Shown: piece after piece, positions 1-64,000 of the stretch
Position numbering within the stretch: the stretch's first letter is position 1
Layout of the letters: each line of letters starts with the position of its first letter
Assembly: GCF_001551835.1 (NCBI RefSeq)
Contig: NZ_LODL01000010.1
Location: forward strand, 164,705-228,704
Length of the DNA stretch: 64,000 nucleotides
Direction of reading: 5' to 3'
DNA from: Dechloromonas denitrificans
GTDB lineage: Bacteria; Pseudomonadota; Gammaproteobacteria; Burkholderiales; Rhodocyclaceae
Program-made: the position numbers and the translations under genes
The notes under the pieces: model-generated
The model's input: the letters and a program-made list of their open reading frames with translations, nothing else
What the model was told of the DNA's origin: nothing
Database searches by the model: none

Positions 1-388
1 AAAAGCCGGCTTCAGCCAGCAACGCGGCCCGCCGGCCATCATCGGGCACCTTGAGCGCCGCCGCCGTCACCCGGTCAGCAATGACGGCCAGCGCCGCCCG
101 CTTGCGCTCAACGAACGCCGCCAGCTTGAGCGGATCACCGGTGACCAGCGCCCGCGCCCGCAACTCTGCCCCTTTGGCGTTTTCCGCCCACGTCGCAGCA
201 CTGGCCGGCGACTTGAAGGCATAGACCTTGCCCGCCGGGCCAATCAGCCGCCTGCCGCCGATCAGCAAGCCCGAGCCAGAAGCCCGCGCCGCCGCGCCAT
301 CGGCCAACGCCGTTTGAGCCATGACCGGGCCAATGTAGCCAGCAACAGCACGCCCGGCGAAGGCAGAAGAAAAGACACTTGAGAACAT
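1..388 (-). CDS. Unassigned prophage protein, 3' part outside window
   Basis: Open reading frame on the minus strand starting at the ATG whose complement is at 386-388 and running without a stop to position 1, so only the first 129 residues are visible. The visible protein is rich in Ala and Gly and begins MFSSVFSSAFAGRAV; it has a weakly hydrophobic N-terminal stretch followed by a charged helical part. It starts 3 bases after the stop of the collar protein gene, so it belongs to the same late transcript. I do not recognise the family. Position after the collar/collagen gene suggests a virion or adsorption function, which is inference from order only. Confidence 0.6.
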   Translation of the reverse strand, partial: MFSSVFSSAFAGRAVAGYIGPVMAQTALADGAAARASGSGLLIGGRRLIGPAGKVYAFKSPASAATWAENAKGAELRARALVTGDPLKLAAFVERKRAALAVIADRVTAAALKVPDDGRRAALLAEAGF

Positions 389-391
389 AAT

Positions 392-1063
392 TTAGCCGGC
401 GCAGATACAGGGCAGCATGGCGATATTTCGCGGCCTTGACTCCAACCCTCCGCTCAAATCAACTGAAACAATACCCTCTGATAGTGCTAACCCAACGTTC
501 TGTGCCTTTGTCACATAAATCGCATCCCACGGACTCTGTGCGGTCAGGCCTGAATTCGAGTGGTGCAACCCGTGCCTATGCGATTTATTATCAGAATCCT
601 GCCCAGACCCCAGCGCCCGCGCCGGATCAACACCCCGCCCAAGATCAGCACCACGCAAGAATTCGCCGCGCAAATCCGGCACCTTGAAATTGGTCAGCCC
701 ATCCCCGGCCCCGTACATCGTTCCGATGGCCGCGAACAGCGCCGCATAGTCTGCCCTCAAGATCGTTTGCCCGTTACAGATCAGCCAGCCCGCCGGAGCC
801 GCCGCCGTCGCAAAGAACGACACCGCGCCCGCCGGCATCTTGCCGACCGCGCCCACCGGCCCTTGCGGCCCGACCGCGCCCGCCGCCCCGGCCACACCCG
901 GCTCACCATCGATCCCCGCCGGCCCTGCCGGCCCGCGCAGCAGTTCAATATCTTCCGGCTCAAGCGTAACCAGATGCACCAACTCTGCCACCTCAGACGG
1001 CTGAATCACGCCATCTTCTTCGGTATCAACCCAGCCCACCGGTTTGATGTGCGTAACGATCAT
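392..1063 (-). CDS. Phage tail-collar protein with collagen-like repeats
   Basis: A 223-residue protein. Residues about 40-75 are Gly-X-Y collagen-type triplets (GPAGPAGIDGEPG and following). They are followed by a tail-collar domain (PF07484 type) with the signature PAGWLICNGQ and VPDLRGEFLRG, then a His-containing C-terminus. Proteins of this build form trimeric fibres or spikes for receptor contact. The start at 1063 (MIVTHIKPVG) is preferred over a longer frame opening at 1186 because it gives an ATGA overlap with the upstream membrane-protein gene and removes a low-complexity 41-residue extension. The domain is known from tailed phages, but no other tail gene is visible, so it could equally be a spike on a tail-less virion. 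Confidence 0.8.
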   Translation of the reverse strand: MIVTHIKPVGWVDTEEDGVIQPSEVAELVHLVTLEPEDIELLRGPAGPAGIDGEPGVAGAAGAVGPQGPVGAVGKMPAGAVSFFATAAAPAGWLICNGQTILRADYAALFAAIGTMYGAGDGLTNFKVPDLRGEFLRGADLGRGVDPARALGSGQDSDNKSHRHGLHHSNSGLTAQSPWDAIYVTKAQNVGLALSEGIVSVDLSGGLESRPRNIAMLPCICAG

Positions 1064-1224
1064 GCTTTTTCCTTGCGGATCACTTCGACCAGCCCGACCA
1101 GCGCCACGCCGGCCCCGATCAGCGCATCCACCGACCCCGGCGGAATCACCCCCGCCGCAACCAGCACCCAGCCCAGCCCGCGCCACGTTGAAGGCTCAAC
1201 CGCCCGCTTTTTCAGCCAATCCAT
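1060..1224 (-). CDS. Small phage membrane protein
   Basis: A 54-residue protein beginning MDWLKKRAVEPSTWRG, with one hydrophobic segment at about residues 18-48 and a basic C-terminus (IRKEKA). The start overlaps the end of the lysozyme gene and the stop overlaps the start of the collar gene (ATGA), as expected inside a tightly packed late operon. Its place directly after a lysozyme fits a lysis accessory or small virion membrane protein. No family-specific motif is visible, so the function remains unassigned. Confidence 0.6.
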   Translation of the reverse strand: MDWLKKRAVEPSTWRGLGWVLVAAGVIPPGSVDALIGAGVALVGLVEVIRKEKA

Positions 1225-1673
1225 AAATCCCCCTCGAAATAATGTCTTTCGTCGGCCCGCCGGGCGACCAGCCCCGGCAACACCTTGCCGCCGGCCTTGT
1301 TCCACCTGGAGAACTGCGCCGCCGCGCCGGCCATGTCACCGGCCATCACCATCCGGCGAATCGTTGAACCGCGCCACGCTTCCGGCCCGATGTTGAAAAC
1401 CAGCGAAGCCAGCGCCGCCGCCTGCCCACCGGCCAAAACCCGGCCCACGTCCCGCGCCGCATAGAGCGCCCACGCCAGATCACGCAGCATCAAGGCCTCC
1501 GCCTCTTCTGCCGTCACCCCGGCCCTCAAATCGACCTCATGCGGCAGGATCACGTGCCCATAGCCAACGGTCAGCTTGCCCGCCGGGCAAAAATAAGGGG
1601 CTAAACGCAGCCCCTCATGCTTTCGGATGATCGCCGCCGCCAGAAAGGCCGCGCCGCCGCTATCAATCATCAT
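1212..1673 (-). CDS. Phage lysozyme, GH24 muramidase
   Basis: About 153 residues of a T4-type lysozyme that cleaves peptidoglycan at the end of infection. The catalytic Glu lies in KHEGLRL and is followed by CPAGKLTVGYGH; the usual catalytic Asp position is a Cys here, a variant I recall from several phage endolysins. The downstream SLVFNIG and AAAQFSRWNKAGGKVLPGLVARR motifs are typical. The frame is open up to 1709, but MSALTVTAWGGG is non-native sequence fused at the transposon end: the true start is probably the tandem ATGs at 1673/1670, which overlap the stop of the interrupted holin-like gene. The transposon at 1710 has cut the gene from its original promoter. Confidence 0.85.
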   Translation of the reverse strand: MMIDSGGAAFLAAAIIRKHEGLRLAPYFCPAGKLTVGYGHVILPHEVDLRAGVTAEEAEALMLRDLAWALYAARDVGRVLAGGQAAALASLVFNIGPEAWRGSTIRRMVMAGDMAGAAAQFSRWNKAGGKVLPGLVARRADERHYFEGDLWIG

Positions 1674-1709
1674 GCCGCCGCCCCATGCCGTAACGGTCAA
1701 TGCGCTCAT
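1663..1709 (-). pseudogene. 3' fragment of holin-like gene split by the transposon
   Basis: Last codons of a small membrane protein gene whose 5' part lies at 22203-22346. Removing the transposon and one copy of the CTCAT duplication joins the two parts in frame: 144 plus 42 bases make 62 codons including a TGA at 1663-1665. The fragment encodes the charged C-terminus ERIDRYGMGRRHDD and its stop overlaps the lysozyme start, the usual arrangement of a holin/endolysin pair. Confidence 0.7.
1705..1709. repeat. Target-site duplication CTCAT, left copy
   Basis: The five bases just outside the left terminal repeat are CTCAT. The same five follow the right terminal repeat at 22203-22207. A 5-bp duplication is the hallmark of Tn3-family transposition, and perfect identity suggests that the element inserted as a unit and has not recombined since. 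Confidence 0.9.
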
Positions 1710-1746
1710 GAGGGTTGGCCGGGAATCGTGCGAAATCCTCGAAAAA
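1710..1746 (+). repeat. Left terminal inverted repeat of the transposon
   Basis: Begins GAGGGTTGGCCGGGA and ends GAAATCCTCGAAAAA. Against the reverse complement of 22166-22202 there are only four mismatches in 37 positions (7, 16, 19 and 22). Beyond position 37 a weaker similarity continues (GCCGCTTAG against CTCCGCTAA), so the functional repeat may be somewhat longer. Confidence 0.92.
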
Positions 1747-1828
1747 GCCGCTTAGCGAGCTGTTCTTAAAAAGAAAATTTCTTGGCCGATGAGCAAATCA
1801 GCTTTGCCGACATGCTCTTGCTTGGTCA

Positions 1829-4828
1829 TTAGGTTTGGTTTGGCGATTCGATCTCCAGAATTCGGAATCCTTCATCCAGTGCCTCAACCTTGCGCCGGAA
1901 ATCCAGCACATAGTCGCCGAAACGATTGATATGCTCCAATCGGTACGGCGCCAGTCCAGCCAGCACCTCTTGGTTGATTACAGCCCCTTCGGCTTGGAGT
2001 TGCTTCAGCACCCGGCTCATCCCAACCACGTTGTGCAAGATGACCAGGTTGGCGACAAGATGGTTGTATTTGATAATTTTGCGCTGTTCATGGCGCAGGT
2101 TTTCGGCAATCACCCCTTCTCCGCCGAAGAATAGTTTTTTCTCAAAACCATTGAATTGCTCTGACTTATTGGTTTCCGCGTGGATGAGTCGGCGAAGTTC
2201 GACGTCGCCAACGTATTTCAGCAGGAACATGGTTCGGATTACTTTGCCGAGTTCCTTGAAGGCGAAATACAGCTTGTTCTTTCGACTGTAAGTTCCCAAG
2301 CGACGCAGGATGGCCGAGGCGGAAATTTTTCCGAGCTTGATGGAAACTGCCACGCGCAGCATGTCCGGCAAATGGGTTTCGATCATCTGCCAGTTGATAT
2401 CGTCGCTGAAAAGCCGGTCGATATGGGTAAACTTCTTATTGCTGTCGGGCCGATGGAACACCAGATCCTTGATGCCACGGATGCGCGGCATCAGTTTGAT
2501 GCCCAAGAGGTGGGAAAGCGCAAACACCGTGTAGCTCTGGGCCTGGGTGTCGCCATGGATGGTGTCCGGCCGGATATCCGAGGTGTTGGTCATCAGCCCG
2601 TCGAGGATGTGAGTGCCCTCGTAGGTGCCGCAGGAAATGAAATGGCTGAACAGTGCGATGAACTTGTCGGAAACATGGTAGTAGCCGATACCGCCATAGC
2701 CGCCGTAACGGATGTGATGTTCAGAAATCAGGTTCTGCTCGTAAAGGTTCCATTTCGTGCCGTCGGCCGAGGCATGTTTGCCTGATCCCCAGTAGCCAGG
2801 TAATTCGAACTTGTTGTAGGCATTGATGACCTTGACGATGGCTTTTTCCAGCACCTCTTCCGTCACGTACTTGATGTTGAGCCAGGCGATCTGCTTGCGG
2901 CTCATGCCCCGAATTGAGCGCGCCGTCTGGGTCGGCCCGAGGTTGCAGCCATAACAGAACAAGGTGCTGATCACGCGTGGCCGCAATTCTTCGATCCGGC
3001 TTTCGGTTCCCATCAAAGGCCGAAACAACTTGTGCAATTGCAGCCAGCGCTCCGTGTCGATCAGTACGTCGACGATACTGATGTTTTCCATGTGCTCGGT
3101 GATCAGCTGGTCGATCGCCCTGATTCCCGGCGGCGGTTCACTGGCTGGCGGTTTCTTCAGGATCAGCCTGCCATCGACGATTTCGGCATAGGCATTTTCG
3201 GGAAATTCAGCATCGACAGCCTCAGCCGTCTCCAGCAAAGCCGCCTTCAAGGACTCGGTAAAGACCCTGGAGTCCGTTTCGACACCGGTGACCTCGCCAT
3301 ACTGCGCCAATTCACGATTCAGGGTGTCGTCGTCAACCAGTTGCTCCCGGTAGTCGTCGTAACGTTCGCCATGCTGGATAAACAGATCGCCCGACTTCAG
3401 TTCATCGCGGATCGCATACAAGACCGCCAGTTCGAAGTAACGGCGGTTGATGGCAACAACCTGACCGTCGGCGCGCTCGGAGATGACTAGTTTCCGCCAA
3501 GTCGAGGGGAGCCACTGGAAATCCTCCTCGGCATTCAACCCGACCAACGACAGCGGCACGACTTCATGCCGGATGCCACGCAGCGCCTGCAACGCTTTCA
3601 TCATCCGGATCAGGGTATCGTCTTCACTGCTACTCTGCGGATTGACGATTTCGATACAGTTCAGCAGCTGAGCTCGAACCATCTTGTAGGGCTGGATGAG
3701 GAACGGCAGATGATTGCGTCCAGCGTAGGCCATGTGCTCATCGCAGATGGCCACCAGGTCATCGACATCGGCAATCAGGCTGCCACCGATGGCCTCTACC
3801 CTTTGATGATCCGAGCCATCGATCCGGTAGGCCAGCAACATCTCCTTCAACTGGCCGATCAGACGATCGGTTCGCTGGATGTGTTCCTGCTGGTATTCGC
3901 CCAGCTTGTTGCGCGCCTGATTGTCGAGGTTCTGGAGCATGCGGACGAACAGGTCGGCCGCATCGTCGAGCGTCTGGGCAAATTGCGAGCGGATGTAGAT
4001 GACCGCCAGCGCATAGCGCTTCTGGGGCTTCAACTCTGCCATTTCTGCCGCATCCAGTGAACGGGCGATGTAGCGGTACTGCTTGAGTTTCGGAACGGGA
4101 ATGTCGGGGATGGGTAGTTGGTCGACCAGCAACTGGAGCCTGCGAATATGCTGGAGATAGGAGCGGGTTTCCTTGTTGGTCGGCTTTTTGGGTTCGCGCT
4201 TGAGCAGGTTCCAGGTACTGCTGGTCTCGCCCGACTTGACCTTGAACAAGTTGTCGATCAAGGTTTTCACCTTGGCATCAAGTTGGTCGGCAATACTCGC
4301 AAAATGGACGTCGTGGATCTTTTCCCGAGCCTGAATGGCCAGCCGATCGAGTGTAGAGAAACCGGGTAACTCGTAGCGATGATGCACCAGTTCTTCAAGC
4401 ATTACGTTGACGATGTCGGCCACGACATGTCGGCTGTCCGCAGCCGTTTCTGCGATATGCCGCAACCAGGCACGGGCCTGATCGTTCAGCGGACGAACAT
4501 TCAGGTAGCGTCGCAAGGCAGCAATCAGGGTGGTGCGCGCCGTCGTTCGGTCGAACTGCCGAAGTTCATCGGCCCTGGCTGGCCGATGCCCCGTTTGGGC
4601 CACAATGTGTTGGCGAATCGCTGACGGTACATCCCTGATGTGGACGAAATACCCAAGCCGCTGAAACAGCTTCAGGTAGATGAAGGCAGCCGAGCGAGCA
4701 ATCGGACGCTTGACCGCCTTGTCGATGAACGCGATTTCATCGGGCGTCAGTGTATAAACCTCGTCGAGATCCTGTGCTGAGGGGTCTGCCTTCAGCCGGG
4801 GATATGCGGTCTCGTGAAGTTGGGTCAT
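1829..4828 (-). CDS. tnpA: Tn3-family DDE transposase
   Basis: A 999-residue transposase, full length for Tn3 TnpA, which cuts at the inverted repeats and drives replicative transposition. The N-terminal half is the DUF4158-type DNA-binding region. The C-terminal DDE domain shows SADGTKW (about residue 688), HGDTQAQS (about 759) and AETNKSEQFNG (about 882), in the order and spacing of Tn3 enzymes. The gene starts six bases after the recombinase stop, so the two are likely co-transcribed. The stop lies about 120 bases from the left terminal repeat. It appears intact, with no frameshift. Confidence 0.96.
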   Translation of the reverse strand: MTQLHETAYPRLKADPSAQDLDEVYTLTPDEIAFIDKAVKRPIARSAAFIYLKLFQRLGYFVHIRDVPSAIRQHIVAQTGHRPARADELRQFDRTTARTTLIAALRRYLNVRPLNDQARAWLRHIAETAADSRHVVADIVNVMLEELVHHRYELPGFSTLDRLAIQAREKIHDVHFASIADQLDAKVKTLIDNLFKVKSGETSSTWNLLKREPKKPTNKETRSYLQHIRRLQLLVDQLPIPDIPVPKLKQYRYIARSLDAAEMAELKPQKRYALAVIYIRSQFAQTLDDAADLFVRMLQNLDNQARNKLGEYQQEHIQRTDRLIGQLKEMLLAYRIDGSDHQRVEAIGGSLIADVDDLVAICDEHMAYAGRNHLPFLIQPYKMVRAQLLNCIEIVNPQSSSEDDTLIRMMKALQALRGIRHEVVPLSLVGLNAEEDFQWLPSTWRKLVISERADGQVVAINRRYFELAVLYAIRDELKSGDLFIQHGERYDDYREQLVDDDTLNRELAQYGEVTGVETDSRVFTESLKAALLETAEAVDAEFPENAYAEIVDGRLILKKPPASEPPPGIRAIDQLITEHMENISIVDVLIDTERWLQLHKLFRPLMGTESRIEELRPRVISTLFCYGCNLGPTQTARSIRGMSRKQIAWLNIKYVTEEVLEKAIVKVINAYNKFELPGYWGSGKHASADGTKWNLYEQNLISEHHIRYGGYGGIGYYHVSDKFIALFSHFISCGTYEGTHILDGLMTNTSDIRPDTIHGDTQAQSYTVFALSHLLGIKLMPRIRGIKDLVFHRPDSNKKFTHIDRLFSDDINWQMIETHLPDMLRVAVSIKLGKISASAILRRLGTYSRKNKLYFAFKELGKVIRTMFLLKYVGDVELRRLIHAETNKSEQFNGFEKKLFFGGEGVIAENLRHEQRKIIKYNHLVANLVILHNVVGMSRVLKQLQAEGAVINQEVLAGLAPYRLEHINRFGDYVLDFRRKVEALDEGFRILEIESPNQT

Positions 4829-4834
4829 GCCGGA

Positions 4835-6118
4835 TCAGTCCCAATGCTTGCCGCTCACCGGATCGCGGCATACTGCCTCCAGGAAGCACTCACGGGCATC
4901 GGCAATTCGATGGAGTTCGTCGAGCAAGGTGTATAGGTGGTCGTCCAGGGTGTCGATAGAAGGCGTCGGGACGGAAATCCGGTATCGACGGCCATCCTGA
5001 TCCAGCGGTTGCGCCTGAAATCGGGCAAGGCAGGTACTTGCCATATCCCGCAAGGCATTGGCGACACCACGTCGACCTCCGTTGAAGGGCGACAGATCAA
5101 TGGTAACCTCAATCGTTGTGAGGGCGACCTCAGGCAAGCCCGGCAACTGCGGCGTCGAAACGCCCATTGTTTCCGGCAACATCCGATCCAGCCCCTGCTC
5201 GAATCGCGCTTTCTGGTCAGGGCTGACCCCATCCAGATAGCGCATGGCTGCCTTCACGTCGCGCCAGCCGACGTAACTCATCAACTCCCGGATATCCCAG
5301 CCGCTCATACCTGCCCACTGGGCAAAGCCCCGGCGTAGCGAGTGACTACTGAAGGAGTCTGCATCGGCCACGCCGGCCTGGCTAAGCAATTTTCGAAGCA
5401 CGGGAATAATGCTGCTCGGGGTCAGTTCAGCCTCGGATAGGTGCCCCCAGCGGTCGATCTTGCGGAATAGCGGTCCCGCTGTCAGTTTGGACAAAGCCAG
5501 CCAGTCTTCGACTGCCTCGACCGGGCACAGTCGGGACAGCGCCGGGCAGGAGTAGCTTCGGCCTTCCAGGTTGCGATCCCCTTTGCTGCGGGGCAAGAAA
5601 CAGGTCAGCCCCTCGCCGGGCTTGATCTCCATGAACTCGATGCGAAGGTTAGCCAGTTCGTCGGAGCGGAACCCGCGCCAGAAACCGAGGAGAACCAAGG
5701 CTCGATCACGGGTATGTCGTAGGGCATTGGCCGAATCCCCCCGGCTAACCGCTGCTGCCGTGGCTGATGTCAGCCAGTCGGCAACACCGCGCAGGATTTC
5801 CAGTTCCAGCGGCTTGGCCCGTTTCTCCTGGGCCGGATGCAGGGTTCGGATACCTTTCAACACTTGCCGGATCTTCAGGGCCTTGGTCGGGTCCGGAAAA
5901 CCATGATCCTGATGCCACCGCGACAGCGCCGCGAGTCTGTGCTTCAGCGTGTTCAGCGACAGGGATTCGGCGTATACCGCGAGGTAGCGGGCAATCGAAT
6001 CGATGGTCGCCGGCAACAAGCCTTCCCATTCGACTTCGAAGTGCTGGATGGCTGACGCATAGCTGCGTCGGGTGTTGGCCCGTTCGGCCGCATCGAGGTA
6101 AATGTCGACTTGGCTCAT
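4835..6118 (-). CDS. Tyrosine recombinase (TnpI/TnpS-like cointegrate resolvase)
   Basis: 427 residues of a phage-integrase-type recombinase. An N-terminal SAM-like core-binding domain (about 1-110) precedes the catalytic domain with Arg in GFRSDEL (about 149), HSLRRG (about 259), YVGWRD (about 286) and the nucleophile Tyr in AMRYLDG (about 293). A C-terminal extension of roughly 110 residues follows. Its place between cadR and tnpA and the absence of a serine resolvase suggest that it resolves transposition cointegrates. Its ATG overlaps the cadR stop (ATGA), so translation is probably coupled to that of the metal regulator. No obvious core site lies next to it; the best candidate is near 20,956-21,017. 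Confidence 0.88.
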   Translation of the reverse strand: MSQVDIYLDAAERANTRRSYASAIQHFEVEWEGLLPATIDSIARYLAVYAESLSLNTLKHRLAALSRWHQDHGFPDPTKALKIRQVLKGIRTLHPAQEKRAKPLELEILRGVADWLTSATAAAVSRGDSANALRHTRDRALVLLGFWRGFRSDELANLRIEFMEIKPGEGLTCFLPRSKGDRNLEGRSYSCPALSRLCPVEAVEDWLALSKLTAGPLFRKIDRWGHLSEAELTPSSIIPVLRKLLSQAGVADADSFSSHSLRRGFAQWAGMSGWDIRELMSYVGWRDVKAAMRYLDGVSPDQKARFEQGLDRMLPETMGVSTPQLPGLPEVALTTIEVTIDLSPFNGGRRGVANALRDMASTCLARFQAQPLDQDGRRYRISVPTPSIDTLDDHLYTLLDELHRIADARECFLEAVCRDPVSGKHWD

Positions 6119-6585
6119 TCTGATTCTTTGGGAGATTTTAAGGTGGTGCCGTGCACGCCTGGAATGTGATTTTCCATAGGTCTCTCGTTGATACCTGACT
6201 GCGACAAGCCTTCAAGAATCCCGCAAGTCGAGGCTCGACGCTCATCTAGACAACGGCCGCGTAGCTCCTGGAGCTGTTTTTCCAGCGCTTGGAGTTCACC
6301 GATTCGACGAACGACGTGTCCGATGTGATCATCGAGCAAACGGTTTACCTCGCCGCAGTTTTCCTCCGGCGATTCCTTGAAGTGCAACAGCGTCCGAATC
6401 TCGTCGAGTGTCATGTCCAAGCCACGACAGTGCCGAATGAAGGTTAGTCGCTCTTGGTGCATCGGCCCATAGATTCGGTAATTTCCCTCGCTCCGCCCTG
6501 GTATCGGCAATAGTCCTTCCCGCTCGTAGTAGCGGATCGTTTCCACATTACTTCCCGCCAAACGCGCCAGTTCGCCAATTTTCAT
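6115..6585 (-). CDS. cadR: MerR-family heavy-metal regulator, CadR/PbrR type
   Basis: 156 residues. An N-terminal winged helix (MKIGELARLAG, TIRYYEREGLLP) is followed by a dimerisation helix and three cysteines at positions 77 (ENCGEVN), 112 (GRCLDER) and 121 (STCGIL), the ligand pattern of CadR/PbrR sensors for Cd, Pb or Zn. It should bind the distorted promoter at 6966-6996 and activate cadA when loaded with metal. Start 6585 is chosen over the ATG at 6594 because AAGG then lies about 8 bases upstream. The C-terminal tail after residue 130 is longer than usual and not obviously conserved. The stop overlaps the recombinase start. Confidence 0.9.
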   Translation of the reverse strand: MKIGELARLAGSNVETIRYYEREGLLPIPGRSEGNYRIYGPMHQERLTFIRHCRGLDMTLDEIRTLLHFKESPEENCGEVNRLLDDHIGHVVRRIGELQALEKQLQELRGRCLDERRASTCGILEGLSQSGINERPMENHIPGVHGTTLKSPKESE

Positions 6586-6596
6586 TCCAGTCATCC

Positions 6597-6932
6597 TTAC
6601 GACCGGCCAGGTTGGAGCGCGATGATGGCCATTCCACCGAGAGATACGGCACTGCCCAGCAGATCCCAACGTGTCAGGGGAATTCCATCGACCTGCCATA
6701 GCCACAGCAAGGCGATCGCAACATAGACACCGCCATAAGCAGCGTAGATGCGGCCGGCGGCACCCGGATGCAATGTAAGGAGCCAGGCAAACAGAGCCAG
6801 TGATATGGCAGCCGGGATTAGAAGCCAACGCTGGCCCCCCTGCGTCAGCACCAGCCAGGGCAAATAGCAACCGATGATTTCGGCCAGTGCGGTGACGACG
6901 AACAGACTCAATATCTTCAGGAACTCCAACAT
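6597..6932 (-). CDS. YnfA/UPF0060-family small membrane protein
   Basis: 111 residues with four predicted membrane helices and the family features [23 protein letters not shown] and LWLW. The family resembles small multidrug transporters, and members are common next to metal-resistance genes, but the substrate is not established. A good ribosome site (AAGGAGA) precedes the ATG. The gene lies 11 bases before cadR, so it is first in a minus-strand run ynfA-like/cadR/recombinase/tnpA that starts in the divergent region shared with cadA. Confidence 0.88.
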
Positions 6933-6965
6933 GCTTTTCTCCTTGAATCATTTTATTCTAGCTGC

Positions 6966-6996
6966 TTGACCTTGTAGCGACTCAAGGGTTTTTAAT
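6966..6996 (+). promoter_or_regulatory. MerR-type promoter of cadA with CadR dyad
   Basis: TTGACC (6966-6971) and TTTAAT (6991-6996) are separated by 19 bases, the stretched spacing that MerR-family regulators correct by untwisting DNA. Within the spacer region lies the inverted repeat CCTTG-TAGCGACT-CAAGG. The site is directed toward cadA. Confidence 0.82.
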
Positions 6997-7020
6997 GGCA
7001 TCAACAAACAGGAGATGGCC

Positions 7021-9261
7021 ATGCCCCTTCATGCCGAGAAGCAACAACCCAATGAGCCTGAACGCTGCGCGTGTTCTGGTGGCTGTGTGACGGATACGAC
7101 CTCCATCCAGGATGTGCTGCCTGTCGCCGTATCCAACGCCTCAGGGCATTCGAGCATTTTTCGGATTCCCGCCATGGACTGCCCGAACGAAGAAAACGAT
7201 ATTCGCAAGGCGCTCGCTGGTATCGCGGGAATTCGGTCGCTACGTTTCGAACTGGCTGCCCGGACCTTGACCATCGAGGGCGAGCAACTCGCCCTGGAAA
7301 GCGGACTACAGGCCATCCGCCAGCTTGGCTTTGAAGTGTTGCCCATCGAGCATGAACAGAAGACCGAAATGCCATCAGGCCTCGGCGAAATCAGCAAGGC
7401 ACTGATCGCCCTGGCATTGGCCATCGGAGCCGAGGCTCTGGATTTCTTCGCACCCGATACCCTCCTGTTCAAGAGCCTGGGTATGGCGTTAGCAGCGGCT
7501 GCTATCGCCTTCTCAGGATTCTCCACCTATCGCAAGGGACTGGCGGCATTGCGGCGCGGCCAATTGAATATGAATGCCCTGATGGGCGTCGCCGTGACTG
7601 GCGCATTCCTGATCGGTCAATGGCCGGAGGCCGCCATGGTCATGGCGCTCTACGCCATCGCCGAATTAATCGAGGCCCGGTCCGTCGATCAAGCACGTAA
7701 CGCCATCAAGGGGCTCCTCGCCTTGGCCCCGGAAACCGCAGAGATTCGCCAAGGCGATGGTAGCTGGCAGGAGATGCCGGCCGACAAGGTTGCCATTGGC
7801 GCACTCGCCCGGGTCAAGCCCGGCGCCCGCATCCCACTGGATGGGCGAGTAACCGCTGGCAGCAGTGCGGTCAATCAGGCACCGGTCACCGGCGAGAGCA
7901 TTCCTGTCGACAAGGCGACAGGCGATCCCGTTTTCGCCGGCACCATCAACGAGACTGGTACGCTGGAATTCGAGGTGACAGCTGCCGCCAACAACACGAC
8001 CCTGGCCCGCATCATCCATGCCGTGGAGGCAGCCCAAGGCACCAGGGCGCCCACCCAGCGTTTCGTGGATCGTTTTGCCGCGATTTATACGCCGGCCATT
8101 TTTGCGGTTGCCGTGGCCGTGGCCGTTGGTGGCCCCTGGCTGTTCGCCTGGAGCTGGACTCAGGCACTCTACAAGGCGCTGGTTCTCCTGGTGATCGCCT
8201 GTCCCTGCGCGTTGGTCATCGCCACGCCGGTCACGGTGGTTAGCGGACTCGCCGCAGCCGCTCGGCGCGGCATCCTGATCAAGGGCGGCGTCTATCTGGA
8301 AGAGGCTCGCAAGCTGCGCGCCATCGCCCTGGACAAGACCGGCACCATCACCGAAGGCAAACCTCGACTGGTCGCCACGGAAGTGCTGTCGGCCGCCGAA
8401 CCTGAATCGAGGATTCTTTCCTGGGCGGCCAGCCTGGCCGGCCATTCGGACCACCCCGTTTCAAAGGCTATCGCCACCAGCCTGAACCTACCGGAAAACG
8501 GCCTCACCGACTTTACTGCTCTTCCCGGTCGCGGCATCGAGGCCCGCCTGGACGGCCATACCTTGATTCTTGGCAATCATCGCTTGATCGAGGATCGTGG
8601 ACTGTGCAGCCCCGAGATCGAGGCGCGTCTTGCCGTTCATGAAAATCAGGGGCGAACCGCCACTCTGCTGGCTACCGAGGGTCGGGTACTGGCCATCTTC
8701 GCAGTAGCCGACACCATCAAGGAAAGCTCGCGGGAAGCGATTACCGATCTGCATCGTCTGGGTGTCACGTCGGTCATGCTCACCGGCGACAACGTAGCAA
8801 CCGCAACCAGTATTGCCCGCCAGGCGGGAATCGACGATGCACGAGGCAATCTGCTGCCGGAAGAAAAGCTGGCTGCCATCGAAGAACTGCAGGGGCGCTA
8901 TGGACCGACGGCAATGACCGGCGACGGCATCAACGATGCGCCCGCCCTGGCACGCGCCGATATCGGTGTCGCCATGGGCGCTGCCGGCACCGATACCGCC
9001 ATGGAGGCAGCCGATGTGGTGATCATGAACGACGATTTGCGGCGCATCCCGGAAACTATCCGTTTGTCTCGCCAGACACATGCCGTACTCTGGCAGAACA
9101 TCGCACTGGCCTTGGGCATTAAGGTCGTATTTCTCGGGCTTGCGGTGTTCGGAAATGCCACCATGTGGATGGCGGTGTTTGCCGACATGGGCGCCAGCCT
9201 GCTGGTCGTCGCCAACGGTCTGCGGATGTTGCGAACCTCTGCACCGCAAATCAAAGACTAA
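7021..9261 (+). CDS. cadA: Zn/Cd/Pb-exporting P1B-type ATPase
   Basis: About 746 residues. A cysteine-containing N-terminus (CACSGGC) is followed by a heavy-metal domain with PAMDCPNEE. Eight membrane segments are expected, with the translocation motif CPC in VIACPCALVIATP (about residue 393), the phosphorylation loop DKTGTITEG (about 437) and the hinge TGDGINDAPAL (about 632). This pattern is that of ZntA/CadA/PbrA exporters, which expel divalent cations from the cytoplasm using ATP. The start at 7021 leaves AGGAG six bases upstream; the ATG at 7015 would abut it. It is convergent with czcS and controlled from the CadR promoter. Confidence 0.95.
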   Translation: MPLHAEKQQPNEPERCACSGGCVTDTTSIQDVLPVAVSNASGHSSIFRIPAMDCPNEENDIRKALAGIAGIRSLRFELAARTLTIEGEQLALESGLQAIRQLGFEVLPIEHEQKTEMPSGLGEISKALIALALAIGAEALDFFAPDTLLFKSLGMALAAAAIAFSGFSTYRKGLAALRRGQLNMNALMGVAVTGAFLIGQWPEAAMVMALYAIAELIEARSVDQARNAIKGLLALAPETAEIRQGDGSWQEMPADKVAIGALARVKPGARIPLDGRVTAGSSAVNQAPVTGESIPVDKATGDPVFAGTINETGTLEFEVTAAANNTTLARIIHAVEAAQGTRAPTQRFVDRFAAIYTPAIFAVAVAVAVGGPWLFAWSWTQALYKALVLLVIACPCALVIATPVTVVSGLAAAARRGILIKGGVYLEEARKLRAIALDKTGTITEGKPRLVATEVLSAAEPESRILSWAASLAGHSDHPVSKAIATSLNLPENGLTDFTALPGRGIEARLDGHTLILGNHRLIEDRGLCSPEIEARLAVHENQGRTATLLATEGRVLAIFAVADTIKESSREAITDLHRLGVTSVMLTGDNVATATSIARQAGIDDARGNLLPEEKLAAIEELQGRYGPTAMTGDGINDAPALARADIGVAMGAAGTDTAMEAADVVIMNDDLRRIPETIRLSRQTHAVLWQNIALALGIKVVFLGLAVFGNATMWMAVFADMGASLLVVANGLRMLRTSAPQIKD

Positions 9262-9297
9262 AGACCCGTTGTTGGTTGGCAAAAAGCAGCGGGGCCA

Positions 9298-10629
9298 TCA
9301 GCCGGCCAGTCGTACGCCTATTTCTGTCTCACCATGGGCGGATTTTGCGAAGGCCTCCCCGTCATGCATCCGGGCAATCGCGCCAACGATGGCGAGACCC
9401 AGTCCATGATTCTGATGGCCGTGGCTACGTGAGGCATCTACGCGGAAAAAGCGGTCGAAGATATGAGGCAGACTTTCAGCAGAAATCGGCTCCCCGCGAT
9501 TGATCACCGAGAGCTTGATGTGTCCATGAGTTTCCACGACGATACGAATCACGATTGAACTTCCGGGATCGGCATACCGAGCCGCATTATTCAGCAGATT
9601 GGACAGCACGCGCCGGAGCAGCGCCGCGTCATACAGGCCTGATGCATCGCCTTCGATAGACCATTGAAGGTCAGATTCGATCAGCACCGCTTCGTAGTAG
9701 TCGGCCACTTCGGCGCAGAGCTGGGCAAGGCTTTGAACGGGCATCCGCCGGGCTTTAGCACCCCGGTCGGCTTGCGACAGAAACAGCATGTCATTGACGA
9801 TGCCCGACAGCCTGTGCATTTCTTCGAGATTCGAACCGATGCAATCGCGCAGGTGTTCGTCCTTGTCGTTGCTACGCAAGGCCAACTCGCTGCTGGCGAT
9901 GATGTTCGCCAATGGGGTTCTCAATTCGTGCGCAACGTCGGCATTGAACCCTTCGAGTTGCTGATAGGCCTTTTCCAGTCGATTCAGCAAGTCGTTGAAA
10001 TGATCGACGAGAACCTGCAACTCGGCAGGTATCCCCTCTGTTTCCAAGCGCGTGTCTAGGGAAAGGATTGCGAGACTGCGCGTTTGCTCAGCCAGCGTTC
10101 GAATGGGGGCCAGTCCGAAATAAACGATCAGGTAGCCGCCCAGGGTGATTGCGGCACTCCCGATCAAGGCAGCCCCCCAGAGGATGGCTGTGAGGCGATC
10201 CAGAATCGCTTCATCGGGCGCAGTCTCAAGTGCCAATTCGGCAACGGCAAAATCTGTCCTCTGCGCTTCATCGGGGAGTGCAAACGAATAAAAGCGAGCT
10301 TTTGATGGCCATGCACTTGGCGTCGAGATGAAGCGAGCCTCACCTAGCCTATCGATTAACTTGAGATGCGAGTCCCGATTGATTTTCAGAAGATCATCCA
10401 GGTCGTGTTCAAGCGACCCCGGTTGCAGGTGTCCAGGTGTTTCTTCAAACAGGTGCCGAATTGCCGTGCTGAGCTTTTCAAGACGCTGGTCCTGTTGTGT
10501 TTCAAGATTGGCTTTGACTGAGAAAAAAACGCCGAGGCACAAACATCCCAGAACACCCAGACTCAGCGAAGCGAGCCAGCGTATGAGGCGACCGCTCAGC
10601 GTCGAATTAATCATCCTTCCCGGTCTCAT
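9298..10629 (-). CDS. czcS: Heavy-metal sensor histidine kinase, CzcS type
   Basis: 443 residues. A membrane segment near residues 15-40, a periplasmic sensing domain (about 40-150), a second membrane segment (about 150-175), a HAMP region, then HisKA with the phospho-acceptor in NADVAHELRTPLAN (about residue 233) and HATPase motifs NLLNNAARYAD and HGLGLAIV. This is the build of CzcS/CusS/CopS kinases, which sense periplasmic Zn, Cd or Co. The start overlaps the regulator stop (ATGA), so the pair is translated together. An internal ATG at 10614 is an alternative start. Confidence 0.93.
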   Translation of the reverse strand: MRPGRMINSTLSGRLIRWLASLSLGVLGCLCLGVFFSVKANLETQQDQRLEKLSTAIRHLFEETPGHLQPGSLEHDLDDLLKINRDSHLKLIDRLGEARFISTPSAWPSKARFYSFALPDEAQRTDFAVAELALETAPDEAILDRLTAILWGAALIGSAAITLGGYLIVYFGLAPIRTLAEQTRSLAILSLDTRLETEGIPAELQVLVDHFNDLLNRLEKAYQQLEGFNADVAHELRTPLANIIASSELALRSNDKDEHLRDCIGSNLEEMHRLSGIVNDMLFLSQADRGAKARRMPVQSLAQLCAEVADYYEAVLIESDLQWSIEGDASGLYDAALLRRVLSNLLNNAARYADPGSSIVIRIVVETHGHIKLSVINRGEPISAESLPHIFDRFFRVDASRSHGHQNHGLGLAIVGAIARMHDGEAFAKSAHGETEIGVRLAG

Positions 10630-11309
10630 TCGCGCAGTTCAAGGACATAACCCATACCGCGTACGGTATGCAGCAACGGTATCTCGAAGGGCGTATCCAT
10701 TTTGGCGCGCAGTCGTTTGATCGAAACTTCGACGACGTTGGTGTTGCTGTCGAAATTCATATCCCAAACCTGCTCGGCAATCTCGGTTCGCGACAGCACC
10801 TCACCTTGTTTCCTGAGAAACAGAGAAAGCAGCAGGAACTCCTTGGCGCTCAGATCGATGCGCTGACCATTCCTGAGAACCTTGCGGCGGGCCAGGTCCA
10901 TTTCAAGATCGTGTAGTGCAAGACGGTTCGACGTGGCTTCCGGTTGCTGCGTCGCCGACCGGCGCAACAGCCCATGAATTCGAGCAATCAGCTCGGAAAA
11001 GGCAAACGGCTTGACCAGATAATCGTCGGCGCCAGTTTGCAAACCGTTAACCCGGTCCTCCACTTTACCCAGCGCGGTCAGCATCAATACAGGTGTTTGC
11101 TTCTTCGTGCGTAAGGCAGCCAACAAGGAGAGGCCGTCCATGCCGGGCAGCATGGAGTCGAGGATGATGGCCGCGTAATCGAACTCCAAGCTCATGTGGA
11201 GTCCCGTTACGCCGTCGTGGGCAAGGTCAACGACAAAGCCTGCGGTACCCAATCCTTTTTGCAGGTATTGGGCGAGCTTTTGCTCATCTTCGACAACCAA
11301 TAGTTTCAT
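10626..11309 (-). CDS. czcR: OmpR-family response regulator, CzcR type
   Basis: 227 residues. The receiver domain has phospho-acceptor Asp51 in ILDSMLPGMDG and conserved Lys in YLVKPFAFSEL; the C-terminal winged helix ends with VSIKRLRAKMD and RGMGYVL. It is the partner of the overlapping CzcS-type kinase and is transcribed away from the czc operon, so it most likely activates the efflux genes from the shared region 11,310-11,454. I saw no clean operator repeat there. Confidence 0.93.
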   Translation of the reverse strand: MKLLVVEDEQKLAQYLQKGLGTAGFVVDLAHDGVTGLHMSLEFDYAAIILDSMLPGMDGLSLLAALRTKKQTPVLMLTALGKVEDRVNGLQTGADDYLVKPFAFSELIARIHGLLRRSATQQPEATSNRLALHDLEMDLARRKVLRNGQRIDLSAKEFLLLSLFLRKQGEVLSRTEIAEQVWDMNFDSNTNVVEVSIKRLRAKMDTPFEIPLLHTVRGMGYVLELRE

Positions 11310-11454
11310 TTCTTCACGAATCGAAAGATGTCAATTTTGTAAACTTCCTGTTGGCGTTCTGTCAGTGCTGATTTTTTATAGTTCATCCATGCCGTTCAGT
11401 TGTTCGGCATACCCCAAACCCGATGAACCGAAACATCAATGAAGGAGTTCCATC

Positions 11455-11832
11455 ATGAACGTCAAACAAGCCCTTTCCATCCCCGTTCTCTGTGCTGGTT
11501 TGGCCCTGTCAGGGCAGGTGTTGGCCGATTCGGTCATGCACAGCACGCCGGAGGGTACGACAAAATTCTACCCGGCGCATGATTCGGGCAGCAAATCCGC
11601 CGCGCAAGTGCAACAGGAACTCGATAACTTCAAACGCAATCCGGTTAGCGCTGATGGCCAGTATCGTTACGTGGGCGGTGACCAAGGCTGGGCGCTGATT
11701 CCGCACGAATATGCCTATCGCGATGGGAAATGGCAGCATGTCGACAAACTCCAGCACAACACCCCTGCACCATCCACGAAAATGACGCCTGAAGAACGGA
11801 AGCAACGCGATGCATTGTATCAGGGGGGTTAA
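11455..11832 (+). CDS. Small exported protein at head of czc operon
   Basis: 125 residues with a signal peptide (cleavage likely after SGQVLA) and a mature part containing SAAQVQQELDNFKRNPVS and YRYVGGDQGW. The central part resembles DUF4148-type periplasmic proteins, but this is a weak match made by eye. A strong ribosome site (AAGGAG) precedes the ATG. It is the first gene transcribed away from czcR, so it is likely metal-induced through CzcRS. A periplasmic metal-binding role is possible but not shown: no Cys and few His are present in the mature protein. Confidence 0.75.
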   Translation: MNVKQALSIPVLCAGLALSGQVLADSVMHSTPEGTTKFYPAHDSGSKSAAQVQQELDNFKRNPVSADGQYRYVGGDQGWALIPHEYAYRDGKWQHVDKLQHNTPAPSTKMTPEERKQRDALYQGG

Positions 11833-11968
11833 TACCGTCCTGAAGACAGATATGTTACCCATCAGACGATGACCAGAGAAACCCTGGTCATCGCCATCCC
11901 ATCTCACAGTGCAACGTCGTCTGCAGACCTGGTTTTGAACATACTTCTGTTCTGTTACTATTCACTTC

Positions 11969-12313
11969 ATGCGTCGCTGGCTATCCATGTTCCTGTTGAT
12001 TGTCTTGCCACTCCAGATTTCCTGGGCGGTGGCGGCGACCTATTGCCAGCACGAAACGGGCTCGACGCAGCACTTCGGTCATCACGACCATAAGCATCAC
12101 GCTGAAGATAACCAGAAACTGGCTAAAGCTTCTCCGTCCGATGTGGACAATGATTGTGCTGTCTGTCATGCAGGCTGTATTGCCGCATTGACCGCATTCA
12201 GCAGTTCGCTGCCCGAAATCGGTGTTTCTGCTGATCATTTTCGGACAGTTCCGTTTTTGACTTCTCCGCCCGGCGAGCAGCCCGAACGTCCCAACTGGTC
12301 CATTTCCGCCTGA
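11969..12313 (+). CDS. czcI: CzcI-family periplasmic protein
   Basis: 114 residues with an N-terminal signal peptide, a His-rich stretch (HFGHHDHKHHAEDNQ) and the cysteine pair in DCAVCHAGC. Size, signal, His/Cys pattern and position directly before czcC match the CzcI group of Cupriavidus-type czc operons, which are described as regulatory or metal-binding accessories of the CzcCBA pump. Confidence 0.82.
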   Translation: MRRWLSMFLLIVLPLQISWAVAATYCQHETGSTQHFGHHDHKHHAEDNQKLAKASPSDVDNDCAVCHAGCIAALTAFSSSLPEIGVSADHFRTVPFLTSPPGEQPERPNWSISA

Positions 12314-12438
12314 TCGGCGGGGCTGGGACATTTTCCCAAACCTGTTTGCTGCGGCCTGAGCCGCGCGCTGTGCCATTTCTGCTTGCCGGATGGCGCCCCG
12401 CCGATTCCCCAACGTGTATTTCATCACTGGAGAATCGG

Positions 12439-13761
12439 ATGTACCCAAGAAATTTAGCGGCCACGTTGCTGCTCCGAACCTTGTTCGGACTCACGGTGTT
12501 TGCCAGCACCAACCTCTCGGCACAGATGCAGGACGCGCTGCCTGCAACGACGTTTGCACCTGCGCTCACCAAGGAACCAACCGGTTCCTTGACCCTGTCG
12601 GTGGCGATTGATCTCGCGCTGACATCCAATCCGGAATTGTCTGCCGCTGCCAATGAACTGGGTGCCGTGGAAGGTGCCGTGATCCAGGCGGGCGTTCTGC
12701 CCAATCCGGAAATTTCGACCTCTGTCGAAGATACGCAGAATAAAGCCACTCGGACCACAACCATCCAGGTCAGCCAACGGATCGAACTCGGTGGCAAGCG
12801 CTCCGCCCGAATTACGTCTGCCGAGCGTGGCCGCGATGTGGCAGCCGCCGACCTGGCAGCCAAACGCCTTGATGTCCGCGCAACAGTAATCGGTGCCTTC
12901 TTCGATGTCCTGGTTGCTCAGGAGCGTGTTCAACAAGCTGAGGACTTGCTGAGCCTTGCACAACGCGCCAGCCAGGCGGCTTCACGGCGTGTAACCGCCG
13001 GCAAAATCTCTCCGGTGGAGGAAACCAAGGCCCGTGTGGCGGAAGCTTCCGCCCGGGTAGAGTTGAACCAGGCGCAACGAGAACTGGTAACCGCCCGCAA
13101 GCGTGTAGCCGCAAGTTGGGGGAGTTCGACGCCTCGATTCGAGAAGGCCGAAGGACGTACCGATGTTTTGCCGCCAGTCCGCTCTGCCGAAGAAATCAAG
13201 CGCCGTTTGAATGGCTCACCGGCGCTTCTTCGGGCACGCCACGAGGCCGATCGCTTTTCTGCGCTTGCCGACTTGGAGCGTTCGCGACGGATTCCCGACG
13301 TAACCTTCAGCCTGGGCTCCAAAAAAGCTGAAGAACTTGGGCGCAATCAAACCATTGTCGGTGTCTCAATTCCCTTCCCGATCTTCGACCGTAACCAGGG
13401 CAATGTGCTTGAGGCGCAGAAGCGAGCCGACAAGGCACGCGACGAACTTAGTGCTACCGAGCTTCGTTTGGGCACGGAGGTAACGCAAAATGAGGAGCGT
13501 CTGAAGGCGCTGGTCGTTGAAGCGCAAACCCTGCAAAGCGAAATCATGCCGGGTGCGCGCAGTGCCTATGAGGCTGCCAGCAAAGGATTTGAACTGGGGA
13601 AATTCAGTTTTCTGGAAGTCCTGGATGCCCAACGAACTTTCTTTCAGGCGAGAGCCCAATACTTGAGAAGTTTGTCCGACGCGCATCGGACCGCTGCCGA
13701 ACTGGAGCGCATTCTGGGCTCCTTCGATTCGATGTCATCCGCCGCACCCAGTCGTCCGTAG
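12439..13761 (+). CDS. czcC: Outer-membrane channel of the Czc efflux pump
   Basis: About 440 residues of a TolC-type outer membrane factor: signal peptide (LFGLTVFASTNLSA), then two long coiled-coil OEP repeats (for example GAVEGAVIQAGVLPNPEIS and YEAASKGFELGKFSFLEVLDA). It forms the exit duct for CzcA/CzcB. The start at 12439 has GGAG eight bases upstream and is followed directly by the signal peptide; an upstream ATG at 12346 would add 31 residues of non-signal sequence. It is followed by czcB after nine bases. Confidence 0.93.
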   Translation: MYPRNLAATLLLRTLFGLTVFASTNLSAQMQDALPATTFAPALTKEPTGSLTLSVAIDLALTSNPELSAAANELGAVEGAVIQAGVLPNPEISTSVEDTQNKATRTTTIQVSQRIELGGKRSARITSAERGRDVAAADLAAKRLDVRATVIGAFFDVLVAQERVQQAEDLLSLAQRASQAASRRVTAGKISPVEETKARVAEASARVELNQAQRELVTARKRVAASWGSSTPRFEKAEGRTDVLPPVRSAEEIKRRLNGSPALLRARHEADRFSALADLERSRRIPDVTFSLGSKKAEELGRNQTIVGVSIPFPIFDRNQGNVLEAQKRADKARDELSATELRLGTEVTQNEERLKALVVEAQTLQSEIMPGARSAYEAASKGFELGKFSFLEVLDAQRTFFQARAQYLRSLSDAHRTAAELERILGSFDSMSSAAPSRP

Positions 13762-13770
13762 GAGCCAGTC

Positions 13771-15375
13771 GTGAAAATCAATTTTAACAAGAGCACCTTC
13801 AATCTCACCAAAAAACAAGGGACTGCCATTGCTTTAATCCTGGCGACAGGAATTGTTGCTGGCACCTGGATACTGGGAAGCAGTACCTCGAAGCCGGATG
13901 GAGAACCGCATGAGCACTCCAGCCACGCTGAAACCAAGGGACATACCGATGTCGAGCATCATGGCAGCAAAGCCGGTGATGGACACGACCATGCCAAGGA
14001 ACACGCCGATTTGGAGCATCATGAGGATGCACCGAAGTCGGGGCCGCATGGAGGCAGGCTTTTTACCGAGGATGGTTTTGGCTTGGAGTTGCTGCTGTCC
14101 GAAGATGGCGGCGAGCCGACTTTCCGTGTCTGGTTGTTCCAGCAAGACAAGCCCCTCGCGCCAAGCGCGGCCAAAGTCTCGATCACGCTGACGCGACCAG
14201 GGGGAGAGAAGCAGGAAATTCTCTTTGCCGCCGAGAAGGACTACCTGAAGAGCACAGGTCCGATTGCAGAACCCCACGTATTCGAAGCGGCGATCACGGC
14301 GCGTCTGGGCGATACCCCCTTCCTGTTCATCGATACGCGAGAAGAAGGAAAAATCGAACTGACGGACGAGCAAGTCAAGGCTGCCGCCATCGGCATCCAG
14401 AAGGCCACGCCAGCCAAAATCAAAACCGCCGCGCAACTACCCGGCGAAATACGCTTCAACGAAGACCGCACCGCGCATGTCGTGCCTCGTCTTGCCGGTG
14501 TCGTCGAGAGTGTTCCCGCCAATTTGGGCCAGACGGTCAAGCGCGGCCAGGTTCTGGCAGTAATCGCAAGTACCGGCCTTTCCGAGCAACGTAGCGAACT
14601 GCTGGCGGCACAAAGGCGCCTTTCGCTGGCCAAATCGACCTACGAGCGCGAGAAGAAGCTCTGGGAAGAAAAAATTTCTGCTGAACAGGACTACCTACAA
14701 GCCCAACAGACTTTAAGGGAGGCTGAAATCGCCGTTGCCAACAGTCAGCAAAAGCTGGTTGCACTCGGAACGAGCGCTACGGTTTCGGGTAGTCTCAATC
14801 GCTACGAAATCCGCGCACCTTTCGATGGCATGGTTGTTGAGAAACACATCGCGCTCGGTGAGGCAGTCAAAGAAGATGCCAGTATATTTACGATTTCCGA
14901 CTTGTCTTCCGTATGGGCCGAGATTGTCGTTCCCGCCAAGGATTTGAACATCATTCGGGTGGGTGAAAAGGTTGTTGTTAAGGCAACTGCCTTCGACTCG
15001 AAAGCCGAAGGCAGTATCTCTTACGTGGGGGCATTGCTTGGGCAGGATACGCGCACGGCCAAAGCACGGGTCACCTTGGCCAATCCGAAGATGGCCTGGC
15101 GTCCTGGCCTGTTCGTGAATATCGAAGTTGTTTCCGGCGAAGCCGAGGTTCCCGTCAGTGTGCTTACCGAAGCTATCCAAACGATCGGCGACAAGAGCAT
15201 CGTTTTCATCAAGGTGCCGGACGGCTTCGTTGCGCAACCGGTAGCACTGGGGCGTTCCGATGGGAAATACATCGAAGTGGTGAGTGGAATGAAAGCCGGA
15301 ACCCCTTACGCAGCCTCGGGCAGCTTCGTCCTGAAGTCGGAACTCGGCAAGGGTAGTGCCGAGCACAGCCACTAA
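13771..15375 (+). CDS. czcB: Periplasmic adaptor of the Czc pump with His-rich head
   Basis: 534 residues beginning with GTG behind AGGAG. An N-terminal membrane anchor (TAIALILATGIVAGTWILG) is followed by a His/Asp-rich region at residues about 45-95, then an HGG-containing domain (GPHGGRLFTEDGF), and the barrel-sandwich, alpha-hairpin and beta-barrel domains of RND adaptors (VPRLAGVVESVPANLGQTVK, EIRAPFDGMV). It links CzcA to CzcC and probably binds Zn, Cd or Co in the periplasm. The metal-binding head has a stand-alone relative at 20170-20595 in the same transposon. Confidence 0.94.
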   Translation: MKINFNKSTFNLTKKQGTAIALILATGIVAGTWILGSSTSKPDGEPHEHSSHAETKGHTDVEHHGSKAGDGHDHAKEHADLEHHEDAPKSGPHGGRLFTEDGFGLELLLSEDGGEPTFRVWLFQQDKPLAPSAAKVSITLTRPGGEKQEILFAAEKDYLKSTGPIAEPHVFEAAITARLGDTPFLFIDTREEGKIELTDEQVKAAAIGIQKATPAKIKTAAQLPGEIRFNEDRTAHVVPRLAGVVESVPANLGQTVKRGQVLAVIASTGLSEQRSELLAAQRRLSLAKSTYEREKKLWEEKISAEQDYLQAQQTLREAEIAVANSQQKLVALGTSATVSGSLNRYEIRAPFDGMVVEKHIALGEAVKEDASIFTISDLSSVWAEIVVPAKDLNIIRVGEKVVVKATAFDSKAEGSISYVGALLGQDTRTAKARVTLANPKMAWRPGLFVNIEVVSGEAEVPVSVLTEAIQTIGDKSIVFIKVPDGFVAQPVALGRSDGKYIEVVSGMKAGTPYAASGSFVLKSELGKGSAEHSH

Positions 15376-15391
15376 GGCGAGGGAGAACAAC

Positions 15392-18300
15392 ATGTTTGAA
15401 CGCATCATTCGCCTTGCCATTGAGCACCGCTGGCTGGTCTTGCTGGCCGTGCTTGGCATGGCCGGCCTGGGCATCTATAACTACCAGCGCCTGCCGATCG
15501 ACGCGGTTCCTGATATCACGAATGTCCAGGTGCAGATCAACACGGCTGCACCGGGTTATTCGCCGCTGGAAGTCGAGCAGCGGGTGACTTATCCGGTCGA
15601 GACCGTCATGGCCGGTCTGCCACATCTGGAACAGACACGCTCGCTGTCGCGCTACGGTCTGTCTCAAGTTACGGTGATTTTCAAGGATGGAACGGACATC
15701 TATTTTGCCCGCCAGCTAGTCAATCAGCGGATTCAGGAAGCCAAGGAAAAACTCCCTGCTGGAATAGCGCCGGCAATGGGGCCGATCTCTACCGGACTGG
15801 GAGAGATCTATCTCTGGACGGTTGAAGCAGAAGACGGTGCTAAAAAACCGGATGGCACTCCCTATACGCCGACCGATCTACGCGAGATTCAAGATTGGAT
15901 CATTAAGCCGCAATTGCGCAACGTGACGGGCGTGACTGAGATTAACTCGATCGGTGGCTTCGCCAAAGAGTATCAGGTCGCACCCAGCCCGGAAAAGCTG
16001 GCTTCCTACGGTCTAACACTTCAGGACGTGGTAATCGCCATAGACCGCAACAACAGTAACGTTGGAGCAGGATATATTGAGAAGCGCGGCGAACAGTATC
16101 TTATTCGTGCCCCAGGCCAAGTGCGCAGCATAGAGGATATTCGAAACGTCATCCTGGGCAATGTCCAAGGCGTGCCGATCCGTATCCGCGACGTGGCGGA
16201 GGTCGGCATCGGTCGTGAGCTACGTACTGGCGCCGCCACCGATAACGGGCGTGAAGTCGTTCTGGGTACAGTGTTCATGTTGATCGGTGAGAACAGTCGT
16301 ACCGTTTCGCGTGCGGTGGACCAGAAAATGGCCGAAATCAACCGCAATCTGCCAGAAGGAATCAAAGCGGTGACCGTCTATGACCGCACTGTCCTGGTGG
16401 ACAAAGCGATCAATACCGTAAAGAAGAACCTTCTGGAAGGAGCGATCCTGGTCATCGTCATTCTCTTCCTATTTCTCGGCAACATGCGGGCGGCTGTAAT
16501 TACCGCCATGGTGATCCCGCTCTCCATGCTTTTCACCTTTTCAGGAATGGTGACCTACCAGATTAGCGCCAATCTGATGAGCCTCGGTGCTCTCGACTTC
16601 GGGATCATCATCGATGGTGCCGTCGTCATCGTAGAGAACTGTGTTCGCCGTTTGGCCCATGCCCAGGCGCATCACGGGCGACCATTGACCCGGACCGAGC
16701 GTTTTCACGAGGTCTTTGCTGCTTCCAAAGAGGCTCGCCGAGCGCTGCTATTCGGTCAACTCATCATCATGATCGTCTATCTGCCGATCTTCGCGCTCAC
16801 CGGTGTTGAAGGAAAAATGTTCCACCCCATGGCGTTCACCGTGGTCACCGCGCTCGTAGGTGCCATGATCCTCTCCGTCACTTTCATCCCCGCTGCCGTC
16901 GCACTGTTTATTGGTAAAAAAGTGGACGAAAAGGAAAACTTCCTGATGCGGGCAGCCAAGCGCTGGTATGAGCCGGTTCTCGCTGGCGTCATGGCGAACA
17001 AACCGGTCGTACTGGTCTTTACGACGGTCGTGGTTCTTCTCTCAGGCTTGGTCGCAACGCGCATGGGGAGCGAATTCGTGCCGAGTTTGAACGAAGGAGA
17101 CTTCGCGATTCAGGCACTGCGTATTCCTGGAACCAGCCTCTCGCAGTCAGTAGCCATGCAGCAACAGTTGGAACAGCGGCTAAAAGCGGAGCATCCGGAA
17201 ATCGACAGAATTTTTGCGAGAACAGGAACGGCTGAAATCGCCTCAGATCCGATGCCACCCAATATTTCGGATGGCTACATCATGCTGAAACCTGAAACGG
17301 ATTGGCCTGAGCCACGGAAATCACGGGACGAACTGCTGGCTGCTATTCAAAAGACCGTTGGAAAAATGCCGGGGAATACCTACGAGTTTTCCCAGCCGAT
17401 CCAGTTGCGTTTCAATGAGCTGATCTCGGGGGTACGCAGCGATGTCGCCATCAAGATATTCGGTGACGACATGGATGTGATGAACGATACGGCCAGCAAG
17501 ATTTCTGCTGTATTGGAGAAAATCCCCGGCGCTTCCGAGGTCAAGATCGAGCAGACGACGGGCTTGCCCATGCTGACCGTGAATATCGATCGGGAGAAAA
17601 CGGCTCGATATGGACTCAATATTGGTGACGTTCAGGATGCAATTTCGACAGCGATTGGTGGTCGAGAGGCTGGAACCATGTTTGAAGGTGACCGCCGCTT
17701 CGATATTGTCGTACGTTTGCCGGATAACCTGCGCTCGGATCTCGAATCGCTGAAGCGTTTGCCGATCGCTTTGCCCAAAGTAACGACAGGCAACGGGGGG
17801 GATGTACGTACGACTTATATTCCTCTTGGCGAAGTGGCCAGCCTGGAGATCGCTCCTGGACCGAACCAAGTCAGCCGGGAAAACGGTAAGCGTCGCGTGG
17901 TCGTCAGTGCGAACGTTCGAGGACGAGATATTGGCTCCTTCGTTGGCGAGGCGCAGACCCGTCTGTCCGAGGTCAAGATTCCGACCGGCTACTGGACAGC
18001 GTGGGGAGGCACCTTCGAACAACTGGAGTCGGCCTCCAACCGTCTCAAGATCGTAGTTCCTGTTGCCTTGCTGTTAGTCTTCACGCTGCTGTTCGCCATG
18101 TTCGGCAACGTGAAGGATGGGCTACTAGTGTTTACCGGCATTCCGTTCGCGTTGACGGGCGGTGTCGTTGCGCTTTGGCTGAGAGACATTCCGCTCTCGA
18201 TTTCAGCCGGCATCGGTTTCATCGCCTTGTCCGGCGTGGCGGTGCTGAACGGTCTGGTGATGATTTCCTTCATCCGTAATTTGCGTGAAGAAGGACGTTC

Positions 18301-18574
18301 CCTTGATGACGCGATTCACGAAGGGGCGCTGACTCGATTGCGTCCTGTACTAATGACGGCATTGGTCGCCTCGCTCGGGTTTGTCCCTATGGCAATAGCA
18401 ACAGGCACTGGAGCGGAAGTCCAACGCCCGCTTGCTACCGTGGTGATTGGCGGAATCCTGTCATCGACGGCGCTGACGCTTCTCGTGTTGCCGCTGCTAT
18501 ACCGCCTTGCTCACGGCAAAGATGCCGATGAGGAGGACTTCACGAAATCAACAGACCAGCCATCTGAGGCCTAG
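15392..18574 (+). CDS. czcA: Heavy-metal RND transporter CzcA
   Basis: 1,060 residues of an inner-membrane RND pump driven by proton influx. TM4 carries LDFGIIIDGAVVIVEN, placing Asp402, Asp408 and Glu415 at the positions known for proton transfer in CzcA. The two large periplasmic loops and twelve membrane helices are as expected. The start at 15392 (MFERIIRLAIEH) has GGGAGAA upstream; an upstream ATG in the end of czcB is rejected. The DFG-x3-DG-x6-E signature is that of the Zn/Co/Cd group rather than the Cu/Ag CusA group. Confidence 0.96.
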   Translation: MFERIIRLAIEHRWLVLLAVLGMAGLGIYNYQRLPIDAVPDITNVQVQINTAAPGYSPLEVEQRVTYPVETVMAGLPHLEQTRSLSRYGLSQVTVIFKDGTDIYFARQLVNQRIQEAKEKLPAGIAPAMGPISTGLGEIYLWTVEAEDGAKKPDGTPYTPTDLREIQDWIIKPQLRNVTGVTEINSIGGFAKEYQVAPSPEKLASYGLTLQDVVIAIDRNNSNVGAGYIEKRGEQYLIRAPGQVRSIEDIRNVILGNVQGVPIRIRDVAEVGIGRELRTGAATDNGREVVLGTVFMLIGENSRTVSRAVDQKMAEINRNLPEGIKAVTVYDRTVLVDKAINTVKKNLLEGAILVIVILFLFLGNMRAAVITAMVIPLSMLFTFSGMVTYQISANLMSLGALDFGIIIDGAVVIVENCVRRLAHAQAHHGRPLTRTERFHEVFAASKEARRALLFGQLIIMIVYLPIFALTGVEGKMFHPMAFTVVTALVGAMILSVTFIPAAVALFIGKKVDEKENFLMRAAKRWYEPVLAGVMANKPVVLVFTTVVVLLSGLVATRMGSEFVPSLNEGDFAIQALRIPGTSLSQSVAMQQQLEQRLKAEHPEIDRIFARTGTAEIASDPMPPNISDGYIMLKPETDWPEPRKSRDELLAAIQKTVGKMPGNTYEFSQPIQLRFNELISGVRSDVAIKIFGDDMDVMNDTASKISAVLEKIPGASEVKIEQTTGLPMLTVNIDREKTARYGLNIGDVQDAISTAIGGREAGTMFEGDRRFDIVVRLPDNLRSDLESLKRLPIALPKVTTGNGGDVRTTYIPLGEVASLEIAPGPNQVSRENGKRRVVVSANVRGRDIGSFVGEAQTRLSEVKIPTGYWTAWGGTFEQLESASNRLKIVVPVALLLVFTLLFAMFGNVKDGLLVFTGIPFALTGGVVALWLRDIPLSISAGIGFIALSGVAVLNGLVMISFIRNLREEGRSLDDAIHEGALTRLRPVLMTALVASLGFVPMAIATGTGAEVQRPLATVVIGGILSSTALTLLVLPLLYRLAHGKDADEEDFTKSTDQPSEA

Positions 18575-18660
18575 CGTTTTCCGTTCGTGACCGGGGGCTT
18601 AATGCCCGATCGGCATAAGCCGTCGGTCACTCTTTCATCTACTCAACAACGGAGGCTGTT

Positions 18661-18966
18661 ATGGGATTTTTTGAAAAACTATTGCGAGGAGTCGCCGGTT
18701 CGCATGGCGGAGATCATCATGGCCGTGATCGGAACAGCGGGCATCATGGCTGGGGAAATAGTTATCCCTCAAATTCAGCGCTCCCCACCAATAGCACTAC
18801 CGGTGGCCGCCCATGCCCGAAGTGCGGCTCTGCGACCAATCTTGGGGGACGCTACTGCACCCAATGTGGCGCAGCCTTGGTGCCCGGCAATTGTGTGGAC
18901 TGCAATGCGAACCTCGCCCCGGGCACTAAGTTTTGCCCGAATTGCGGCAAGGCGCAGCAGACCTGA
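18661..18966 (+). CDS. Small double zinc-ribbon protein
   Basis: 101 residues: a His/Gly-rich head (HGGDHHGRDRNSGHHGWG) followed by two tandem zinc ribbons with CPKCG/CTQCG and CVDCN/CPNCG. It lies between czcA and the czcD pair in the same orientation. A zinc-handling role, as buffer or sensor in the cytoplasm, is suggested by the eight cysteines and the context. No signal peptide is visible, so it is likely cytoplasmic. Confidence 0.8.
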   Translation: MGFFEKLLRGVAGSHGGDHHGRDRNSGHHGWGNSYPSNSALPTNSTTGGRPCPKCGSATNLGGRYCTQCGAALVPGNCVDCNANLAPGTKFCPNCGKAQQT

Positions 18967-18984
18967 CCTTGGTGCCGTCATCTC

Positions 18985-19200
18985 ATGTTTGAACACTTGA
19001 TCCACAGCCACCTTGAATTTCAGCTCCTCATGCTCACTCTGGGGCTGATGCTGACATTTCTGGCGCTTTACGGATGGGTTTGCTGGTGGGAAGGCAGGCG
19101 CGGCAAGGTACAAAAATACTCAAAAAGCCTTCAGCGTCGTCTCCAGACGCCGAAGCAAAAAATTAAGCGATGCAACAACGATAAAGGAGGGGCCGCATGA
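18985..19200 (+). CDS. Small single-span membrane protein before czcD
   Basis: 71 residues with one hydrophobic helix (about 13-35, LLMLTLGLMLTFLALYGWV) and a Lys/Arg-rich cytoplasmic tail. The stop overlaps the czcD start (ATGA), so the two are translationally coupled and the protein may assist or regulate the transporter. AAAGGAGG for czcD lies within the last codons. No family recognised. Confidence 0.7.
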   Translation: MFEHLIHSHLEFQLLMLTLGLMLTFLALYGWVCWWEGRRGKVQKYSKSLQRRLQTPKQKIKRCNNDKGGAA

Positions 19201-20141
19201 GTGCGAGCCATGCACACGGAATCCCAAGCACCGACAACGAACGTGCCCTGCGTATTGCCCTGGCACTGACCGGCAGTTTCTTGATTGCCGAAGTCATTGG
19301 CGGCGTACTGACCGGCAGCTTAGCTCTCATCTCGGATGCCGCGCACATGTTGACCGATACTGCCGCACTCGCCATCGCATTGGCGGCGATCCGCATTGCC
19401 CGGCGCCCGGCCGATCGCCGGCGAACCTATGGCTACCACCGCTTTGAGATTCTGGCGGCCGCCTTCAATGCCTTGCTGCTGTTTGCCGTGGCGCTCTACA
19501 TCCTGGTTGAGGCTTACCGACGATTCACCTCCCCGCCCGAAATCCATTCGGTTGGGATGCTCGTGGTCGCCAGTATCGGCCTCATCGTCAATCTGATCAG
19601 CATCCGCCTACTGAGTGGGGGGCAGTCAGATAGCCTCAACGTGAAGGGCGCTTATCTCGAAGTGTGGAGCGACCTTCTGGGGTCGATCGGCGTGATCGTG
19701 GGCGCGGTGGTGATTCAGCTAACCGGCTGGTCTTGGGTAGATCCGCTTGTGGCTGTAGCCATTGGCCTCTGGGTTTTGCCACGCACCTGGATCTTACTGA
19801 AGGACAGTCTGAACATCCTGCTCGAAGGCGTGCCCGAGGGCATCGACTTAGGAGATGTAGAGCAGGCCATGCTAGCCGTGCCAGGCGTACTCAGCATCCA
19901 TGATCTGCATCTGTGGTCGCTAACGACCGGCAAAACCAGCCTGACAGCGCATGTGGTTTACGACCAGACCTACTCCCCCGAGGAAGCTTTGATGCCCGCC
20001 TTAGAGACGGTGTTGGCCAACCGCTTCAAGGTGGTCCACACGACGCTGCAGTGCGAAACAAAACCCTGTGCGCACCAACCGGAAGCTTGCACCACCGTCA
20101 GTGGCACATCCGAGCACGACGATAAGCCAAATTTTCATTAA
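19197..20141 (+). CDS. czcD: Cation diffusion facilitator, Zn/Cd/Co exporter
   Basis: 314 residues. Six membrane helices with the metal-site motif SDAAHMLTDTAAL in TM2 and EVWSDLLGSIGV in TM5, then a cytoplasmic C-terminal domain containing IHDLHLWSLTTG. This is the ZnT/CzcD branch, antiporting Zn or Cd for protons from cytoplasm to periplasm. The C-terminal tail is Cys/His-rich (CETKPCAHQPEAC). It supplements the trans-envelope CzcCBA pump in the same cluster. Confidence 0.95.
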   Translation: MSASHAHGIPSTDNERALRIALALTGSFLIAEVIGGVLTGSLALISDAAHMLTDTAALAIALAAIRIARRPADRRRTYGYHRFEILAAAFNALLLFAVALYILVEAYRRFTSPPEIHSVGMLVVASIGLIVNLISIRLLSGGQSDSLNVKGAYLEVWSDLLGSIGVIVGAVVIQLTGWSWVDPLVAVAIGLWVLPRTWILLKDSLNILLEGVPEGIDLGDVEQAMLAVPGVLSIHDLHLWSLTTGKTSLTAHVVYDQTYSPEEALMPALETVLANRFKVVHTTLQCETKPCAHQPEACTTVSGTSEHDDKPNFH

Positions 20142-20169
20142 CCGATTTATCAACCGACATGGAGCTCTC

Positions 20170-20595
20170 ATGAAACCTTCCACGGCACTCTCTGCTTTAC
20201 TCTTCGCTTGCTTCGTCAATCTGGCATCCGCTGCGGACGACCATAAGGGCCATGCCCACAACGACAAACCGGGCCAGCCCCATAGCCATGACGCCAAGCC
20301 GCAGCATGGTGGGGTCGTATCGGTAATCAAGGACATCAACTACGAGCTGGTGGCGAAGGCTGATTCCCTGACGCTCTACGTGAACGATCACGATCAGCCT
20401 GTCGATACCCGAAATGCGTCGGCTACCGTAACGCTCCTGTCTGCATCAGACAAGACCGAATCCAACTTGCTGCCAGCCGGAGGTAACCAGTTGCGTGCCC
20501 AAGGAGCCTTCAAGATCCAAGCCGGCACAAAGGCTGTCGCCATAGTCAAATTCGGCGACAAGCCCGGCCAGAGCGTCCGTTTCGTCCTGAAATAG
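20170..20595 (+). CDS. Periplasmic His-rich protein related to the CzcB head
   Basis: 141 residues with a signal peptide ending near LASAAD, then HKGHAHNDKPGQPHSHD and a beta-rich domain starting QHGGVVSVIKDINYELV. The HGG-x-ELxx-L arrangement parallels the domain after the His-rich head of CzcB in this operon (PHGGRLFTEDGFGLELLL). I infer a stand-alone metal-binding domain that captures or delivers Zn/Cd in the periplasm. It is the last gene of the czc run. Confidence 0.78.
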   Translation: MKPSTALSALLFACFVNLASAADDHKGHAHNDKPGQPHSHDAKPQHGGVVSVIKDINYELVAKADSLTLYVNDHDQPVDTRNASATVTLLSASDKTESNLLPAGGNQLRAQGAFKIQAGTKAVAIVKFGDKPGQSVRFVLK

Positions 20596-21022
20596 GCGAG
20601 ATGCTCGCCTCACCGCCCATTCGTTCACTGACAGCCCAGGCAAGTGGGCAGTGCAATGCGTGGGCGGTAAGTTCCCACAGATTGTTTTTCGCACGAATAC
20701 GGAGACGGCTGGCTTCTTCAACGGGGCCCACCTTAGCAAGCTTCGCCGAGGCCTTTCCTCCTACGACCCTTGGTTTCGAGGAATGCGCCGGGACATTGAT
20801 TCAGGAGTCGCGAGTAATCTGCTCCCCCCAGGAAATTGGACACAGCCGGAAGTAAACCTTCCATTTCGTACCATCCCTACATGGTTTTTCCGCTCCGTCG
20901 CTCATCACAACAAATAATCAACCATTATCATGTCTTAGAATTTGTATTTTTGCTGCCTTGAATTTCGTAAAATTAGTATGTAATATCATATTACGTAATA
21001 CGGTACGAAATTCGAGGATGCC
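20596..21022. other. 427-bp gap with low-GC right half
   Basis: No convincing gene on either strand. A short perfect hairpin (GGCGAG-atg-CTCGCC, 20595-20609) right after the last czc gene may help end transcription but lacks a T-run. Open frames over 20,446-20,917 have no recognisable motifs and could be debris of an older insertion. From about 20,930 the DNA becomes AT-rich and contains the palindromes described separately. Confidence 0.5.
20956..21017. promoter_or_regulatory. Nested palindromes before the KfrA-like gene: operator or recombination site
   Basis: Outer arms CCTTGAATTTCGTA (20956-20969) and TACGAAATTCGAGG (21004-21017) are inverted with 13 of 14 matches. Between them lie GTAATAT-C-ATATTAC (20980-20994, perfect) and the 12-bp palindrome TATTACGTAATA (20989-21000). 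The KfrA-like gene starts five bases later. Such symmetry fits autoregulation by the KfrA-like protein, or a cointegrate-resolution core for the tyrosine recombinase. Confidence 0.7.
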
Positions 21023-22099
21023 ATGGCCAGAGCCGGAATCTACAAATCAGAAGTCGTCAGAGCGCGTAACAACCTGTTGGCGGTGGGGCGCTATCCATCG
21101 ATCGACGCCATCCGTGGTGAACTGGGCAATACGGGTTCGAAAGGTACGATTCACCGCTATCTAAAGGAAATCGAGGAAGAGGAAGGCGGGAATGCTGGCG
21201 CCCAAGTTGCGGTCAGCGAAGCCATCCAAGATCTGGCTGCCAGGCTCGCCGAACGCTTACATGAGGAAGCCGATCAGCGCTTGGCGGCGCTGACCGACAA
21301 GCACAAGGCGGAAATTGCGGCGCTAAACGACATCAGCACCGCATTACGTAATGAAGTGGAATCTTTCCGCAGCCAGTCTGAACGCCAGGCCTTGGAGTTG
21401 GCGGCAGAGAAAGCAGCCCACACCGAAATCCTGAGTACGCTTCAGGAAGAGAGAATCGTTCAGGCGCAATTGACTCAGCGTATCCAGGACATGGAGGGGC
21501 AACAGGCAAAGGATGAAGCGCACCGTGTATCGCTGGAAGAAAAGCACCAGCATGCCAGAGAGGCACTGGAGCATTTCCGCACGGCGGCGAAGGAACAACG
21601 GGAGCAGGACCAGCGGCAGTTCGAGCAGCAGATTCAGTTCTTGCAGGGCGAACTGCGTGCAGCCAAGGAAACGGTGAACGCGAAACAGCAGGAACTCATC
21701 CATAGCCATCAGGATAATGCCCGTCTTTCCAGCGAGCAGGCCCATCTTCGTAGCGAGTTACATCGTTTGGAATCTGAGATTCGTCCGCTGCGTACAGCCC
21801 GGGAACATCTGGCTGTTTCCGAACTGAAGAATCAACAACAGGAAGAGCGTCTGGCCCAGCGTGCCGCACGCATTGATGAATTACTCGTGGAAAACCAAAG
21901 CTACGCAGAAAAGTTGCAGGATGCGAATCAAGCCGGGCTCCGCCTGGAGACAGAGTTATCCGCAGCAAAGGCGGTGTTGGCCAGCCATGAACAAATCCTG
22001 CAAAGAATCACCATCAGTCAGGCACCAGCAACAAAAGGCAGCGGGCACCGCAAGGAAAGTGCTGAAAACCAAGAGTCGCTTTTTGACCCGGAGAAATAG
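21023..22099 (+). CDS. KfrA-like DNA-binding coiled-coil protein (TnpT-like)
   Basis: 358 residues. The N-terminal ~60 residues (VVRARNNLLAVGRYPSIDAI, GSKGTIHRYLKEIE) match the KfrA_N plasmid DNA-binding domain; residues about 65-330 are a near-continuous coiled coil rich in Glu, Gln, Ala and Leu. KfrA proteins bind their own promoter and affect plasmid stability. In Tn4651-type transposons a coiled-coil helper, TnpT, works with tyrosine recombinase TnpS at a palindromic core. Location just inside the right terminal repeat and next to nested palindromes makes a TnpT-like role attractive, though here the recombinase gene is at the other end of the element. Confidence 0.8.
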   Translation: MARAGIYKSEVVRARNNLLAVGRYPSIDAIRGELGNTGSKGTIHRYLKEIEEEEGGNAGAQVAVSEAIQDLAARLAERLHEEADQRLAALTDKHKAEIAALNDISTALRNEVESFRSQSERQALELAAEKAAHTEILSTLQEERIVQAQLTQRIQDMEGQQAKDEAHRVSLEEKHQHAREALEHFRTAAKEQREQDQRQFEQQIQFLQGELRAAKETVNAKQQELIHSHQDNARLSSEQAHLRSELHRLESEIRPLRTAREHLAVSELKNQQQEERLAQRAARIDELLVENQSYAEKLQDANQAGLRLETELSAAKAVLASHEQILQRITISQAPATKGSGHRKESAENQESLFDPEK

Positions 22100-22165
22100 T
22101 CAGGGTAATCAGCCGTCGAAGTAGGTGACACCAGATTCATACGCCAAATCCGTCGGTTAGCGGAG

Positions 22166-22202
22166 TTTTTCGAGGATTTCACATGAATCCCGGCCGACCC
22201 TC
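22166..22202 (-). repeat. Right terminal inverted repeat of the transposon
   Basis: Read on the minus strand it begins GAGGGTCGGCCGGGA and ends GAAATCCTCGAAAAA, matching the left end at 33 of 37 positions. Confidence 0.92.
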
Positions 22203-22207
22203 CTCAT
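22203..22207. repeat. Target-site duplication CTCAT, right copy
   Basis: Directly follows the right terminal repeat and is identical to 1705-1709. Confidence 0.9.
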
Positions 22208-22346
22208 GCGCTTGATCTGCCGATCGCTCGACCCGGCGGAGATGCTCGTGCATGGCCCGAATGTCTGACCGGATGCCGCCATAAACGGCCCCGGCCAGCA
22301 GAACCCCGGTAATGACCTACAACAGCAGGCCACCATCAAAGGGCAC
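22203..22346 (-). pseudogene. 5' fragment of holin-like gene, with in-frame TAG
   Basis: With a GTG start at 22346 the frame reads MPFDGGLLL, a TAG at codon 10, then VITGVLLAGAVYGGI and a charged helix containing RSDIRAMHEHLRRVERSAD; it continues in frame at 1704-1663 once the transposon is removed. A short hydrophobic segment followed by a charged tail, directly before a lysozyme, is typical of holins or small phage membrane proteins. The TAG interrupts the hydrophobic segment, so the gene may have been inactive before the insertion, or the true start may be a rare codon after the TAG. Confidence 0.65.
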
Positions 22347-22348
22347 GA

Positions 22349-22885
22349 TTAGCCCGCGGCAATCACGGCGAGGCGGGCAACCTCAGTGTCAATCGCGGCA
22401 ATGTCGGTGACGACACAGGCGCGCTGGGCTTGGGTTTCCAGCTTTTTGGCTTGCTGGGCGGAATTGCCGTTTTCCCAGCCGACCATGAGGCCAAGCTGCT
22501 CGTCAATGCTGACGATGAGCGCCTGTTGCGAAACCTTCGACTTGTTCAGTCGAACGATCTGCGACTCGGCCCAAGACTTCATGTCGTTGGGCACGGTGGA
22601 GGCCAGAAGCTCGCCGGTATTGATCTCGACGGTATAGACGCCGTTACCCTTTTCGGCAGCTTTGGCGGCGAACTTCAGATACGAATCCACATCGCTGAAG
22701 GTTTTGATCTTGCCGGAATCGCTGGCCACGTCATAGACGACCGCGCCGACCTGAACAGTACCGACGAAGCGCAGACCCTTGTCGCCCGGCAAGGCGTTGA
22801 TCTTGAGCACAGCCACCGCGCCCGGCGTGTTGGTCTTTTCGACATTGAACAGACGCGAAATTTCACGAAGCGTTTTGCGAGACAT
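22349..22885 (-). CDS. Unassigned prophage protein between rep and lysis genes
   Basis: 178 residues beginning MSRKTLREISRLFNVEK, with a beta-rich N-terminal half (AVAVLKINAL, LRFVGTVQVGAVVYDVA) and a helical C-terminal half. The start at 22885 follows a GGGGA ribosome site; a longer frame from 22951 is rejected because it runs through the AT-rich palindrome at 22906-22929. I do not recognise the family. Its place after the replication gene and before lysis could suit a single-strand-binding protein or a major virion protein. Confidence 0.65.
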   Translation of the reverse strand: MSRKTLREISRLFNVEKTNTPGAVAVLKINALPGDKGLRFVGTVQVGAVVYDVASDSGKIKTFSDVDSYLKFAAKAAEKGNGVYTVEINTGELLASTVPNDMKSWAESQIVRLNKSKVSQQALIVSIDEQLGLMVGWENGNSAQQAKKLETQAQRACVVTDIAAIDTEVARLAVIAAG

Positions 22886-22905
22886 AGTTTTCCCCTTTGG
22901 AAAAG

Positions 22906-22929
22906 TTAATTTATGTGCCCATAAATTAA
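22906..22929. promoter_or_regulatory. AT-rich perfect inverted repeat in prophage
   Basis: TTAATTTATG-TGCC-CATAAATTAA, 10-bp arms with a 4-base loop, in an otherwise GC-rich prophage. It lies in the only sizeable gap of the rep-to-lysis run (22,886-22,981), just before the ribosome site of the next gene. It may be an operator, an attenuating hairpin, or part of the replication origin nicked by the HUH protein. Confidence 0.65.
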
Positions 22930-22981
22930 TTTTATGGACTGGCTCGCACACTACACAAAATCCAAATCGCCCACAAGCCCC

Positions 22982-24601
22982 CTACAAATTCGCCACCGCC
23001 AAGGCCGCGAAATCGTGCCCCGTACAGTTATTGACACAAGACCGAGGAACCCCAAAACCCCCTTTTGCCGACGCCCCGGCCCATTCAATGCGCCAAACCT
23101 TCTCTGGCAGCAAGGCGCGCCGCGCCCCTTCCGCAATGCCGACAATCCGCGCCGCCGCTTCATCCCCGTAGGCCGTCACCCGGTCAGCCGCCCGATAAAT
23201 CAGGGAGAAGCCGCCGGCCAGCGCCGCCCGCCAGTATCCGGCAAAGTCGGAATCATCCGCCGCCGAGCGCGCCCGCTCTAACATGCTGCCAACGATCGCT
23301 ATTGGCCCGCGCATCCGGCGCAAAACCCGCCAGCCCGAAATCGCCGGGCAACCGAAGAACTGGAATTGCCGAATCGACCACTTCGACGCCCACGCATCGA
23401 CCCGCTTGACGCTGGCGGAAATCTTCTTTTGGCCTTCAGGATCTATATCCCCCTCAAGCCCTTTGCCGTCGATATTCTTGCTCACATACTTGGCCGCATA
23501 GGCCGCGCCCTTGGTGCCCGCTTTGGCCGGCAGCCACTTAAACCGATGCTCCGCCGCCCCATCTTCCCAACCCTTTTCGCGCAAGGCGTAACGCTTCATC
23601 AAATAGCGCGCCAACCGCAAATCTTCCGCCGGCCCATACACGATCATGTGCCAATGGGGACATCCATCATGGTGCGGCTCGACTGTTCGCAGCCCGAAAA
23701 CGGCCAGCCCGCGCCGATGCCACGCCGCCCGCGCCCGCGCATACAGTTTCGAGAGGTAAATCTGCCCATCCCTTGGGGTTTTGTCGGTATAGGCCGGATT
23801 CGGCACGGCCACCGGCCCGGCCATCTTCATTGCGTGGTATTCGCTGGGCGCGGTCACCGTCCAGAACTCGCAAGCGTCGCCGTTTTCACTAGCAATGGCA
23901 TCGCAGCCCTTAACCCGCACCATGAGTTCAGCCCGCTTCACTTCGGGATTGGCAATCGAGCCGGCCACCACCTCCGCCAAACTCAACGACTCGCCCGACG
24001 CATCGCAGATCACATACGCCGCCTCAATCGACCGCGCATTTCGCCGCCGCTGGGCCAAGCGCATCTCGACGGCATCTTGAGAGGCATACGGCCACAAGCC
24101 CCGCTTGACGACGCCCGCCGTGATTGCCGCCGTTTCACAGCGCCGCCCATGCGCCCGGCGCAGACGACGCAGCCACCAACGCGGGCACAGCATCCGGCGA
24201 ATGGCCGGCATGTCGCCCCCACCATCCGGCGGCAACACGCCCCAGCGCCCGCACAGCCCCTCAAGCAACGCCCGCGACTTGACCACGCCCACCGCACAGA
24301 CCACGCCGCCAATGGCCGACGCATCCGCCGCCGCCTCTTTCGCCGCCTTCCTCAAATCTTCATCCGACGCCGCCAGCGACAAGCGCCCCGCCGCACTGGC
24401 CGTCACCGCCAACACATAGCGGTTTGCGTCCGGCACGGTCAGCCCGCCGCGCCGCTTATGCTCCCGGCGCACAAGGTTTGCCCAGTGCGACGGCAGCAAA
24501 TCCAGCCGCCCGGCCAACCACTTCTCAGACCGCTTCTTTTCCGCCGCCTCAATCCCCTTCGCAATCGGCGCGAACTCCCGGCACGACATGCGCCGGCTCA
24601 T
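22982..24601 (-). CDS. HUH replication endonuclease, P2 GpA type
   Basis: 539 residues. Contains the HUH metal-binding motif in PHHDGCPHWHMIVYG (about residues 308-322) and the catalytic Tyr/Lys motif in AAYAAKYVSKNID (about 366-378), the pattern of Phage_GPA (PF05840) proteins that nick one strand at the origin to start rolling-circle replication. The start at 24601 overlaps the upstream gene (ATGA) and removes 27 residues of implausible extension. GpA-type proteins occur in P2-like tailed phages and in tail-less circular-genome phages such as PM2. No capsid, portal or terminase gene of a P2-type phage is visible nearby. Confidence 0.88.
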   Translation of the reverse strand: MSRRMSCREFAPIAKGIEAAEKKRSEKWLAGRLDLLPSHWANLVRREHKRRGGLTVPDANRYVLAVTASAAGRLSLAASDEDLRKAAKEAAADASAIGGVVCAVGVVKSRALLEGLCGRWGVLPPDGGGDMPAIRRMLCPRWWLRRLRRAHGRRCETAAITAGVVKRGLWPYASQDAVEMRLAQRRRNARSIEAAYVICDASGESLSLAEVVAGSIANPEVKRAELMVRVKGCDAIASENGDACEFWTVTAPSEYHAMKMAGPVAVPNPAYTDKTPRDGQIYLSKLYARARAAWHRRGLAVFGLRTVEPHHDGCPHWHMIVYGPAEDLRLARYLMKRYALREKGWEDGAAEHRFKWLPAKAGTKGAAYAAKYVSKNIDGKGLEGDIDPEGQKKISASVKRVDAWASKWSIRQFQFFGCPAISGWRVLRRMRGPIAIVGSMLERARSAADDSDFAGYWRAALAGGFSLIYRAADRVTAYGDEAAARIVGIAEGARRALLPEKVWRIEWAGASAKGGFGVPRSCVNNCTGHDFAALAVANL

Positions 24602-24849
24602 TTCAACTTCTCCGCCCAGCCGCTGAAGCGCTTCAGCGCGCTCAACACCCGCCCGCGCAAATCCGCCCGCAGATCGCACCACGCCCGCCCCGCCAAGCGC
24701 CCCGCCGATTGCGCCGGCTCCCCAGCCATCGCCAGCAACACCCGGCGGTCACTTGTGGTCGCTTGTTCGTCCCACACCACGCGGAAAGGATCGCGCTCCC
24801 CGCCAAGGATCGCCCGGCACTCGACCAGCTTCAGACGGATGGCGCTCAT
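24598..24849 (-). CDS. Small prophage protein before rep
   Basis: 83 residues (MSAIRLKLVECRAILGGERD...), overlapping both neighbours by ATGA, so it is translated within the early operon. It is mostly helical and charged, without recognisable motif or membrane segment. Start at 24849 chosen because of the overlap with the upstream stop. Confidence 0.6.
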   Translation of the reverse strand: MSAIRLKLVECRAILGGERDPFRVVWDEQATTSDRRVLLAMAGEPAQSAGRLAGRAWCDLRADLRGRVLSALKRFSGWAEKLK

Positions 24850-25520
24850 TTGCCGAACCCCTTGCCCGGCGACCATTCCACCGGCCCAGCCACGGCCAGC
24901 CCCAGCGCCTCACCATCGCGCACCCCGGCCACCAGCCCGGCGAGGATCGAATCGCAGTAGCCGCACGGGCAAACATCGCCGCCGCACTCGCACGGAATCA
25001 TGCCGCTATCGTCCGCCTGCTGAATGCATTCATCGACCGTCAGCATGACCACCCTCAAGCAGTCATTGCACAGGCAAGGCATCTTGTCGCCACACCACCC
25101 CGCCGGGCTCATTTGCCACCCCGCTCGACGACCGTTTGCGGTGGCGCATCGCCACGAAACCACCACGGCGATAGATTGACGCACGAACCCGCCGGAATGC
25201 AGCCCGGCGCATCCATAAACGGCCCCCTCAGTAGTGCAAAGCTCATCAAAGGCCGGCGCATACAACCCGCGCCGATCCGAGAACAGCCCGAAGCCCGGCG
25301 CGCAATGCCGCCCGCCATCCGTCGCCAGAATCTCCGCCACAGTCATCGGATCACTATCCGTCACCAGATAGCCGCCGAAATCCTCCGCCAGCCGCGCATA
25401 CATCGCCTCGTTATGGCGCTCCGCCGCCAAATCACACGCGCTATGCAGCACCGCCCTCAACAAATCACAGGCGACCACATGCCCACGCGCCCGGCGTGAA
25501 TACTTGGAAATGACAAACAT
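24846..25520 (-). CDS. Cys-rich early prophage protein
   Basis: 224 residues, first gene transcribed away from the repressor. The N-terminal part (about 1-110) contains RHNEAMYARLAEDFGGYLV; the C-terminal part has many cysteines (CGDKMPCLCNDC, CECGGDVCPCGYC), suggesting bound zinc. An internal ATG at 25112 (MSPAGWCGDK) overlaps the stop of a second frame, 25109-25246, that also looks protein-like, so the region may encode two or three smaller overlapping genes rather than one protein. Function not recognised; early position suggests replication or host-takeover roles. Confidence 0.55.
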   Translation of the reverse strand: MFVISKYSRRARGHVVACDLLRAVLHSACDLAAERHNEAMYARLAEDFGGYLVTDSDPMTVAEILATDGGRHCAPGFGLFSDRRGLYAPAFDELCTTEGAVYGCAGLHSGGFVRQSIAVVVSWRCATANGRRAGWQMSPAGWCGDKMPCLCNDCLRVVMLTVDECIQQADDSGMIPCECGGDVCPCGYCDSILAGLVAGVRDGEALGLAVAGPVEWSPGKGFGK

Positions 25521-25576
25521 GGTTTAGCCCTCCGACCGGAGAGGCATAGAAAAAACTGATTGGCCCGTTTCAGGCG

Positions 25577-25595
25577 CGTCAACTACAACTTGACG
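25577..25595. promoter_or_regulatory. Candidate operator of the prophage repressor
   Basis: CGTCAA-CTACAAC-TTGACG, an inverted repeat with 6-bp arms in the divergent region between the early operon (start 25520) and the repressor (start 25674). A related TTGACAAGC lies 35 bases further on. Location between divergent genes is what one expects for a repressor-binding site. Confidence 0.5.
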
Positions 25596-25673
25596 AACAA
25601 GAGCCGTTTCCATTTGACAAGCATCACTTGCCGGCCAGCCGCTCACCCGCCGCCGCGCCTTTCGGATACCGCC

Positions 25674-26027
25674 ATGCAAAACGCCTTGATTGACCAGCTT
25701 GTCAAACGATTCCCCAGCGCCGCCCGATGCGCCGCCGCCCTTGGCATCACCCGCCAAGCTATGAATCAATCCATGAACAGAGGAACCCTGTCCAACGCCG
25801 CCGCCTTGCGCGCCGCCGCTTTGCTCAACCTCGACCCCGGTCAAGCCCTTCTGATTAACGCCACCTGCAAAGACATTACCGCGCCAGTAATCGACGCCTC
25901 CCCTTGCAGCACAAGCAACCCGGCCAATAATGCCCCGGGTAATACAAATTATGCGAACTGGCCGAAGGGTAGCCGCATTTGTGCGCAATGCACTAGCGCG
26001 CTATCAGATAAAATCCCATCCTTTTAA
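25674..26027 (+). CDS. YdaS/Cro-like phage repressor
   Basis: 117 residues; the first ~65 form a helix-turn-helix of the YdaS/Cro type (LVKRFPSAARCAAALGITRQ, AMNQSMNRG), which should bind operators in the divergent region upstream. The start at 25674 is preferred to a frame opening at 25560 because the extra residues are low-complexity and cross the operator. The last ~30 codons run through the dif-like site at 25932-25959, so the C-terminal tail is probably encoded by chromosomal DNA joined on integration. Confidence 0.72.
   Translation: MQNALIDQLVKRFPSAARCAAALGITRQAMNQSMNRGTLSNAAALRAAALLNLDPGQALLINATCKDITAPVIDASPCSTSNPANNAPGNTNYANWPKGSRICAQCTSALSDKIPSF
25932..25959 (-). other. dif-like hybrid attachment site (XerC arm perfect)
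   Basis: Read on the minus strand: XerC arm AGTTCGCATAA (25949-25959), centre TTTGTA, then TTACCCGGGGC where the XerD arm (TTATGTTAAAT in dif) should be. The XerC arm equals that of the Neisseria dif as I recall it. A conserved XerC arm joined to a foreign centre and degenerate XerD arm is the junction left by phages that integrate through XerC. The XerD-arm side faces the prophage and the XerC side faces the ftsK flank, as this model requires. Confidence 0.6.
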
Positions 26028-26088
26028 GCGCGCGTTTGAAGTGAGCCTTTTTGAGTAGAGCTTACTCTTGCCACCGTAGAGAACAGCA

Positions 26089-28977
26089 GTGAATCCCAAG
26101 CACAAGGCAACTCAGTACCCGGACTCTAGTGAAGAGAGCAATACACCGCTCGACGGTTTGGTAAGCAATCTGAGCAACGGGCTGACCCGGGTTGGGTCAG
26201 TCTTCAAGCAATTCTTCAATTCTCAACGACCGACCAGGGAGTTCGAGTCTTCGCTCGAGGGTGACCAGCCAGCCAGTGAGAACTCTAAAGCGGCAGCCGT
26301 TGTGCCCCCCCTCGTTACATCACAGTCTGCTCCGCCTACGCCGTCCAAGCGAAACAGCCCGGCAACGGCCGCTGACTTACGCCAACACCTTGCAGATGAT
26401 CACGCCTGGATTCGTCAGAATTTGGAGCGCCACTATCGCGGACGCCAACTACCGCCTGTAACTGAAAGACGCCCCGATGCCGAACCAATGGACGAGGCAG
26501 TAATTCGTGCCCGCCTCCTCAAAATCCACGGGGGCCACCTTCCTGGCAGGGCGGGACGGCAAACAACCAACATCGCTCAGGATGCTTCTCTCTCCGAGCA
26601 AGGCATAGCGTCAGCGCAAACAATTCGAATTCAGGCCCTTCGTGCGTTACAACCGGCAATGGCTAGCCCAGCCAAGCCGAGCTCACAGCTCTCATCCGAG
26701 TCCCAAGCCGCTCGCTCAGCCGGGACTGCCAAACGGATGCCACCGGTCACGACCTCAAAGCCTCGTGCCAGTCTGGTCAAACCGGTCCCCGCCAATTTGT
26801 GCAAACATACGATTCCCAAGGAAACGGGATCGTATGCACCAGAGTTTACGACCGAGAAACTGTCGAAAGCAGATGAAACAACGACTAATTTGTCCTTGCC
26901 TGGAGCACCGGTCGAAAATGTTGAAGTAATTGCGCCGGTGCCCGTTCCCCACGCGGTTTCATCAGCGGAGCAGTTTGTCACTCCAGCGCTGAAGGTTGCG
27001 GCCCCCATGCTTGTCGAGAACCAAGCATTAGTGGAGAGGAGAACTGCGCCGTCAAGCGATCAACTCTCGCCTACCAAGCGGCAACACAGTCCGCAAGCGC
27101 CAAGAAAGCCGATCTCGGCAAGTATTAGCGCCCCTGCTCGACCCAGATCGCCGATGCACGAACCGACAACGCTGCCGGAAGCCGCCTCTTCTGGCAAGGC
27201 AACGGGCAGCTCCGCATCAAGCAGCTCAGCACCCTCACCTGCTATTCAGGTCGAAGCAATACCCGCGATCACCTCATTGTCGGCCGAACAGGCGCCTGAA
27301 GCTTTTGATGAACAGCCGCTATTAGCGCCGGACATGGTCCAGATCCCGTTTGTCAAACCGCGCATTGTCATCCGGCCGACGATTTCAGTAGGAATGCTCG
27401 CTACTGCTTCAGTGCCAGAGTCAGACCTCGGCATCGTTCCAGAAAATGCAAGCCGCGATCTGTTGACCGATGAATTTGCGACATCTGCTGCCTTTGCGCC
27501 CCGCAACTGGGCAAACTATGCGCCCCCCCTGACCCTGCTGCAAGCACCGTCCGGGACGGAAACACCAGTTGACCAAGATGCACTGAACCAAAACGGCCGT
27601 CTGATCGAAGAACGGTTGGGCGAGTTTCGCGTTAAGGTCGCCGTTCGTGATGCCTGTGCCGGGCCGGTCATCACGCGTTATGAGGTCGAACCGGCCGTCG
27701 GCGTACGCGGTGCGCAGGTGGTCAATCTGATGAAGGATCTGGCGCGTGCCTTGAGTGTCACGTCGATTCGTGTGGTCGAGACCATCCCGGGCAAAACCTA
27801 TATGGGCCTGGAACTACCCAATGTGCAGCGCCAGATGATCCGCCTCTCGGAGGTTCTTTCCTCCGATGTCTTCCAGCATCACGCTTCCAAACTGGCGATG
27901 GCACTGGGGAAAGATATCACCGGCGAACCGGTCGTCGCCGACTTGGCCAAGGCGCCGCACATGCTGGTTGCCGGGACGACCGGCTCCGGCAAATCGGTCG
28001 GGGTCAATGCGATGATCCTTTCGCTGCTCTACCGTGCGACACCGGATGAAGTTCGTTTCGTGATGATCGACCCGAAAATGCTGGAACTTTCGGTTTATGA
28101 CGGCATTCCGCACTTGCTGGCGCCGGTCGTCACCGACATGAAACTGGCAGCCAATGCCTTGCACTGGTGTGTGACGGAAATGGAGCGCCGCTACCGCTTG
28201 ATGAGCATGCTCGGTGTGCGCAACCTTGCGGGCTTCAACCAGAAAATCCGCGAAGCGGAGGATGCCGGTCGCACAATCTATGATCCCGATCCGTTGGTTA
28301 CGGAAAGTCCGGTACCGCTGACGACATTGCCCTTTATTGTCGTCGTGGTCGATGAGTTTGCCGACCTCATGATGGTCGCCGGCAAGAAAATCGAGGAACT
28401 GATCGCTCGCCTTGCGCAGAAAGCCCGCGCGGCCGGCATCCACTTGATTCTCGCCACGCAACGCCCCTCGGTGGATGTCATCACGGGACTGATCAAAGCG
28501 AATATTCCGACACGGATTGCCTTCCAGGTCTCCTCCAAGGTCGACAGTCGGACCATCCTCGACCAAATGGGCGCTGAAACCCTGCTTGGTCAAGGGGACA
28601 TGCTTTACCTGCCGCCGGGTACGGGCTATCCGCAACGGGTGCACGGAGCCTTCGTCGCCGATGACGAGGTGCATGCGCTGGCTGAACACCTGAAACAATA
28701 CGGCGCTCCCGATTACATCGATGCCGTACTCGGCGCCCCGGATGGCAGCGAAGCGGAAGCTGGCGGTGCCAGCAATGTCGAGGAAAGCGACCCGCTTTAC
28801 GATCAGGCGGTGGCGATTGTCATCGAGTCACGCCGTGCCTCGATCTCGCTCGTCCAGCGCCATCTTCGCATTGGCTACAACCGCGCCGCCCGCCTGGTCG
28901 AGCAAATGGAAGTGGCCGGTCTCGTTAGCCCGATGGAAAGTAACGGTAGCCGAACCGTGCTCGTGCCGAGCCATTGA
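26089..28977 (+). CDS. ftsK: FtsK/SpoIIIE-type DNA translocase lacking membrane segments
   Basis: 962 residues from a GTG start. Residues 1 to ~485 are Ser/Pro/Ala-rich linker with no hydrophobic helix, unlike canonical FtsK, which begins with four membrane spans. The motor follows: alpha/beta domains with Walker [10 protein letters not shown] (about 629) and Walker [13 protein letters not shown] (about 752), then a winged-helix gamma domain (about 903-962, [20 protein letters not shown]), which in FtsK reads KOPS and activates XerD at dif. An in-frame TAG lies 12 bases before the GTG, so the N-terminus is not simply truncated by the prophage. Convergent with cysB. It may be a paralogue of the main FtsK. 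Confidence 0.88.
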
Positions 28978-28996
28978 AGATGTTTTAAAGGCTTCT

Positions 28997-29935
28997 CTAT
29001 GCATCCCCCCCATTTTGCGACTTCAGTGCTGACTTGATGCTTTCCTCGCCCACGTCCGGGCAAACCTTTTCGATGAAGGCGTGGGCATAGCTGCGCAAAT
29101 ATGTCCCCCGGCGAACGGCAATGCGCGTGGTATTGGAGGGAAACAGGTCGGGAACCGGGATCAATTCCAGGTTGCGGTCCTGTTCCTTGTCGTAGGCCAC
29201 TGAAGCGACGACCCCGACGCCCAGGCCGAGGCTGACATAGGTCTTGATCACGTCGGCATCGATGGCCGACAAAACGATATCGGGAACGATGGCCGCCTCG
29301 GAAAATGCCTTATCGACATGGGCCCGACCGGTAAAGCCTTCGTGGTACGTGATGATCGGATATTCGGCAAGGATTTCCAGGGTGACCTTTTCGACCGATA
29401 GAAGTGGATGCCCCTGCGGCACGATGATCGCGTGGTGCCAGGAATAGAACGGGAAGGAAACCAGCTCCGGCACGCCTTCCAGCGCTTCGGTGGCGATCCC
29501 GACGTCGGCCTGGCCGGTTTCGACCAGTTCGGCGATTTCGCGCGGACTGCCCTGCAAGAGCGTGAGATGGACCTTCGGATAATCGGCCTTGAACCACTGG
29601 ATGATCTTCGGCAGCGCATAGCGGGCCTGGGTGTGCGTCGTGGCGACGACGAAATGGCCGGTTTCACGGCTGGCGAACTGGTCGGCGATGCGGCGCAGGT
29701 TCTGGGTGTCGAGCAGGATGCGCTCGACGACGCCGACCAGTTCCTTGCCCGGTTCGGTCAGGCCGAGCAGCCGCTTGCCGCGGCGAACGAAAATTTCGAT
29801 GCCGAGTTCGTCCTCAAGATCCTTGATGTGTTTGCTGACCCCGGGTTGCGAGGTGTACAGCGCGTTGGCGACTTCGGTCAGGTTGAAATCCTGGCGGACC
29901 GTTTCACGGATGATTCTGAGTTGCTGGAAGTTCAT
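28997..29935 (-). CDS. cysB: LysR-family regulator of sulfate assimilation
   Basis: 312 residues: N-terminal winged helix (MNFQQLRIIRETVRQDFNLTE begins here, with LYTSQPGVSKHIKDLE as recognition region) and a co-inducer domain with TTHTQARYALP, characteristic of CysB/Cbl. It senses O-acetylserine or N-acetylserine and activates sulfur uptake genes. It is last in the sbp-cysTWA run, 24 bases after cysA, so it may be co-transcribed with the genes it controls. Confidence 0.93.
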   Translation of the reverse strand: MNFQQLRIIRETVRQDFNLTEVANALYTSQPGVSKHIKDLEDELGIEIFVRRGKRLLGLTEPGKELVGVVERILLDTQNLRRIADQFASRETGHFVVATTHTQARYALPKIIQWFKADYPKVHLTLLQGSPREIAELVETGQADVGIATEALEGVPELVSFPFYSWHHAIIVPQGHPLLSVEKVTLEILAEYPIITYHEGFTGRAHVDKAFSEAAIVPDIVLSAIDADVIKTYVSLGLGVGVVASVAYDKEQDRNLELIPVPDLFPSNTTRIAVRRGTYLRSYAHAFIEKVCPDVGEESIKSALKSQNGGDA

Positions 29936-29959
29936 GGTGTTCTCTCCATCGCGGCCGTC

Positions 29960-31030
29960 TTAAGCGGCCAGTCGTTCGTTATTTTGGAAAACCCGGATAT
30001 TCCTCGGGCGCAGCGACACCTCGTCGCCTTCGCGCAGCCCGAGCACGCTGAGGGTGTCGCGCAGGATTGCCACCTCGAGCAATTCGCCGTTCGGCCGGGC
30101 CAGTTCGACCTGGGCCAGCGGACCGATAGCGATGATGCGCAGGATCTTGCCCGGCAAGCCGGTGCCCGGCGCATTCGCCGGCAACAGGTCGAACTCGTGC
30201 GGCCGAACGAAACCGACCGCCTGCTCCGTTGCCGCATGCCCTGCACCGACTGCCAGCGCATGCTCGCCGACATGCAGGTGGCCGTCTTCGACGCGGCCAT
30301 GAAACAGATTGACCGAGCCGAGGAAGCTGGCGACGAAAGGCGTTGCCGGATGGTCGTAAACCTGGTCGGGCGAGCCGATCTGCTCCACCCTGCCCTTGTT
30401 CATGACGACGATACTGTCCGAAACCTCGAGCGCTTCCTCCTGGTCATGCGTGACGAAAACGCTGGTGACATGGATCTCGTCATGCAACTGGCGCAACCAG
30501 CGGCGCAGTTCTTTGCGGACCTTGGCATCGAGCGCCCCGAACGGCTCGTCGAGCAGCAGCACTTTCGGCTCGACCGCCAGGGCGCGGGCCAGCGCGATCC
30601 GCTGGCGCTGGCCGCCGGAGAGCTGGGACGGATAACGGTCGGCTAGCCAGCCGAGTTGCACCAGTTCGAGCAGGCGGCTGACCCGTTTCCGGATTTCGTT
30701 CTCGTTCGGGCGATACTTGCGCGGTTTGACGCGCAGGCCGAAGGCGACGTTTTCGAAGACCGTCATGTGACGGAACAGCGCGTAATGCTGGAAGACGAAG
30801 CCAACGTTACGCTCGCGGACGTGGCGCCCGGAAGCATCGTCACCCTCGAGCAGGATGCGCCCGGAGTCGGCGAATTCGAGGCCGGCGATGATCCGCAGCA
30901 AGGTCGTCTTGCCGCAGCCGGACGGCCCGAGCAGTGCAACCAGTTCGCCGGACGGGATGTCGATGGATACGTCGTCAAGCGCGTGGAAGGCGCCGAAGTG
31001 CTTGCTGATGTTACGGATCGCGATGCTCAT
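29960..31030 (-). CDS. cysA: Sulfate/thiosulfate ABC transporter ATPase
   Basis: 356 residues. Walker [10 protein letters not shown] (about residues 35-43), signature [16 protein letters not shown], Walker [13 protein letters not shown] and switch His in [11 protein letters not shown]. The C-terminal part is a TOBE-type regulatory domain. The start at 31030 overlaps the cysW stop (ATGA). It powers CysT/CysW import of sulfate bound by Sbp. Confidence 0.96.
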
Positions 31031-31923
31031 GATGCGTTCTCCAGGGCCAGGGATTCGGTTTTCTGTTTGTGGGATTGGCGTTCGACCAGCGTCTTCAGGC
31101 CCAGCGTGACGATGGCGAGCAGCGCCAGCAGCGAGGCGACGGCGAAGGCCGCGGCGTAGTTGTATTCGTTGTAGAGAATCTCGACATGCAGCGGCATGGT
31201 GTTGGTCATGCCGCGGATATGTCCGGAAACCACTGAGACGGCACCAAACTCGCCCATCGCCCGGGCATTGCAGAGAATCACGCCATAGAGCAGGCCCCAT
31301 TTGATATTGGGCAGCGTCGTGTGCCAGAAGACTTGCCAGCCGCTGGCACCGAGTACGACCGCCGCCTCTTCCTCTTCGGAGCCCTGGGCTTCCATCAGCG
31401 GAATCAGTTCGCGGGCGACGAAGGGAAAAGTCACGAAAATGGTGGCCAGCACGATGCCCGGCACGGCGAAGAGGATCTTGATGTCGTGCGCCGCAAACCA
31501 CTCACCGAACCAGCCCTGGGCCCCGAACAGCAGCACGTAGATCAGCCCGGAAATGACCGGCGAGACCGAGAACGGCAGGTCGATCAGCGTGATCAACAGG
31601 CGCTTCCCCGGGAACTCGAACTTGGCGATGGCCCAGGCGGCCGAGACGCCGAAGAAGAGGTTGAGCGGGACCGCGATCGCGGCCGTCAGCAGCGTCAGCC
31701 GGATAGCGGCCAGGGCGTCGTGGCTCGACAGCGCGGCGAGATAAGTCCCCCAGCCTTTGCGGAAAGCCTCGACGAAGACGGCGACCAGCGGGAACAGCAG
31801 AAAGACGGTGAAAAAGCTCAGCGCGATACCGATCAGCAGCAGCTTGATCCATTGCGGTTCGCGCGTGCTGGGCGTTTCGTAGCGTTCGAGCGCGCCGTGT
31901 TGCAGAGCGATAGTGGCCGACAT
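31027..31923 (-). CDS. cysW: Sulfate ABC transporter permease
   Basis: 298 residues with six membrane helices and the EAA-type coupling loop [18 protein letters not shown]. Start at 31923 ([10 protein letters not shown]) is one base after the cysT stop; the longer frame from 31971 would overlap cysT. Partner of cysT. Confidence 0.95.
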
Positions 31924-31924
31924 C

Positions 31925-32761
31925 TCAGGCTCCCTTCGAGTAACGGTTTTGCATCCAGCCCTGCAGGCCATTGATGATCAGCAACAGGACGAAGGAAAAG
32001 ATCAGCATCACCGAAGCGACCGCGGTGGCGCCGGCATAGTCGTATTGTTCGAGCTTGGTGATGATCATCAGCGGCGTGATCTCGGACACCATCGGCACGT
32101 TGCCGGCAATGAAGATGACCGAACCGTACTCGCCGACGGCCCGGGCGAAGGCCATCGCAAAACCGGTCAGCAGCGCCGGCAAAACGTGGGGCAGGATGAC
32201 CTTGACGAAGGTCTGCCAGCGCGAGGCACCGAGGCCGGCCGCGGCTTCCTCGACTTCCTTTTCTAGGTCGGCCAGCACCGGCTGCACGGTACGCACGACG
32301 AACGGCAAGCCGATGAAGATCAGGGCGAGCAGCACGCCGTTCGGGTTGTAGGCGACTTCGATGCCATGCGGCTTGAGCAAGCTGCCGACCGGGCCGTTCT
32401 CGGCGTAGATCGTGGCCAGGGCGATGCCGGCGACGGCGGTCGGTAGCGCGAAAGGCAGGTCGACCAAGGCATCGACCAGGCCTTTGCCGGGGAAACGGTA
32501 GCGGACCAGCACCCAGGCGAAAATCAGGCCGAAAACGACGTTGACCGCAGCTGCCAGCAGCGACGCCCCGAAACTGAGTTCATAGGAAGCGACGACCCGA
32601 GGATTGCTGACCGCGGCCCAGAATGCCTCCCAGCCCATGCCGATGGTCTTGGCGCCGACCGCGCTGAGCGGAATCAGCACGATCAGCGACAGATAGAAAA
32701 TGGTGTAGCCCAGCGACAGGCCAAAACCTGGCAGCGGACTGAAACGCTTGCGTATTGCCAT
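31925..32761 (-). CDS. cysT: Sulfate ABC transporter permease
   Basis: 278 residues, six membrane helices, coupling loop [17 protein letters not shown], and the family start [20 protein letters not shown]. Also called CysU. Forms the channel with CysW. It is separated from sbp by about 160 bases containing a terminator and a tandem repeat. Confidence 0.95.
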
Positions 32762-32823
32762 GATGCCTTCCCTGAATTTTGCTGCGTTGCAGCAGTTGGC
32801 GGCCAGTTTATGAATCCCGGTTT

Positions 32824-32858
32824 ATAAGTAGAAATACTTAATTCATAAATAGAAATGC
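32824..32858. promoter_or_regulatory. Tandem AT-rich repeat before cysT
   Basis: ATAAGTAGAAATAC (32824-32837) and ATAAATAGAAATGC (32845-32858) are direct repeats 21 bases apart, two helical turns, in AT-rich DNA upstream of cysT. They fit paired half-sites for a LysR-type activator such as CysB, or a promoter for cysTWA separate from that of sbp. Confidence 0.55.
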
Positions 32859-32865
32859 ATTTTTT

Positions 32866-32901
32866 GAATAAAGAAAGGCGGGGCCGCAACTGCACCCCGC
32901 C
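32866..32901 (-). terminator. Rho-independent terminator or attenuator after sbp
   Basis: On the minus strand GGCGGGG-TGCAGTTGCGG-CCCCGCC is followed by TTTCTTTATT. Perfect 7-bp GC stem 21 bases after the sbp stop. It should reduce transcription into cysTWA and so raise binding protein over permease. Confidence 0.8.
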
Positions 32902-32922
32902 CTGCCCTGCGCGCAAAGACGC

Positions 32923-33930
32923 TTAGCGCTTGCCGCTCGGCACGTAGATCTGGTCGAAGACACCGCCGTCGGAGAAGTGAACCTTTTGGGCGTTGCGCCA
33001 GCCGCCGAAGGATTTATCGATCGTCACCAGCCGGGTCTTGGCGAACTGCTTGGCGTATTTCGCGGCGATCTTCGCATCCTGCGGCCGGTAGAAATTGCGG
33101 GCGGCAATTTCCTGGCCTTCGGCCGAGTACAGGTACTCCAGATAGGCCTGGGCTACCTTGCGGGTGCCGTGCTTGTCGACGGTCTTGTCGACGACGGTGA
33201 TCGGCGGCTCGGCGAGGATGGACAGCGACGGCGTGACGATCTCGAACTTGTCACCGAGTTCCTTGAGCGACAGGTAGGCTTCGTTTTCCCAGGCCAGCAG
33301 CACGTCGCCGATACCGCGTTCGACAAAGGTCGTGGTCGCCCCGCGGGCACCGGAGTCGAGCACCTTGACGTTCTTGAAGATCTGGCCGATGAACTCCTTC
33401 GCCTTCGTTTCGTTACCACCCGGCTGTTCGAGGGCGTAGGCCCAGGCCGCCAGGTAGTTCCAGCGGGCGCCGCCCGAGGTCTTCGGGTTCGGCGTGATGA
33501 TGGCGACGTCCGGCTTGACCAGGTCGTTCCAGTCCTTGATGCCCTTCGGGTTGCCCTTGCGGACCAGGAAAACGATGGTCGAGGTATAGGGCGACGCATT
33601 GTTCGGCAGACGCTTCTGCCAGTCCTGCGGAATCAGCGCCTTGTCGGCCAGCGCATCAATGTCGTAGGCCAGCGCCAGGGTGGCGACGTCGGCTTCCAGG
33701 CCGTCGATGATGCCGCGCGCCTGCTTGCCGGAACCACCGTGTGACTGGTTGATGGTGACGTTGTCGCCGGTCTTCGCCTTCCAGTATTTGGCGAAAGCTG
33801 CGTTGAAATCCTGATACAGCTCGCGCGTCGGATCGTAGGAGACGTTGAGCAGGGAAATATCGGCAGCCAGCACGTTGCCGGCCAGGACCGATGCAGCCAG
33901 CAGGCTGGAAACGACGGTTTTTAGCTTCAT
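32923..33930 (-). CDS. sbp: Periplasmic sulfate-binding protein
   Basis: 335 residues with a signal peptide (cleaved after NVLA) and the family motifs [43 protein letters not shown] and [12 protein letters not shown]. Binds sulfate in the periplasm for CysTWA. First gene of the run. The ribosome site GGAG lies in the arm of an inverted repeat (33936-33968). Confidence 0.96.
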
Positions 33931-33935
33931 GGGGA

Positions 33936-33968
33936 ACTCCGCTTATCCAAATTAGGGTGAAGCGGAGT
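33936..33968 (-). promoter_or_regulatory. Leader inverted repeat covering the sbp ribosome site
   Basis: On the minus strand ACTCCGCTT ... AAGCGGAGT, a perfect 9-bp repeat with a 15-base loop, ends six bases before the sbp ATG. The right arm contains the GGAG ribosome site, so the folded RNA would hide it. A translational control element is possible. Confidence 0.55.
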
Positions 33969-34095
33969 CTAGGGAGGCCTGTCCAGACCCAGAACGAATG
34001 ATTTTTTATTTGCTTATAGGTCGGTTGGGCAATAACTCATTCGTATGTAGTTAAACGGCTGCTGGAATTGAGATGAAACGATCGGTGTTTATCTT

Positions 34096-35559
34096 TCAGC
34101 GTTTATGGTGGTGAGCGGAAAGGCGATCGATTCGATAAAGCGACGTGGTATTGGATACCTCGTTGGCGATAGCCAGATAGAACTCGCCGCGATAATGGAA
34201 AGCGCTCAATCCCTCGGGGGCGACATCGCCATCCGTAACGATCATGTCGACGTAGGAGGCCTTGTGCGGGACTGTGACGTCGAACACGGCGACTGCGCTT
34301 TTCGTTGTGCGCTCGAGGCCGATAAAGGCATAGGTACGGCCACCGATATCAAGTAGTGCGACACCTTCCGGTTCCACCCCCTTGTCGCGGCTGCGTCCGT
34401 CATCATAGATGCCGAGTTCGGCCGCCTTCTTGTCGAGAATGTCACCGCTATCGTAGACCAGCCGGCCCGCTTCGTCGCGAATCGAGAAGGAACGGGCGCC
34501 CGCCGCATAGAGTTCACTCGCCGAGGAATCGGCGTTGGAAACACGAAGTTTGTCGAGCGGTGCAACGGCGCCAAAGGTGCTGGCGGCGGAACGATCCTTG
34601 TCGTCCTCCCGGAAGTCACCTTCGTTGGCCATCACCAGATAGGTCTTGCCCTTCCACTCGTAGGCAGCGATGCCATCCGGCATGTAGAGGCCCTTGACCT
34701 TGTGCGAAGCGAAGGAAACCGTGCCTTCGTTGAGCGGATCGATCTGATTGCCTGGCAGGCTGAAATCCTTGGCGCCAAGACCGATAAGCTGAGTGAATTC
34801 GTTGGTCGTCAGGTCGAGCACGGCCATGCCATTGGCTTCCTGCAGGGTGACGAAAGCCTTGGTGCCGTCTTCATTGACGGCGATGTACTCAGGCTCGAAG
34901 TCCATGCCGGTCGTTAAGCGCAGATTGGCCCCCGAGGTCGCCACGCCGTTAAAGCCTGCCGTAGCAACGACGCTGCGCGAGGCCACGTCAATGATGCTGA
35001 CGCTGCCCGCCGGGTCGTTGCCAGAAGTGCCATAGACATAGGGAATAGTCGTTCCGATGCGGGCGCCATAGACGCTCGGCGTCGCCTCGTTCGCTACCAG
35101 CAGACGTGAGCCATCCGGGGTAAAGGTCAGCATGTCGGGCAACGCGCCCACCTCGACCGTATTGATGCCGGCGCTTGGCACACGGCTCCTGGTATCGTAG
35201 AAGAGCACGACACCCGGGCTGGTACGGTTTGTTGATTCGACGGCGAAGGCGGCCAAGCCATGCTTGATAGCGACACTGTTCACCGAACCATAGGCACTCG
35301 TATCAATATGTTTGAGCAGCGTGCCGGTCCTGGCATCAAGCACATCGACGCCGACCACACCTGCTACCCAGAGCGTATTCGTCCGCTTGTCGAAAGCGGG
35401 AATTTCCGAAACCTGGCCGGCGGTCACGCCATGTTTGTAAGTCCATTGCTTGCTGAAGCCAATATGCGGGTTGTCGGCGAGAAGGGTGGTCGGCAGCAGC
35501 ACGGCGAGCAAGGCCAGCTGAGCCAATGACACTGAAATTTTCGTGACATGCGGATGCAA
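34096..35559 (-). CDS. Choice-of-anchor I family exported beta-propeller protein
   Basis: About 487 residues. A signal peptide (LAQLALLAVLLPTTLLA) precedes repeated beta-propeller-like segments with FDKRTNTLWVAGVVGVDVLD, LPDMLTFTPDGSRLLVANE, YIAVNEDGTKAFVTLQEANG, and late motifs VEPEGVALLDIGGRTYAFIGLER and VAPEGLSAFH. These match the choice-of-anchor I domain often found in or beside secreted phosphatases and nucleotidases. No ATG precedes the signal peptide in frame; TTG at 35559 or GTG at 35532 is the likely start. Divergent from the alkaline phosphatase gene, so possibly co-regulated by phosphate. Enzymatic activity is not shown by the sequence. Confidence 0.75.
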   Translation of the reverse strand: MHPHVTKISVSLAQLALLAVLLPTTLLADNPHIGFSKQWTYKHGVTAGQVSEIPAFDKRTNTLWVAGVVGVDVLDARTGTLLKHIDTSAYGSVNSVAIKHGLAAFAVESTNRTSPGVVLFYDTRSRVPSAGINTVEVGALPDMLTFTPDGSRLLVANEATPSVYGARIGTTIPYVYGTSGNDPAGSVSIIDVASRSVVATAGFNGVATSGANLRLTTGMDFEPEYIAVNEDGTKAFVTLQEANGMAVLDLTTNEFTQLIGLGAKDFSLPGNQIDPLNEGTVSFASHKVKGLYMPDGIAAYEWKGKTYLVMANEGDFREDDKDRSAASTFGAVAPLDKLRVSNADSSASELYAAGARSFSIRDEAGRLVYDSGDILDKKAAELGIYDDGRSRDKGVEPEGVALLDIGGRTYAFIGLERTTKSAVAVFDVTVPHKASYVDMIVTDGDVAPEGLSAFHYRGEFYLAIANEVSNTTSLYRIDRLSAHHHKR

Positions 35560-35663
35560 TATTCCCTGGCTACGATGACACCCGCTAATACAAGCGGGGC
35601 AATAAAAAACCAGCCCGGCGTTGCGGCACCGACAGCACCCAACCCCAACAAGGAGTCCCGTCA

Positions 35664-37211
35664 ATGCAGAACCTTACTCGCAAGGCCATTGCTTCGGCCG
35701 TTGCCCTCGTCATTTCCGCCGGCACCCTGCCCGTCTTCGCTGCCGAACCCGTCGTCCAGGGGCCGGAGTCGGTCCAGGACTGGTACAAGCAGGGCCATCA
35801 CTTCATCCGCCACAGCGAACGGATCGTCGACAACCATCGCCACGCCAAGAACGTCATCCTGTTCGTTGGTGACGGCATGGGCATCTCGACCGTGACCGCC
35901 GCCCGCATTCTGGAAGGCCAATTGAATGGCAAGCCGGGCGAGGAAAATCGCCTGTCCTTCGAAAACTTCCCCAACCTGGCCCTCTCCAAGACCTACTCCT
36001 GGGACCAGCAGACATCGGACTCCGCCCCGACGATGACCGCCATGGTCACCGGCTACAAGGCCCGTGAGGGCATGCTCTCGGTCAACCACCTGACCGCCCG
36101 TGGCGAATGCGATGCCGCCAAGATTGCCGCCAACAGCCTGCCGACCATCCTTGAGCAGGCTGCTGCCGCCGGCAAGGCGACCGGTGTCGTCTCCACCGCC
36201 CGCATCACCCATGCCACCCCGGCTGCCACCTACGCCCACACCGCCGTCCGCGACTGGGAGCACAACGGTCAGGTTACCGCTGCCTGCGCCGGCGTGGCCA
36301 ACCCGGTCAAGGACATTGCCCGCCAATTGATCGAAGTATCGCCGACCGTAGCCAAGAGCCTGAAAGTCGCCTTGGGCGGTGGCCGCGAATACTTCCGCCA
36401 CAACACCCAGTTCGACCCGGAAGACACCACCAAGAAGGGCCTGCGGACCGATGGCCGCGACCTGACCGCCGAATGGGTCGGCACGCGCGGTGCCAATGCC
36501 AAGTTCGTCTTCGACCAGGCCGGCTTCGATGCCGCCACCCCGACCAACACCAGCCACCTGCTCGGCCTCTTCGAGCGCTCGCACATGGAGTACGAGGCTG
36601 ACCGCACCAACGACACCGCCAAGGAACCGTCGCTGACCGAGATGACCGCCAAGGCCATCGACATGCTCGACAACAACAAACGCGGCTTCTTCCTGCACGT
36701 CGAGGCTGGCCGTATCGACCACGCCCACCACGCCGGCAATGCCAAGCGCGCACTGCTCGACACCGTCGAGTTCGCCAAGGCGATCAAGAAGGCCTACGAG
36801 ATGACCGACCCGCGCGACACGCTGATCATCGTCACCGCCGACCACAGCCACGTGTTCACCATCGCCGGCTACCCGCATCGCGGCAACGACATCCTCGGCA
36901 TGAGCAAGGAAGTGCCGGCGGTGGACGGCTCGCCGACGGCACCGACCAAGGCTGGCGACGGCATGCCCTACACCACGCTGGGTTACCAGAATGGCCCGGG
37001 CGCTGCCAGCAATCCGCGCAGCAACGACCTGAGCAGCATCGATACCACGGCCCTGAACTACCTGCAGCAAGCCGTCGTGCCGATGGGTTCGGAAACCCAC
37101 GCCGGTGAAGATGTTGCCATTTACGCGACCGGCCCGAAGTCCTACCTGGTTCGCGGCAGCATGGAACAGAACTGGATCTACCACGTGATGAAGGAAGCCT
37201 TCGGCTTCTGA
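35664..37211 (+). CDS. phoA: Alkaline phosphatase, PhoA family
   Basis: 515 residues with a signal peptide (cleavage near PVFAAEP). Metal and catalytic motifs: FVGDGMG, nucleophile Ser in TSDSAPTMTAM (about residue 118), EAGRIDHAHH, TADHSHVF and GSETHAGEDVAIYATGP. It hydrolyses phosphomonoesters outside the cytoplasm to release phosphate, using two Zn and one Mg. AAGGAG precedes the ATG. I looked for a Pho box upstream: TGTCA elements occur but not with the usual 11-bp repeat spacing. Confidence 0.95.
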   Translation: MQNLTRKAIASAVALVISAGTLPVFAAEPVVQGPESVQDWYKQGHHFIRHSERIVDNHRHAKNVILFVGDGMGISTVTAARILEGQLNGKPGEENRLSFENFPNLALSKTYSWDQQTSDSAPTMTAMVTGYKAREGMLSVNHLTARGECDAAKIAANSLPTILEQAAAAGKATGVVSTARITHATPAATYAHTAVRDWEHNGQVTAACAGVANPVKDIARQLIEVSPTVAKSLKVALGGGREYFRHNTQFDPEDTTKKGLRTDGRDLTAEWVGTRGANAKFVFDQAGFDAATPTNTSHLLGLFERSHMEYEADRTNDTAKEPSLTEMTAKAIDMLDNNKRGFFLHVEAGRIDHAHHAGNAKRALLDTVEFAKAIKKAYEMTDPRDTLIIVTADHSHVFTIAGYPHRGNDILGMSKEVPAVDGSPTAPTKAGDGMPYTTLGYQNGPGAASNPRSNDLSSIDTTALNYLQQAVVPMGSETHAGEDVAIYATGPKSYLVRGSMEQNWIYHVMKEAFGF

Positions 37212-37258
37212 CCGTTGTCCCGGGCGGCCCTCAGTCGGCTGCCCGGGGCTTCAAACAT

Positions 37259-37278
37259 GAGCGCCCGGCGGGGCGCTC
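37259..37278 (+). terminator. GC hairpin between phoA and the next gene
   Basis: GAGCGCCC-GGCG-GGGCGCTC, perfect 8-bp stem. No T-run follows, so it may be a pause or mRNA-stabilising hairpin rather than a full terminator. Confidence 0.5.
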
Positions 37279-37302
37279 GCTGCGTTTATAGAGGATGCTG
37301 CG

Positions 37303-38028
37303 GTGAACTTGAAAAAAACAGTGATTTTGGGCTGCCTGGGCCTGGGCCTGAGCGTGATGGCCACTGCCCAAGCCCATGAAGCGCATCACGGACATCAACC
37401 GGCGGACAGCGCATCGTCCACCGCCGGCCAGCCGCTCAAGCCACTGGCTGCCCGCTTCGATCTGAGCAACAACAAGCTGCGGACCGAGTGGTATCTGTGG
37501 CGCGATGCGGATGCGGTCGAGACCGCCGACCTGGCCACCGGCCAGAACAATATCTGGGAGCGTCAGGGCAAGAACGATTACAGCTACCGTCGCGTTTTCC
37601 ACCGCGATCAGCGCGTCGTCGAATACACGCCGGGCGAGATTCGCACGCGCAATGCCGAGCCCGACTGGGTCAAGCTGGCTTCGGTCGTTTCACCCGAGTT
37701 GCTCGACTCGCTGAAGCGCGGCCCGAGCAGGATGCAGTTCGGCCAGAGGGCTGTGCGCTACAGCGGCATCCTGAATGGTCAGAAGATCGAGTTGTGGTGG
37801 CTGGAACAGGCCCGCTTGCCGGCACGCCTGCAGATCATCGGCCCGCAGCAACGCATGGAACTCAGCCTGAAGGAAATCCACACTGAGGCCCCGGCCACCT
37901 GGCCGCGTGCCACCGATGAACGCATCGCCAGCTACGGCAAGATCGATGCATCCGACTTTGGCGACATGGAAAGCGATCCCTTCGTCGCCCGCGTCATGCA
38001 GCAGGACGGTCATCACCACGCGCACTGA
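37303..38028 (+). CDS. His-rich exported protein of unknown function
   Basis: 241 residues from a GTG start behind GAGGATG. Signal peptide (LGLSVMATAQA), then HEAHHGHQ at the mature N-terminus and GHHHAH at the C-terminus, with a conserved-looking middle (LRTEWYLWRDADAVETAD, FHRDQRVVEYTPGEIR). Both ends could bind metal, perhaps Zn or Mg for the neighbouring alkaline phosphatase; this is inference from position. Family not recognised. Confidence 0.72.
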   Translation: MNLKKTVILGCLGLGLSVMATAQAHEAHHGHQPADSASSTAGQPLKPLAARFDLSNNKLRTEWYLWRDADAVETADLATGQNNIWERQGKNDYSYRRVFHRDQRVVEYTPGEIRTRNAEPDWVKLASVVSPELLDSLKRGPSRMQFGQRAVRYSGILNGQKIELWWLEQARLPARLQIIGPQQRMELSLKEIHTEAPATWPRATDERIASYGKIDASDFGDMESDPFVARVMQQDGHHHAH

Positions 38029-38063
38029 GCGCCCATCCGGGCTTGCCGCCCGCCATCAATGAA

Positions 38064-38097
38064 AACAGGCCCGGCGGTGATGATGCCGCCGGGCCTG
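38064..38097 (-). terminator. Terminator between convergent genes
   Basis: CAGGCCCGGCGG-TGATGATG-CCGCCGGGCCTG, perfect 12-bp stem. On the minus strand TTTTCATT follows, giving a rho-independent terminator for the phasin gene; it probably also stops the plus-strand transcript. Confidence 0.88.
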
Positions 38098-38117
38098 ACG
38101 GTTTCTGATCAACTAAA

Positions 38118-38684
38118 TCAGGCGGCCTGGTCGACCGATTTCTCTGCCTTGGCCTTACTGGCTTTGGCCGCCTTGACGGTGTTCTCGGACAAAGCGATCA
38201 GTTGGGCCTGGGCTGATTCGGTGGCTTGCTTGACGACGTTCTGCACCGAATCCATCGCCTCGTTGGCCGTGGTCAGCGCGCTCTTGACGACGTCCATGAC
38301 CGGCTCGGCTCCCTGCGGCACGTTCTTCATCGTTGCTTCGACAGCGGCGACGAACTGCTTTTGCGCGTCAGCCATCTGCGCTTCGATCAATTCGCCGAAT
38401 TCGTTGCCAAGGCCAACGGCGATCCCGAACAGGTCATGATTGTAGGCGGCAGCCTTCTCCGCCAGGTCGTGCAGGGCATTGTTGTGCAGCTTCGACAGCT
38501 CCTTGATGTCCTTGCTGCTGAGCAGCGAGTGGGTGTGCTCGTGATGGCGCGCCAGGGAGTTCTTCGAGGTGTCCAGATTCAACTGGGCGATTTTCTCGAC
38601 AGTCACCAGCGCCTTGCTGGTCATCTCGTGCAATGCAGACAGTTGGGCCTTGTGGGTCGCAATCACTTTATCGGCATTCATCAT
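38118..38684 (-). CDS. Phasin, polyhydroxyalkanoate granule protein
   Basis: 188 residues, almost entirely amphipathic helix, with NADKVIATHKAQLSALHEMT and a Lys/Ala-rich tail, the pattern of PhaP/TIGR01841 phasins that coat PHA granules. Start 38684 is supported by GGAGAA six bases upstream; the frame extends to 38717 without a ribosome site. It ends at a strong terminator, so it is a single-gene unit. Confidence 0.88.
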   Translation of the reverse strand: MMNADKVIATHKAQLSALHEMTSKALVTVEKIAQLNLDTSKNSLARHHEHTHSLLSSKDIKELSKLHNNALHDLAEKAAAYNHDLFGIAVGLGNEFGELIEAQMADAQKQFVAAVEATMKNVPQGAEPVMDVVKSALTTANEAMDSVQNVVKQATESAQAQLIALSENTVKAAKASKAKAEKSVDQAA

Positions 38685-38785
38685 GCAGGTTCTCCGCTCG
38701 GTGGGTTGGTCCAGCAAACACCTTACTCATCCTGCATTACACGGTTATTGCAAAGCCACGCTGCGGCTCCAGCCAGCCTCAACAC

Positions 38786-39280
38786 CTACAGCACGCCAGT
38801 CGGCAGGGTTTGTTTTTCCCCAAGCGGCAGATAGACGAAGACAACCTGTCCGGCGGTTAGCGTTTCCACCACGTACATCCCGCCAATGACATCGCCCGCC
38901 TTGATGACCAGATGCCGCCCCTGATGGTTGATGAAAACACGCTGCTCGCCATCTTCATGCAACTGTCCGAGGTACTGGAAAGGCAATGGCGGCGCCTTGG
39001 GCTTGGCTGGCGGTGGCGGCGGTGGCGCGACATACCAGCTCTTGCGCCGGAAAGGATCGATGGCTGGTCCAGCTTCCTCGCCAGCCATGCCCTCCGGGTT
39101 GGGTATTTTGGCCAAGGGTTCGAGCATTGGCTGCGCCACGGGCTCGACGTCGAGCGGGCGCTGTCGGGTTGCCGCCTCGATGGCAGGAACAACCCCTTCT
39201 TCATCCTCGAGCAATAGCCCAGCCCCCAGCGTCACGGCGAGCAGCGTGCCGAGGATGGCCCAGCGCTGGCGCGGCCTCAC
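38786..39280 (-). CDS. PilP/GspC-like periplasmic protein of T2SS-like system
   Basis: 164 residues from GTG: one membrane span (WAILGTLLAVTLGAGLLL), a Pro-rich linker (APPPPPPAKPKAPPLP) and a small beta domain (FQYLGQLHEDGEQRVFINHQG) like the PilP/GspC homology region, which docks on the secretin. The start overlaps the PilO-like stop (GTGA). Last gene of the inner-membrane run. Confidence 0.72.
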   Translation of the reverse strand: MRPRQRWAILGTLLAVTLGAGLLLEDEEGVVPAIEAATRQRPLDVEPVAQPMLEPLAKIPNPEGMAGEEAGPAIDPFRRKSWYVAPPPPPPAKPKAPPLPFQYLGQLHEDGEQRVFINHQGRHLVIKAGDVIGGMYVVETLTAGQVVFVYLPLGEKQTLPTGVL

Positions 39281-39840
39281 AGCACGTCCACCCGACGGAT
39301 GAAGATAACCAGACGCAACTGCACCTCAACTTCGCTGGCACCAATGGTGTCGCGACGCAGGCTGACATCCTCGATCGCCAGGTTCGGAAACTCGTCCCGC
39401 AAGCCGAGCAGGAACTGGCGGATTTCACTGTAGCCCCCCTGTAGCGGCAGGCTCACCACATAGCGGTCAAGCAGTTTTTCTTTGCCCGCAACCAAGCGGT
39501 ATTCGGCTGCACTGAATTGCAAGCCGCCACTTTCGGCCAGATTGAGCAGCCGCCCCACTTCGCCCGGCAGACGGCTCGCGTCGGGAAAGCGTTCGAGCAA
39601 ATGCGGCTGCCCCTGCTCCGGGGCAGTTTGACGTTCGATCTGCAGGCGCCGGGTGCTTCGCTCAAGCGCGGCCAAGCGCCCTTCGCCGGCTTCGATGGCG
39701 GTTTCTCGCCCAGGCAGCAGAAGCAGATGTCCCGTGGCGGCCAGCAGCAAAAGCAGGCTGCCGGCCAGCAGCAGCCAATTCGGATTGGCCAGGGCAAAGC
39801 GGGCGCGCGCCAGCAGGCCATTCAAAGCGCGAGCTTCCAT
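39277..39840 (-). CDS. PilO/GspM-like inner-membrane protein
   Basis: 187 residues: N-terminal span (NWLLLAGSLLLLLAATGHLLLL), coiled coil (GRLAALERSTRRLQIERQ) and a ferredoxin-like C-terminal domain (YSEIRQFLLGLRDEFPNLAIED). This is the PilO/GspM fold of the alignment complex. Overlaps both neighbours. Confidence 0.72.
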   Translation of the reverse strand: MEARALNGLLARARFALANPNWLLLAGSLLLLLAATGHLLLLPGRETAIEAGEGRLAALERSTRRLQIERQTAPEQGQPHLLERFPDASRLPGEVGRLLNLAESGGLQFSAAEYRLVAGKEKLLDRYVVSLPLQGGYSEIRQFLLGLRDEFPNLAIEDVSLRRDTIGASEVEVQLRLVIFIRRVDVL

Positions 39841-40346
39841 GTTGCGCTGATTTCAAAGACGACCGGACGCTGCCCGTCTTCGGTCTTGATCTTGTGGGAC
39901 AACAAAGTGGCCTGGGCCAGCGGTGGCCGGCGCAGGGCTTCGACAAAGGCCAGGGCGGCCGGCAGGTTGCGCGCCTCACCGGTAATCTGCAGCGTTTTTC
40001 CAGCCGTATTGGGCACGATGGCGAGCAAGGCCACATCTTCCTGGGTGGCCTGATCGATATGGCGATAGAGCGCTTCCCAGTCAATGGCGATGGCGGCTGC
40101 AGTCTGCCGCAGTGCCTTGTCCTGCTCAGCGTTCAGGACCGGCCCGGATGCTGTCTTGCCATCGCGCACCAAGCGGTCGGCCCGCCGCTGCGCCTGGCGC
40201 AACTGCGCCTCAACTTCGTCTTGCCGCTGGCCAAGACGATGGGCATCGAGCCACGCATCGGCCGCGAGCAGGATGCCGGTCAGCAGCAGGACTACCGGCA
40301 ACAATCCAGCGCGGCGCGGCTGAAAGTCCAGGTCCAGGTCACGCAT
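39822..40346 (-). CDS. PilN-like inner-membrane protein
   Basis: 174 residues beginning MRDLDLDFQPRRAG, a span (LLPVVLLLTGILLAADAWL), coiled coil, and a C-terminal domain (LQITGEARNLPAALAFVEAL) as in PilN/GspL C-terminal parts. The start at 40346 overlaps the PilM-like gene by 8 bases; the longer frame from 40550 is antisense-like extension inside that gene. Confidence 0.72.
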   Translation of the reverse strand: MRDLDLDFQPRRAGLLPVVLLLTGILLAADAWLDAHRLGQRQDEVEAQLRQAQRRADRLVRDGKTASGPVLNAEQDKALRQTAAAIAIDWEALYRHIDQATQEDVALLAIVPNTAGKTLQITGEARNLPAALAFVEALRRPPLAQATLLSHKIKTEDGQRPVVFEISATWKLAL

Positions 40347-41097
40347 GCGCCACCCCGGCAAACATCGGCAGGCGACATTCGACCTGCCAGTCGCCCAAGG
40401 TCGGCGGCCATTGCTGCTGGCTGAAGACCTGCAGTTTTTTGATCTCGACCGCCGACGATTCGGTGGCCAGCAGGCCCGGCAGTTCATCGCTTGCTGGCTC
40501 GGCGGAACGATGGTTGCGCAGCAGGCAGGGGCTTCCCTGATGAACGCCAAGCAGGGTCAGCCAGCCGTCATCCGGCAGCACGATATAGCCATCGTTCAGG
40601 GTGTCCCGACAGGCTGCCAGTTCGACATTGAGGCGCGGCTGGATGCTGGTCAGGCGCAACTTCGCGGCTTTGGCGGCCTGGCGCAAAGCCAGGAGCAATG
40701 CCTGCGGCAGGCCGGCCGCCACCCCGTTGCTGCCGAAGACGGCACGGTCGAGTGCGATATCGAGCCGCTCGGCAGCCTCCCCCAGGCTGTGACGCAACAA
40801 GGCGCGGGCCATCGCCAGCCGGGCCTGTTGACCGACGACCGTTTCGCTCCACGGCAACACGGCATAGCGCACGAACTGGTCGGCAAGCACTACGCGCAGG
40901 CAGCTTCCCGGACGGGCATGGCTGGCCAGCTGCACCTGGGCCTCGGCCAAGGCCGGCTGCCACGAAGCCTGCTCGGCGCTCGGCAGCGGAGCCGTCGTCG
41001 CATAGGTTTGGCTCGCTCCGCGCCAGCCCCGGCGCTCAAGCCTCACGCCGGCCGGATGGATGAACAGGGTCAGGTTATCAAGCCACGAAGGTGACAC
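40339..41097 (-). CDS. PilM/MshI-like cytoplasmic protein
   Basis: 252 residues of an actin-like fold by position and by motifs such as LRVVLADQFVRYAVLPWSE and DGWLTLLGVHQG. Resembles MshI/PilM/GspL N-terminal proteins, which link the ATPase to the periplasmic frame. Overlaps the GspE-like gene upstream. Sequence conservation in this family is low, so the name rests on gene order. Confidence 0.68.
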   Translation of the reverse strand: MSPSWLDNLTLFIHPAGVRLERRGWRGASQTYATTAPLPSAEQASWQPALAEAQVQLASHARPGSCLRVVLADQFVRYAVLPWSETVVGQQARLAMARALLRHSLGEAAERLDIALDRAVFGSNGVAAGLPQALLLALRQAAKAAKLRLTSIQPRLNVELAACRDTLNDGYIVLPDDGWLTLLGVHQGSPCLLRNHRSAEPASDELPGLLATESSAVEIKKLQVFSQQQWPPTLGDWQVECRLPMFAGVAHA

Positions 41098-42766
41098 GGT
41101 TCGCTTCCTCGAGACTGGTCACACCGGCCTTCACCAGATCCAGCGCCGATTCGCGCAGCGAGTGGGTGCCGCCGCGCCGGGCCGCCTCCTTCAACTGGCG
41201 GATCGGGGCCCGGGCGAGAATCAGTTCGCGGATTTCGTCATCGAGCGCCAGCAACTCGGCAATCGCCCGCCGACCACGATAGCCGGTGCCGCGACAGGTG
41301 CCACAGCCAACGGCCCTCCTGAACAGCCAGTCCTCGCCGGGCCGGATGTCGATTTCAGCATCGGCCAACTGCCCGGCTTCCGGTGCGCTCGGCACGGCAC
41401 AGGCCGGGCACAGCACGCGGATCAGGCGCTGCGCAACGACGCCATTCAGGGCCGAGACCAGGTTGTAGGGATCGACCTGCATGTGCAGAAAGCGGCCGAT
41501 CACATCGAAAACATTGTTGGCGTGCACCGTGGTGAACACCAGGTGGCCAGTCAGCGCTGCCTGCACGGCGATCTGCGCCGTTTCCGGATCGCGGATTTCG
41601 CCGACCATGATCTTGTCCGGGTCGTGGCGCAAAATGGAACGCAGACCACGCGCGAAACTGAGGCCCTTCTTCTCGTTCACCGGTATTTGCAGCACACCGG
41701 GCAGCTGGTACTCGACCGGGTCCTCGATGGTGATGATCTTGTCTTCGCCCCGGTTGATCTCGGACAACGCGGCGTAGAGCGTCGTCGTCTTGCCGCTGCC
41801 GGTCGGCCCGGTGACCAGCAGCATGCCGTAGGGTTCGGCCGACAGGCGGCGGATACGGTGCATGGTGTCGCCGTCGAAGCCCATCACGTCGAGGCGCAAG
41901 CCTTCCAGACGGTCGCTCAGGGCCTGCTTGTCGAGCACGCGCAGCACGGCATCCTCGCCCCAGATGCAGGGCATGATCGACACCCGGATGTCGATCTCGC
42001 GCTCCTGCCAATTGACCTTGAAACGACCATCCTGCGGCACCCGACGTTCGGCGATGTCGAGTTCGGAGAGCACCTTGATGCGCGAAATCAGTTGTTCGGC
42101 GGTATCGCTGCCATCGATGGCGCTGGCGAAGTTGAGCACGCCGTCGATGCGGTATTTAATGCTCAGCCCGCGCTGGCCTGCCTCTATATGAATGTCGCTG
42201 GCCCCTGATTTCAGGCCGTCGTGCAGCGTCGACCGCAGCAGACGGACGATGGTGCTGCCCTCCTCGGCAATGCTCTGCAACGACAGCTTCTCGCCACCAC
42301 CTTCGCTGATGGCGACGACTGAAGCGCTGGAGAAACCGGCATCCAGGGTGCGGACCCGCGCCTCTTCGCGGGCCAGGTAGGCCGTGACCACCGAATTCGG
42401 CGCGAGCCGCCAATCAACCCGACAGGCCAGCGGCAGCAGACCTTCCAGCCAGTCGCGCAAGCCGGCGTCAAAGGGATTGGCGGTAACGGCAAGGCAGCCC
42501 TCATCGACCTCGAGGAGCAACACCTGGCGTCGCACATAATCAGCGAACGAGGCCAGTGATAACGCCAGCGCCTGCTCCGGCAAGTCGCCCAGTCGTACGG
42601 CCTGGATCCCAAAAGCGGTGGCGGCGAGTTCGGCCGCCGTGCTTTCGTCCATTCCATGTTCGGCCTGCAACCCGCAAAGAACAGCCGGCAATCCACCACT
42701 GGCCGCCAGTTGGCGGGCCGTGGCGAGCAAGGCATCACGCCGCATCAGATCGCTGGGCGAGTTCAT
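41078..42766 (-). CDS. Type II secretion/pilus assembly ATPase, GspE family
   Basis: 562 residues. N-terminal MshEN-like domain, then ATPase with Walker A GPTGSGKTTT, Asp box IEDPVEYQL, Walker B MVGEIRDPETA, His box HLVFTTVHAN and a zinc-binding CPAC...CGTC (two CxxC separated by about 35 residues), all typical of GspE/PilB-type extension motors. ATGA overlap with gspF. Confidence 0.93.
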   Translation of the reverse strand: MNSPSDLMRRDALLATARQLAASGGLPAVLCGLQAEHGMDESTAAELAATAFGIQAVRLGDLPEQALALSLASFADYVRRQVLLLEVDEGCLAVTANPFDAGLRDWLEGLLPLACRVDWRLAPNSVVTAYLAREEARVRTLDAGFSSASVVAISEGGGEKLSLQSIAEEGSTIVRLLRSTLHDGLKSGASDIHIEAGQRGLSIKYRIDGVLNFASAIDGSDTAEQLISRIKVLSELDIAERRVPQDGRFKVNWQEREIDIRVSIMPCIWGEDAVLRVLDKQALSDRLEGLRLDVMGFDGDTMHRIRRLSAEPYGMLLVTGPTGSGKTTTLYAALSEINRGEDKIITIEDPVEYQLPGVLQIPVNEKKGLSFARGLRSILRHDPDKIMVGEIRDPETAQIAVQAALTGHLVFTTVHANNVFDVIGRFLHMQVDPYNLVSALNGVVAQRLIRVLCPACAVPSAPEAGQLADAEIDIRPGEDWLFRRAVGCGTCRGTGYRGRRAIAELLALDDEIRELILARAPIRQLKEAARRGGTHSLRESALDLVKAGVTSLEEANRVTFVA

Positions 42767-43959
42767 TGGAAATTTCCGGCCAGTTCGAAGATCGGCATGT
42801 ACAGAAGCAACACGATGCCGCCAATCACAACGCCTATGCCAGCCATCAGCAGCGGCTCGAACAGACGACTGAAGGTCTCGACCAGACGACCGATCTCCTC
42901 ATCGTAGAAAGCGGCAATCGACTCCAGCATGGCACCCAATTGGCCGCTTTTTTCGCCGACGGCGATCATCCGCCGGGCGATCGGTGTACTCAAGCCACCG
43001 CGTTGCGCCGCATCGGAAAAAGCCAGACCCTGCTCGATATCGCCGACCGTCTGCATCAGCCCGGCACGCAGCGCCCCGGGCAGAAGATCGCCAATCATCA
43101 GCAGGCTGGAGCGGAGCGGGATGCCGGCCCGCAACAGCATGCCGACCGTGCGGTAGAAACGAGCAAGGTAAACAATGCGCAGGCGTTCGCCGAGGGCGGG
43201 CAAACGCCACAGCAGGCGGCCCAGCCCCGCCCGAACGGCAGGCAGCGAGAGCAGGCCGCTCATTGTCCCGGTCGCCAGCGCACAGCCAACGAGCAGACCG
43301 GCCGCGTGCTGGTTGACGAAACCGCCCCATATGAACAACAGCGCCGACAGTCCCTCCGGTTGCCGGCCACTGTCGGCAAAGACCAGCGCAAAGCGTGGCA
43401 CGACAAAGCCGAGCAGGAAAAAGGTAACCAGGCCGCCGACGATCAGTAACAGGATCGGATAGATCGCCGCGCCGAGCAGTTTCTTTTTCAATTCACGCAA
43501 TTTTTCATCGAAGGCGATGTAGCGGCGCAAGGCCTCCGGCATGCCCCCCGTCCGTTCGCTGGCCTTGACGGTAGCGATGTAGAGTTCCGGAAAAATCGCC
43601 GGATAGCGCTGGAGCGCCAGTGATAGCGACAAACCCTGGCGCAGCGACGCCAGCAGGCCATTCAGCACCTCACCGAAGGCACCGCCCTGATCCTGTTCGG
43701 CCAGCGTCTCCAGCCCCTCGACGACATTCAGCCCTGCTTCAAGCAAAGAGAGCAACTGCCTGGTGAACATCGGCAACTGGAATTTTCCGACGCGCTGACC
43801 GGCGATCCGGCCAACTGCCACGGAAGAAATGATTACCGCCCCTTGCAGCGCCGGTGCCTGCAGCAAGGCTGCCGCACTGTCGGCCGCAACGCGCAAGCGA
43901 CTGAGCTTTTGCCCGGGCAGGACGGCGACCACATCGAATTCCATTCGGGCGATGCTCAC
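42763..43959 (-). CDS. Inner-membrane platform protein, GspF family
   Basis: 398 residues: two GspF domains each followed by membrane spans, with LLEAGLNVVEGLETLAEQ and YPAIFPELYIATVKASERTGG in the first and RAGIPLRSSLLMIGD and MIAVGEKSGQLGAMLES in the second. Works with GspE in pseudopilus assembly. Overlaps gspG by ATGA. Confidence 0.93.
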   Translation of the reverse strand: MSIARMEFDVVAVLPGQKLSRLRVAADSAAALLQAPALQGAVIISSVAVGRIAGQRVGKFQLPMFTRQLLSLLEAGLNVVEGLETLAEQDQGGAFGEVLNGLLASLRQGLSLSLALQRYPAIFPELYIATVKASERTGGMPEALRRYIAFDEKLRELKKKLLGAAIYPILLLIVGGLVTFFLLGFVVPRFALVFADSGRQPEGLSALLFIWGGFVNQHAAGLLVGCALATGTMSGLLSLPAVRAGLGRLLWRLPALGERLRIVYLARFYRTVGMLLRAGIPLRSSLLMIGDLLPGALRAGLMQTVGDIEQGLAFSDAAQRGGLSTPIARRMIAVGEKSGQLGAMLESIAAFYDEEIGRLVETFSRLFEPLLMAGIGVVIGGIVLLLYMPIFELAGNFQ

Positions 43960-44390
43960 CAGTTGCCGATATCGGCAGCCTCACCTTCGCCGCCAGGCTT
44001 GCCGTCCTTGCCCAGTGAAAAAAGGTCGAACTCGCCATGCTCGCCGGGCTGCACATACTGGTAGGCGCCGCCCCACGGATCGGCCGGCACTTCCTTGCGC
44101 AGATAGGGGCCTTTCCACCGGCTTTCGCTGGCCGGCCGCTTGTTCAGCGCCGCCAGGCCCTGCTCGCCGTTCGGATAGCGCCCGACATCAAGACGGTAGT
44201 GATCGAGCGCCTTTTCCAGCGCATCGATCTGGGCACGCGCCGCCTTCACTTCGGACTTGCCGATCTGGGCGAAGTACTTCGGCCCGACATAGCCGGCCAG
44301 CAAGCCGATGATGACCATCACGACGAGCAGTTCGAGCAGCGTGAAACCACGCTGGAGACCAAGAAGTTGCGAACGGAAGGAAGATGCCAC
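43956..44390 (-). CDS. Major pseudopilin, GspG family
   Basis: 144 residues with the prepilin signal QRGFTLLELLVVMVIIGLLAGYVGP and GspG features: WKGPYLRKEVPADPWGGAY and calcium-site region GEFDLFSLGKDGKPGG. Cleaved after Gly by prepilin peptidase (not in this window). First gene of the GspG-F-E-PilMNOP run. Confidence 0.94.
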   Translation of the reverse strand: MASSFRSQLLGLQRGFTLLELLVVMVIIGLLAGYVGPKYFAQIGKSEVKAARAQIDALEKALDHYRLDVGRYPNGEQGLAALNKRPASESRWKGPYLRKEVPADPWGGAYQYVQPGEHGEFDLFSLGKDGKPGGEGEAADIGNW

Positions 44391-44503
44391 GGGGTGTGCT
44401 GGAGCATGGACAAGACAAGCGATGTTATGGCGCTCACATTACAAGGCAGTGACACTGGCATGTTCAAGAAGCTGTAACACAGCCCCCTTAATCTAGCGTT
44501 TCC

Positions 44504-45127
44504 ATGCCCCTGCCCCACCTTGCTCTCCTGCTGCTGTCCCTGCTCGCCCCGCTGTCGGCAACTGCCAACGGGAGCATCTACGGCTACGTTGGCGACGATG
44601 GCATCGAGCGCTTCAGTAACGTACCGGACGACCCGCGCTATCGACTGCTCCTGCGCGACCGTCTGGCTCCGGCGACGGCTGGCCTGCGCTTCCCGCGCGG
44701 CGTCTTCGCCCTGCCCTTCGAGCAGCGTCCCTTCCATCAGGAAATCCATGCCGCCAGCCGCAGCAGCGGGGTCGATGCGGCATTGTTGCATGCCGTCATT
44801 TCAGTCGAATCCGGCTACCGGGAACGCGTCGTTTCGCCCAAGGGCGCGACCGGTTTGATGCAGTTGATGCCCGCCACCGCCCGCCGCTACGGCCTGAACC
44901 GGGCCGACGATCCGGCGGGTAACATCCGTGCCGGCGCCCACTACCTGCGCGATCTGCTGGCCATGTTCGACAACAACGTAGAACTGGCGCTGGCCGCCTA
45001 CAACGCCGGCGAAAACGCGGTGCTGCGTCACGGCCGCCGGATACCGCCCTACGGCGAGACCCAGCGCTACGTACCGCTCGTTCTCGCCCATTACGACAGA
45101 ATCAAGGCTCGTCCTCGTCCACGGTAA
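44504..45127 (+). CDS. Soluble lytic transglycosylase, SLT domain
   Basis: 207 residues with signal peptide (LLLLSLLAPLSATAN), a DUF4124-like N-terminal segment (IYGYVGDDGIERFSNVP) and SLT domain: catalytic Glu in AVISVESGYRERVVSPKGATG, LMQLMPATARRYG, and NVELALAAYNAGENAV. Such enzymes open peptidoglycan locally for envelope machines. It sits on the opposite strand between the two halves of the secretion cluster and overlaps the last pseudopilin gene tail-to-tail by 26 bases. Confidence 0.9.
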   Translation: MPLPHLALLLLSLLAPLSATANGSIYGYVGDDGIERFSNVPDDPRYRLLLRDRLAPATAGLRFPRGVFALPFEQRPFHQEIHAASRSSGVDAALLHAVISVESGYRERVVSPKGATGLMQLMPATARRYGLNRADDPAGNIRAGAHYLRDLLAMFDNNVELALAAYNAGENAVLRHGRRIPPYGETQRYVPLVLAHYDRIKARPRPR

Positions 45128-45593
45128 TGCGGCGCCGGCTGGCCCCGCCCTTGTGCACAAACTGCCAGTCGGCATAACGGCAGGCGCCTTCGAAATCCGA
45201 CTGCTCGGCGGGAAAATCACCGATCTTGATCGGTGCCTGCAGCGAGCGGCTGGCGACTCCGACGATCCGACCCTGGCGACTGATCAGATGCCATTGCCCG
45301 TCGGCACTCATCGGATCGCTGTACAGCCGGCGCAAATGGCGCACCGGCATCGGGAAACGCGGATCGTGGGCAAGATCGGCCAGACGGGCCGGATACTGCG
45401 GATCGCCGGGTGAATTATCGTAATAGCTGGCGATCGCACGACGGTATTCCTCGCCGATGAACAGCAATTCCTTTTCCTTGTCGCGCCGGCTTTCCATCTG
45501 CCACAAGGTACCGGTCCCGGCCAGCGCGATGCTGCCGAGGGCTACGGTAAAGAGCAAGCCAAGGTAGGTGACGCCGATTTGATTTTTGGCCAT
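45102..45593 (-). CDS. Minor pseudopilin without Glu5
   Basis: 163 residues beginning MAKNQIG then VTYLGLLFTVALGSIALAG: a prepilin-like leader and hydrophobic helix, but Glu at mature position 5 is absent, as in tip pseudopilins such as GspK. Ends with a charged tail (RRRITVDEDEP). Start at 45593 chosen at the leader; the frame opens at 45626. Confidence 0.7.
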   Translation of the reverse strand: MAKNQIGVTYLGLLFTVALGSIALAGTGTLWQMESRRDKEKELLFIGEEYRRAIASYYDNSPGDPQYPARLADLAHDPRFPMPVRHLRRLYSDPMSADGQWHLISRQGRIVGVASRSLQAPIKIGDFPAEQSDFEGACRYADWQFVHKGGASRRRITVDEDEP

Positions 45594-45619
45594 TTTTCGG
45601 CGTTGACCGCAGCAATCAG

Positions 45620-46003
45620 CTACCACGCCCGGTACTCGCTGCCATCGCTCCCCAGCCCCTCGGCACCGCTCTGCACATCCCAGACCTTGCGCTGCCCCGG
45701 TTCGTCGGGCGGGCTGACCAGCACCCAGCTATCGCTGCGCTCGGTGATCGGGTCCGGCGGCACCCGCCGCAGATAGCGCCGATTGACCAGATCGTCGAGG
45801 CTTTCCGGATAGTGGCCGGTATCGGCGCGAAACTTGTCGATGGCATCGCGCATCACGGCCAGCGACTCGCGCAAGGTCGCCTCCCTGGCCCGGTCGAGGT
45901 GCTGAAAATAACGCGGCACGGCGATGGTCAGCAGCGTGGCGATCACCGCCATGACCACGAGCAGTTCGATCAAGGTGAAACCGCGCCGGCCCATGCTCAC
46001 CAT
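45620..46003 (-). CDS. Minor pseudopilin
   Basis: 127 residues, prepilin motif RRGFTLIELLVVMAVIATLL, then ATLRESLAVMRDAIDKFRADTGHYP and a short C-terminal domain, like GspG/MshD-type pseudopilins. ATG at 46003 or 45994; it overlaps the end of the preceding pseudopilin gene. Confidence 0.85.
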   Translation of the reverse strand: MVSMGRRGFTLIELLVVMAVIATLLTIAVPRYFQHLDRAREATLRESLAVMRDAIDKFRADTGHYPESLDDLVNRRYLRRVPPDPITERSDSWVLVSPPDEPGQRKVWDVQSGAEGLGSDGSEYRAW

Positions 46004-46476
46004 TCCCGGTAAGGCACGCCGTTGGCGCCGCGCGCTTCGGACAGGGAATAGACGTCGAAGACGTCAGCCCCCTCGCGCGGCGCTTCGGGCGGGCTGGCGT
46101 AACTGCGCTTGCCCCAGGTCTGGGCGGGGCTCAGGCCGGCGTCTCGATTGAAGGGGTCGCGTGGCAGGCGGCGCAGGAAGTAGAGCTTGCCCTTGCCGGG
46201 GTCCTGGCGGTTCTCGACGCCCTGGTACAAGTCCTCCAGCCGGGCCGGATAGCCGCTTTCATCGATCTTCCGGGCAATTTTTCCATCGTCGGCGGCCCGC
46301 CGGTAAGCATCGATCGCGCCGCGAATCTCGCGCAGTGCAGCACGCAACTCACTCTCTTGCTGACGACGCACCGTTGTCTCCAGTAACGGCGTTGCCGCCA
46401 GCGCAAGAATTCCGACGATGGCCACGGTGACCACCAGTTCGACCAGGGTAAAACCGCGCCTAGCCAGCGGTTTCAT
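45997..46476 (-). CDS. Minor pseudopilin
   Basis: 159 residues, prepilin motif RRGFTLVELVVTVAIVGILA, a long helix (LRAALREIRGAIDAYRRAA) and a Gly/Arg-rich C-terminal domain (YFLRRLPRDPFNRDAGLSP). Follows the secretin gene without gap. Three minor pseudopilins in a row imply a full pseudopilus tip. Confidence 0.87.
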   Translation of the reverse strand: MKPLARRGFTLVELVVTVAIVGILALAATPLLETTVRRQQESELRAALREIRGAIDAYRRAADDGKIARKIDESGYPARLEDLYQGVENRQDPGKGKLYFLRRLPRDPFNRDAGLSPAQTWGKRSYASPPEAPREGADVFDVYSLSEARGANGVPYREW

Positions 46477-48455
46477 TACTCCCCTTTCGGCGCGGCATTC
46501 GGCTGACCGACTTGCACCGGCGGATCATCGGCCTCCGGCGGAGCTTCGCTGTCGCTGGTATTTGCCTGCACCGGAGCGGGGCCGCTACCACCCCGCCCGC
46601 TCATGCTCAAGGCACGGCCGCCCTGACTGCGTACGGTCAACGGCGCCGCCCCGACCGCCGCCTCGGTGCCCGATGCAATGGTCGGCTGAGCGTAGTCCGG
46701 ACGATGGATGTTGCGGACGATACGCGGCGTGATGAGGAGGATGATTTCTGTCTTGGTCGAGGTGTCCTTGTGGCTGCCGAAAGCACGGCCAAGCACCGGG
46801 ATCTCGCCAAGGCCTGGCAGATGGTTGGTCGCCTTGCGCTCCTCGTCGCTGATCAGGCCGGCCAGTACCTGGGTTTCGCCATTCTTCAGGCGCAGGCTGG
46901 TGCTGGCACTACGCGTGCCGACCTGATAGGCCAGCGAATTGGAGGGGCCGGTGATTTCCTTGATGACGCTGCTCACTTCCAGCCCGACCTTGATCGACAC
47001 CTCGTCATCGAGGGTTACATTCGGCTCGACATCGAGCTTGAGGCCGACATCGAGATAATTGACCGAGGCCGAGACGCCGACATTGGCGGTGGCCGTAGTG
47101 GTGAATACCGGCAGCTTGTCGCCGATATGGATCTTGGCTTTTTCGCGGTTCTTGACCCGGATGCGCGGGTTGGCCAGCACGTTGGTGTCCGAGTTCTGCC
47201 CCTTCAGGTTCAGCGTCAAGGCAGGGTTGGCGACAAAGCTGGTCAAGGCGGAGCGGTTGCGCAGATTGACGTAGCCGCTGGCCAAGGTGCCGCCCGGCGT
47301 CGTCGTTGTCGTATAGCCGGCGGCCGTCGCCGTTGTGGTGGTCAAAGAATCCTGCAACAAGCCGTAGCCGATCGAATCCGGCCAGTCGACGCCGAACTCG
47401 TTGAGCCGACTACGGCTGACTTCCAGCACCTCGACTTCCAGCATCACCTCCGGCTCGGCCAGATCGAGCGAGTCGATCAGGCGTTCAATCAGGCGCATGG
47501 CTTCCGGCGTATCCTTGACGATCAGCAGGTTCAGCTTCTCGTCGGCAAACACATCCTTGCTCTTGGCGACTGTCTTGACCAGCGTCTGTGCCTGCTTGAC
47601 GTCGGTATTGGCCAGATAGAAATTGCGCACAACCAGTTCCTGATACTCCCTGGCCTTGGCCGGTGTATTCGGGTAGATCAGGAAACTGTTGTCGTTGAGT
47701 TGCCGTTTTTCCAGTTGGTTGGTGCCGAGAATCAGGCGCAGGATGTCTTCGAGCGGGCTGTTGCGCACAAAAATGGTGACCTTCAGATCGCCCCTGACAT
47801 CCTTGTCGAAAACGAAATTCAGCCCGGAAGAACGAGACAGGACCTCGAAGACCGATTTCAGCGAGGCATCGCGGAACTCCAGCGTCACCGGCTTGCTCAA
47901 TGCCGCCCGCGTCGCCTCCGAGGCGATGCCGCCCGACTCGTCGGCACGCCGATGGTCGATGGCGGTCTGCAAGCGAAGTGCCTCGCCATTGCGTGGACTT
48001 TGCGCCCGCACGGTACGCACCAAGCGCTCGGCCCCCAGCAGGTCGTTCTTGGCCAGCATCTGCTCAGCCTGGGCCAGTAACGAGAAATGGCGACGGTCGA
48101 CGGCAATTTGTTCAATCCCCTGAAGGGCACGCGTATTGCGCCCATCGAATGCCAGTACGCGCCGATAGACAGATTCGGCCGTATCGAACTGGCCGCGCGC
48201 GCGCAGCGCATCGGCCTCGGTCAGGTGATCGTTAATGGCAGCAGACTTGTTGTTGATCAGGGCGGCCTTGATCTCGGCATCGCGCGGCTTTTCGCGAGCG
48301 GCCTGTTCCAGTCGGGCGACGCCTTCATCCCGCCGTCCATCACCGATTGCTGCAATACCATCGAGAAATGACTGATTGGCACAACCGGCCAACAGAACAA
48401 GCGGTATTACAAGGCTATAAGCAGGTGGCAAATATATAGCGGCTTGAGATCGCAT
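46476..48455 (-). CDS. Outer-membrane secretin with TPR head, MshL/GspD family
   Basis: 659 residues: lipoprotein signal with lipobox LVLLAGC (Cys26), a TPR-like helical region (about 30-170), STN/N-domains (FRDASLKSVFEVLSRSSGLNFVFDKDV) and the secretin barrel with ALTLNLKGQNSDTNVLANPR, VGLKLDVEPNV and LPGLGEIPVLGRAFGS. The C-terminal ~100 residues are Pro/Ala/Gly-rich and may be a pilotin-binding tail. First gene of the minus-strand run; forms the exit pore. Confidence 0.92.
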   Translation of the reverse strand: MRSQAAIYLPPAYSLVIPLVLLAGCANQSFLDGIAAIGDGRRDEGVARLEQAAREKPRDAEIKAALINNKSAAINDHLTEADALRARGQFDTAESVYRRVLAFDGRNTRALQGIEQIAVDRRHFSLLAQAEQMLAKNDLLGAERLVRTVRAQSPRNGEALRLQTAIDHRRADESGGIASEATRAALSKPVTLEFRDASLKSVFEVLSRSSGLNFVFDKDVRGDLKVTIFVRNSPLEDILRLILGTNQLEKRQLNDNSFLIYPNTPAKAREYQELVVRNFYLANTDVKQAQTLVKTVAKSKDVFADEKLNLLIVKDTPEAMRLIERLIDSLDLAEPEVMLEVEVLEVSRSRLNEFGVDWPDSIGYGLLQDSLTTTTATAAGYTTTTTPGGTLASGYVNLRNRSALTSFVANPALTLNLKGQNSDTNVLANPRIRVKNREKAKIHIGDKLPVFTTTATANVGVSASVNYLDVGLKLDVEPNVTLDDEVSIKVGLEVSSVIKEITGPSNSLAYQVGTRSASTSLRLKNGETQVLAGLISDEERKATNHLPGLGEIPVLGRAFGSHKDTSTKTEIILLITPRIVRNIHRPDYAQPTIASGTEAAVGAAPLTVRSQGGRALSMSGRGGSGPAPVQANTSDSEAPPEADDPPVQVGQPNAAPKGE

Positions 48456-48589
48456 TCGCGTTTCAGGGAAGACACCAAACAGCCGATACTATGAAAAATG
48501 GGTTACAGAGCTATTACTTGGGGCAGCCTGTACTTCACCGATGGCGGCACTTCCGAGCAGATCTAGTTGCGGCAGTAACCGGGGCATGC

Positions 48590-48622
48590 CGTCAAAGAAA
48601 ACGCCCGCTTATTAGGCGGGCG
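48590..48622 (-). terminator. Terminator between AhpD-like and secretin genes
   Basis: CGCCCGC-ctaataa-GCGGGCG followed on the minus strand by TTTTCTTT. Ends the AhpD-like transcript before the secretin operon. Confidence 0.8.
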
Positions 48623-48740
48623 ACGCAAATCCCTTCTCCGACAAGGCATTAGCACAACTACTCCAGTCATACTCCCAGGCTTATCCACAGGAAATGTGAA
48701 TAAGCGGGCGAACCAAGCGGCTCTCCCGCCCGCCTCCTGA

Positions 48741-49190
48741 TCAGGCGTCGGCGATTGCCGGCGGCGTCCGCGATGCCACCATCAAACGGTTCCAGGCATT
48801 GATTTCGGCGATGCAAAAGGTCAGTTTGGCGATTTCTTCCGCGCTAAAGTGCGACTGCAACGCCGCATAGATGGCATCCGGCACATCCTGGCTTACCAGC
48901 ACCGTGACCGCCTCGGCCCAAGCCAGTGCAGCGCGCTCTTTCGCACTGAAGACGGGGGCTTCCTTCCAGGTGGCTAGCAGATGAATCTGATGCTCGCTGA
49001 GACCGAACTTGCGCCCCAGCGGGACGTGCATGGCGACACAGAAGGCACAGCCGTTGATTTGCGAAATCCGCAGCCTGATCAATTCAAGCAAACCAAGATC
49101 CATCCCGGAATTCTGAACATATGTGTGGACCCCGTACATGGCCTTGTAGCCGTCGGGAATGAGTTTGCTTACATCGAATCGCTGTTCCAT
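48741..49190 (-). CDS. Carboxymuconolactone decarboxylase/AhpD-like protein
   Basis: 149 residues with the redox CxxC-H motif in QINGCAFCVAMHVPLGRK, the signature of the AhpD-core group, which reduces peroxides or carries thiol redox rather than decarboxylating. Divergent from a MocR-type regulator at 49312, a common pairing in which the regulator controls the AhpD-like gene. Confidence 0.9.
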   Translation of the reverse strand: MEQRFDVSKLIPDGYKAMYGVHTYVQNSGMDLGLLELIRLRISQINGCAFCVAMHVPLGRKFGLSEHQIHLLATWKEAPVFSAKERAALAWAEAVTVLVSQDVPDAIYAALQSHFSAEEIAKLTFCIAEINAWNRLMVASRTPPAIADA

Positions 49191-49311
49191 TTTTAATCCT
49201 TTGTTACGTAGGTGATGGCCCGCGCCGGGCTGATTGATACTACTGAACGAGTGGTAGGATTGCCATGTCCATTTATCGTGTAATTTATTAGTCCACTATT
49301 GAGCAATAGCG

Positions 49312-50782
49312 ATGCGACGCGCGCAAGAACTTGAACTCGGCATCGGCCCCCGGCCGATTGGCAGTACGCTGCAACGATGGCTCTATGCCGAACTGCGGGC
49401 CTCGATCCTTTCGGGGCGGATCAAGGCGGGGCAACGCCTGCCCTCAACGCGCGAACTGGCCAGGCAGCAAGGCATCTCGCGAGGAAGCGTGCTATCGGTC
49501 TACGAGCAACTGGCTGCAGAAGGCTACCTCGCCGGAACCGCGGGGAGCGGCACCACGGTTGCCTGCGCCCTGCCCGCCGCCGACCGGGGACAGGAGAAGC
49601 CCGCGGCGAAAGCCTCACCCCTCGGCCAAACGCGCCTTTCCGTACAGGGCGAGCGGCTCGCCGCCAGTCCCTTCCCCGTGTTTGAGGCGGCCACGCCGTT
49701 GCGTACCTTTCGCGCCAATCAACCGGACCTTCATGCGTTTCCCGTTGCCATCTGGCACAAGCTGCAGCAAAGCCACCGATCCAGTAGCGATGGGTTACGG
49801 CGAGGCAACCGGCCTCCGCTCGCTAAGACAGGCTATTGCCGATCATCTCCGCTATTCCCAGCGGATCGTCTGCCGCGCCGAGCAAGTCATGATCCTGGGC
49901 AGCGCCCAACAGGGTCTTGACCTGTGCGCTCGACTGCTGCTCGATCCGGGCGACTCGGTATTGGTCGAAGACCCCGGTTATCCCGGGGCCAGTCATGTCT
50001 TCGGGCTGACCGGCGCCAAGGTGATCGGCGTGGCCGTGGACAACTGCGGCATGAAGACGGAGCCCGCCTTGCCGGTGACCCCCGACATGCGTCTGGCCTA
50101 CGTCACTGCCGCCCACCAGTCGCCCCTCGGCGGCGTTATGTCGATCGAACGTCGCCTGGCCCTGCTCGCCTGGGCGGAAGCCTGTAACGCAACCATCATC
50201 GAAGACGATTACGACAGCGAATACCGTTTCAAGGGCACGCCTCTGTCAGCCCTGAAAAGCCTGGATCAGGGCGATCGGGTGATCTACATGGGCACCTTCA
50301 GCAAACTGCTCTACCCTTCCCTGCGACTGGCCTACCTCGTGGTGCCGGATTCTCTGGTAGACGCCTTTGCTTCGGCCATTTCGGTGACTTGCCGGCATAT
50401 CTCGATGTTTCAACAGGAAGTGCTGTCGCTATTCATTGCCGAAGGGCATTTCGCCCGCCATCTGCGCCACATGCGCCTGCTCTACGGGGAGCGGGCGGAA
50501 ATCTTCCAGCAGGCGTGTCAAATCCAGCTCCAGGGCCTTGTCTCGGTGCCCCCGATCACGACAGGGCTGGATGCGACCGCTTTCCTTCCGGCGCAGGCCA
50601 ACGATCTTGAGGTCACCAGATACCTGGCCAGCCAGGGAATAGAAGCCCGGCCGCTATCGTTCTATCGGGTGAACCAAATGCCGGCGCCCGGGCTGGTGCT
50701 GGGCTTTTCGGCCTTTGACGGCACCGCCATTCGCGCTGGCGTCGCCGCCATGGGCCAAGCCCTGGAGCGCTGTCTCAGATAG
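49312..50782 (+). pseudogene. MocR/PdxR-type regulator, frameshifted
   Basis: GntR winged helix (residues 1-80: RAGQRLPSTRELARQQG-type motif and SRGSVLSVYEQLAAEGYLAG) in one frame to about 49,770, then an aminotransferase-like domain in another frame to 50782: MGYGEATGLRSLRQAIADHL, PLGGVMSIERRLALL, EDDYDSEYR and the PLP lysine in MGTFSKLLYPSLRLAY. The shift falls around CTGCAGCAAAGCCACC (about 49,763-49,780), in the linker just before the aminotransferase fold. With either frame alone the protein is useless, so this is a pseudogene or a sequencing indel. Intact family members bind PLP and control neighbouring genes. Confidence 0.85.
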
Positions 50783-50815
50783 CGAGCATTCTTCCGGACT
50801 GCGTCGCCGGCCTGG

Positions 50816-51133
50816 TCAATAGCGCGGCATGGGCCGTTGGTCATTGCAACGGACCAGAATATTGCGGGTGCTGAAGGCGCCGGAATTCGGGTCCGTACTG
50901 CCTTTCTCGATTGAACGGCCGGTCGACAGCCCCTCGCGGGTAACGGTTTCGAAACCATGGGCGCCACATAACTCAGCAGCCTTTTCAAAACAGGTGTCGA
51001 TGCTGCGCCCCCTGCCATCGCAAGTAATCTTGTGACCGATCGAGCCGTCGGCCAGATACATATCGTTAACGGTGACGCACCCCGACAGCGATGCCGTCGA
51101 AACCAGGCCCAGCAGCAGAACGGTCGAACGCAT
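50816..51133 (-). CDS. Small lipoprotein of unknown function
   Basis: 105 residues: lipoprotein signal with lipobox ASLSGC (Cys19), then a domain with four further cysteines (ITCDGRGRSIDTCFEKAAELCGAHG and NILVRCND), probably two disulfides. Family not recognised. Confidence 0.75.
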   Translation of the reverse strand: MRSTVLLLGLVSTASLSGCVTVNDMYLADGSIGHKITCDGRGRSIDTCFEKAAELCGAHGFETVTREGLSTGRSIEKGSTDPNSGAFSTRNILVRCNDQRPMPRY

Positions 51134-51229
51134 GGCGATCCTTGCCTCCCGAGAGCGATGAAACTTGAACTGTTACATCCATGTATGCCGGCCGATGCTT
51201 TCGTCGGCTTTTTGCTTTTGCAATTGGAA

Positions 51230-51655
51230 TCAGGCGGCGGGCGGTGTTGCCGAGCCGGGCATACGACAATCATTGGCCAGCGGCTTGCTGGTCTTGCCAT
51301 CCAGAAGCAGGCCTTTCCACGGCAGATCGACCCAGACCATCTTGCCGGCCTTGTCCTTGAAGCGCGGTAATCCAGAGAAGGAGTTGTCGCGCTCAAGCTG
51401 GTAACTCCGGCCATTCCAGCCGAGCTGGATGCGGTAATTCACCTGTTCCCGGTACTCGCGCTCGACCTTGACGCTCTTGCCGAGTTCGCAACTGTAGTTG
51501 CCACTGGCCAAGGCGAGGTCAAGCTGGCCGTTGCGGTGAGAAATGGGCGCTTCCGAAGGCTGGGGCGCGCTCGCCTGCGGCGCTGGCGGAGAACTGGAAC
51601 AGGACGCCAGTGCCATGCACAAGGCAGCCTGGATCAGTAGCGAAGGATGTTTCAT
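51230..51655 (-). CDS. Lipoprotein with MliC-like beta domain
   Basis: 141 residues: signal with lipobox MALASC (Cys19), Pro/Ala-rich linker, then YSCELGKSVKVEREYREQ and LGWNGRSYQLERDNS. The CELG...V.Y pattern recalls MliC/PliC lysozyme-inhibitor folds (YxCxxG at start of the barrel), but I hold this loosely. Start at 51655; the frame opens at 51688. Confidence 0.65.
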   Translation of the reverse strand: MKHPSLLIQAALCMALASCSSSPPAPQASAPQPSEAPISHRNGQLDLALASGNYSCELGKSVKVEREYREQVNYRIQLGWNGRSYQLERDNSFSGLPRFKDKAGKMVWVDLPWKGLLLDGKTSKPLANDCRMPGSATPPAA

Positions 51656-51781
51656 CTTGAAATTTCCCGGAAAACGAACGGATTTCATTGTAAAGCGTCA
51701 ATGCTTGAGCAAGCTTCATGAAGCTCTCGGCAAGAATGCTCTCCTCGATCAGCACGACAAGCATGTCGCCTCGGGAAGCGC

Positions 51782-51943
51782 TCAAGCCCTGCGGTCGACG
51801 CCGATTCTTCGGTTTTTTCGCCGATCCGGGCGTGCTGAATTGCGCAGTTTGCCGCCACACATGATCAGCGCCGGCACCACCAGCAAGAAAAGCAGAACGA
51901 TGGCAGCAAGAAGAAGGCGGTTATCGAGAATGGTTTGAAGCAC
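51782..51943 (-). CDS. Short membrane protein, 53 residues
   Basis: GTG start with AGGAG eight bases upstream; protein MLQTILDNRLLLAAIVLLFL continues with a single membrane helix, CGGK, and an Arg/Lys-rich tail (RPDRRKNRRIGVDRR). The good ribosome site and coherent helix-plus-basic-tail design support a real gene despite its size. Confidence 0.6.
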   Translation of the reverse strand: MLQTILDNRLLLAAIVLLFLLVVPALIMCGGKLRNSARPDRRKNRRIGVDRRA

Positions 51944-52047
51944 GGCTTTCTCCTATCGACTCACTGCTTTACTACCTCTAATTCGACATGATCAAGATTC
52001 GTTCAGTTCGACAATTAGATGTTTCCAGGCAAGGGCGCGTCGGCCGG

Positions 52048-52082
52048 AAACAAAAACGCCCCTGGCGAAGCGCGGGGCGTTT
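52048..52082 (-). terminator. Terminator after the exported 124-residue protein gene
   Basis: On the minus strand AAACGCCCC-gcgcttcgcca-GGGGCGTTT followed by TTGTTT. Perfect 9-bp stem starting 22 bases after the stop at 52104. Confidence 0.82.
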
Positions 52083-52103
52083 GATCGGATTGCGGTCGCC
52101 GGA

Positions 52104-52478
52104 TTATTTCCACTCGAAATAGATCGTGCCACCCTTCATGCCCGACCTGAACTCGCCTTCCAGACGATTCTTGCCCTCGACCGGCCGCAACTGGACGGAA
52201 ACCTCTTCGCACTTGGCGTTGCCCGGGATGACGAACTGCCAGACGCCACCCTTGAAGTTGGCAAGGCTTTCCCCCGAACGGGTGCAAGCATCGTTGAAGG
52301 TCACCTTCAGCTTGGCCATCTCACTGCCTTGCATCTGGATCAACTCGGCTTCCACTTTGTTGCTGGCGCCATCCTTGGTTTGCTGGATGCCAGCCATCTT
52401 CGGCGGCAAGGCGGCTGCGGCGAACACCGGCAAGGCGACCAGACACAAGCAGGTTACTGCAATTTTGCGAACGATCAT
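52104..52478 (-). CDS. Exported protein of unknown function
   Basis: 124 residues: signal peptide (VTCLCLVALPVFAAA), then a beta-rich domain with KLKVTFNDACTRSGESL and GNAKCEEVSVQLRPVEGKNRLEGEF. Two cysteines likely pair. The frame is open back to 53042 into the kinase gene, but that extension is antisense; the ATG at 52478 with GAGCTC upstream begins the signal peptide. Confidence 0.75.
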   Translation of the reverse strand: MIVRKIAVTCLCLVALPVFAAAALPPKMAGIQQTKDGASNKVEAELIQMQGSEMAKLKVTFNDACTRSGESLANFKGGVWQFVIPGNAKCEEVSVQLRPVEGKNRLEGEFRSGMKGGTIYFEWK

Positions 52479-52598
52479 GTGAGCTCCTCGGTTGTTGACA
52501 CTCCATAATATCCCAAATGGCATCCCGGGGTGGTTTTCGCTGGGTGAGCGCATTCTTTTGATGGCATTTTTATACCCGGTTTCATAGCATCCGGGGCT

Positions 52599-54086
52599 AT
52601 GAGATTTTTGCAGCAATCCAGCCAGGCGATTGGTTACTTTTGGGGCGTTCTGGGAACATGCCTCGGTAGCCTGTTGATCAGTCCACTGCGCAATCTGGTT
52701 GACCTTTCGAATGTGGCGCTGCTCTATGTCTTGGCGGTAGTCGTGATGGCGGTCAGTTTCGGTCGTGGCCCGGCCGTGGTGACGGCTTTGATGGCATCCT
52801 TGTGCTACGCCTACTTCTTTGTACCGCCCCATTTCTCCCTGGCCATTACCGAAGGACAGTACCTGCTGGCCGCCATCATCATGCTCGTTGTGGCGCTCAT
52901 CGTCAGCCACCTGACCTCCAGGCTGAAGCAGCATGCCGACTTTACCAGCCGCAAGTCGGTCGAAAGTACGAAGCTGTATGAACTGACCCAGGAATTGGCC
53001 GGAGCGACAACCCCGGACGTGGTCATCGAATTGGCGACGCAATTCCTGGCTGCATCATTTGGGGCTCGCCAGATCCGTGTCTATTTCCCCGCAGATTTTG
53101 AGTCTGCCTCCGGGCCGGCTTCGCCGGCCTTGCTCAAACAATGCATCGAACGACATGAACTTCTGTCCCGCCCGACTAGTCAAGGAAGGTTCTATGCCCT
53201 GATTCCGCTGGCCGCTGCCAGTAGCAGTCAAGGTGTGCTCGGATTCGAAGTCGAGTCTTCCACGCTAGGCTCGCAGGATGCGGTCGAGCATATTGAAACC
53301 GTCGCCTCGATCGTTGCCGTCGCCCTGGAGCGTTCGTATTTTGTCGAGAAAGCTCGCCAAACCGAGATCAAGCACGCGGCAGAGGCCTTGCGCAGTTCCA
53401 TACTCTCAGCGCTATCGCACGATTTGCGGACGCCGCTCACCGCGCTGGTCGGGATGGCCGAAACGATCGCCCTGGGGAAGGTTCCGGCCGACAAGCAGCA
53501 GCAAACGCTGGAAGCGATCCGCAACCAGGCCGTTTCGATCAGCCAGCAGATGACCAATCTGCTCGAGATGGCCAAGCTCAGTGCCGGCAAGTTTCAACTC
53601 AATCTGGCCTGGCAGCCGGTTGAAGAGGTGATTGGCGCAACCTTGCAGCAGGTCGCTACGCAGTGGAAAAACCGGGCGGTTACGGTCGATCTGGCCAAGG
53701 ACCTGCCGCCGATCAATATTGATGCCGTGCTGATTGAACGCGTGCTCTGGAACCTGGTGGAGAATGCGATCAAATACTCGCCGGCCGATACGCCCGTTGA
53801 AATGCTGTTCAAGCGCGTCGATGAAGAGATGGAAATCGCCATCTGCGACTCGGGAACAGGAATCTCGTCGGAAAACACCGAGACCTTGTTCGAATTGTTC
53901 CAGCGTGGCAAAACGGAATCGGAAATTCCCGGCATCGGTCTCGGCCTCTCGATCGCCAAGACCATCGTCGAAGCGCACGGCGGAACGATCACGGCCCGCA
54001 ATCGCGATGGCTGCGGTAGCTGTTTCCGGGTTCGACTGCCCCTTGGAAATCCCCCTTGTTTTGAACAGATGGATGGGCCAGCCTGA
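52599..54086 (+). CDS. Shortened KdpD-like sensor histidine kinase
   Basis: 495 residues. DUF4118-type four-helix membrane domain (about 10-105, ALLYVLAVVVMAVSFGRGPA, YAYFFVPPHFSLAIT), a GAF-like region (about 125-245), HisKA with SALSHDLRTPLTALVGMA (about 272) and HATPase motifs NLVENAIKYSP, GIGLGLSIAK. Full-length KdpD has an additional ~400-residue N-terminal KdpD/USP sensor, missing here. Stop overlaps the regulator start by one base (TGATG). Confidence 0.9.
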   Translation: MRFLQQSSQAIGYFWGVLGTCLGSLLISPLRNLVDLSNVALLYVLAVVVMAVSFGRGPAVVTALMASLCYAYFFVPPHFSLAITEGQYLLAAIIMLVVALIVSHLTSRLKQHADFTSRKSVESTKLYELTQELAGATTPDVVIELATQFLAASFGARQIRVYFPADFESASGPASPALLKQCIERHELLSRPTSQGRFYALIPLAAASSSQGVLGFEVESSTLGSQDAVEHIETVASIVAVALERSYFVEKARQTEIKHAAEALRSSILSALSHDLRTPLTALVGMAETIALGKVPADKQQQTLEAIRNQAVSISQQMTNLLEMAKLSAGKFQLNLAWQPVEEVIGATLQQVATQWKNRAVTVDLAKDLPPINIDAVLIERVLWNLVENAIKYSPADTPVEMLFKRVDEEMEIAICDSGTGISSENTETLFELFQRGKTESEIPGIGLGLSIAKTIVEAHGGTITARNRDGCGSCFRVRLPLGNPPCFEQMDGPA

Positions 54087-54772
54087 TGGATATGGAAACC
54101 ATCCTGATTGTCGAAGACGAGCAGCAAATTCGCGAAGCCGTCGCCATGGCCCTCCAGTGCGAAGGATTCAATGTGTGCGAAGCGGGCACCGCCAGTCATG
54201 CCGCCGTCCAGGCGGCCACCCGCCAGCCTGACCTGCTCGTCCTCGATCTGGGCTTGCCGGACCGGGATGGCGTAGATTTCGTCCGCGACTACCGTGCCTG
54301 GTCAACCACGCCGATTCTCGTCCTCTCCGCCCGTAGCGAAGAAGGCAGCAAGGTTGATGCCCTGGATGCCGGGGCCGATGACTACCTGACCAAGCCCTTC
54401 GGCATTGCCGAATTGCTCGCCCGTGTTCGTGCCCTGTTGCGACGGCGGCAACCCGACCAACAGGCATCGCTCCCCACACTGCTCTTTGGTGACTACCTGA
54501 TCGACTGCGTCAATCGCGTGGTTACCCGCGCCGGCGTCGCCATTCACCTGACCCAGATCGAATATCGTCTTCTCGCCTTCCTGGCCGCCAATCCGGGCCG
54601 GGTCCTGACCCATCGTCACCTGCTGAGCCAGGTATGGGGCGGCCAGGCGGTCGAAAACCATCAGTACCTGCGGGTCTACGTCGGCCACCTGCGCCAGAAG
54701 ATCGAAGACAACCCGGCTCAGCCCCGCCACATCCTCACCGAGATTGGTGTGGGCTATCGTTTTCAACCCTGA
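54086..54772 (+). CDS. KdpE-like response regulator
   Basis: 228 residues: receiver with Asp in LLVLDLGLPDRDGVDFV, Lys in YLTKPFGIAELLARV, and OmpR-type winged helix ending YLRVYVGHLRQKIEDNP...GVGYRF. Closest to KdpE by motifs (QIEYRLLAFLAANPGRVLTHRHLL). Partner of the overlapping kinase. No kdpFABC genes follow, so its targets lie elsewhere or differ. Confidence 0.9.
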   Translation: MDMETILIVEDEQQIREAVAMALQCEGFNVCEAGTASHAAVQAATRQPDLLVLDLGLPDRDGVDFVRDYRAWSTTPILVLSARSEEGSKVDALDAGADDYLTKPFGIAELLARVRALLRRRQPDQQASLPTLLFGDYLIDCVNRVVTRAGVAIHLTQIEYRLLAFLAANPGRVLTHRHLLSQVWGGQAVENHQYLRVYVGHLRQKIEDNPAQPRHILTEIGVGYRFQP

Positions 54773-54803
54773 TCATTTTTTCCCCATCCCTTTAGATATC
54801 CCT

Positions 54804-55580
54804 ATGAGCGCCTATTCCACCGAAACCGTTTTGTCCGTTCATCACTGGAACGACACCCTGTTCAGCTTCCGTTGCACGCGCGGTACCAGCCTGCGCTTCA
54901 CCAGCGGCCAGTTCGTGATGATTGGCCTCGAAGTCGACGGTCGCCCGCTGACGCGGGCCTACAGCATTGCCAGCGCCAGCCATGAAGAGCATCTCGAATT
55001 CTTTAGCATCAAGGTCGAAAACGGCCCGCTGACCTCGCGCCTGCAACACCTGAAAGTGGGCGATCCCGTGCTGATCAGCCGCAAGCCGACCGGGACGCTG
55101 GTTCTCCGCGACCTCAAGCCCGGCAAGCGCCTGTTCATGTTTGCCACGGGCACGGGCCTGGCACCCTTCATGAGCCTGATCCACGAACCGGAAACCTACG
55201 AACGCTTCGAGAAAATCATCCTGATTCATGGCGTGCGCTGGACCAACGAGCTGGCCTACCATGACTACATCGAGGAAGACCTCCGGGACCATGAGTATCT
55301 GGGCGAGATGATCCGCGAACAGCTGATTTATTACCCGACCGTGACGCGCGAGCCTTTCCGCAATGAAGGCCGGCAGACCGACCTGATCATGTCCGGCAAG
55401 CTCTTTTCCGATCTCGGCATTGAACCGCTTGATCCGGCGACCGACCGCGGCATGATCTGCGGCAGTCCGGCCATGCTCAAGGAAATATCGTCGATGCTGG
55501 ATGGCTTTGGCTTCGAGATATCGCACCGCATCGGCGAAATGGGCGATTACGTTATTGAACGGGCCTTTGTCGAGCAATAA
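54804..55580 (+). CDS. fpr: Ferredoxin/flavodoxin-NADP reductase
   Basis: 258 residues of the Fpr family: FAD-binding RAYSIASASHEEHLEFFSIKV, NADP-binding FATGTGLAPFMSLI and C-terminal MICGSPAMLKE, with an aromatic/acidic end (VIERAFVEQ). Moves electrons between NADPH and ferredoxin or flavodoxin. The start at 54804 is chosen because the 20 residues before it lack family similarity. Confidence 0.94.
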   Translation: MSAYSTETVLSVHHWNDTLFSFRCTRGTSLRFTSGQFVMIGLEVDGRPLTRAYSIASASHEEHLEFFSIKVENGPLTSRLQHLKVGDPVLISRKPTGTLVLRDLKPGKRLFMFATGTGLAPFMSLIHEPETYERFEKIILIHGVRWTNELAYHDYIEEDLRDHEYLGEMIREQLIYYPTVTREPFRNEGRQTDLIMSGKLFSDLGIEPLDPATDRGMICGSPAMLKEISSMLDGFGFEISHRIGEMGDYVIERAFVEQ

Positions 55581-55588
55581 TCGGCAAG

Positions 55589-55864
55589 ATGTCGAGTGAT
55601 GGTAGCAATGCCGAAAACAACGCGATTATTAACATTAAGCCACGTTCAGAAGGCATTGATTTTGAAGCAATAGCCTCCGCCTGTGGCACATTGATCCGTG
55701 CCCTGGTCGATCATCAGACAGGTTCTCCCGAGCAAGTGCTGGCTTGGGAGAACGGCATGGCCAAAATGCCACAAGCGCTCTGCGATCGATTTCCACCGCT
55801 CGCCAGGCTCCATGAGCTGGCCCGGAAAGCCTGGCCGACGGCCAACGATCAATCGGAAAATTGA
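55589..55864 (+). CDS. Small protein of unknown function
   Basis: 91 residues, acidic N-terminus then a helical segment (FEAIASACGTLIRALVDHQTG). Starts nine bases after fpr and may be co-transcribed. No family recognised. Confidence 0.55.
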   Translation: MSSDGSNAENNAIINIKPRSEGIDFEAIASACGTLIRALVDHQTGSPEQVLAWENGMAKMPQALCDRFPPLARLHELARKAWPTANDQSEN

Positions 55865-56004
55865 GCAGTTGGCCAACCAAGCCCCCATTCGCAATGGCGA
55901 TCGAACGACGACTGCGTGCGCAAGGGTTTACTTACATAGTAGTAATTCATAATTACCAACTGATATAGTTCGCCTTTTACCTTTGTAATAGTCCCTGCCG
56001 CCCG

Positions 56005-58467
56005 ATGGCCATAAAAACAGAAAAAATTGCCGCCAGGCAATCCGACGGCCCCAATTGCTCGACGCCCCGCTGGACGGTTCAGACCCTGTTGGGATGGCTG
56101 GTCATCGCCTGCCTGGTCCCCGGCATCGTCGGGGCGGCCCTCCTGTTTTTCCATGAATACCGGGAGGGTCGTGCCCGCCTGGAAAAAGACACGATCCAGA
56201 CGGCTCGCGCCTTGGTTCAGGCAGTTGATGCGCACCTGCTCAAAGCGCAGGTTGCCGCCCAGTCTCTGTCGACCGCCGGCGCCCTATCAAAAGGCAACTT
56301 CGCCGATTTCCAACAGCGAGCGACGGCCTTGCTGGCCACGACCAAGGCAGGAAGCAACGCTGTCCTGACCGACCAATCCGGGCAGCAGATCGTCAACACG
56401 CTCAAACCGTTCGGGCAAGCCTTGCCCAGGCACGGCAACCCCGCCGTCGCGCGCCGCATCTTCGAAACGGGAAAGCCGGTAATTTCAGACTTGTTCATTG
56501 GCGGGCTGACCCAACGTCCGGTGATGAGCATCGATGTCCCGGTGCTGAGCGAAGAAAAAGTGGCTTACGTGCTTAGCATCGGCATCGAACCCAAGGACTT
56601 CAGCGGCATATTACTCGCCCAACGGCTGCCGGAAAGCTGGGTCGCAGCCATTTTCGATACGACGGGCACGATTGTTTCCCGTACGCACAACGCCGATCAG
56701 TTCGTCGGGCAAAAAGGAACGGCGGAATATATCCAGCGCTTCCAGGAGTCCCAGGAAGGGGCCATGGAGACGATTACCCGGGAAGGAATTCCGGTCTTCT
56801 CGGTCTTCAGCCGTTCCGCTGTCACCGGCTGGACGGTCGGCATCGGCATTCCCCGCCAGGCCCTTGAGGCGGAGCTGCAGCACAAGTTCGTGACCCTGGC
56901 CTTGGGCATGATTGCCGTATTTGGTTTCGGGGCCATGCTGGCCTGGTTGATCGGCGACCGGATTGCCGTTTCGGTACGAGCCTTGCAAGCGCCGGCCCGG
57001 GCGCTCGGTGCAGGCGGGCCATTGCCGGCGTCCGAGGTGCATATCAAGGAAGCGGCCGAAGTACTTGGTGCGATGAGCGAAGCCGAAAACTTGCTTGAAC
57101 AGCGCACGGCCAGTCTCCAATCGACCTATCAATCACTTTTGCTCAGGGAACAGGAACTGCTTGAGGCGCACCGGCTGGGTAGGTTTGGCATCTGGCAGTG
57201 GAATGCCAAGTCTGGCGAAATTACTGTTTCCGAGGAGATACGCCATATCTATGGGCGCGACGTTCCACCGTTCCCGGAACAGCGTGGCACCCTCCTCTCG
57301 ATCGAGTCCTGGGAACGCGTCAATGCCGCGGCGCAAGAGGCATTGAAGACAGGCATTGGTTACGACCTCAAATTGCAAGCCTATCGCAACGACGGAACAC
57401 ACATCTGGATTCATGCCAAATGCGAGGCCATTCGCGATGCCGAGGGTGAGGTCATCGCGCTACGGGGAACCGTACAGGACATTACCGAGCGCATAGAAGC
57501 CGAAAAGGCACTGCGCAACAGCGAGATCCGCTTCCGGGCGACGTTCGATCAGGCCGCGGTTGGCATGGCGCACGTTTCACTGGAGGGGAAATGGCTACAC
57601 GTCAATGACCGGATTTGTGAAATTCTTGCTTACCCGCGCGATGTCCTGCTTGGCCTGACCTTCCAGGAAATTACCTATCCTCCGGACCTGCATACCGATC
57701 TCGACTATCTCCAACAATTGCTGGTGGGGAGTATTCCCAGCTACAGCATGGAGAAACGCTATGTCCGGCGGGATGCCACCCTGACCTGGGTCAACCTCAC
57801 GGTTGCGCTGGTCAGAACGCCGGAAGGAAAGCCCGATTATTTCGTCTCGGTGCTGGAGGACATTCAATCCCGGAAGGAGACCGAGACGGCGCTGGACGAA
57901 GCACGCAAGCTCTATCGGCAGCATCTGGAACAACAAGTGGCGGAACGGACGGAAGCGCTGATGCTGGCCAACCAGGAACTGCAGCGCCTTGCTCTTCAGG
58001 ATGCATTGACCAAACTACCGAATCGCTTGGCGGCGAACGAACGCCTGCGCCAGGAATTCCTGCGCCTAAAGCGTACCGGCAGCCCTTATTGCGTACTGAT
58101 GATGGATATCGATCATTTCAAATCGATCAATGACACCTACGGTCACGAGACTGGCGACCATGTCCTTCAGCATTTTGCTGCAACGGTGGCAGGAACGCTC
58201 CGCGCCACCGATTTCGTTGCCCGTTTTGGCGGTGAAGAATTCATCGCCCTCATGCCGGACACTGAAATCGAAGGCGCCATGGTCAGCGCCGAGAAAGTCC
58301 GCAATGCGATCCAGGCAGAGAGCTTCCCGGTGGTCGGCCAGGTGACCGTCAGCATTGGCGTCGGGCTTGCCCGGGCAGCGGATGCCAATGAGGACGAAAC
58401 CGTGCGCCGGGCCGATGCCGCCCTGTATTGTTCGAAGAAGGACGGGCGAAACAGGGTGAGTTCCTGA
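56005..58467 (+). CDS. Diguanylate cyclase with Cache, two PAS domains and GGDEF
   Basis: 820 residues: membrane span (about 30-50), periplasmic dCache-like sensor (about 50-290), second span (about 295-315), a linker, PAS/PAC at about 385-490 (RHIYGRDVPPFP, WIHAKCEAIRDAEG) and 505-630 (FDQAAVGMAHVSLEG), coiled coil, and GGDEF domain (about 655-820) with active-site GGEEF in ARFGGEEFIALMPD and DIDHFKSINDTYGHE. It should make cyclic di-GMP in response to an external ligand and an internal signal. No EAL domain. No clear RxxD I-site four residues before GGEEF, so product inhibition may be absent. Confidence 0.93.
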   Translation: MAIKTEKIAARQSDGPNCSTPRWTVQTLLGWLVIACLVPGIVGAALLFFHEYREGRARLEKDTIQTARALVQAVDAHLLKAQVAAQSLSTAGALSKGNFADFQQRATALLATTKAGSNAVLTDQSGQQIVNTLKPFGQALPRHGNPAVARRIFETGKPVISDLFIGGLTQRPVMSIDVPVLSEEKVAYVLSIGIEPKDFSGILLAQRLPESWVAAIFDTTGTIVSRTHNADQFVGQKGTAEYIQRFQESQEGAMETITREGIPVFSVFSRSAVTGWTVGIGIPRQALEAELQHKFVTLALGMIAVFGFGAMLAWLIGDRIAVSVRALQAPARALGAGGPLPASEVHIKEAAEVLGAMSEAENLLEQRTASLQSTYQSLLLREQELLEAHRLGRFGIWQWNAKSGEITVSEEIRHIYGRDVPPFPEQRGTLLSIESWERVNAAAQEALKTGIGYDLKLQAYRNDGTHIWIHAKCEAIRDAEGEVIALRGTVQDITERIEAEKALRNSEIRFRATFDQAAVGMAHVSLEGKWLHVNDRICEILAYPRDVLLGLTFQEITYPPDLHTDLDYLQQLLVGSIPSYSMEKRYVRRDATLTWVNLTVALVRTPEGKPDYFVSVLEDIQSRKETETALDEARKLYRQHLEQQVAERTEALMLANQELQRLALQDALTKLPNRLAANERLRQEFLRLKRTGSPYCVLMMDIDHFKSINDTYGHETGDHVLQHFAATVAGTLRATDFVARFGGEEFIALMPDTEIEGAMVSAEKVRNAIQAESFPVVGQVTVSIGVGLARAADANEDETVRRADAALYCSKKDGRNRVSS

Positions 58468-58662
58468 AGCGGTTGGCGAGGCTAAATCTCTCTTCCACCA
58501 GTCTCTGCAACTGCTTGATCCAATAAATCAGCTTTTTCGATCAGCTTCAGAACGGATGCCCGGCTTTATCGGCGGCAGAAAACCGGTGACCAGCCGGGTG
58601 GAATCAAGCTGCGCTGAGCCCCGGCCAGGGAATCGAAAATCGAGGCCGCTGCTCGCATTCGG

Positions 58663-59646
58663 CTAATCCGAAGTCGCCAGATCCCTGCACAGCGAAACAG
58701 CTCTGGCACCGGCAGTCTTCTCCAGATAGCGGACAAATTCGGGTGAATAGGTAGTGCATGACAGCCGCTGTTCACGGATAAAGCGGATGTGCTTTTCCAG
58801 CGCCCAAGCGATGGTGGTTTCCCATTCCCGGTTGCCGCGGGTCAGGTTGAACAGCGATTCGAGCAGATTGACCGCCAGATTCTCTTTCCAGTAGCGGGTT
58901 TCCTTCTTCGCGTTCTTCGCAACCGGCCCGTTGAGCTGCTGCATCAGGTCGTTGTAGCGCAGAAACAGTTCGACGGCCCGGGCGTTGATTTCGGCCGCCT
59001 GCACATGCCGCTCCTGCAGCAGTGAGGCTTTCTGGGCGACGAGCAGTTCGCGCTGATTCTTCCCGGTCTCAATGAATTGACGGGAGCCGATAAAAAGCGC
59101 GGCGACGATGACCACCGACGTCGCAATGGTGGCCACGTGGGCCCAGATTTTGAGCCGATGTTCGCCGGTCGATGGGCTGCTTACGACAAGTGGCGCCTGT
59201 TCGACGGTATTTGCCGTCAGGGCGACGACGGGCGCCGGCTCGGCAAGGAATTGCTCGTTGGCCGCGACGGCTTCGCGAACTGGCGAACTCGGGAGAGGCT
59301 CTGGCACGCTGGCGACCGGCTCGGGCTGGTCGACCGGCAAATCGGCTGGCCGAATTGGTGCCGGTTCAGGCCTGCCCTGCTCTTCCGGCACCGCCAGATC
59401 GCTGGCCGACTCCGCCAGCGACTCGGTAACGAGGACCATTTTCGGCTTGACGCTCCGCCGGCGCGGTGCCTTTCGGGAATCGGCTTCACCTTCATCGAGG
59501 CCGGCTTGCTGTGTCGCGGGCACGCCAAGCAGCCCTTCGCCGACGAAAGGCCCGCTCAGCCCGGCCTGCAGAACAGGCGCACCGGTGGGCAATTCAAGTT
59601 CGGGAAAGGCGAGTTGTTCCTGCGTTTTTCTAAGTTTTCTTGCCAT
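58663..59646 (-). CDS. Membrane protein of unknown function
   Basis: 327 residues: soluble Pro/Glu-rich N-terminal ~160 residues, one membrane helix (AHVATIATSVVIVAALFIGS, about 175-195), then a helical C-terminal domain (SLLQERHVQAAEINARAVEL, FLRYNDLMQQLNG). Start at 59646 (MARKLRKTQEQ) lies five bases after the DUF5710 gene, so they are likely co-transcribed. No family recognised; the C-terminal build resembles membrane-anchored DUF4760-type proteins only loosely. Confidence 0.6.
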   Translation of the reverse strand: MARKLRKTQEQLAFPELELPTGAPVLQAGLSGPFVGEGLLGVPATQQAGLDEGEADSRKAPRRRSVKPKMVLVTESLAESASDLAVPEEQGRPEPAPIRPADLPVDQPEPVASVPEPLPSSPVREAVAANEQFLAEPAPVVALTANTVEQAPLVVSSPSTGEHRLKIWAHVATIATSVVIVAALFIGSRQFIETGKNQRELLVAQKASLLQERHVQAAEINARAVELFLRYNDLMQQLNGPVAKNAKKETRYWKENLAVNLLESLFNLTRGNREWETTIAWALEKHIRFIREQRLSCTTYSPEFVRYLEKTAGARAVSLCRDLATSD

Positions 59647-59651
59647 GATGC

Positions 59652-59957
59652 TCAAAGGGTGTTTCTCAGCGAGGTCGGCTCGCATTTTTCACAGACATCC
59701 CAGGGCAAACAGTCGCATAGCCGTTCCTGCACGACGAAAGCGCTGCCGACAAAGACCTTGCCGCTGGCCAGCTGTTTCCCGCTGCCACCTGCTTTGGCCG
59801 GGGCGGCACCGTCATGCGGGCTGGGCGACCACTTGGCGAACGGACTCAAGTCAGCCTCGCCGGCGACGTACCAGACCTTGAGCGCGGCATCCCAGCGGGC
59901 CCCGAGCTTTTTCACCTGGTCTTTTTCGGCGAAGGGAACCTTCAGATTCATCCGCAT
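59652..59957 (-). CDS. DUF5710 domain protein
   Basis: 101 residues. The N-terminal ~40 residues (LKVPFAEKDQVKKLGARWDAALKVWYV) are the DUF5710 motif, found on proteins handling DNA or associated with mobile-element primases. The rest is short with a Cys pair (LCDCLPWDVCEKCEP) that may bind zinc. ATG at 59957 or 59951. Confidence 0.8.
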   Translation of the reverse strand: MRMNLKVPFAEKDQVKKLGARWDAALKVWYVAGEADLSPFAKWSPSPHDGAAPAKAGGSGKQLASGKVFVGSAFVVQERLCDCLPWDVCEKCEPTSLRNTL

Positions 59958-60098
59958 TTCATTCCCCCGTGGGTCATCTGTCGTGTCTGCACTGCCGTCA
60001 TCCCTGATTGGCCAGCTTCCGGTTTTGGGGAAGGCCTGGCAAAGAAGGGCGCGAATTATAGTGAGACTTTGGCCGGCTGCCCGGAAAAATGGCCGAGG

Positions 60099-60668
60099 CT
60101 AGGCAAGATCGGCGACCTCGGCATGGCGCGGGCAACTCGTCAGGTGATCGTTGACCATGCCGGCGGCCTGCATGAAGGCATAGCAGATCGTCGAGCCGAC
60201 GAACTTGAAGCCGGCTTGGCCAAGGGCCTTGCTCATAGCGTTGGAGGCCGCGGTCTTGGCCGGCACCTCGGCCAGCGTCGTCCATTGATTCTGGCGCGGG
60301 GTGGCGCCGACGAATTGCCAGAGGAAATCGCTGAACGACTTGCCGTCGGCGGTCAGCGCCAGGAACGAGCGGGCATTCTGGATGGTCGCCGCGACCTTGG
60401 CGCGATTGCGGATAATTCCCGGATCGGCCAGCAAGGCGGCAACTTTCTCATCGCCATAGCGGGCAATCACGGCCGGCTCGAAACCGTCGAACAGACGCCG
60501 GTAGTTTTCCCGTTTCTTGAGCACCGTCGCCCACGACAAACCGGCCTGCGCGCCTTCGAGGATCAGCAGTTCGAACAGGGCACGGTCATCGCGCAGCGGC
60601 ACGCCCCATTCGGTATCGTGGTACGTGCGGTACAGGTCAAAACCTGTGCACCAGGGACAGGGTTCCAT
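60099..60668 (-). CDS. tag: DNA-3-methyladenine glycosylase I
   Basis: 189 residues. N-terminal zinc ligands in MEPCPWC and YHDTEWGVPL; LFELLILEGAQAGLSWATVLKKRE and FVGSTICYAFMQAAGMVNDHL with NDHLTSCPRH are diagnostic of Tag, which removes 3-methyladenine from alkylated DNA. Start at 60668 matches the usual Tag N-terminus; ATGs at 60689 and 60674 would add only a few residues. Confidence 0.95.
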   Translation of the reverse strand: MEPCPWCTGFDLYRTYHDTEWGVPLRDDRALFELLILEGAQAGLSWATVLKKRENYRRLFDGFEPAVIARYGDEKVAALLADPGIIRNRAKVAATIQNARSFLALTADGKSFSDFLWQFVGATPRQNQWTTLAEVPAKTAASNAMSKALGQAGFKFVGSTICYAFMQAAGMVNDHLTSCPRHAEVADLA

Positions 60669-60693
60669 CGGCATCGACTCGGCAGGCAAAAGC

Positions 60694-61875
60694 CTAGTCT
60701 ACCGATTTGAAGCCGGGCGGCTCATCGTCGTTTGCATTTTCTTCGACCGCCCCGTCCTCCGCCGTTTCCGGCTGGGGGTCCGGCTCGTCCGTCAATGGCG
60801 CTTGTTCCAGCAGGCCGGGCAGTTCGATCGGCTGGCCAAAGGTGCGCGGGCAGCATTTCTCGATCTGGTCGGACAGGTAGTCGATGCCCGCCGTCACGCG
60901 GCTGACCGGGTCTTCCATCAGGCTGTGCCAGATGTCTTCCACCCCGGCCGTCAGATTTTCGCGGAGCAGCGCCTCGGTGGGGCCGCGTGCGCTTTCGTGC
61001 AACATGATGCCGACACTGGCGGCGCCGAGGGTAATCACCGAACCGGCGATGCCGCCGATCAGCGCCGAAATGGCACTCGCCCCGCCACTGATCGCCAGGC
61101 GTTCCAGCAACTTTTCGCTGACCCGCCGTGCGACCGGCGATATCCGCGTGGTCGACAGCCCGGCTCCCGCCTCGATGGCAGCCTGGTGCCCCTGTTCGAG
61201 CAAGGCGGCATAGGCCGGCAGGCTGTCGAGTTTGCCGGCATGAAGCAGTTGGTAGAGGGAGGCATTGTGGGTTGCCGGTGGCGTCAGCTCGATGGCCGGA
61301 ATCGCCTTGAGCCGCCGGTCGAACTGCTCGGGCGGCAGGTCGTAAAGCAGGGCGATCGGTTGCAAAGCCGACCGCAAGCTCTGGACATAGTATTGGGTCG
61401 CCTGCGCCCTGACCGCCTCGGGATCGACCTCTGCGGCCACCGGCGCCAGCACACGATCACGGAACTCGACCTGCAGGTAGGTCGCCAGCCGGTTGACGAC
61501 CGCCTCCTTCTCCTCACTGGCGCTCAGCTTGTACCAGGCGATCCGGGCCGACAGCCATTGCTGGGTCCAGTAACCGGAAAACCAGGGAATGAAATCCGCC
61601 TCGACCCGACTGGCGACCAGTTGCCGCCAACGCTCCATCTCGACGCGGGCAAAGTGCCGGGCCGGCCCGGCGGCGGCCAGCGAAGCGGCGCCGATGTCGC
61701 TATCGACTTGCAGCCAGGTTGTTTCGGAAATCTCGACGACCGGCGTCGGTTCCGGCACGACCGGTTCGGGAACGCGCTCCGGCGTGGCGCACCCAACCAG
61801 CGCGAGCAGCAGGGCGACGGAAATGCGCCCGACGGCCAGGGCGGTCGTAAATGAGGGTTTGGTAAGCAGTTTCAT
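60694..61875 (-). CDS. Lipoprotein of unknown function
   Basis: 393 residues: signal with lipobox LLALVGC, a Pro/Glu linker (PEPVVPEPTPVVE), a long helical domain with WIPWFSGYWTQQW-like core (FIPWFSGYWTQQWLSARIAWY), a Gly/Ala-rich hydrophobic segment (about 270-305, SALIGGIAGSVITLGAASVG) and an acidic tail. Start at 61875 begins the signal peptide; the frame opens at 61911. No family recognised. Confidence 0.65.
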   Translation of the reverse strand: MKLLTKPSFTTALAVGRISVALLLALVGCATPERVPEPVVPEPTPVVEISETTWLQVDSDIGAASLAAAGPARHFARVEMERWRQLVASRVEADFIPWFSGYWTQQWLSARIAWYKLSASEEKEAVVNRLATYLQVEFRDRVLAPVAAEVDPEAVRAQATQYYVQSLRSALQPIALLYDLPPEQFDRRLKAIPAIELTPPATHNASLYQLLHAGKLDSLPAYAALLEQGHQAAIEAGAGLSTTRISPVARRVSEKLLERLAISGGASAISALIGGIAGSVITLGAASVGIMLHESARGPTEALLRENLTAGVEDIWHSLMEDPVSRVTAGIDYLSDQIEKCCPRTFGQPIELPGLLEQAPLTDEPDPQPETAEDGAVEENANDDEPPGFKSVD

Positions 61876-62137
61876 GCCGATCGAGGCAGCCTCCAGAAAT
61901 GGCAGCTTCACTGTTCATGCTAGTCGACAGGCCGCCAAAGCCCCAGCCAACATCGGTATATCGAAATAACCTGAAATTCTTTGTCGACCGCAGGAATGCC
62001 CGGCAGAATGGCCCCACTTCGCCGGATTTAATCGATAACTTGCCAGGGCGGATGACAAATACTGGCTAAAGCGTCGCTCGCTCCACCCTCCCCGGGAGCC
62101 GGCCTCGCCGGATACACCGGGGAGCAAGGAGTTACCA

Positions 62138-62320
62138 ATGGTTCTGACCCTCGAATTGCCGATCCGCCCGGCTGTCATCGACCTGTTCGCCAGCTACGAA
62201 GACCGCTTCGGCGCCCTGCCCGGCTGGCTCGACGAAATCCCGCCCGGCGATGCCCGTTACCTGCTGCGCCAAGCCTTGCGCCGTGGGGCGCCGCTGGTGC
62301 CGGCCGATTACCTGTCTTGA
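62138..62320 (+). CDS. Small protein of unknown function
   Basis: 60 residues (MVLTLELPIRPAVIDLFASY...), with AAGGAG upstream. Contains FGALPGWLDEIPPGDARYLLRQALRRG. Compact, no membrane segment, no family recognised. Confidence 0.6.
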   Translation: MVLTLELPIRPAVIDLFASYEDRFGALPGWLDEIPPGDARYLLRQALRRGAPLVPADYLS

Positions 62321-62418
62321 TCGAAACTCGGTCGCCGTCAGGACTATGAGTCTGCGACTGCATCTGCCAAACTGATCGGGCAGACGATTCAATCGCCATC
62401 CCCCGTCAAGGAGACAGC

Positions 62419-63540
62419 ATGCGTATCGGCGTTCCCAAGGAAATCAAGAATCACGAATACCGCGTCGGCCTGACGCCGGCCTCGGTCCGTGAAGCGGTGG
62501 CGCATGGCCACGAAGCCTTCGTCGAGCGCGCCGCCGGCACGGCCATCGGCCTGACCGATGAACAATACCGGGCGGCCGGCGCCACGCTGCTCGACACGGC
62601 CGACGAGGTCTTCGCGCGGGCCGAACTGATCGTCAAGGTCAAGGAGCCGCAGCCCGAAGAATGCCGCCGCCTGCGCCCCGACCAGGTGCTGTTCACCTAC
62701 TTGCACCTGGCGCCGGATCGTCCGCAGACCGAGGCCCTGCTCGCCGCCGGCGTTACCGCCATTGCCTATGAAACGGTGACCGATGCCCACGGCGGCCTGC
62801 CGCTGCTGGCGCCGATGAGCGAAGTCGCCGGCCGCATGGCGGTGCAGGCCGGGGCCGCCCACCTGGAGAAATCGAAAGGTGGCGCCGGCGTGCTGCTCGG
62901 CGGTGTTCCCGGCGTCGCCCCGGGCAAGGTCGCCATCCTCGGCGGCGGTGTCGTTGGTTATAACGCGGCACTGATCGCTGTCGGCCTGGGGGCCGAGGTC
63001 ACGGCGGTCGACCGCTCGCTCGACCGGCTGCGCTGGCTGGACAGCCAGTTCGGCAACCGGATCCGGACGCTCTACGCCAACCGCGCGAACATCGAAGCCA
63101 GTGCCTTCGACGCCGACCTGGTGATTGGCGCCGTACTGGTCCCCGGTGCCGCGACGCCGCACCTGCTGGGCCGCCAGGATCTCGCCCAGCTGCGGCCGGG
63201 CAGCGTGCTGGTCGACGTCGCCATCGACCAGGGCGGCTGCTTCGCAACCAGCCAGCCGACCACGCATACCGATCCGACCTATGTCGTCGACGGCATCGTG
63301 CATTACTGCGTCGCCAACATGCCGGGCGCCGTCGCCCGCACCTCGACCTTCGCCCTCAACAACGCCACCCTGCCCTTCGTGCTCGCCCTGGCCGGCAAGG
63401 GCTGGCGCCAGGCTTTGCAGGACGATCCGCAACTGCGCAACGGCCTCAACACCCACGCCGGCCAACTGACCTGCCAGGCGGTGGCGACGGCCCTCGGCCT
63501 GGCCTGGACCGATCCGGCGCAACTGATCGGGCTGCCCTGA
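62419..63540 (+). CDS. ald: Alanine dehydrogenase
   Basis: 373 residues. Pyruvate/substrate loop [14 protein letters not shown] with [13 protein letters not shown]-binding [21 protein letters not shown], and C-terminal [21 protein letters not shown] are those of L-alanine dehydrogenase, interconverting alanine and pyruvate plus ammonia with NADH. Catalytic Lys in LIVKVKEP and His in YLHLAPD are present. GGAGA precedes the ATG. Confidence 0.95.
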
Positions 63541-63561
63541 GCGGCTACCGGCGCCAGCGCC

Positions 63562-64000
63562 TTATTCCGGCCGCTCGAGGTCCGGAAAAAGCACATCGGT
63601 AAAACCGAAATGAGTGAAGTCGCGAATTCGCGATGGGTAGAGCCGACCGATCAGATGGTCGCATTCATGCTGCACGACGCGGGCGTGAAAGCCATCGACC
63701 GTCCGGTCGATGGGCTGTCCCGCCGCATCGAACCCCTGATAACGAACCCGGGCCGGCCGTGGCACTTGGCCCCGCAAGCCGGGTACGGAAAGGCAGCCCT
63801 CCCAGTCCGTCGCTTCGTCGTCGCCGATCGGCGTGATCACTGGGTTGATCAGGATGGTCATCGGCACCGCTTCGGCATCTGGATAGCGCTCGCTTTCCTC
63901 AAAACCGAAGATCACCACCTGTAGCCCGACCCCGATCTGGGGCGCGGCCAGGCCCACGCCGCCCGCGGCGTGCATGGTATCGAACATGTCCTCGATCAGC
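63562..64000 (-). CDS. def: Peptide deformylase, 5' part outside window
   Basis: The frame runs off the right edge; about 145 C-terminal residues are visible. Motif 1 [10 protein letters not shown], motif 2 EGCLSVPG and motif 3 QHECDHLIG (metal ligands Cys, His, His and catalytic Glu) are intact. Removes the formyl group from nascent proteins. The C-terminus ([11 protein letters not shown]) is extended compared with E. coli Def. Being near tag and ald rather than fmt suggests a second, accessory deformylase. Confidence 0.93.

Follow-up and report, generated by a model that had tools for sequence, protein, structure and literature searches.

A prophage at dif in Dechloromonas denitrificans whose integration site is the hinge of its own regulator

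Introduction

How does a small prophage come to end at a sequence resembling half of a chromosomal dif, and what becomes of the gene through which that end passes? The question is raised by a stretch of 64,000 nucleotides from Dechloromonas denitrificans (contig NZ_LODL01000010.1, positions 164,705 to 228,704, hereafter the window), for which a preliminary description, made from the letters alone, had proposed that a prophage entered at dif through the host recombinases XerC and XerD. The Xer system does its work at the terminus, towards the end of the cell cycle, and an element that relies on it has no control over the reaction that makes it a prophage. Here we follow the two ends of this element, its relatives and the gene that the ends share. 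Beyond the preliminary description, we find as the main result that integration takes place at the hinge of a regulator which the element itself encodes.

Results

The sequence read on the minus strand from 25959 to 25932, AGTTCGCATAA TTTGTA TTACCCGGGGC, is the one first reported:

25932..25959, minus strand: hybrid dif, with XerC arm AGTTCGCATAA, centre TTTGTA and a divergent XerD-side arm TTACCCGGGGC that comes from the element

The 18-base core TTCGCATAATTTGTATTA occurs once in the window, where 1.8e-7 occurrences are expected under a first-order Markov model (0.015 for the 11-mer alone). The genome of the window, G000, is a draft of 41 contigs and 4.24 Mb with a single complete dif, GTTTCGCATAA TTTGTA TTATGTTAAAT, at G000:C35:2965-2992, and a search of the whole genome for a dif-like pattern with up to two mismatches matched only the hybrid site of the window and this one place on contig C35. 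The preliminary description thus had the site right but its centre wrong: TTTGTA, taken there for a non-dif centre, is the centre of the complete dif of G000 itself. Dif matches were obtained in 25 of the 36 same-genus genomes searched (G000 included), with TTTGTA as centre in 20, TTTGCA in three and TTTATA in two, so that TTTGTA is a common dif centre in the genus and a foreign origin of the centre is ruled out. The XerD arm is degenerate, as had been stated, with 3 of 11 positions equal to the G000 dif.

A complete dif had been predicted at the far end of the prophage, and C35 carries one, directly next to what by gene order is the other end of the element. A full dif elsewhere in the genome, which the preliminary description would have counted against integration, does exist, but it is this prophage's other end. 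On C35 the genes of the element are followed by the complete dif and then by a DUF1178 gene, the element lying on the XerC side of dif, as integration at dif requires, and DUF1178 on the XerD side. DUF1178 was found within the fetched stretch at 10 of 20 dif loci (20 genomes), and in each of the 10 beyond the XerD arm; the part of C35 that carries DUF1178 therefore belongs to the chromosome's XerD side. The two prophage ends of G000 are on different contigs (C10, which holds the window, and C35) and, judging from gene order and from the two halves of one gene across a discontinuous sequence, they appear to belong to the same element.

The left part of the prophage is cut off by the assembly, as a 10-N gap in C10 (G000:C10:164695-164704; L006 18696-18705), 26 kb away from the hybrid site, immediately precedes position 1 of the window. 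Across this gap the scaffold places erpA, not C35. In the six relatives in which both could be placed, proS, a gene close to erpA beyond the gap, is 1.0-2.2 Mb away from dif; we therefore doubt the erpA side as the neighbour of the prophage and consider this scaffold join probably wrong or arbitrary.

Of 76 same-genus genomes, six, counting G000, have relatives of the replication initiator of the element (Rep, listed below), and in four of the six they belong to this element, the identity to the Rep of the window being 60% in G011, 52% in G088 and 51% in G097. In the other two genomes, G067 and G072, Rep is distant (33-36%) and the stretch that holds it has no dif-like site. The three related prophages each lie between two dif-like sites. 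In G088 (one contig) the hybrid site AGTTCGCATAATTTGTATTCGCC and a full dif are 9.5 kb apart in the same orientation; in G097 (one contig) the hybrid and the full site are 43.5 kb apart with a transposon-like stretch between them, and both carry the host's own centre TTGTTA. On the XerC flank of the G097 hybrid site (L129, about 12334-12400), 45 nt match the element's far end at 91%, probably a scar left at this dif by an earlier integration. In G011 (L127 1751-13350) the dif-like sites are 11.6 kb apart; att runs the opposite way with respect to the genes of the element, and the arm that differs is that of XerC. With the complete dif at the far end in G000, these three prophages support well the earlier claim that the prophage is integrated at dif.

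A further relative, the 15.7-kb metagenomic contig IMGVR_UViG_3300025896_003560 (L211), holds two differing copies of the element head to tail. Aligned pieces of the copies are about 84-95% alike, and their att sites, each within an intact regulator ORF, lie 7.9 kb from one another. By an estimate from the Rep translations the contig ends about 70 bp short of circle closure, and it may be a mixed dimer circle or a head-to-tail array. Beyond the genus, the Rep of L039 and of L040 is 69 and 68% identical to that of the window; apart from these two, Rep identity there is 26-42%, and Rep was dropped as a family marker there as too broad. Three proteins of the metagenomic relatives, searched against viral contigs, found nothing beyond the query contigs L211/L212 and L039. 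The L211 regulator had no match in phage or plasmid collections, a 258-aa L211 protein none among phages and a 188-aa L211 protein none among plasmids.

The genes of the element in G000 are the following:

1..388, minus strand: element gene cut by the 10-N gap, resembling L211:11626-12105 by eye
392..1186, minus strand: collagen/tail-collar fibre protein (PF07484, 1.4e-23; phrog_523)
1212..1709, minus strand: endolysin (PF00959, 7.3e-33; phrog_7)
1710..22202: Tn3-family transposon with metal-efflux genes, 20.5 kb, inserted at the start of the endolysin gene
4835..6118, minus strand: tyrosine recombinase (Phage_integrase family) belonging to the transposon, adjoining the transposase at 1829-4828
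22349..22951, minus strand: gene after rep, its start (MSRKTLREISRLF..) like that of the L211 post-rep genes (MARKTLREISRLF..), judged by eye
22982..24682, minus strand: replication initiator of the GPA family, rep (Pfam PF05840, 2.5e-67; phrog_91, 5.8e-132)
24846..25520, minus strand: gene upstream of rep, matched by no Pfam or PHROG family
25521..25673: intergenic stretch, delimited by ORF positions, that separates the regulator from the rep-side genes, which point the other way
25674..26027, plus strand: N-terminal HTH half of the regulator, 117 aa, reading through the hybrid site (..NTNYA..) with a tail from flanking DNA
C35:2588-2947, minus strand: C-terminal half of the regulator, adjoining the complete dif
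L005 10-1173 (C35, at the contig start): 387-aa ORF in the element

Inward from the hybrid site the order is thus regulator (on the opposite strand), a gene, rep, a gene, the transposon, endolysin and fibre, and the part on C35 comprises the 387-aa ORF, a 270-aa protein and the C-terminal half of the regulator. Without the transposon the G000 pieces amount to about 8.5 kb plus the gap. The 387-aa ORF had no match in 75 other same-genus genomes, nor in Pfam, PHROGs or PADLOC, and the 270-aa protein has relatives in L040/L211, G088 and G011 at 26-38% identity. The stretch 25521..25673 is likely a regulatory region, and no convincing inverted (operator) repeats were seen in it.

The preliminary description had noted that no integrase is visible. 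A Phage_integrase-family gene does exist at 4835-6118, which corrects this remark, but it sits within the transposon and was rejected as a phage integrase for that reason. The 38-bp inverted repeats at the transposon ends are alike at 33 of 38 positions and are flanked on both sides by the 5-bp repeat CTCAT. The G097 copy of the element (L129, L262, L263) also holds transposase, recombinase and metal-efflux-like ORFs, those of recombinase and transposase sizes standing side by side in the same order.

Ten L211 proteins compared with PHROGs and Pfam gave two HU-like proteins, one fibre, one HTH protein and one match to phrog_12600, a PHROG without annotated function, and among them no capsid, terminase/packaging ATPase, contractile-tail or integrase gene was recognised. 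Seven G088 and three G011 proteins likewise gave no integrase, the sole match being again phrog_12600. We read the element, which is about 8-11.6 kb long in its relatives and lacks a recognised integrase, as a temperate phage of small size or a satellite of a phage.

The hybrid site lies inside an open reading frame, and comparison of the elements shows its counterpart at the other end. In both L211 copies a single ORF runs through attP and encodes an N-terminal HTH, a linker including the att-encoded TNYA, and a C-terminal domain, whereas in each of the four prophages (G000, G088, G097 and G011) the HTH part and the C-terminal domain are separated and stand at opposite ends. The regulator with attP inside its ORF is therefore shortened by integration in 4 of 4 prophages and unsplit in 2 of 2 L211 copies. 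The distance from the HTH anchor to the site is 212 nt in G000 and G088, 173 in G097, 227 in G011 and 248 in both L211 copies, in every case 2 mod 3; that from the site to the C-terminal anchor is 142 nt in G000 and G097, 139 in G088, 196 in G011 and 145 in both L211 copies, in every case 1 mod 3. No stop codon lies between anchors and site in the four prophages, and the frame is kept in G011 despite its reversed att. As the lineages are related, these agreements are not independent.

The two L211 copies differ from each other by 22 synonymous and 12 non-synonymous codon changes in the C-terminal domain, by 13 and 15 in the HTH, by 2 and 15 in the linker before the site and by 1 and 9 in the stretch after it. 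The C-terminal domain is thus constrained, whereas the linker is free to change with only its frame kept, and since it evolves fast the coding signal around attP is the open frame and not conservation. The C-terminal domains of G011, G088 and G097 are 58-66% identical to that of G000. An ATG just before this domain in L211 (MEKIVHV, MQKIVHV) and in G004 (MGKVHS), a genome with a C-terminal domain at a contig start, makes a separate start possible there; in G000, G088 and G097 the stretch from the site to the conserved SPRF motif holds no ATG, save one in G000 inside the domain.

In the prophages the HTH product ends soon after the site with residues supplied by the flank (..PSF in G000, ..VLP in G088, ..LRR in G097, ..ERS in G011). 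The C-terminal domain ends in -RLAA in G000, G088 and G097, in -AIAA and -TKAA in the L211 copies, in -SAK in G011 and in -KAM in G004. Five of seven C-terminal domains (three with -LAA) and none of the four shortened products thus end in -AA, against a background of 15 of 423 ORFs of at least 150 aa, a rough set with some spurious ORFs.

A structure was modelled with AlphaFold2 from 11 natural rows (two whole proteins, four HTH parts and five C-terminal parts), with a mean pLDDT of 76.2; it replaced a single-sequence model that was poor (mean pLDDT 44.8). Helices are predicted at 3-62 and 130-208, mostly at pLDDT >90, and the stretch 77-125, below 50, is predicted to be disordered and would include the residues encoded by attP (about 101-105). 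Among the 11 rows, 5 matched phrog_638 'transcriptional regulator' (best 1.3e-6), 4 matched phrog_1746 'transcriptional repressor' (best 0.0038) and one matched Pfam HTH_3 (0.0013), the HTH matches being weak for some rows and the family tables carrying no row assignment. No convincing PHROGs or Pfam family match among these rows was attributable to the C-terminal domain, and a PDB sequence search gave one match (E 0.13), to a LacI-family regulator over the HTH part.

The C-terminal domain occurs in 6 of 76 same-genus genomes: the four with prophages, G004, where the att site is out of view, and G035, where what is left of it is decayed and interrupted by two stops. When 399 genomes of the order were searched with a profile of the regulator, matches came from G000 and, in another family, from G101 (C-terminal domain only, E 3.7e-10). 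In G101 (L273 4479-4866) the domain stands beside a perfect dif with a different centre, at 190 nt (1 mod 3), and neither the HTH part nor the rest of the element was found in the fetched 16 kb, so that by its sequence context we read this domain at dif as a scar.

Discussion

The anatomy of the sites bears on how the element entered. In G000, G088 and G097 the XerC-arm core and the whole six-base centre are the same at both ends, and the XerD arm matches dif at only 3, 2 and 4 of 11 positions; the L211 copies carry centre TTTGTA and match the G000 dif, taken as reference, at 5 and 6 of 11. This is the arrangement described for TLCphi, where XerC arm and centre are nearly as in dif, the XerD arm is divergent and XerD exchanges strands first and XerC second (PMC4246890), and for the gonococcal genetic island (GGI), whose cited account gives the same site anatomy with XerD exchange before XerC (PMC5357621). 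CTXphi and VGJphi, as presented in the same sources, differ from dif on the XerD side of the centre (PMC4246890, PMC5357621). The TLC-class anatomy is found in G000, G088, G097 and L211 and not in G011. A further mark of the TLC class is a XerD-first exchange that does not depend on FtsK. From the absence of a recognised element integrase and from the sites themselves, we infer that host XerC/XerD are the catalysts.

Of the preliminary interpretation, integration at dif is upheld but the XerC-first order is not, as all 6 bp of the centre match dif and only the XerD arm diverges. An exchange begun by XerC, in the style of CTXphi or VGJphi, would find some favour in that the conserved arm is the XerC arm and that a XerC-only exchange also yields a hybrid with the flank's XerC arm; yet the six centre bases are equal at both sites in three prophages, even in the variant TTGTTA, and full centre homology with a divergent XerD arm is tied to TLCphi and GGI in the cited accounts (PMC4246890, PMC5357621). 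We therefore consider XerC-first exchange unlikely and, by analogy of site anatomy, prefer a TLC-like, XerD-first route, which G011 does not fit. That the hybrid site is an artefact of assembly, or of accidental recombination between short similar sequences, might be suspected from the draft state of G000, the 10-N gap at window position 1 and the one scaffold join that is probably wrong by the distance of proS from dif. Against this, the single-contig genomes G088 and G097 repeat the anatomy of G000, the gap is far from the hybrid site and the 18-base core is hardly expected by chance, so that this explanation is most improbable. Taken together, integration at dif through Xer with the splitting of a real gene is in our view likely.

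Based on these data we propose that the element would replicate by means of its GPA-type initiator and integrate at the host dif through XerC/XerD in the manner of TLCphi and GGI, which would flank it by a hybrid site on one side and by an intact dif on the opposite side. With attP in the linker between HTH and C-terminal domain of a regulator oriented away from rep, presumably a usual place for a repressor, integration would cut the regulator, so that the prophage would encode the HTH with a short flank-derived tail and the C-terminal domain would be stranded at the other end. The short HTH protein may repress rep, the full-length form being unstable or differently active. The split itself is read from the sequence and its regulatory effect we infer. 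We put forward only tentatively, as a plausible reading, that this is a lysogeny switch, in which integration by XerCD removes a destabilising or modulating C-terminal domain from a repressor and turns replication off. As the C-terminal domain is large and conserved, it probably does more than carry a tag.

Two other readings accept the integration and differ on the gene. The switch could run the opposite way, the full-length protein being the active regulator or a XafT-like Xer accessory factor that integration inactivates or modifies, for example locking the integrated state or freeing rep. A C-terminal domain that is well conserved relative to G000, with synonymous exceeding non-synonymous changes, points to a function in the full-length form, as such a reading would have it; but in all four prophages the HTH half at the prophage end still has an open frame and an intact upstream region, and its phrog matches are transcriptional regulators, and we regard this reading as somewhat unlikely. 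Alternatively, the integration could be a plain Xer event in which the ORF through attP is incidental, HTH and C-terminal domain being separate genes whose frames meet by chance and whose split has no regulatory meaning. The fast evolution of the linker around attP and the internal ATG before the C-terminal domain in L211 and G004 speak for it, whereas the frame kept in every prophage and both L211 copies through differing linker lengths and a reversed att, the frame kept on the C-terminal side in G101, and the lack of an ATG from site to SPRF in G000, G088 and G097 (bar the one inside the G000 domain) speak against it, making incidental reading-through rather improbable.

Among known systems, the TLCphi satellite phage of Vibrio cholerae resembles the element in lying at dif with a near-identical XerC site and centre and a divergent XerD site, and in having an autonomous replication gene and no recognised integrase; unlike the element, which has endolysin and fibre genes, it is carried by filamentous-phage proteins, and attP in a regulator ORF is not mentioned in the passages cited (PMC4246890, PMC5357621). 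GGI, like the element here, lies between a modified and an intact dif, but is described as a 57-kb island with a type IV secretion system, the present element being small and phage-like (PMC5357621, PMC9765430). Jorvik/PM2-like phages that use XerCD are likewise small, circular and without integrase, with a dif-like attP and an HTH gene next to it; in Jorvik, according to the account cited, a non-coding region separates attP from that gene, and capsid protein and packaging ATPase are recognised, neither of which was recognised here (PMC10589892). P2-like phages (Peduoviridae) share the GPA-family initiator (36-39% identity in the best 30 of 324 phage records), whereas the element is far smaller and no terminase, capsid, sheath or integrase gene was recognised in it.

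The closest parallel for the split gene is mycobacteriophage BPs, in which, in the account cited, attP lies inside the repressor gene and integration removes an ssrA-like tag to give a stable, active repressor (PMC4557955). Common to both is an attP in the gene of a DNA-binding regulator whose C-terminus is shortened by integration. The -AA endings here are reminiscent of the BPs tag, and a C-terminal tag may also be part of what is lost, a likeness that is suggestive only. BPs is described as using its own integrase and losing 33 residues (PMC4557955), whereas in the present case dif serves as the site and integration cuts away an entire conserved domain, about 125 residues long. No phage-encoded integrase that could form part of a switch of the BPs type was recognised in the 10 L211, seven G088 and three G011 proteins. 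A literature search found no work joining 'XerCD' with 'integration-dependent immunity', nor, by titles and the starts of abstracts, a description of a repressor gene that carries a Xer attP.

With attP inside the regulator, the regulatory state would directly report integration and be coupled to the Xer system. If this is true, integration-dependent immunity would have arisen also outside the actinobacteriophages, with a host recombinase as its trigger, and would be a separate origin of the mycobacteriophage logic.

The DNA beside the element has features of its own. The preliminary description spoke of an ftsK flank, and an FtsK gene does stand beside the site, but it is the second FtsK gene of G000:

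26089..28977 of the window: second FtsK gene, lying 130 bp away from the hybrid site and encoding 962 aa that comprise alpha, motor and gamma domains

FtsK matches number two in G000 and one in each of 11 relatives searched, and similarity to G016 and G031 begins only after the second FtsK gene, at a LysR gene. The idea that this accessory FtsK is part of a plasmid-borne island was dropped, as its first 470 residues gave no plasmid match. On C35, a metal-dependent phosphohydrolase and a small terminase subunit (L005 8969-11652) lie about 6-9 kb past dif on the XerD side and are perhaps another prophage. Further into the window, 41078-48455 holds T2SSE secretion ATPase and secretin genes, an ordinary type II/IV secretion cluster.
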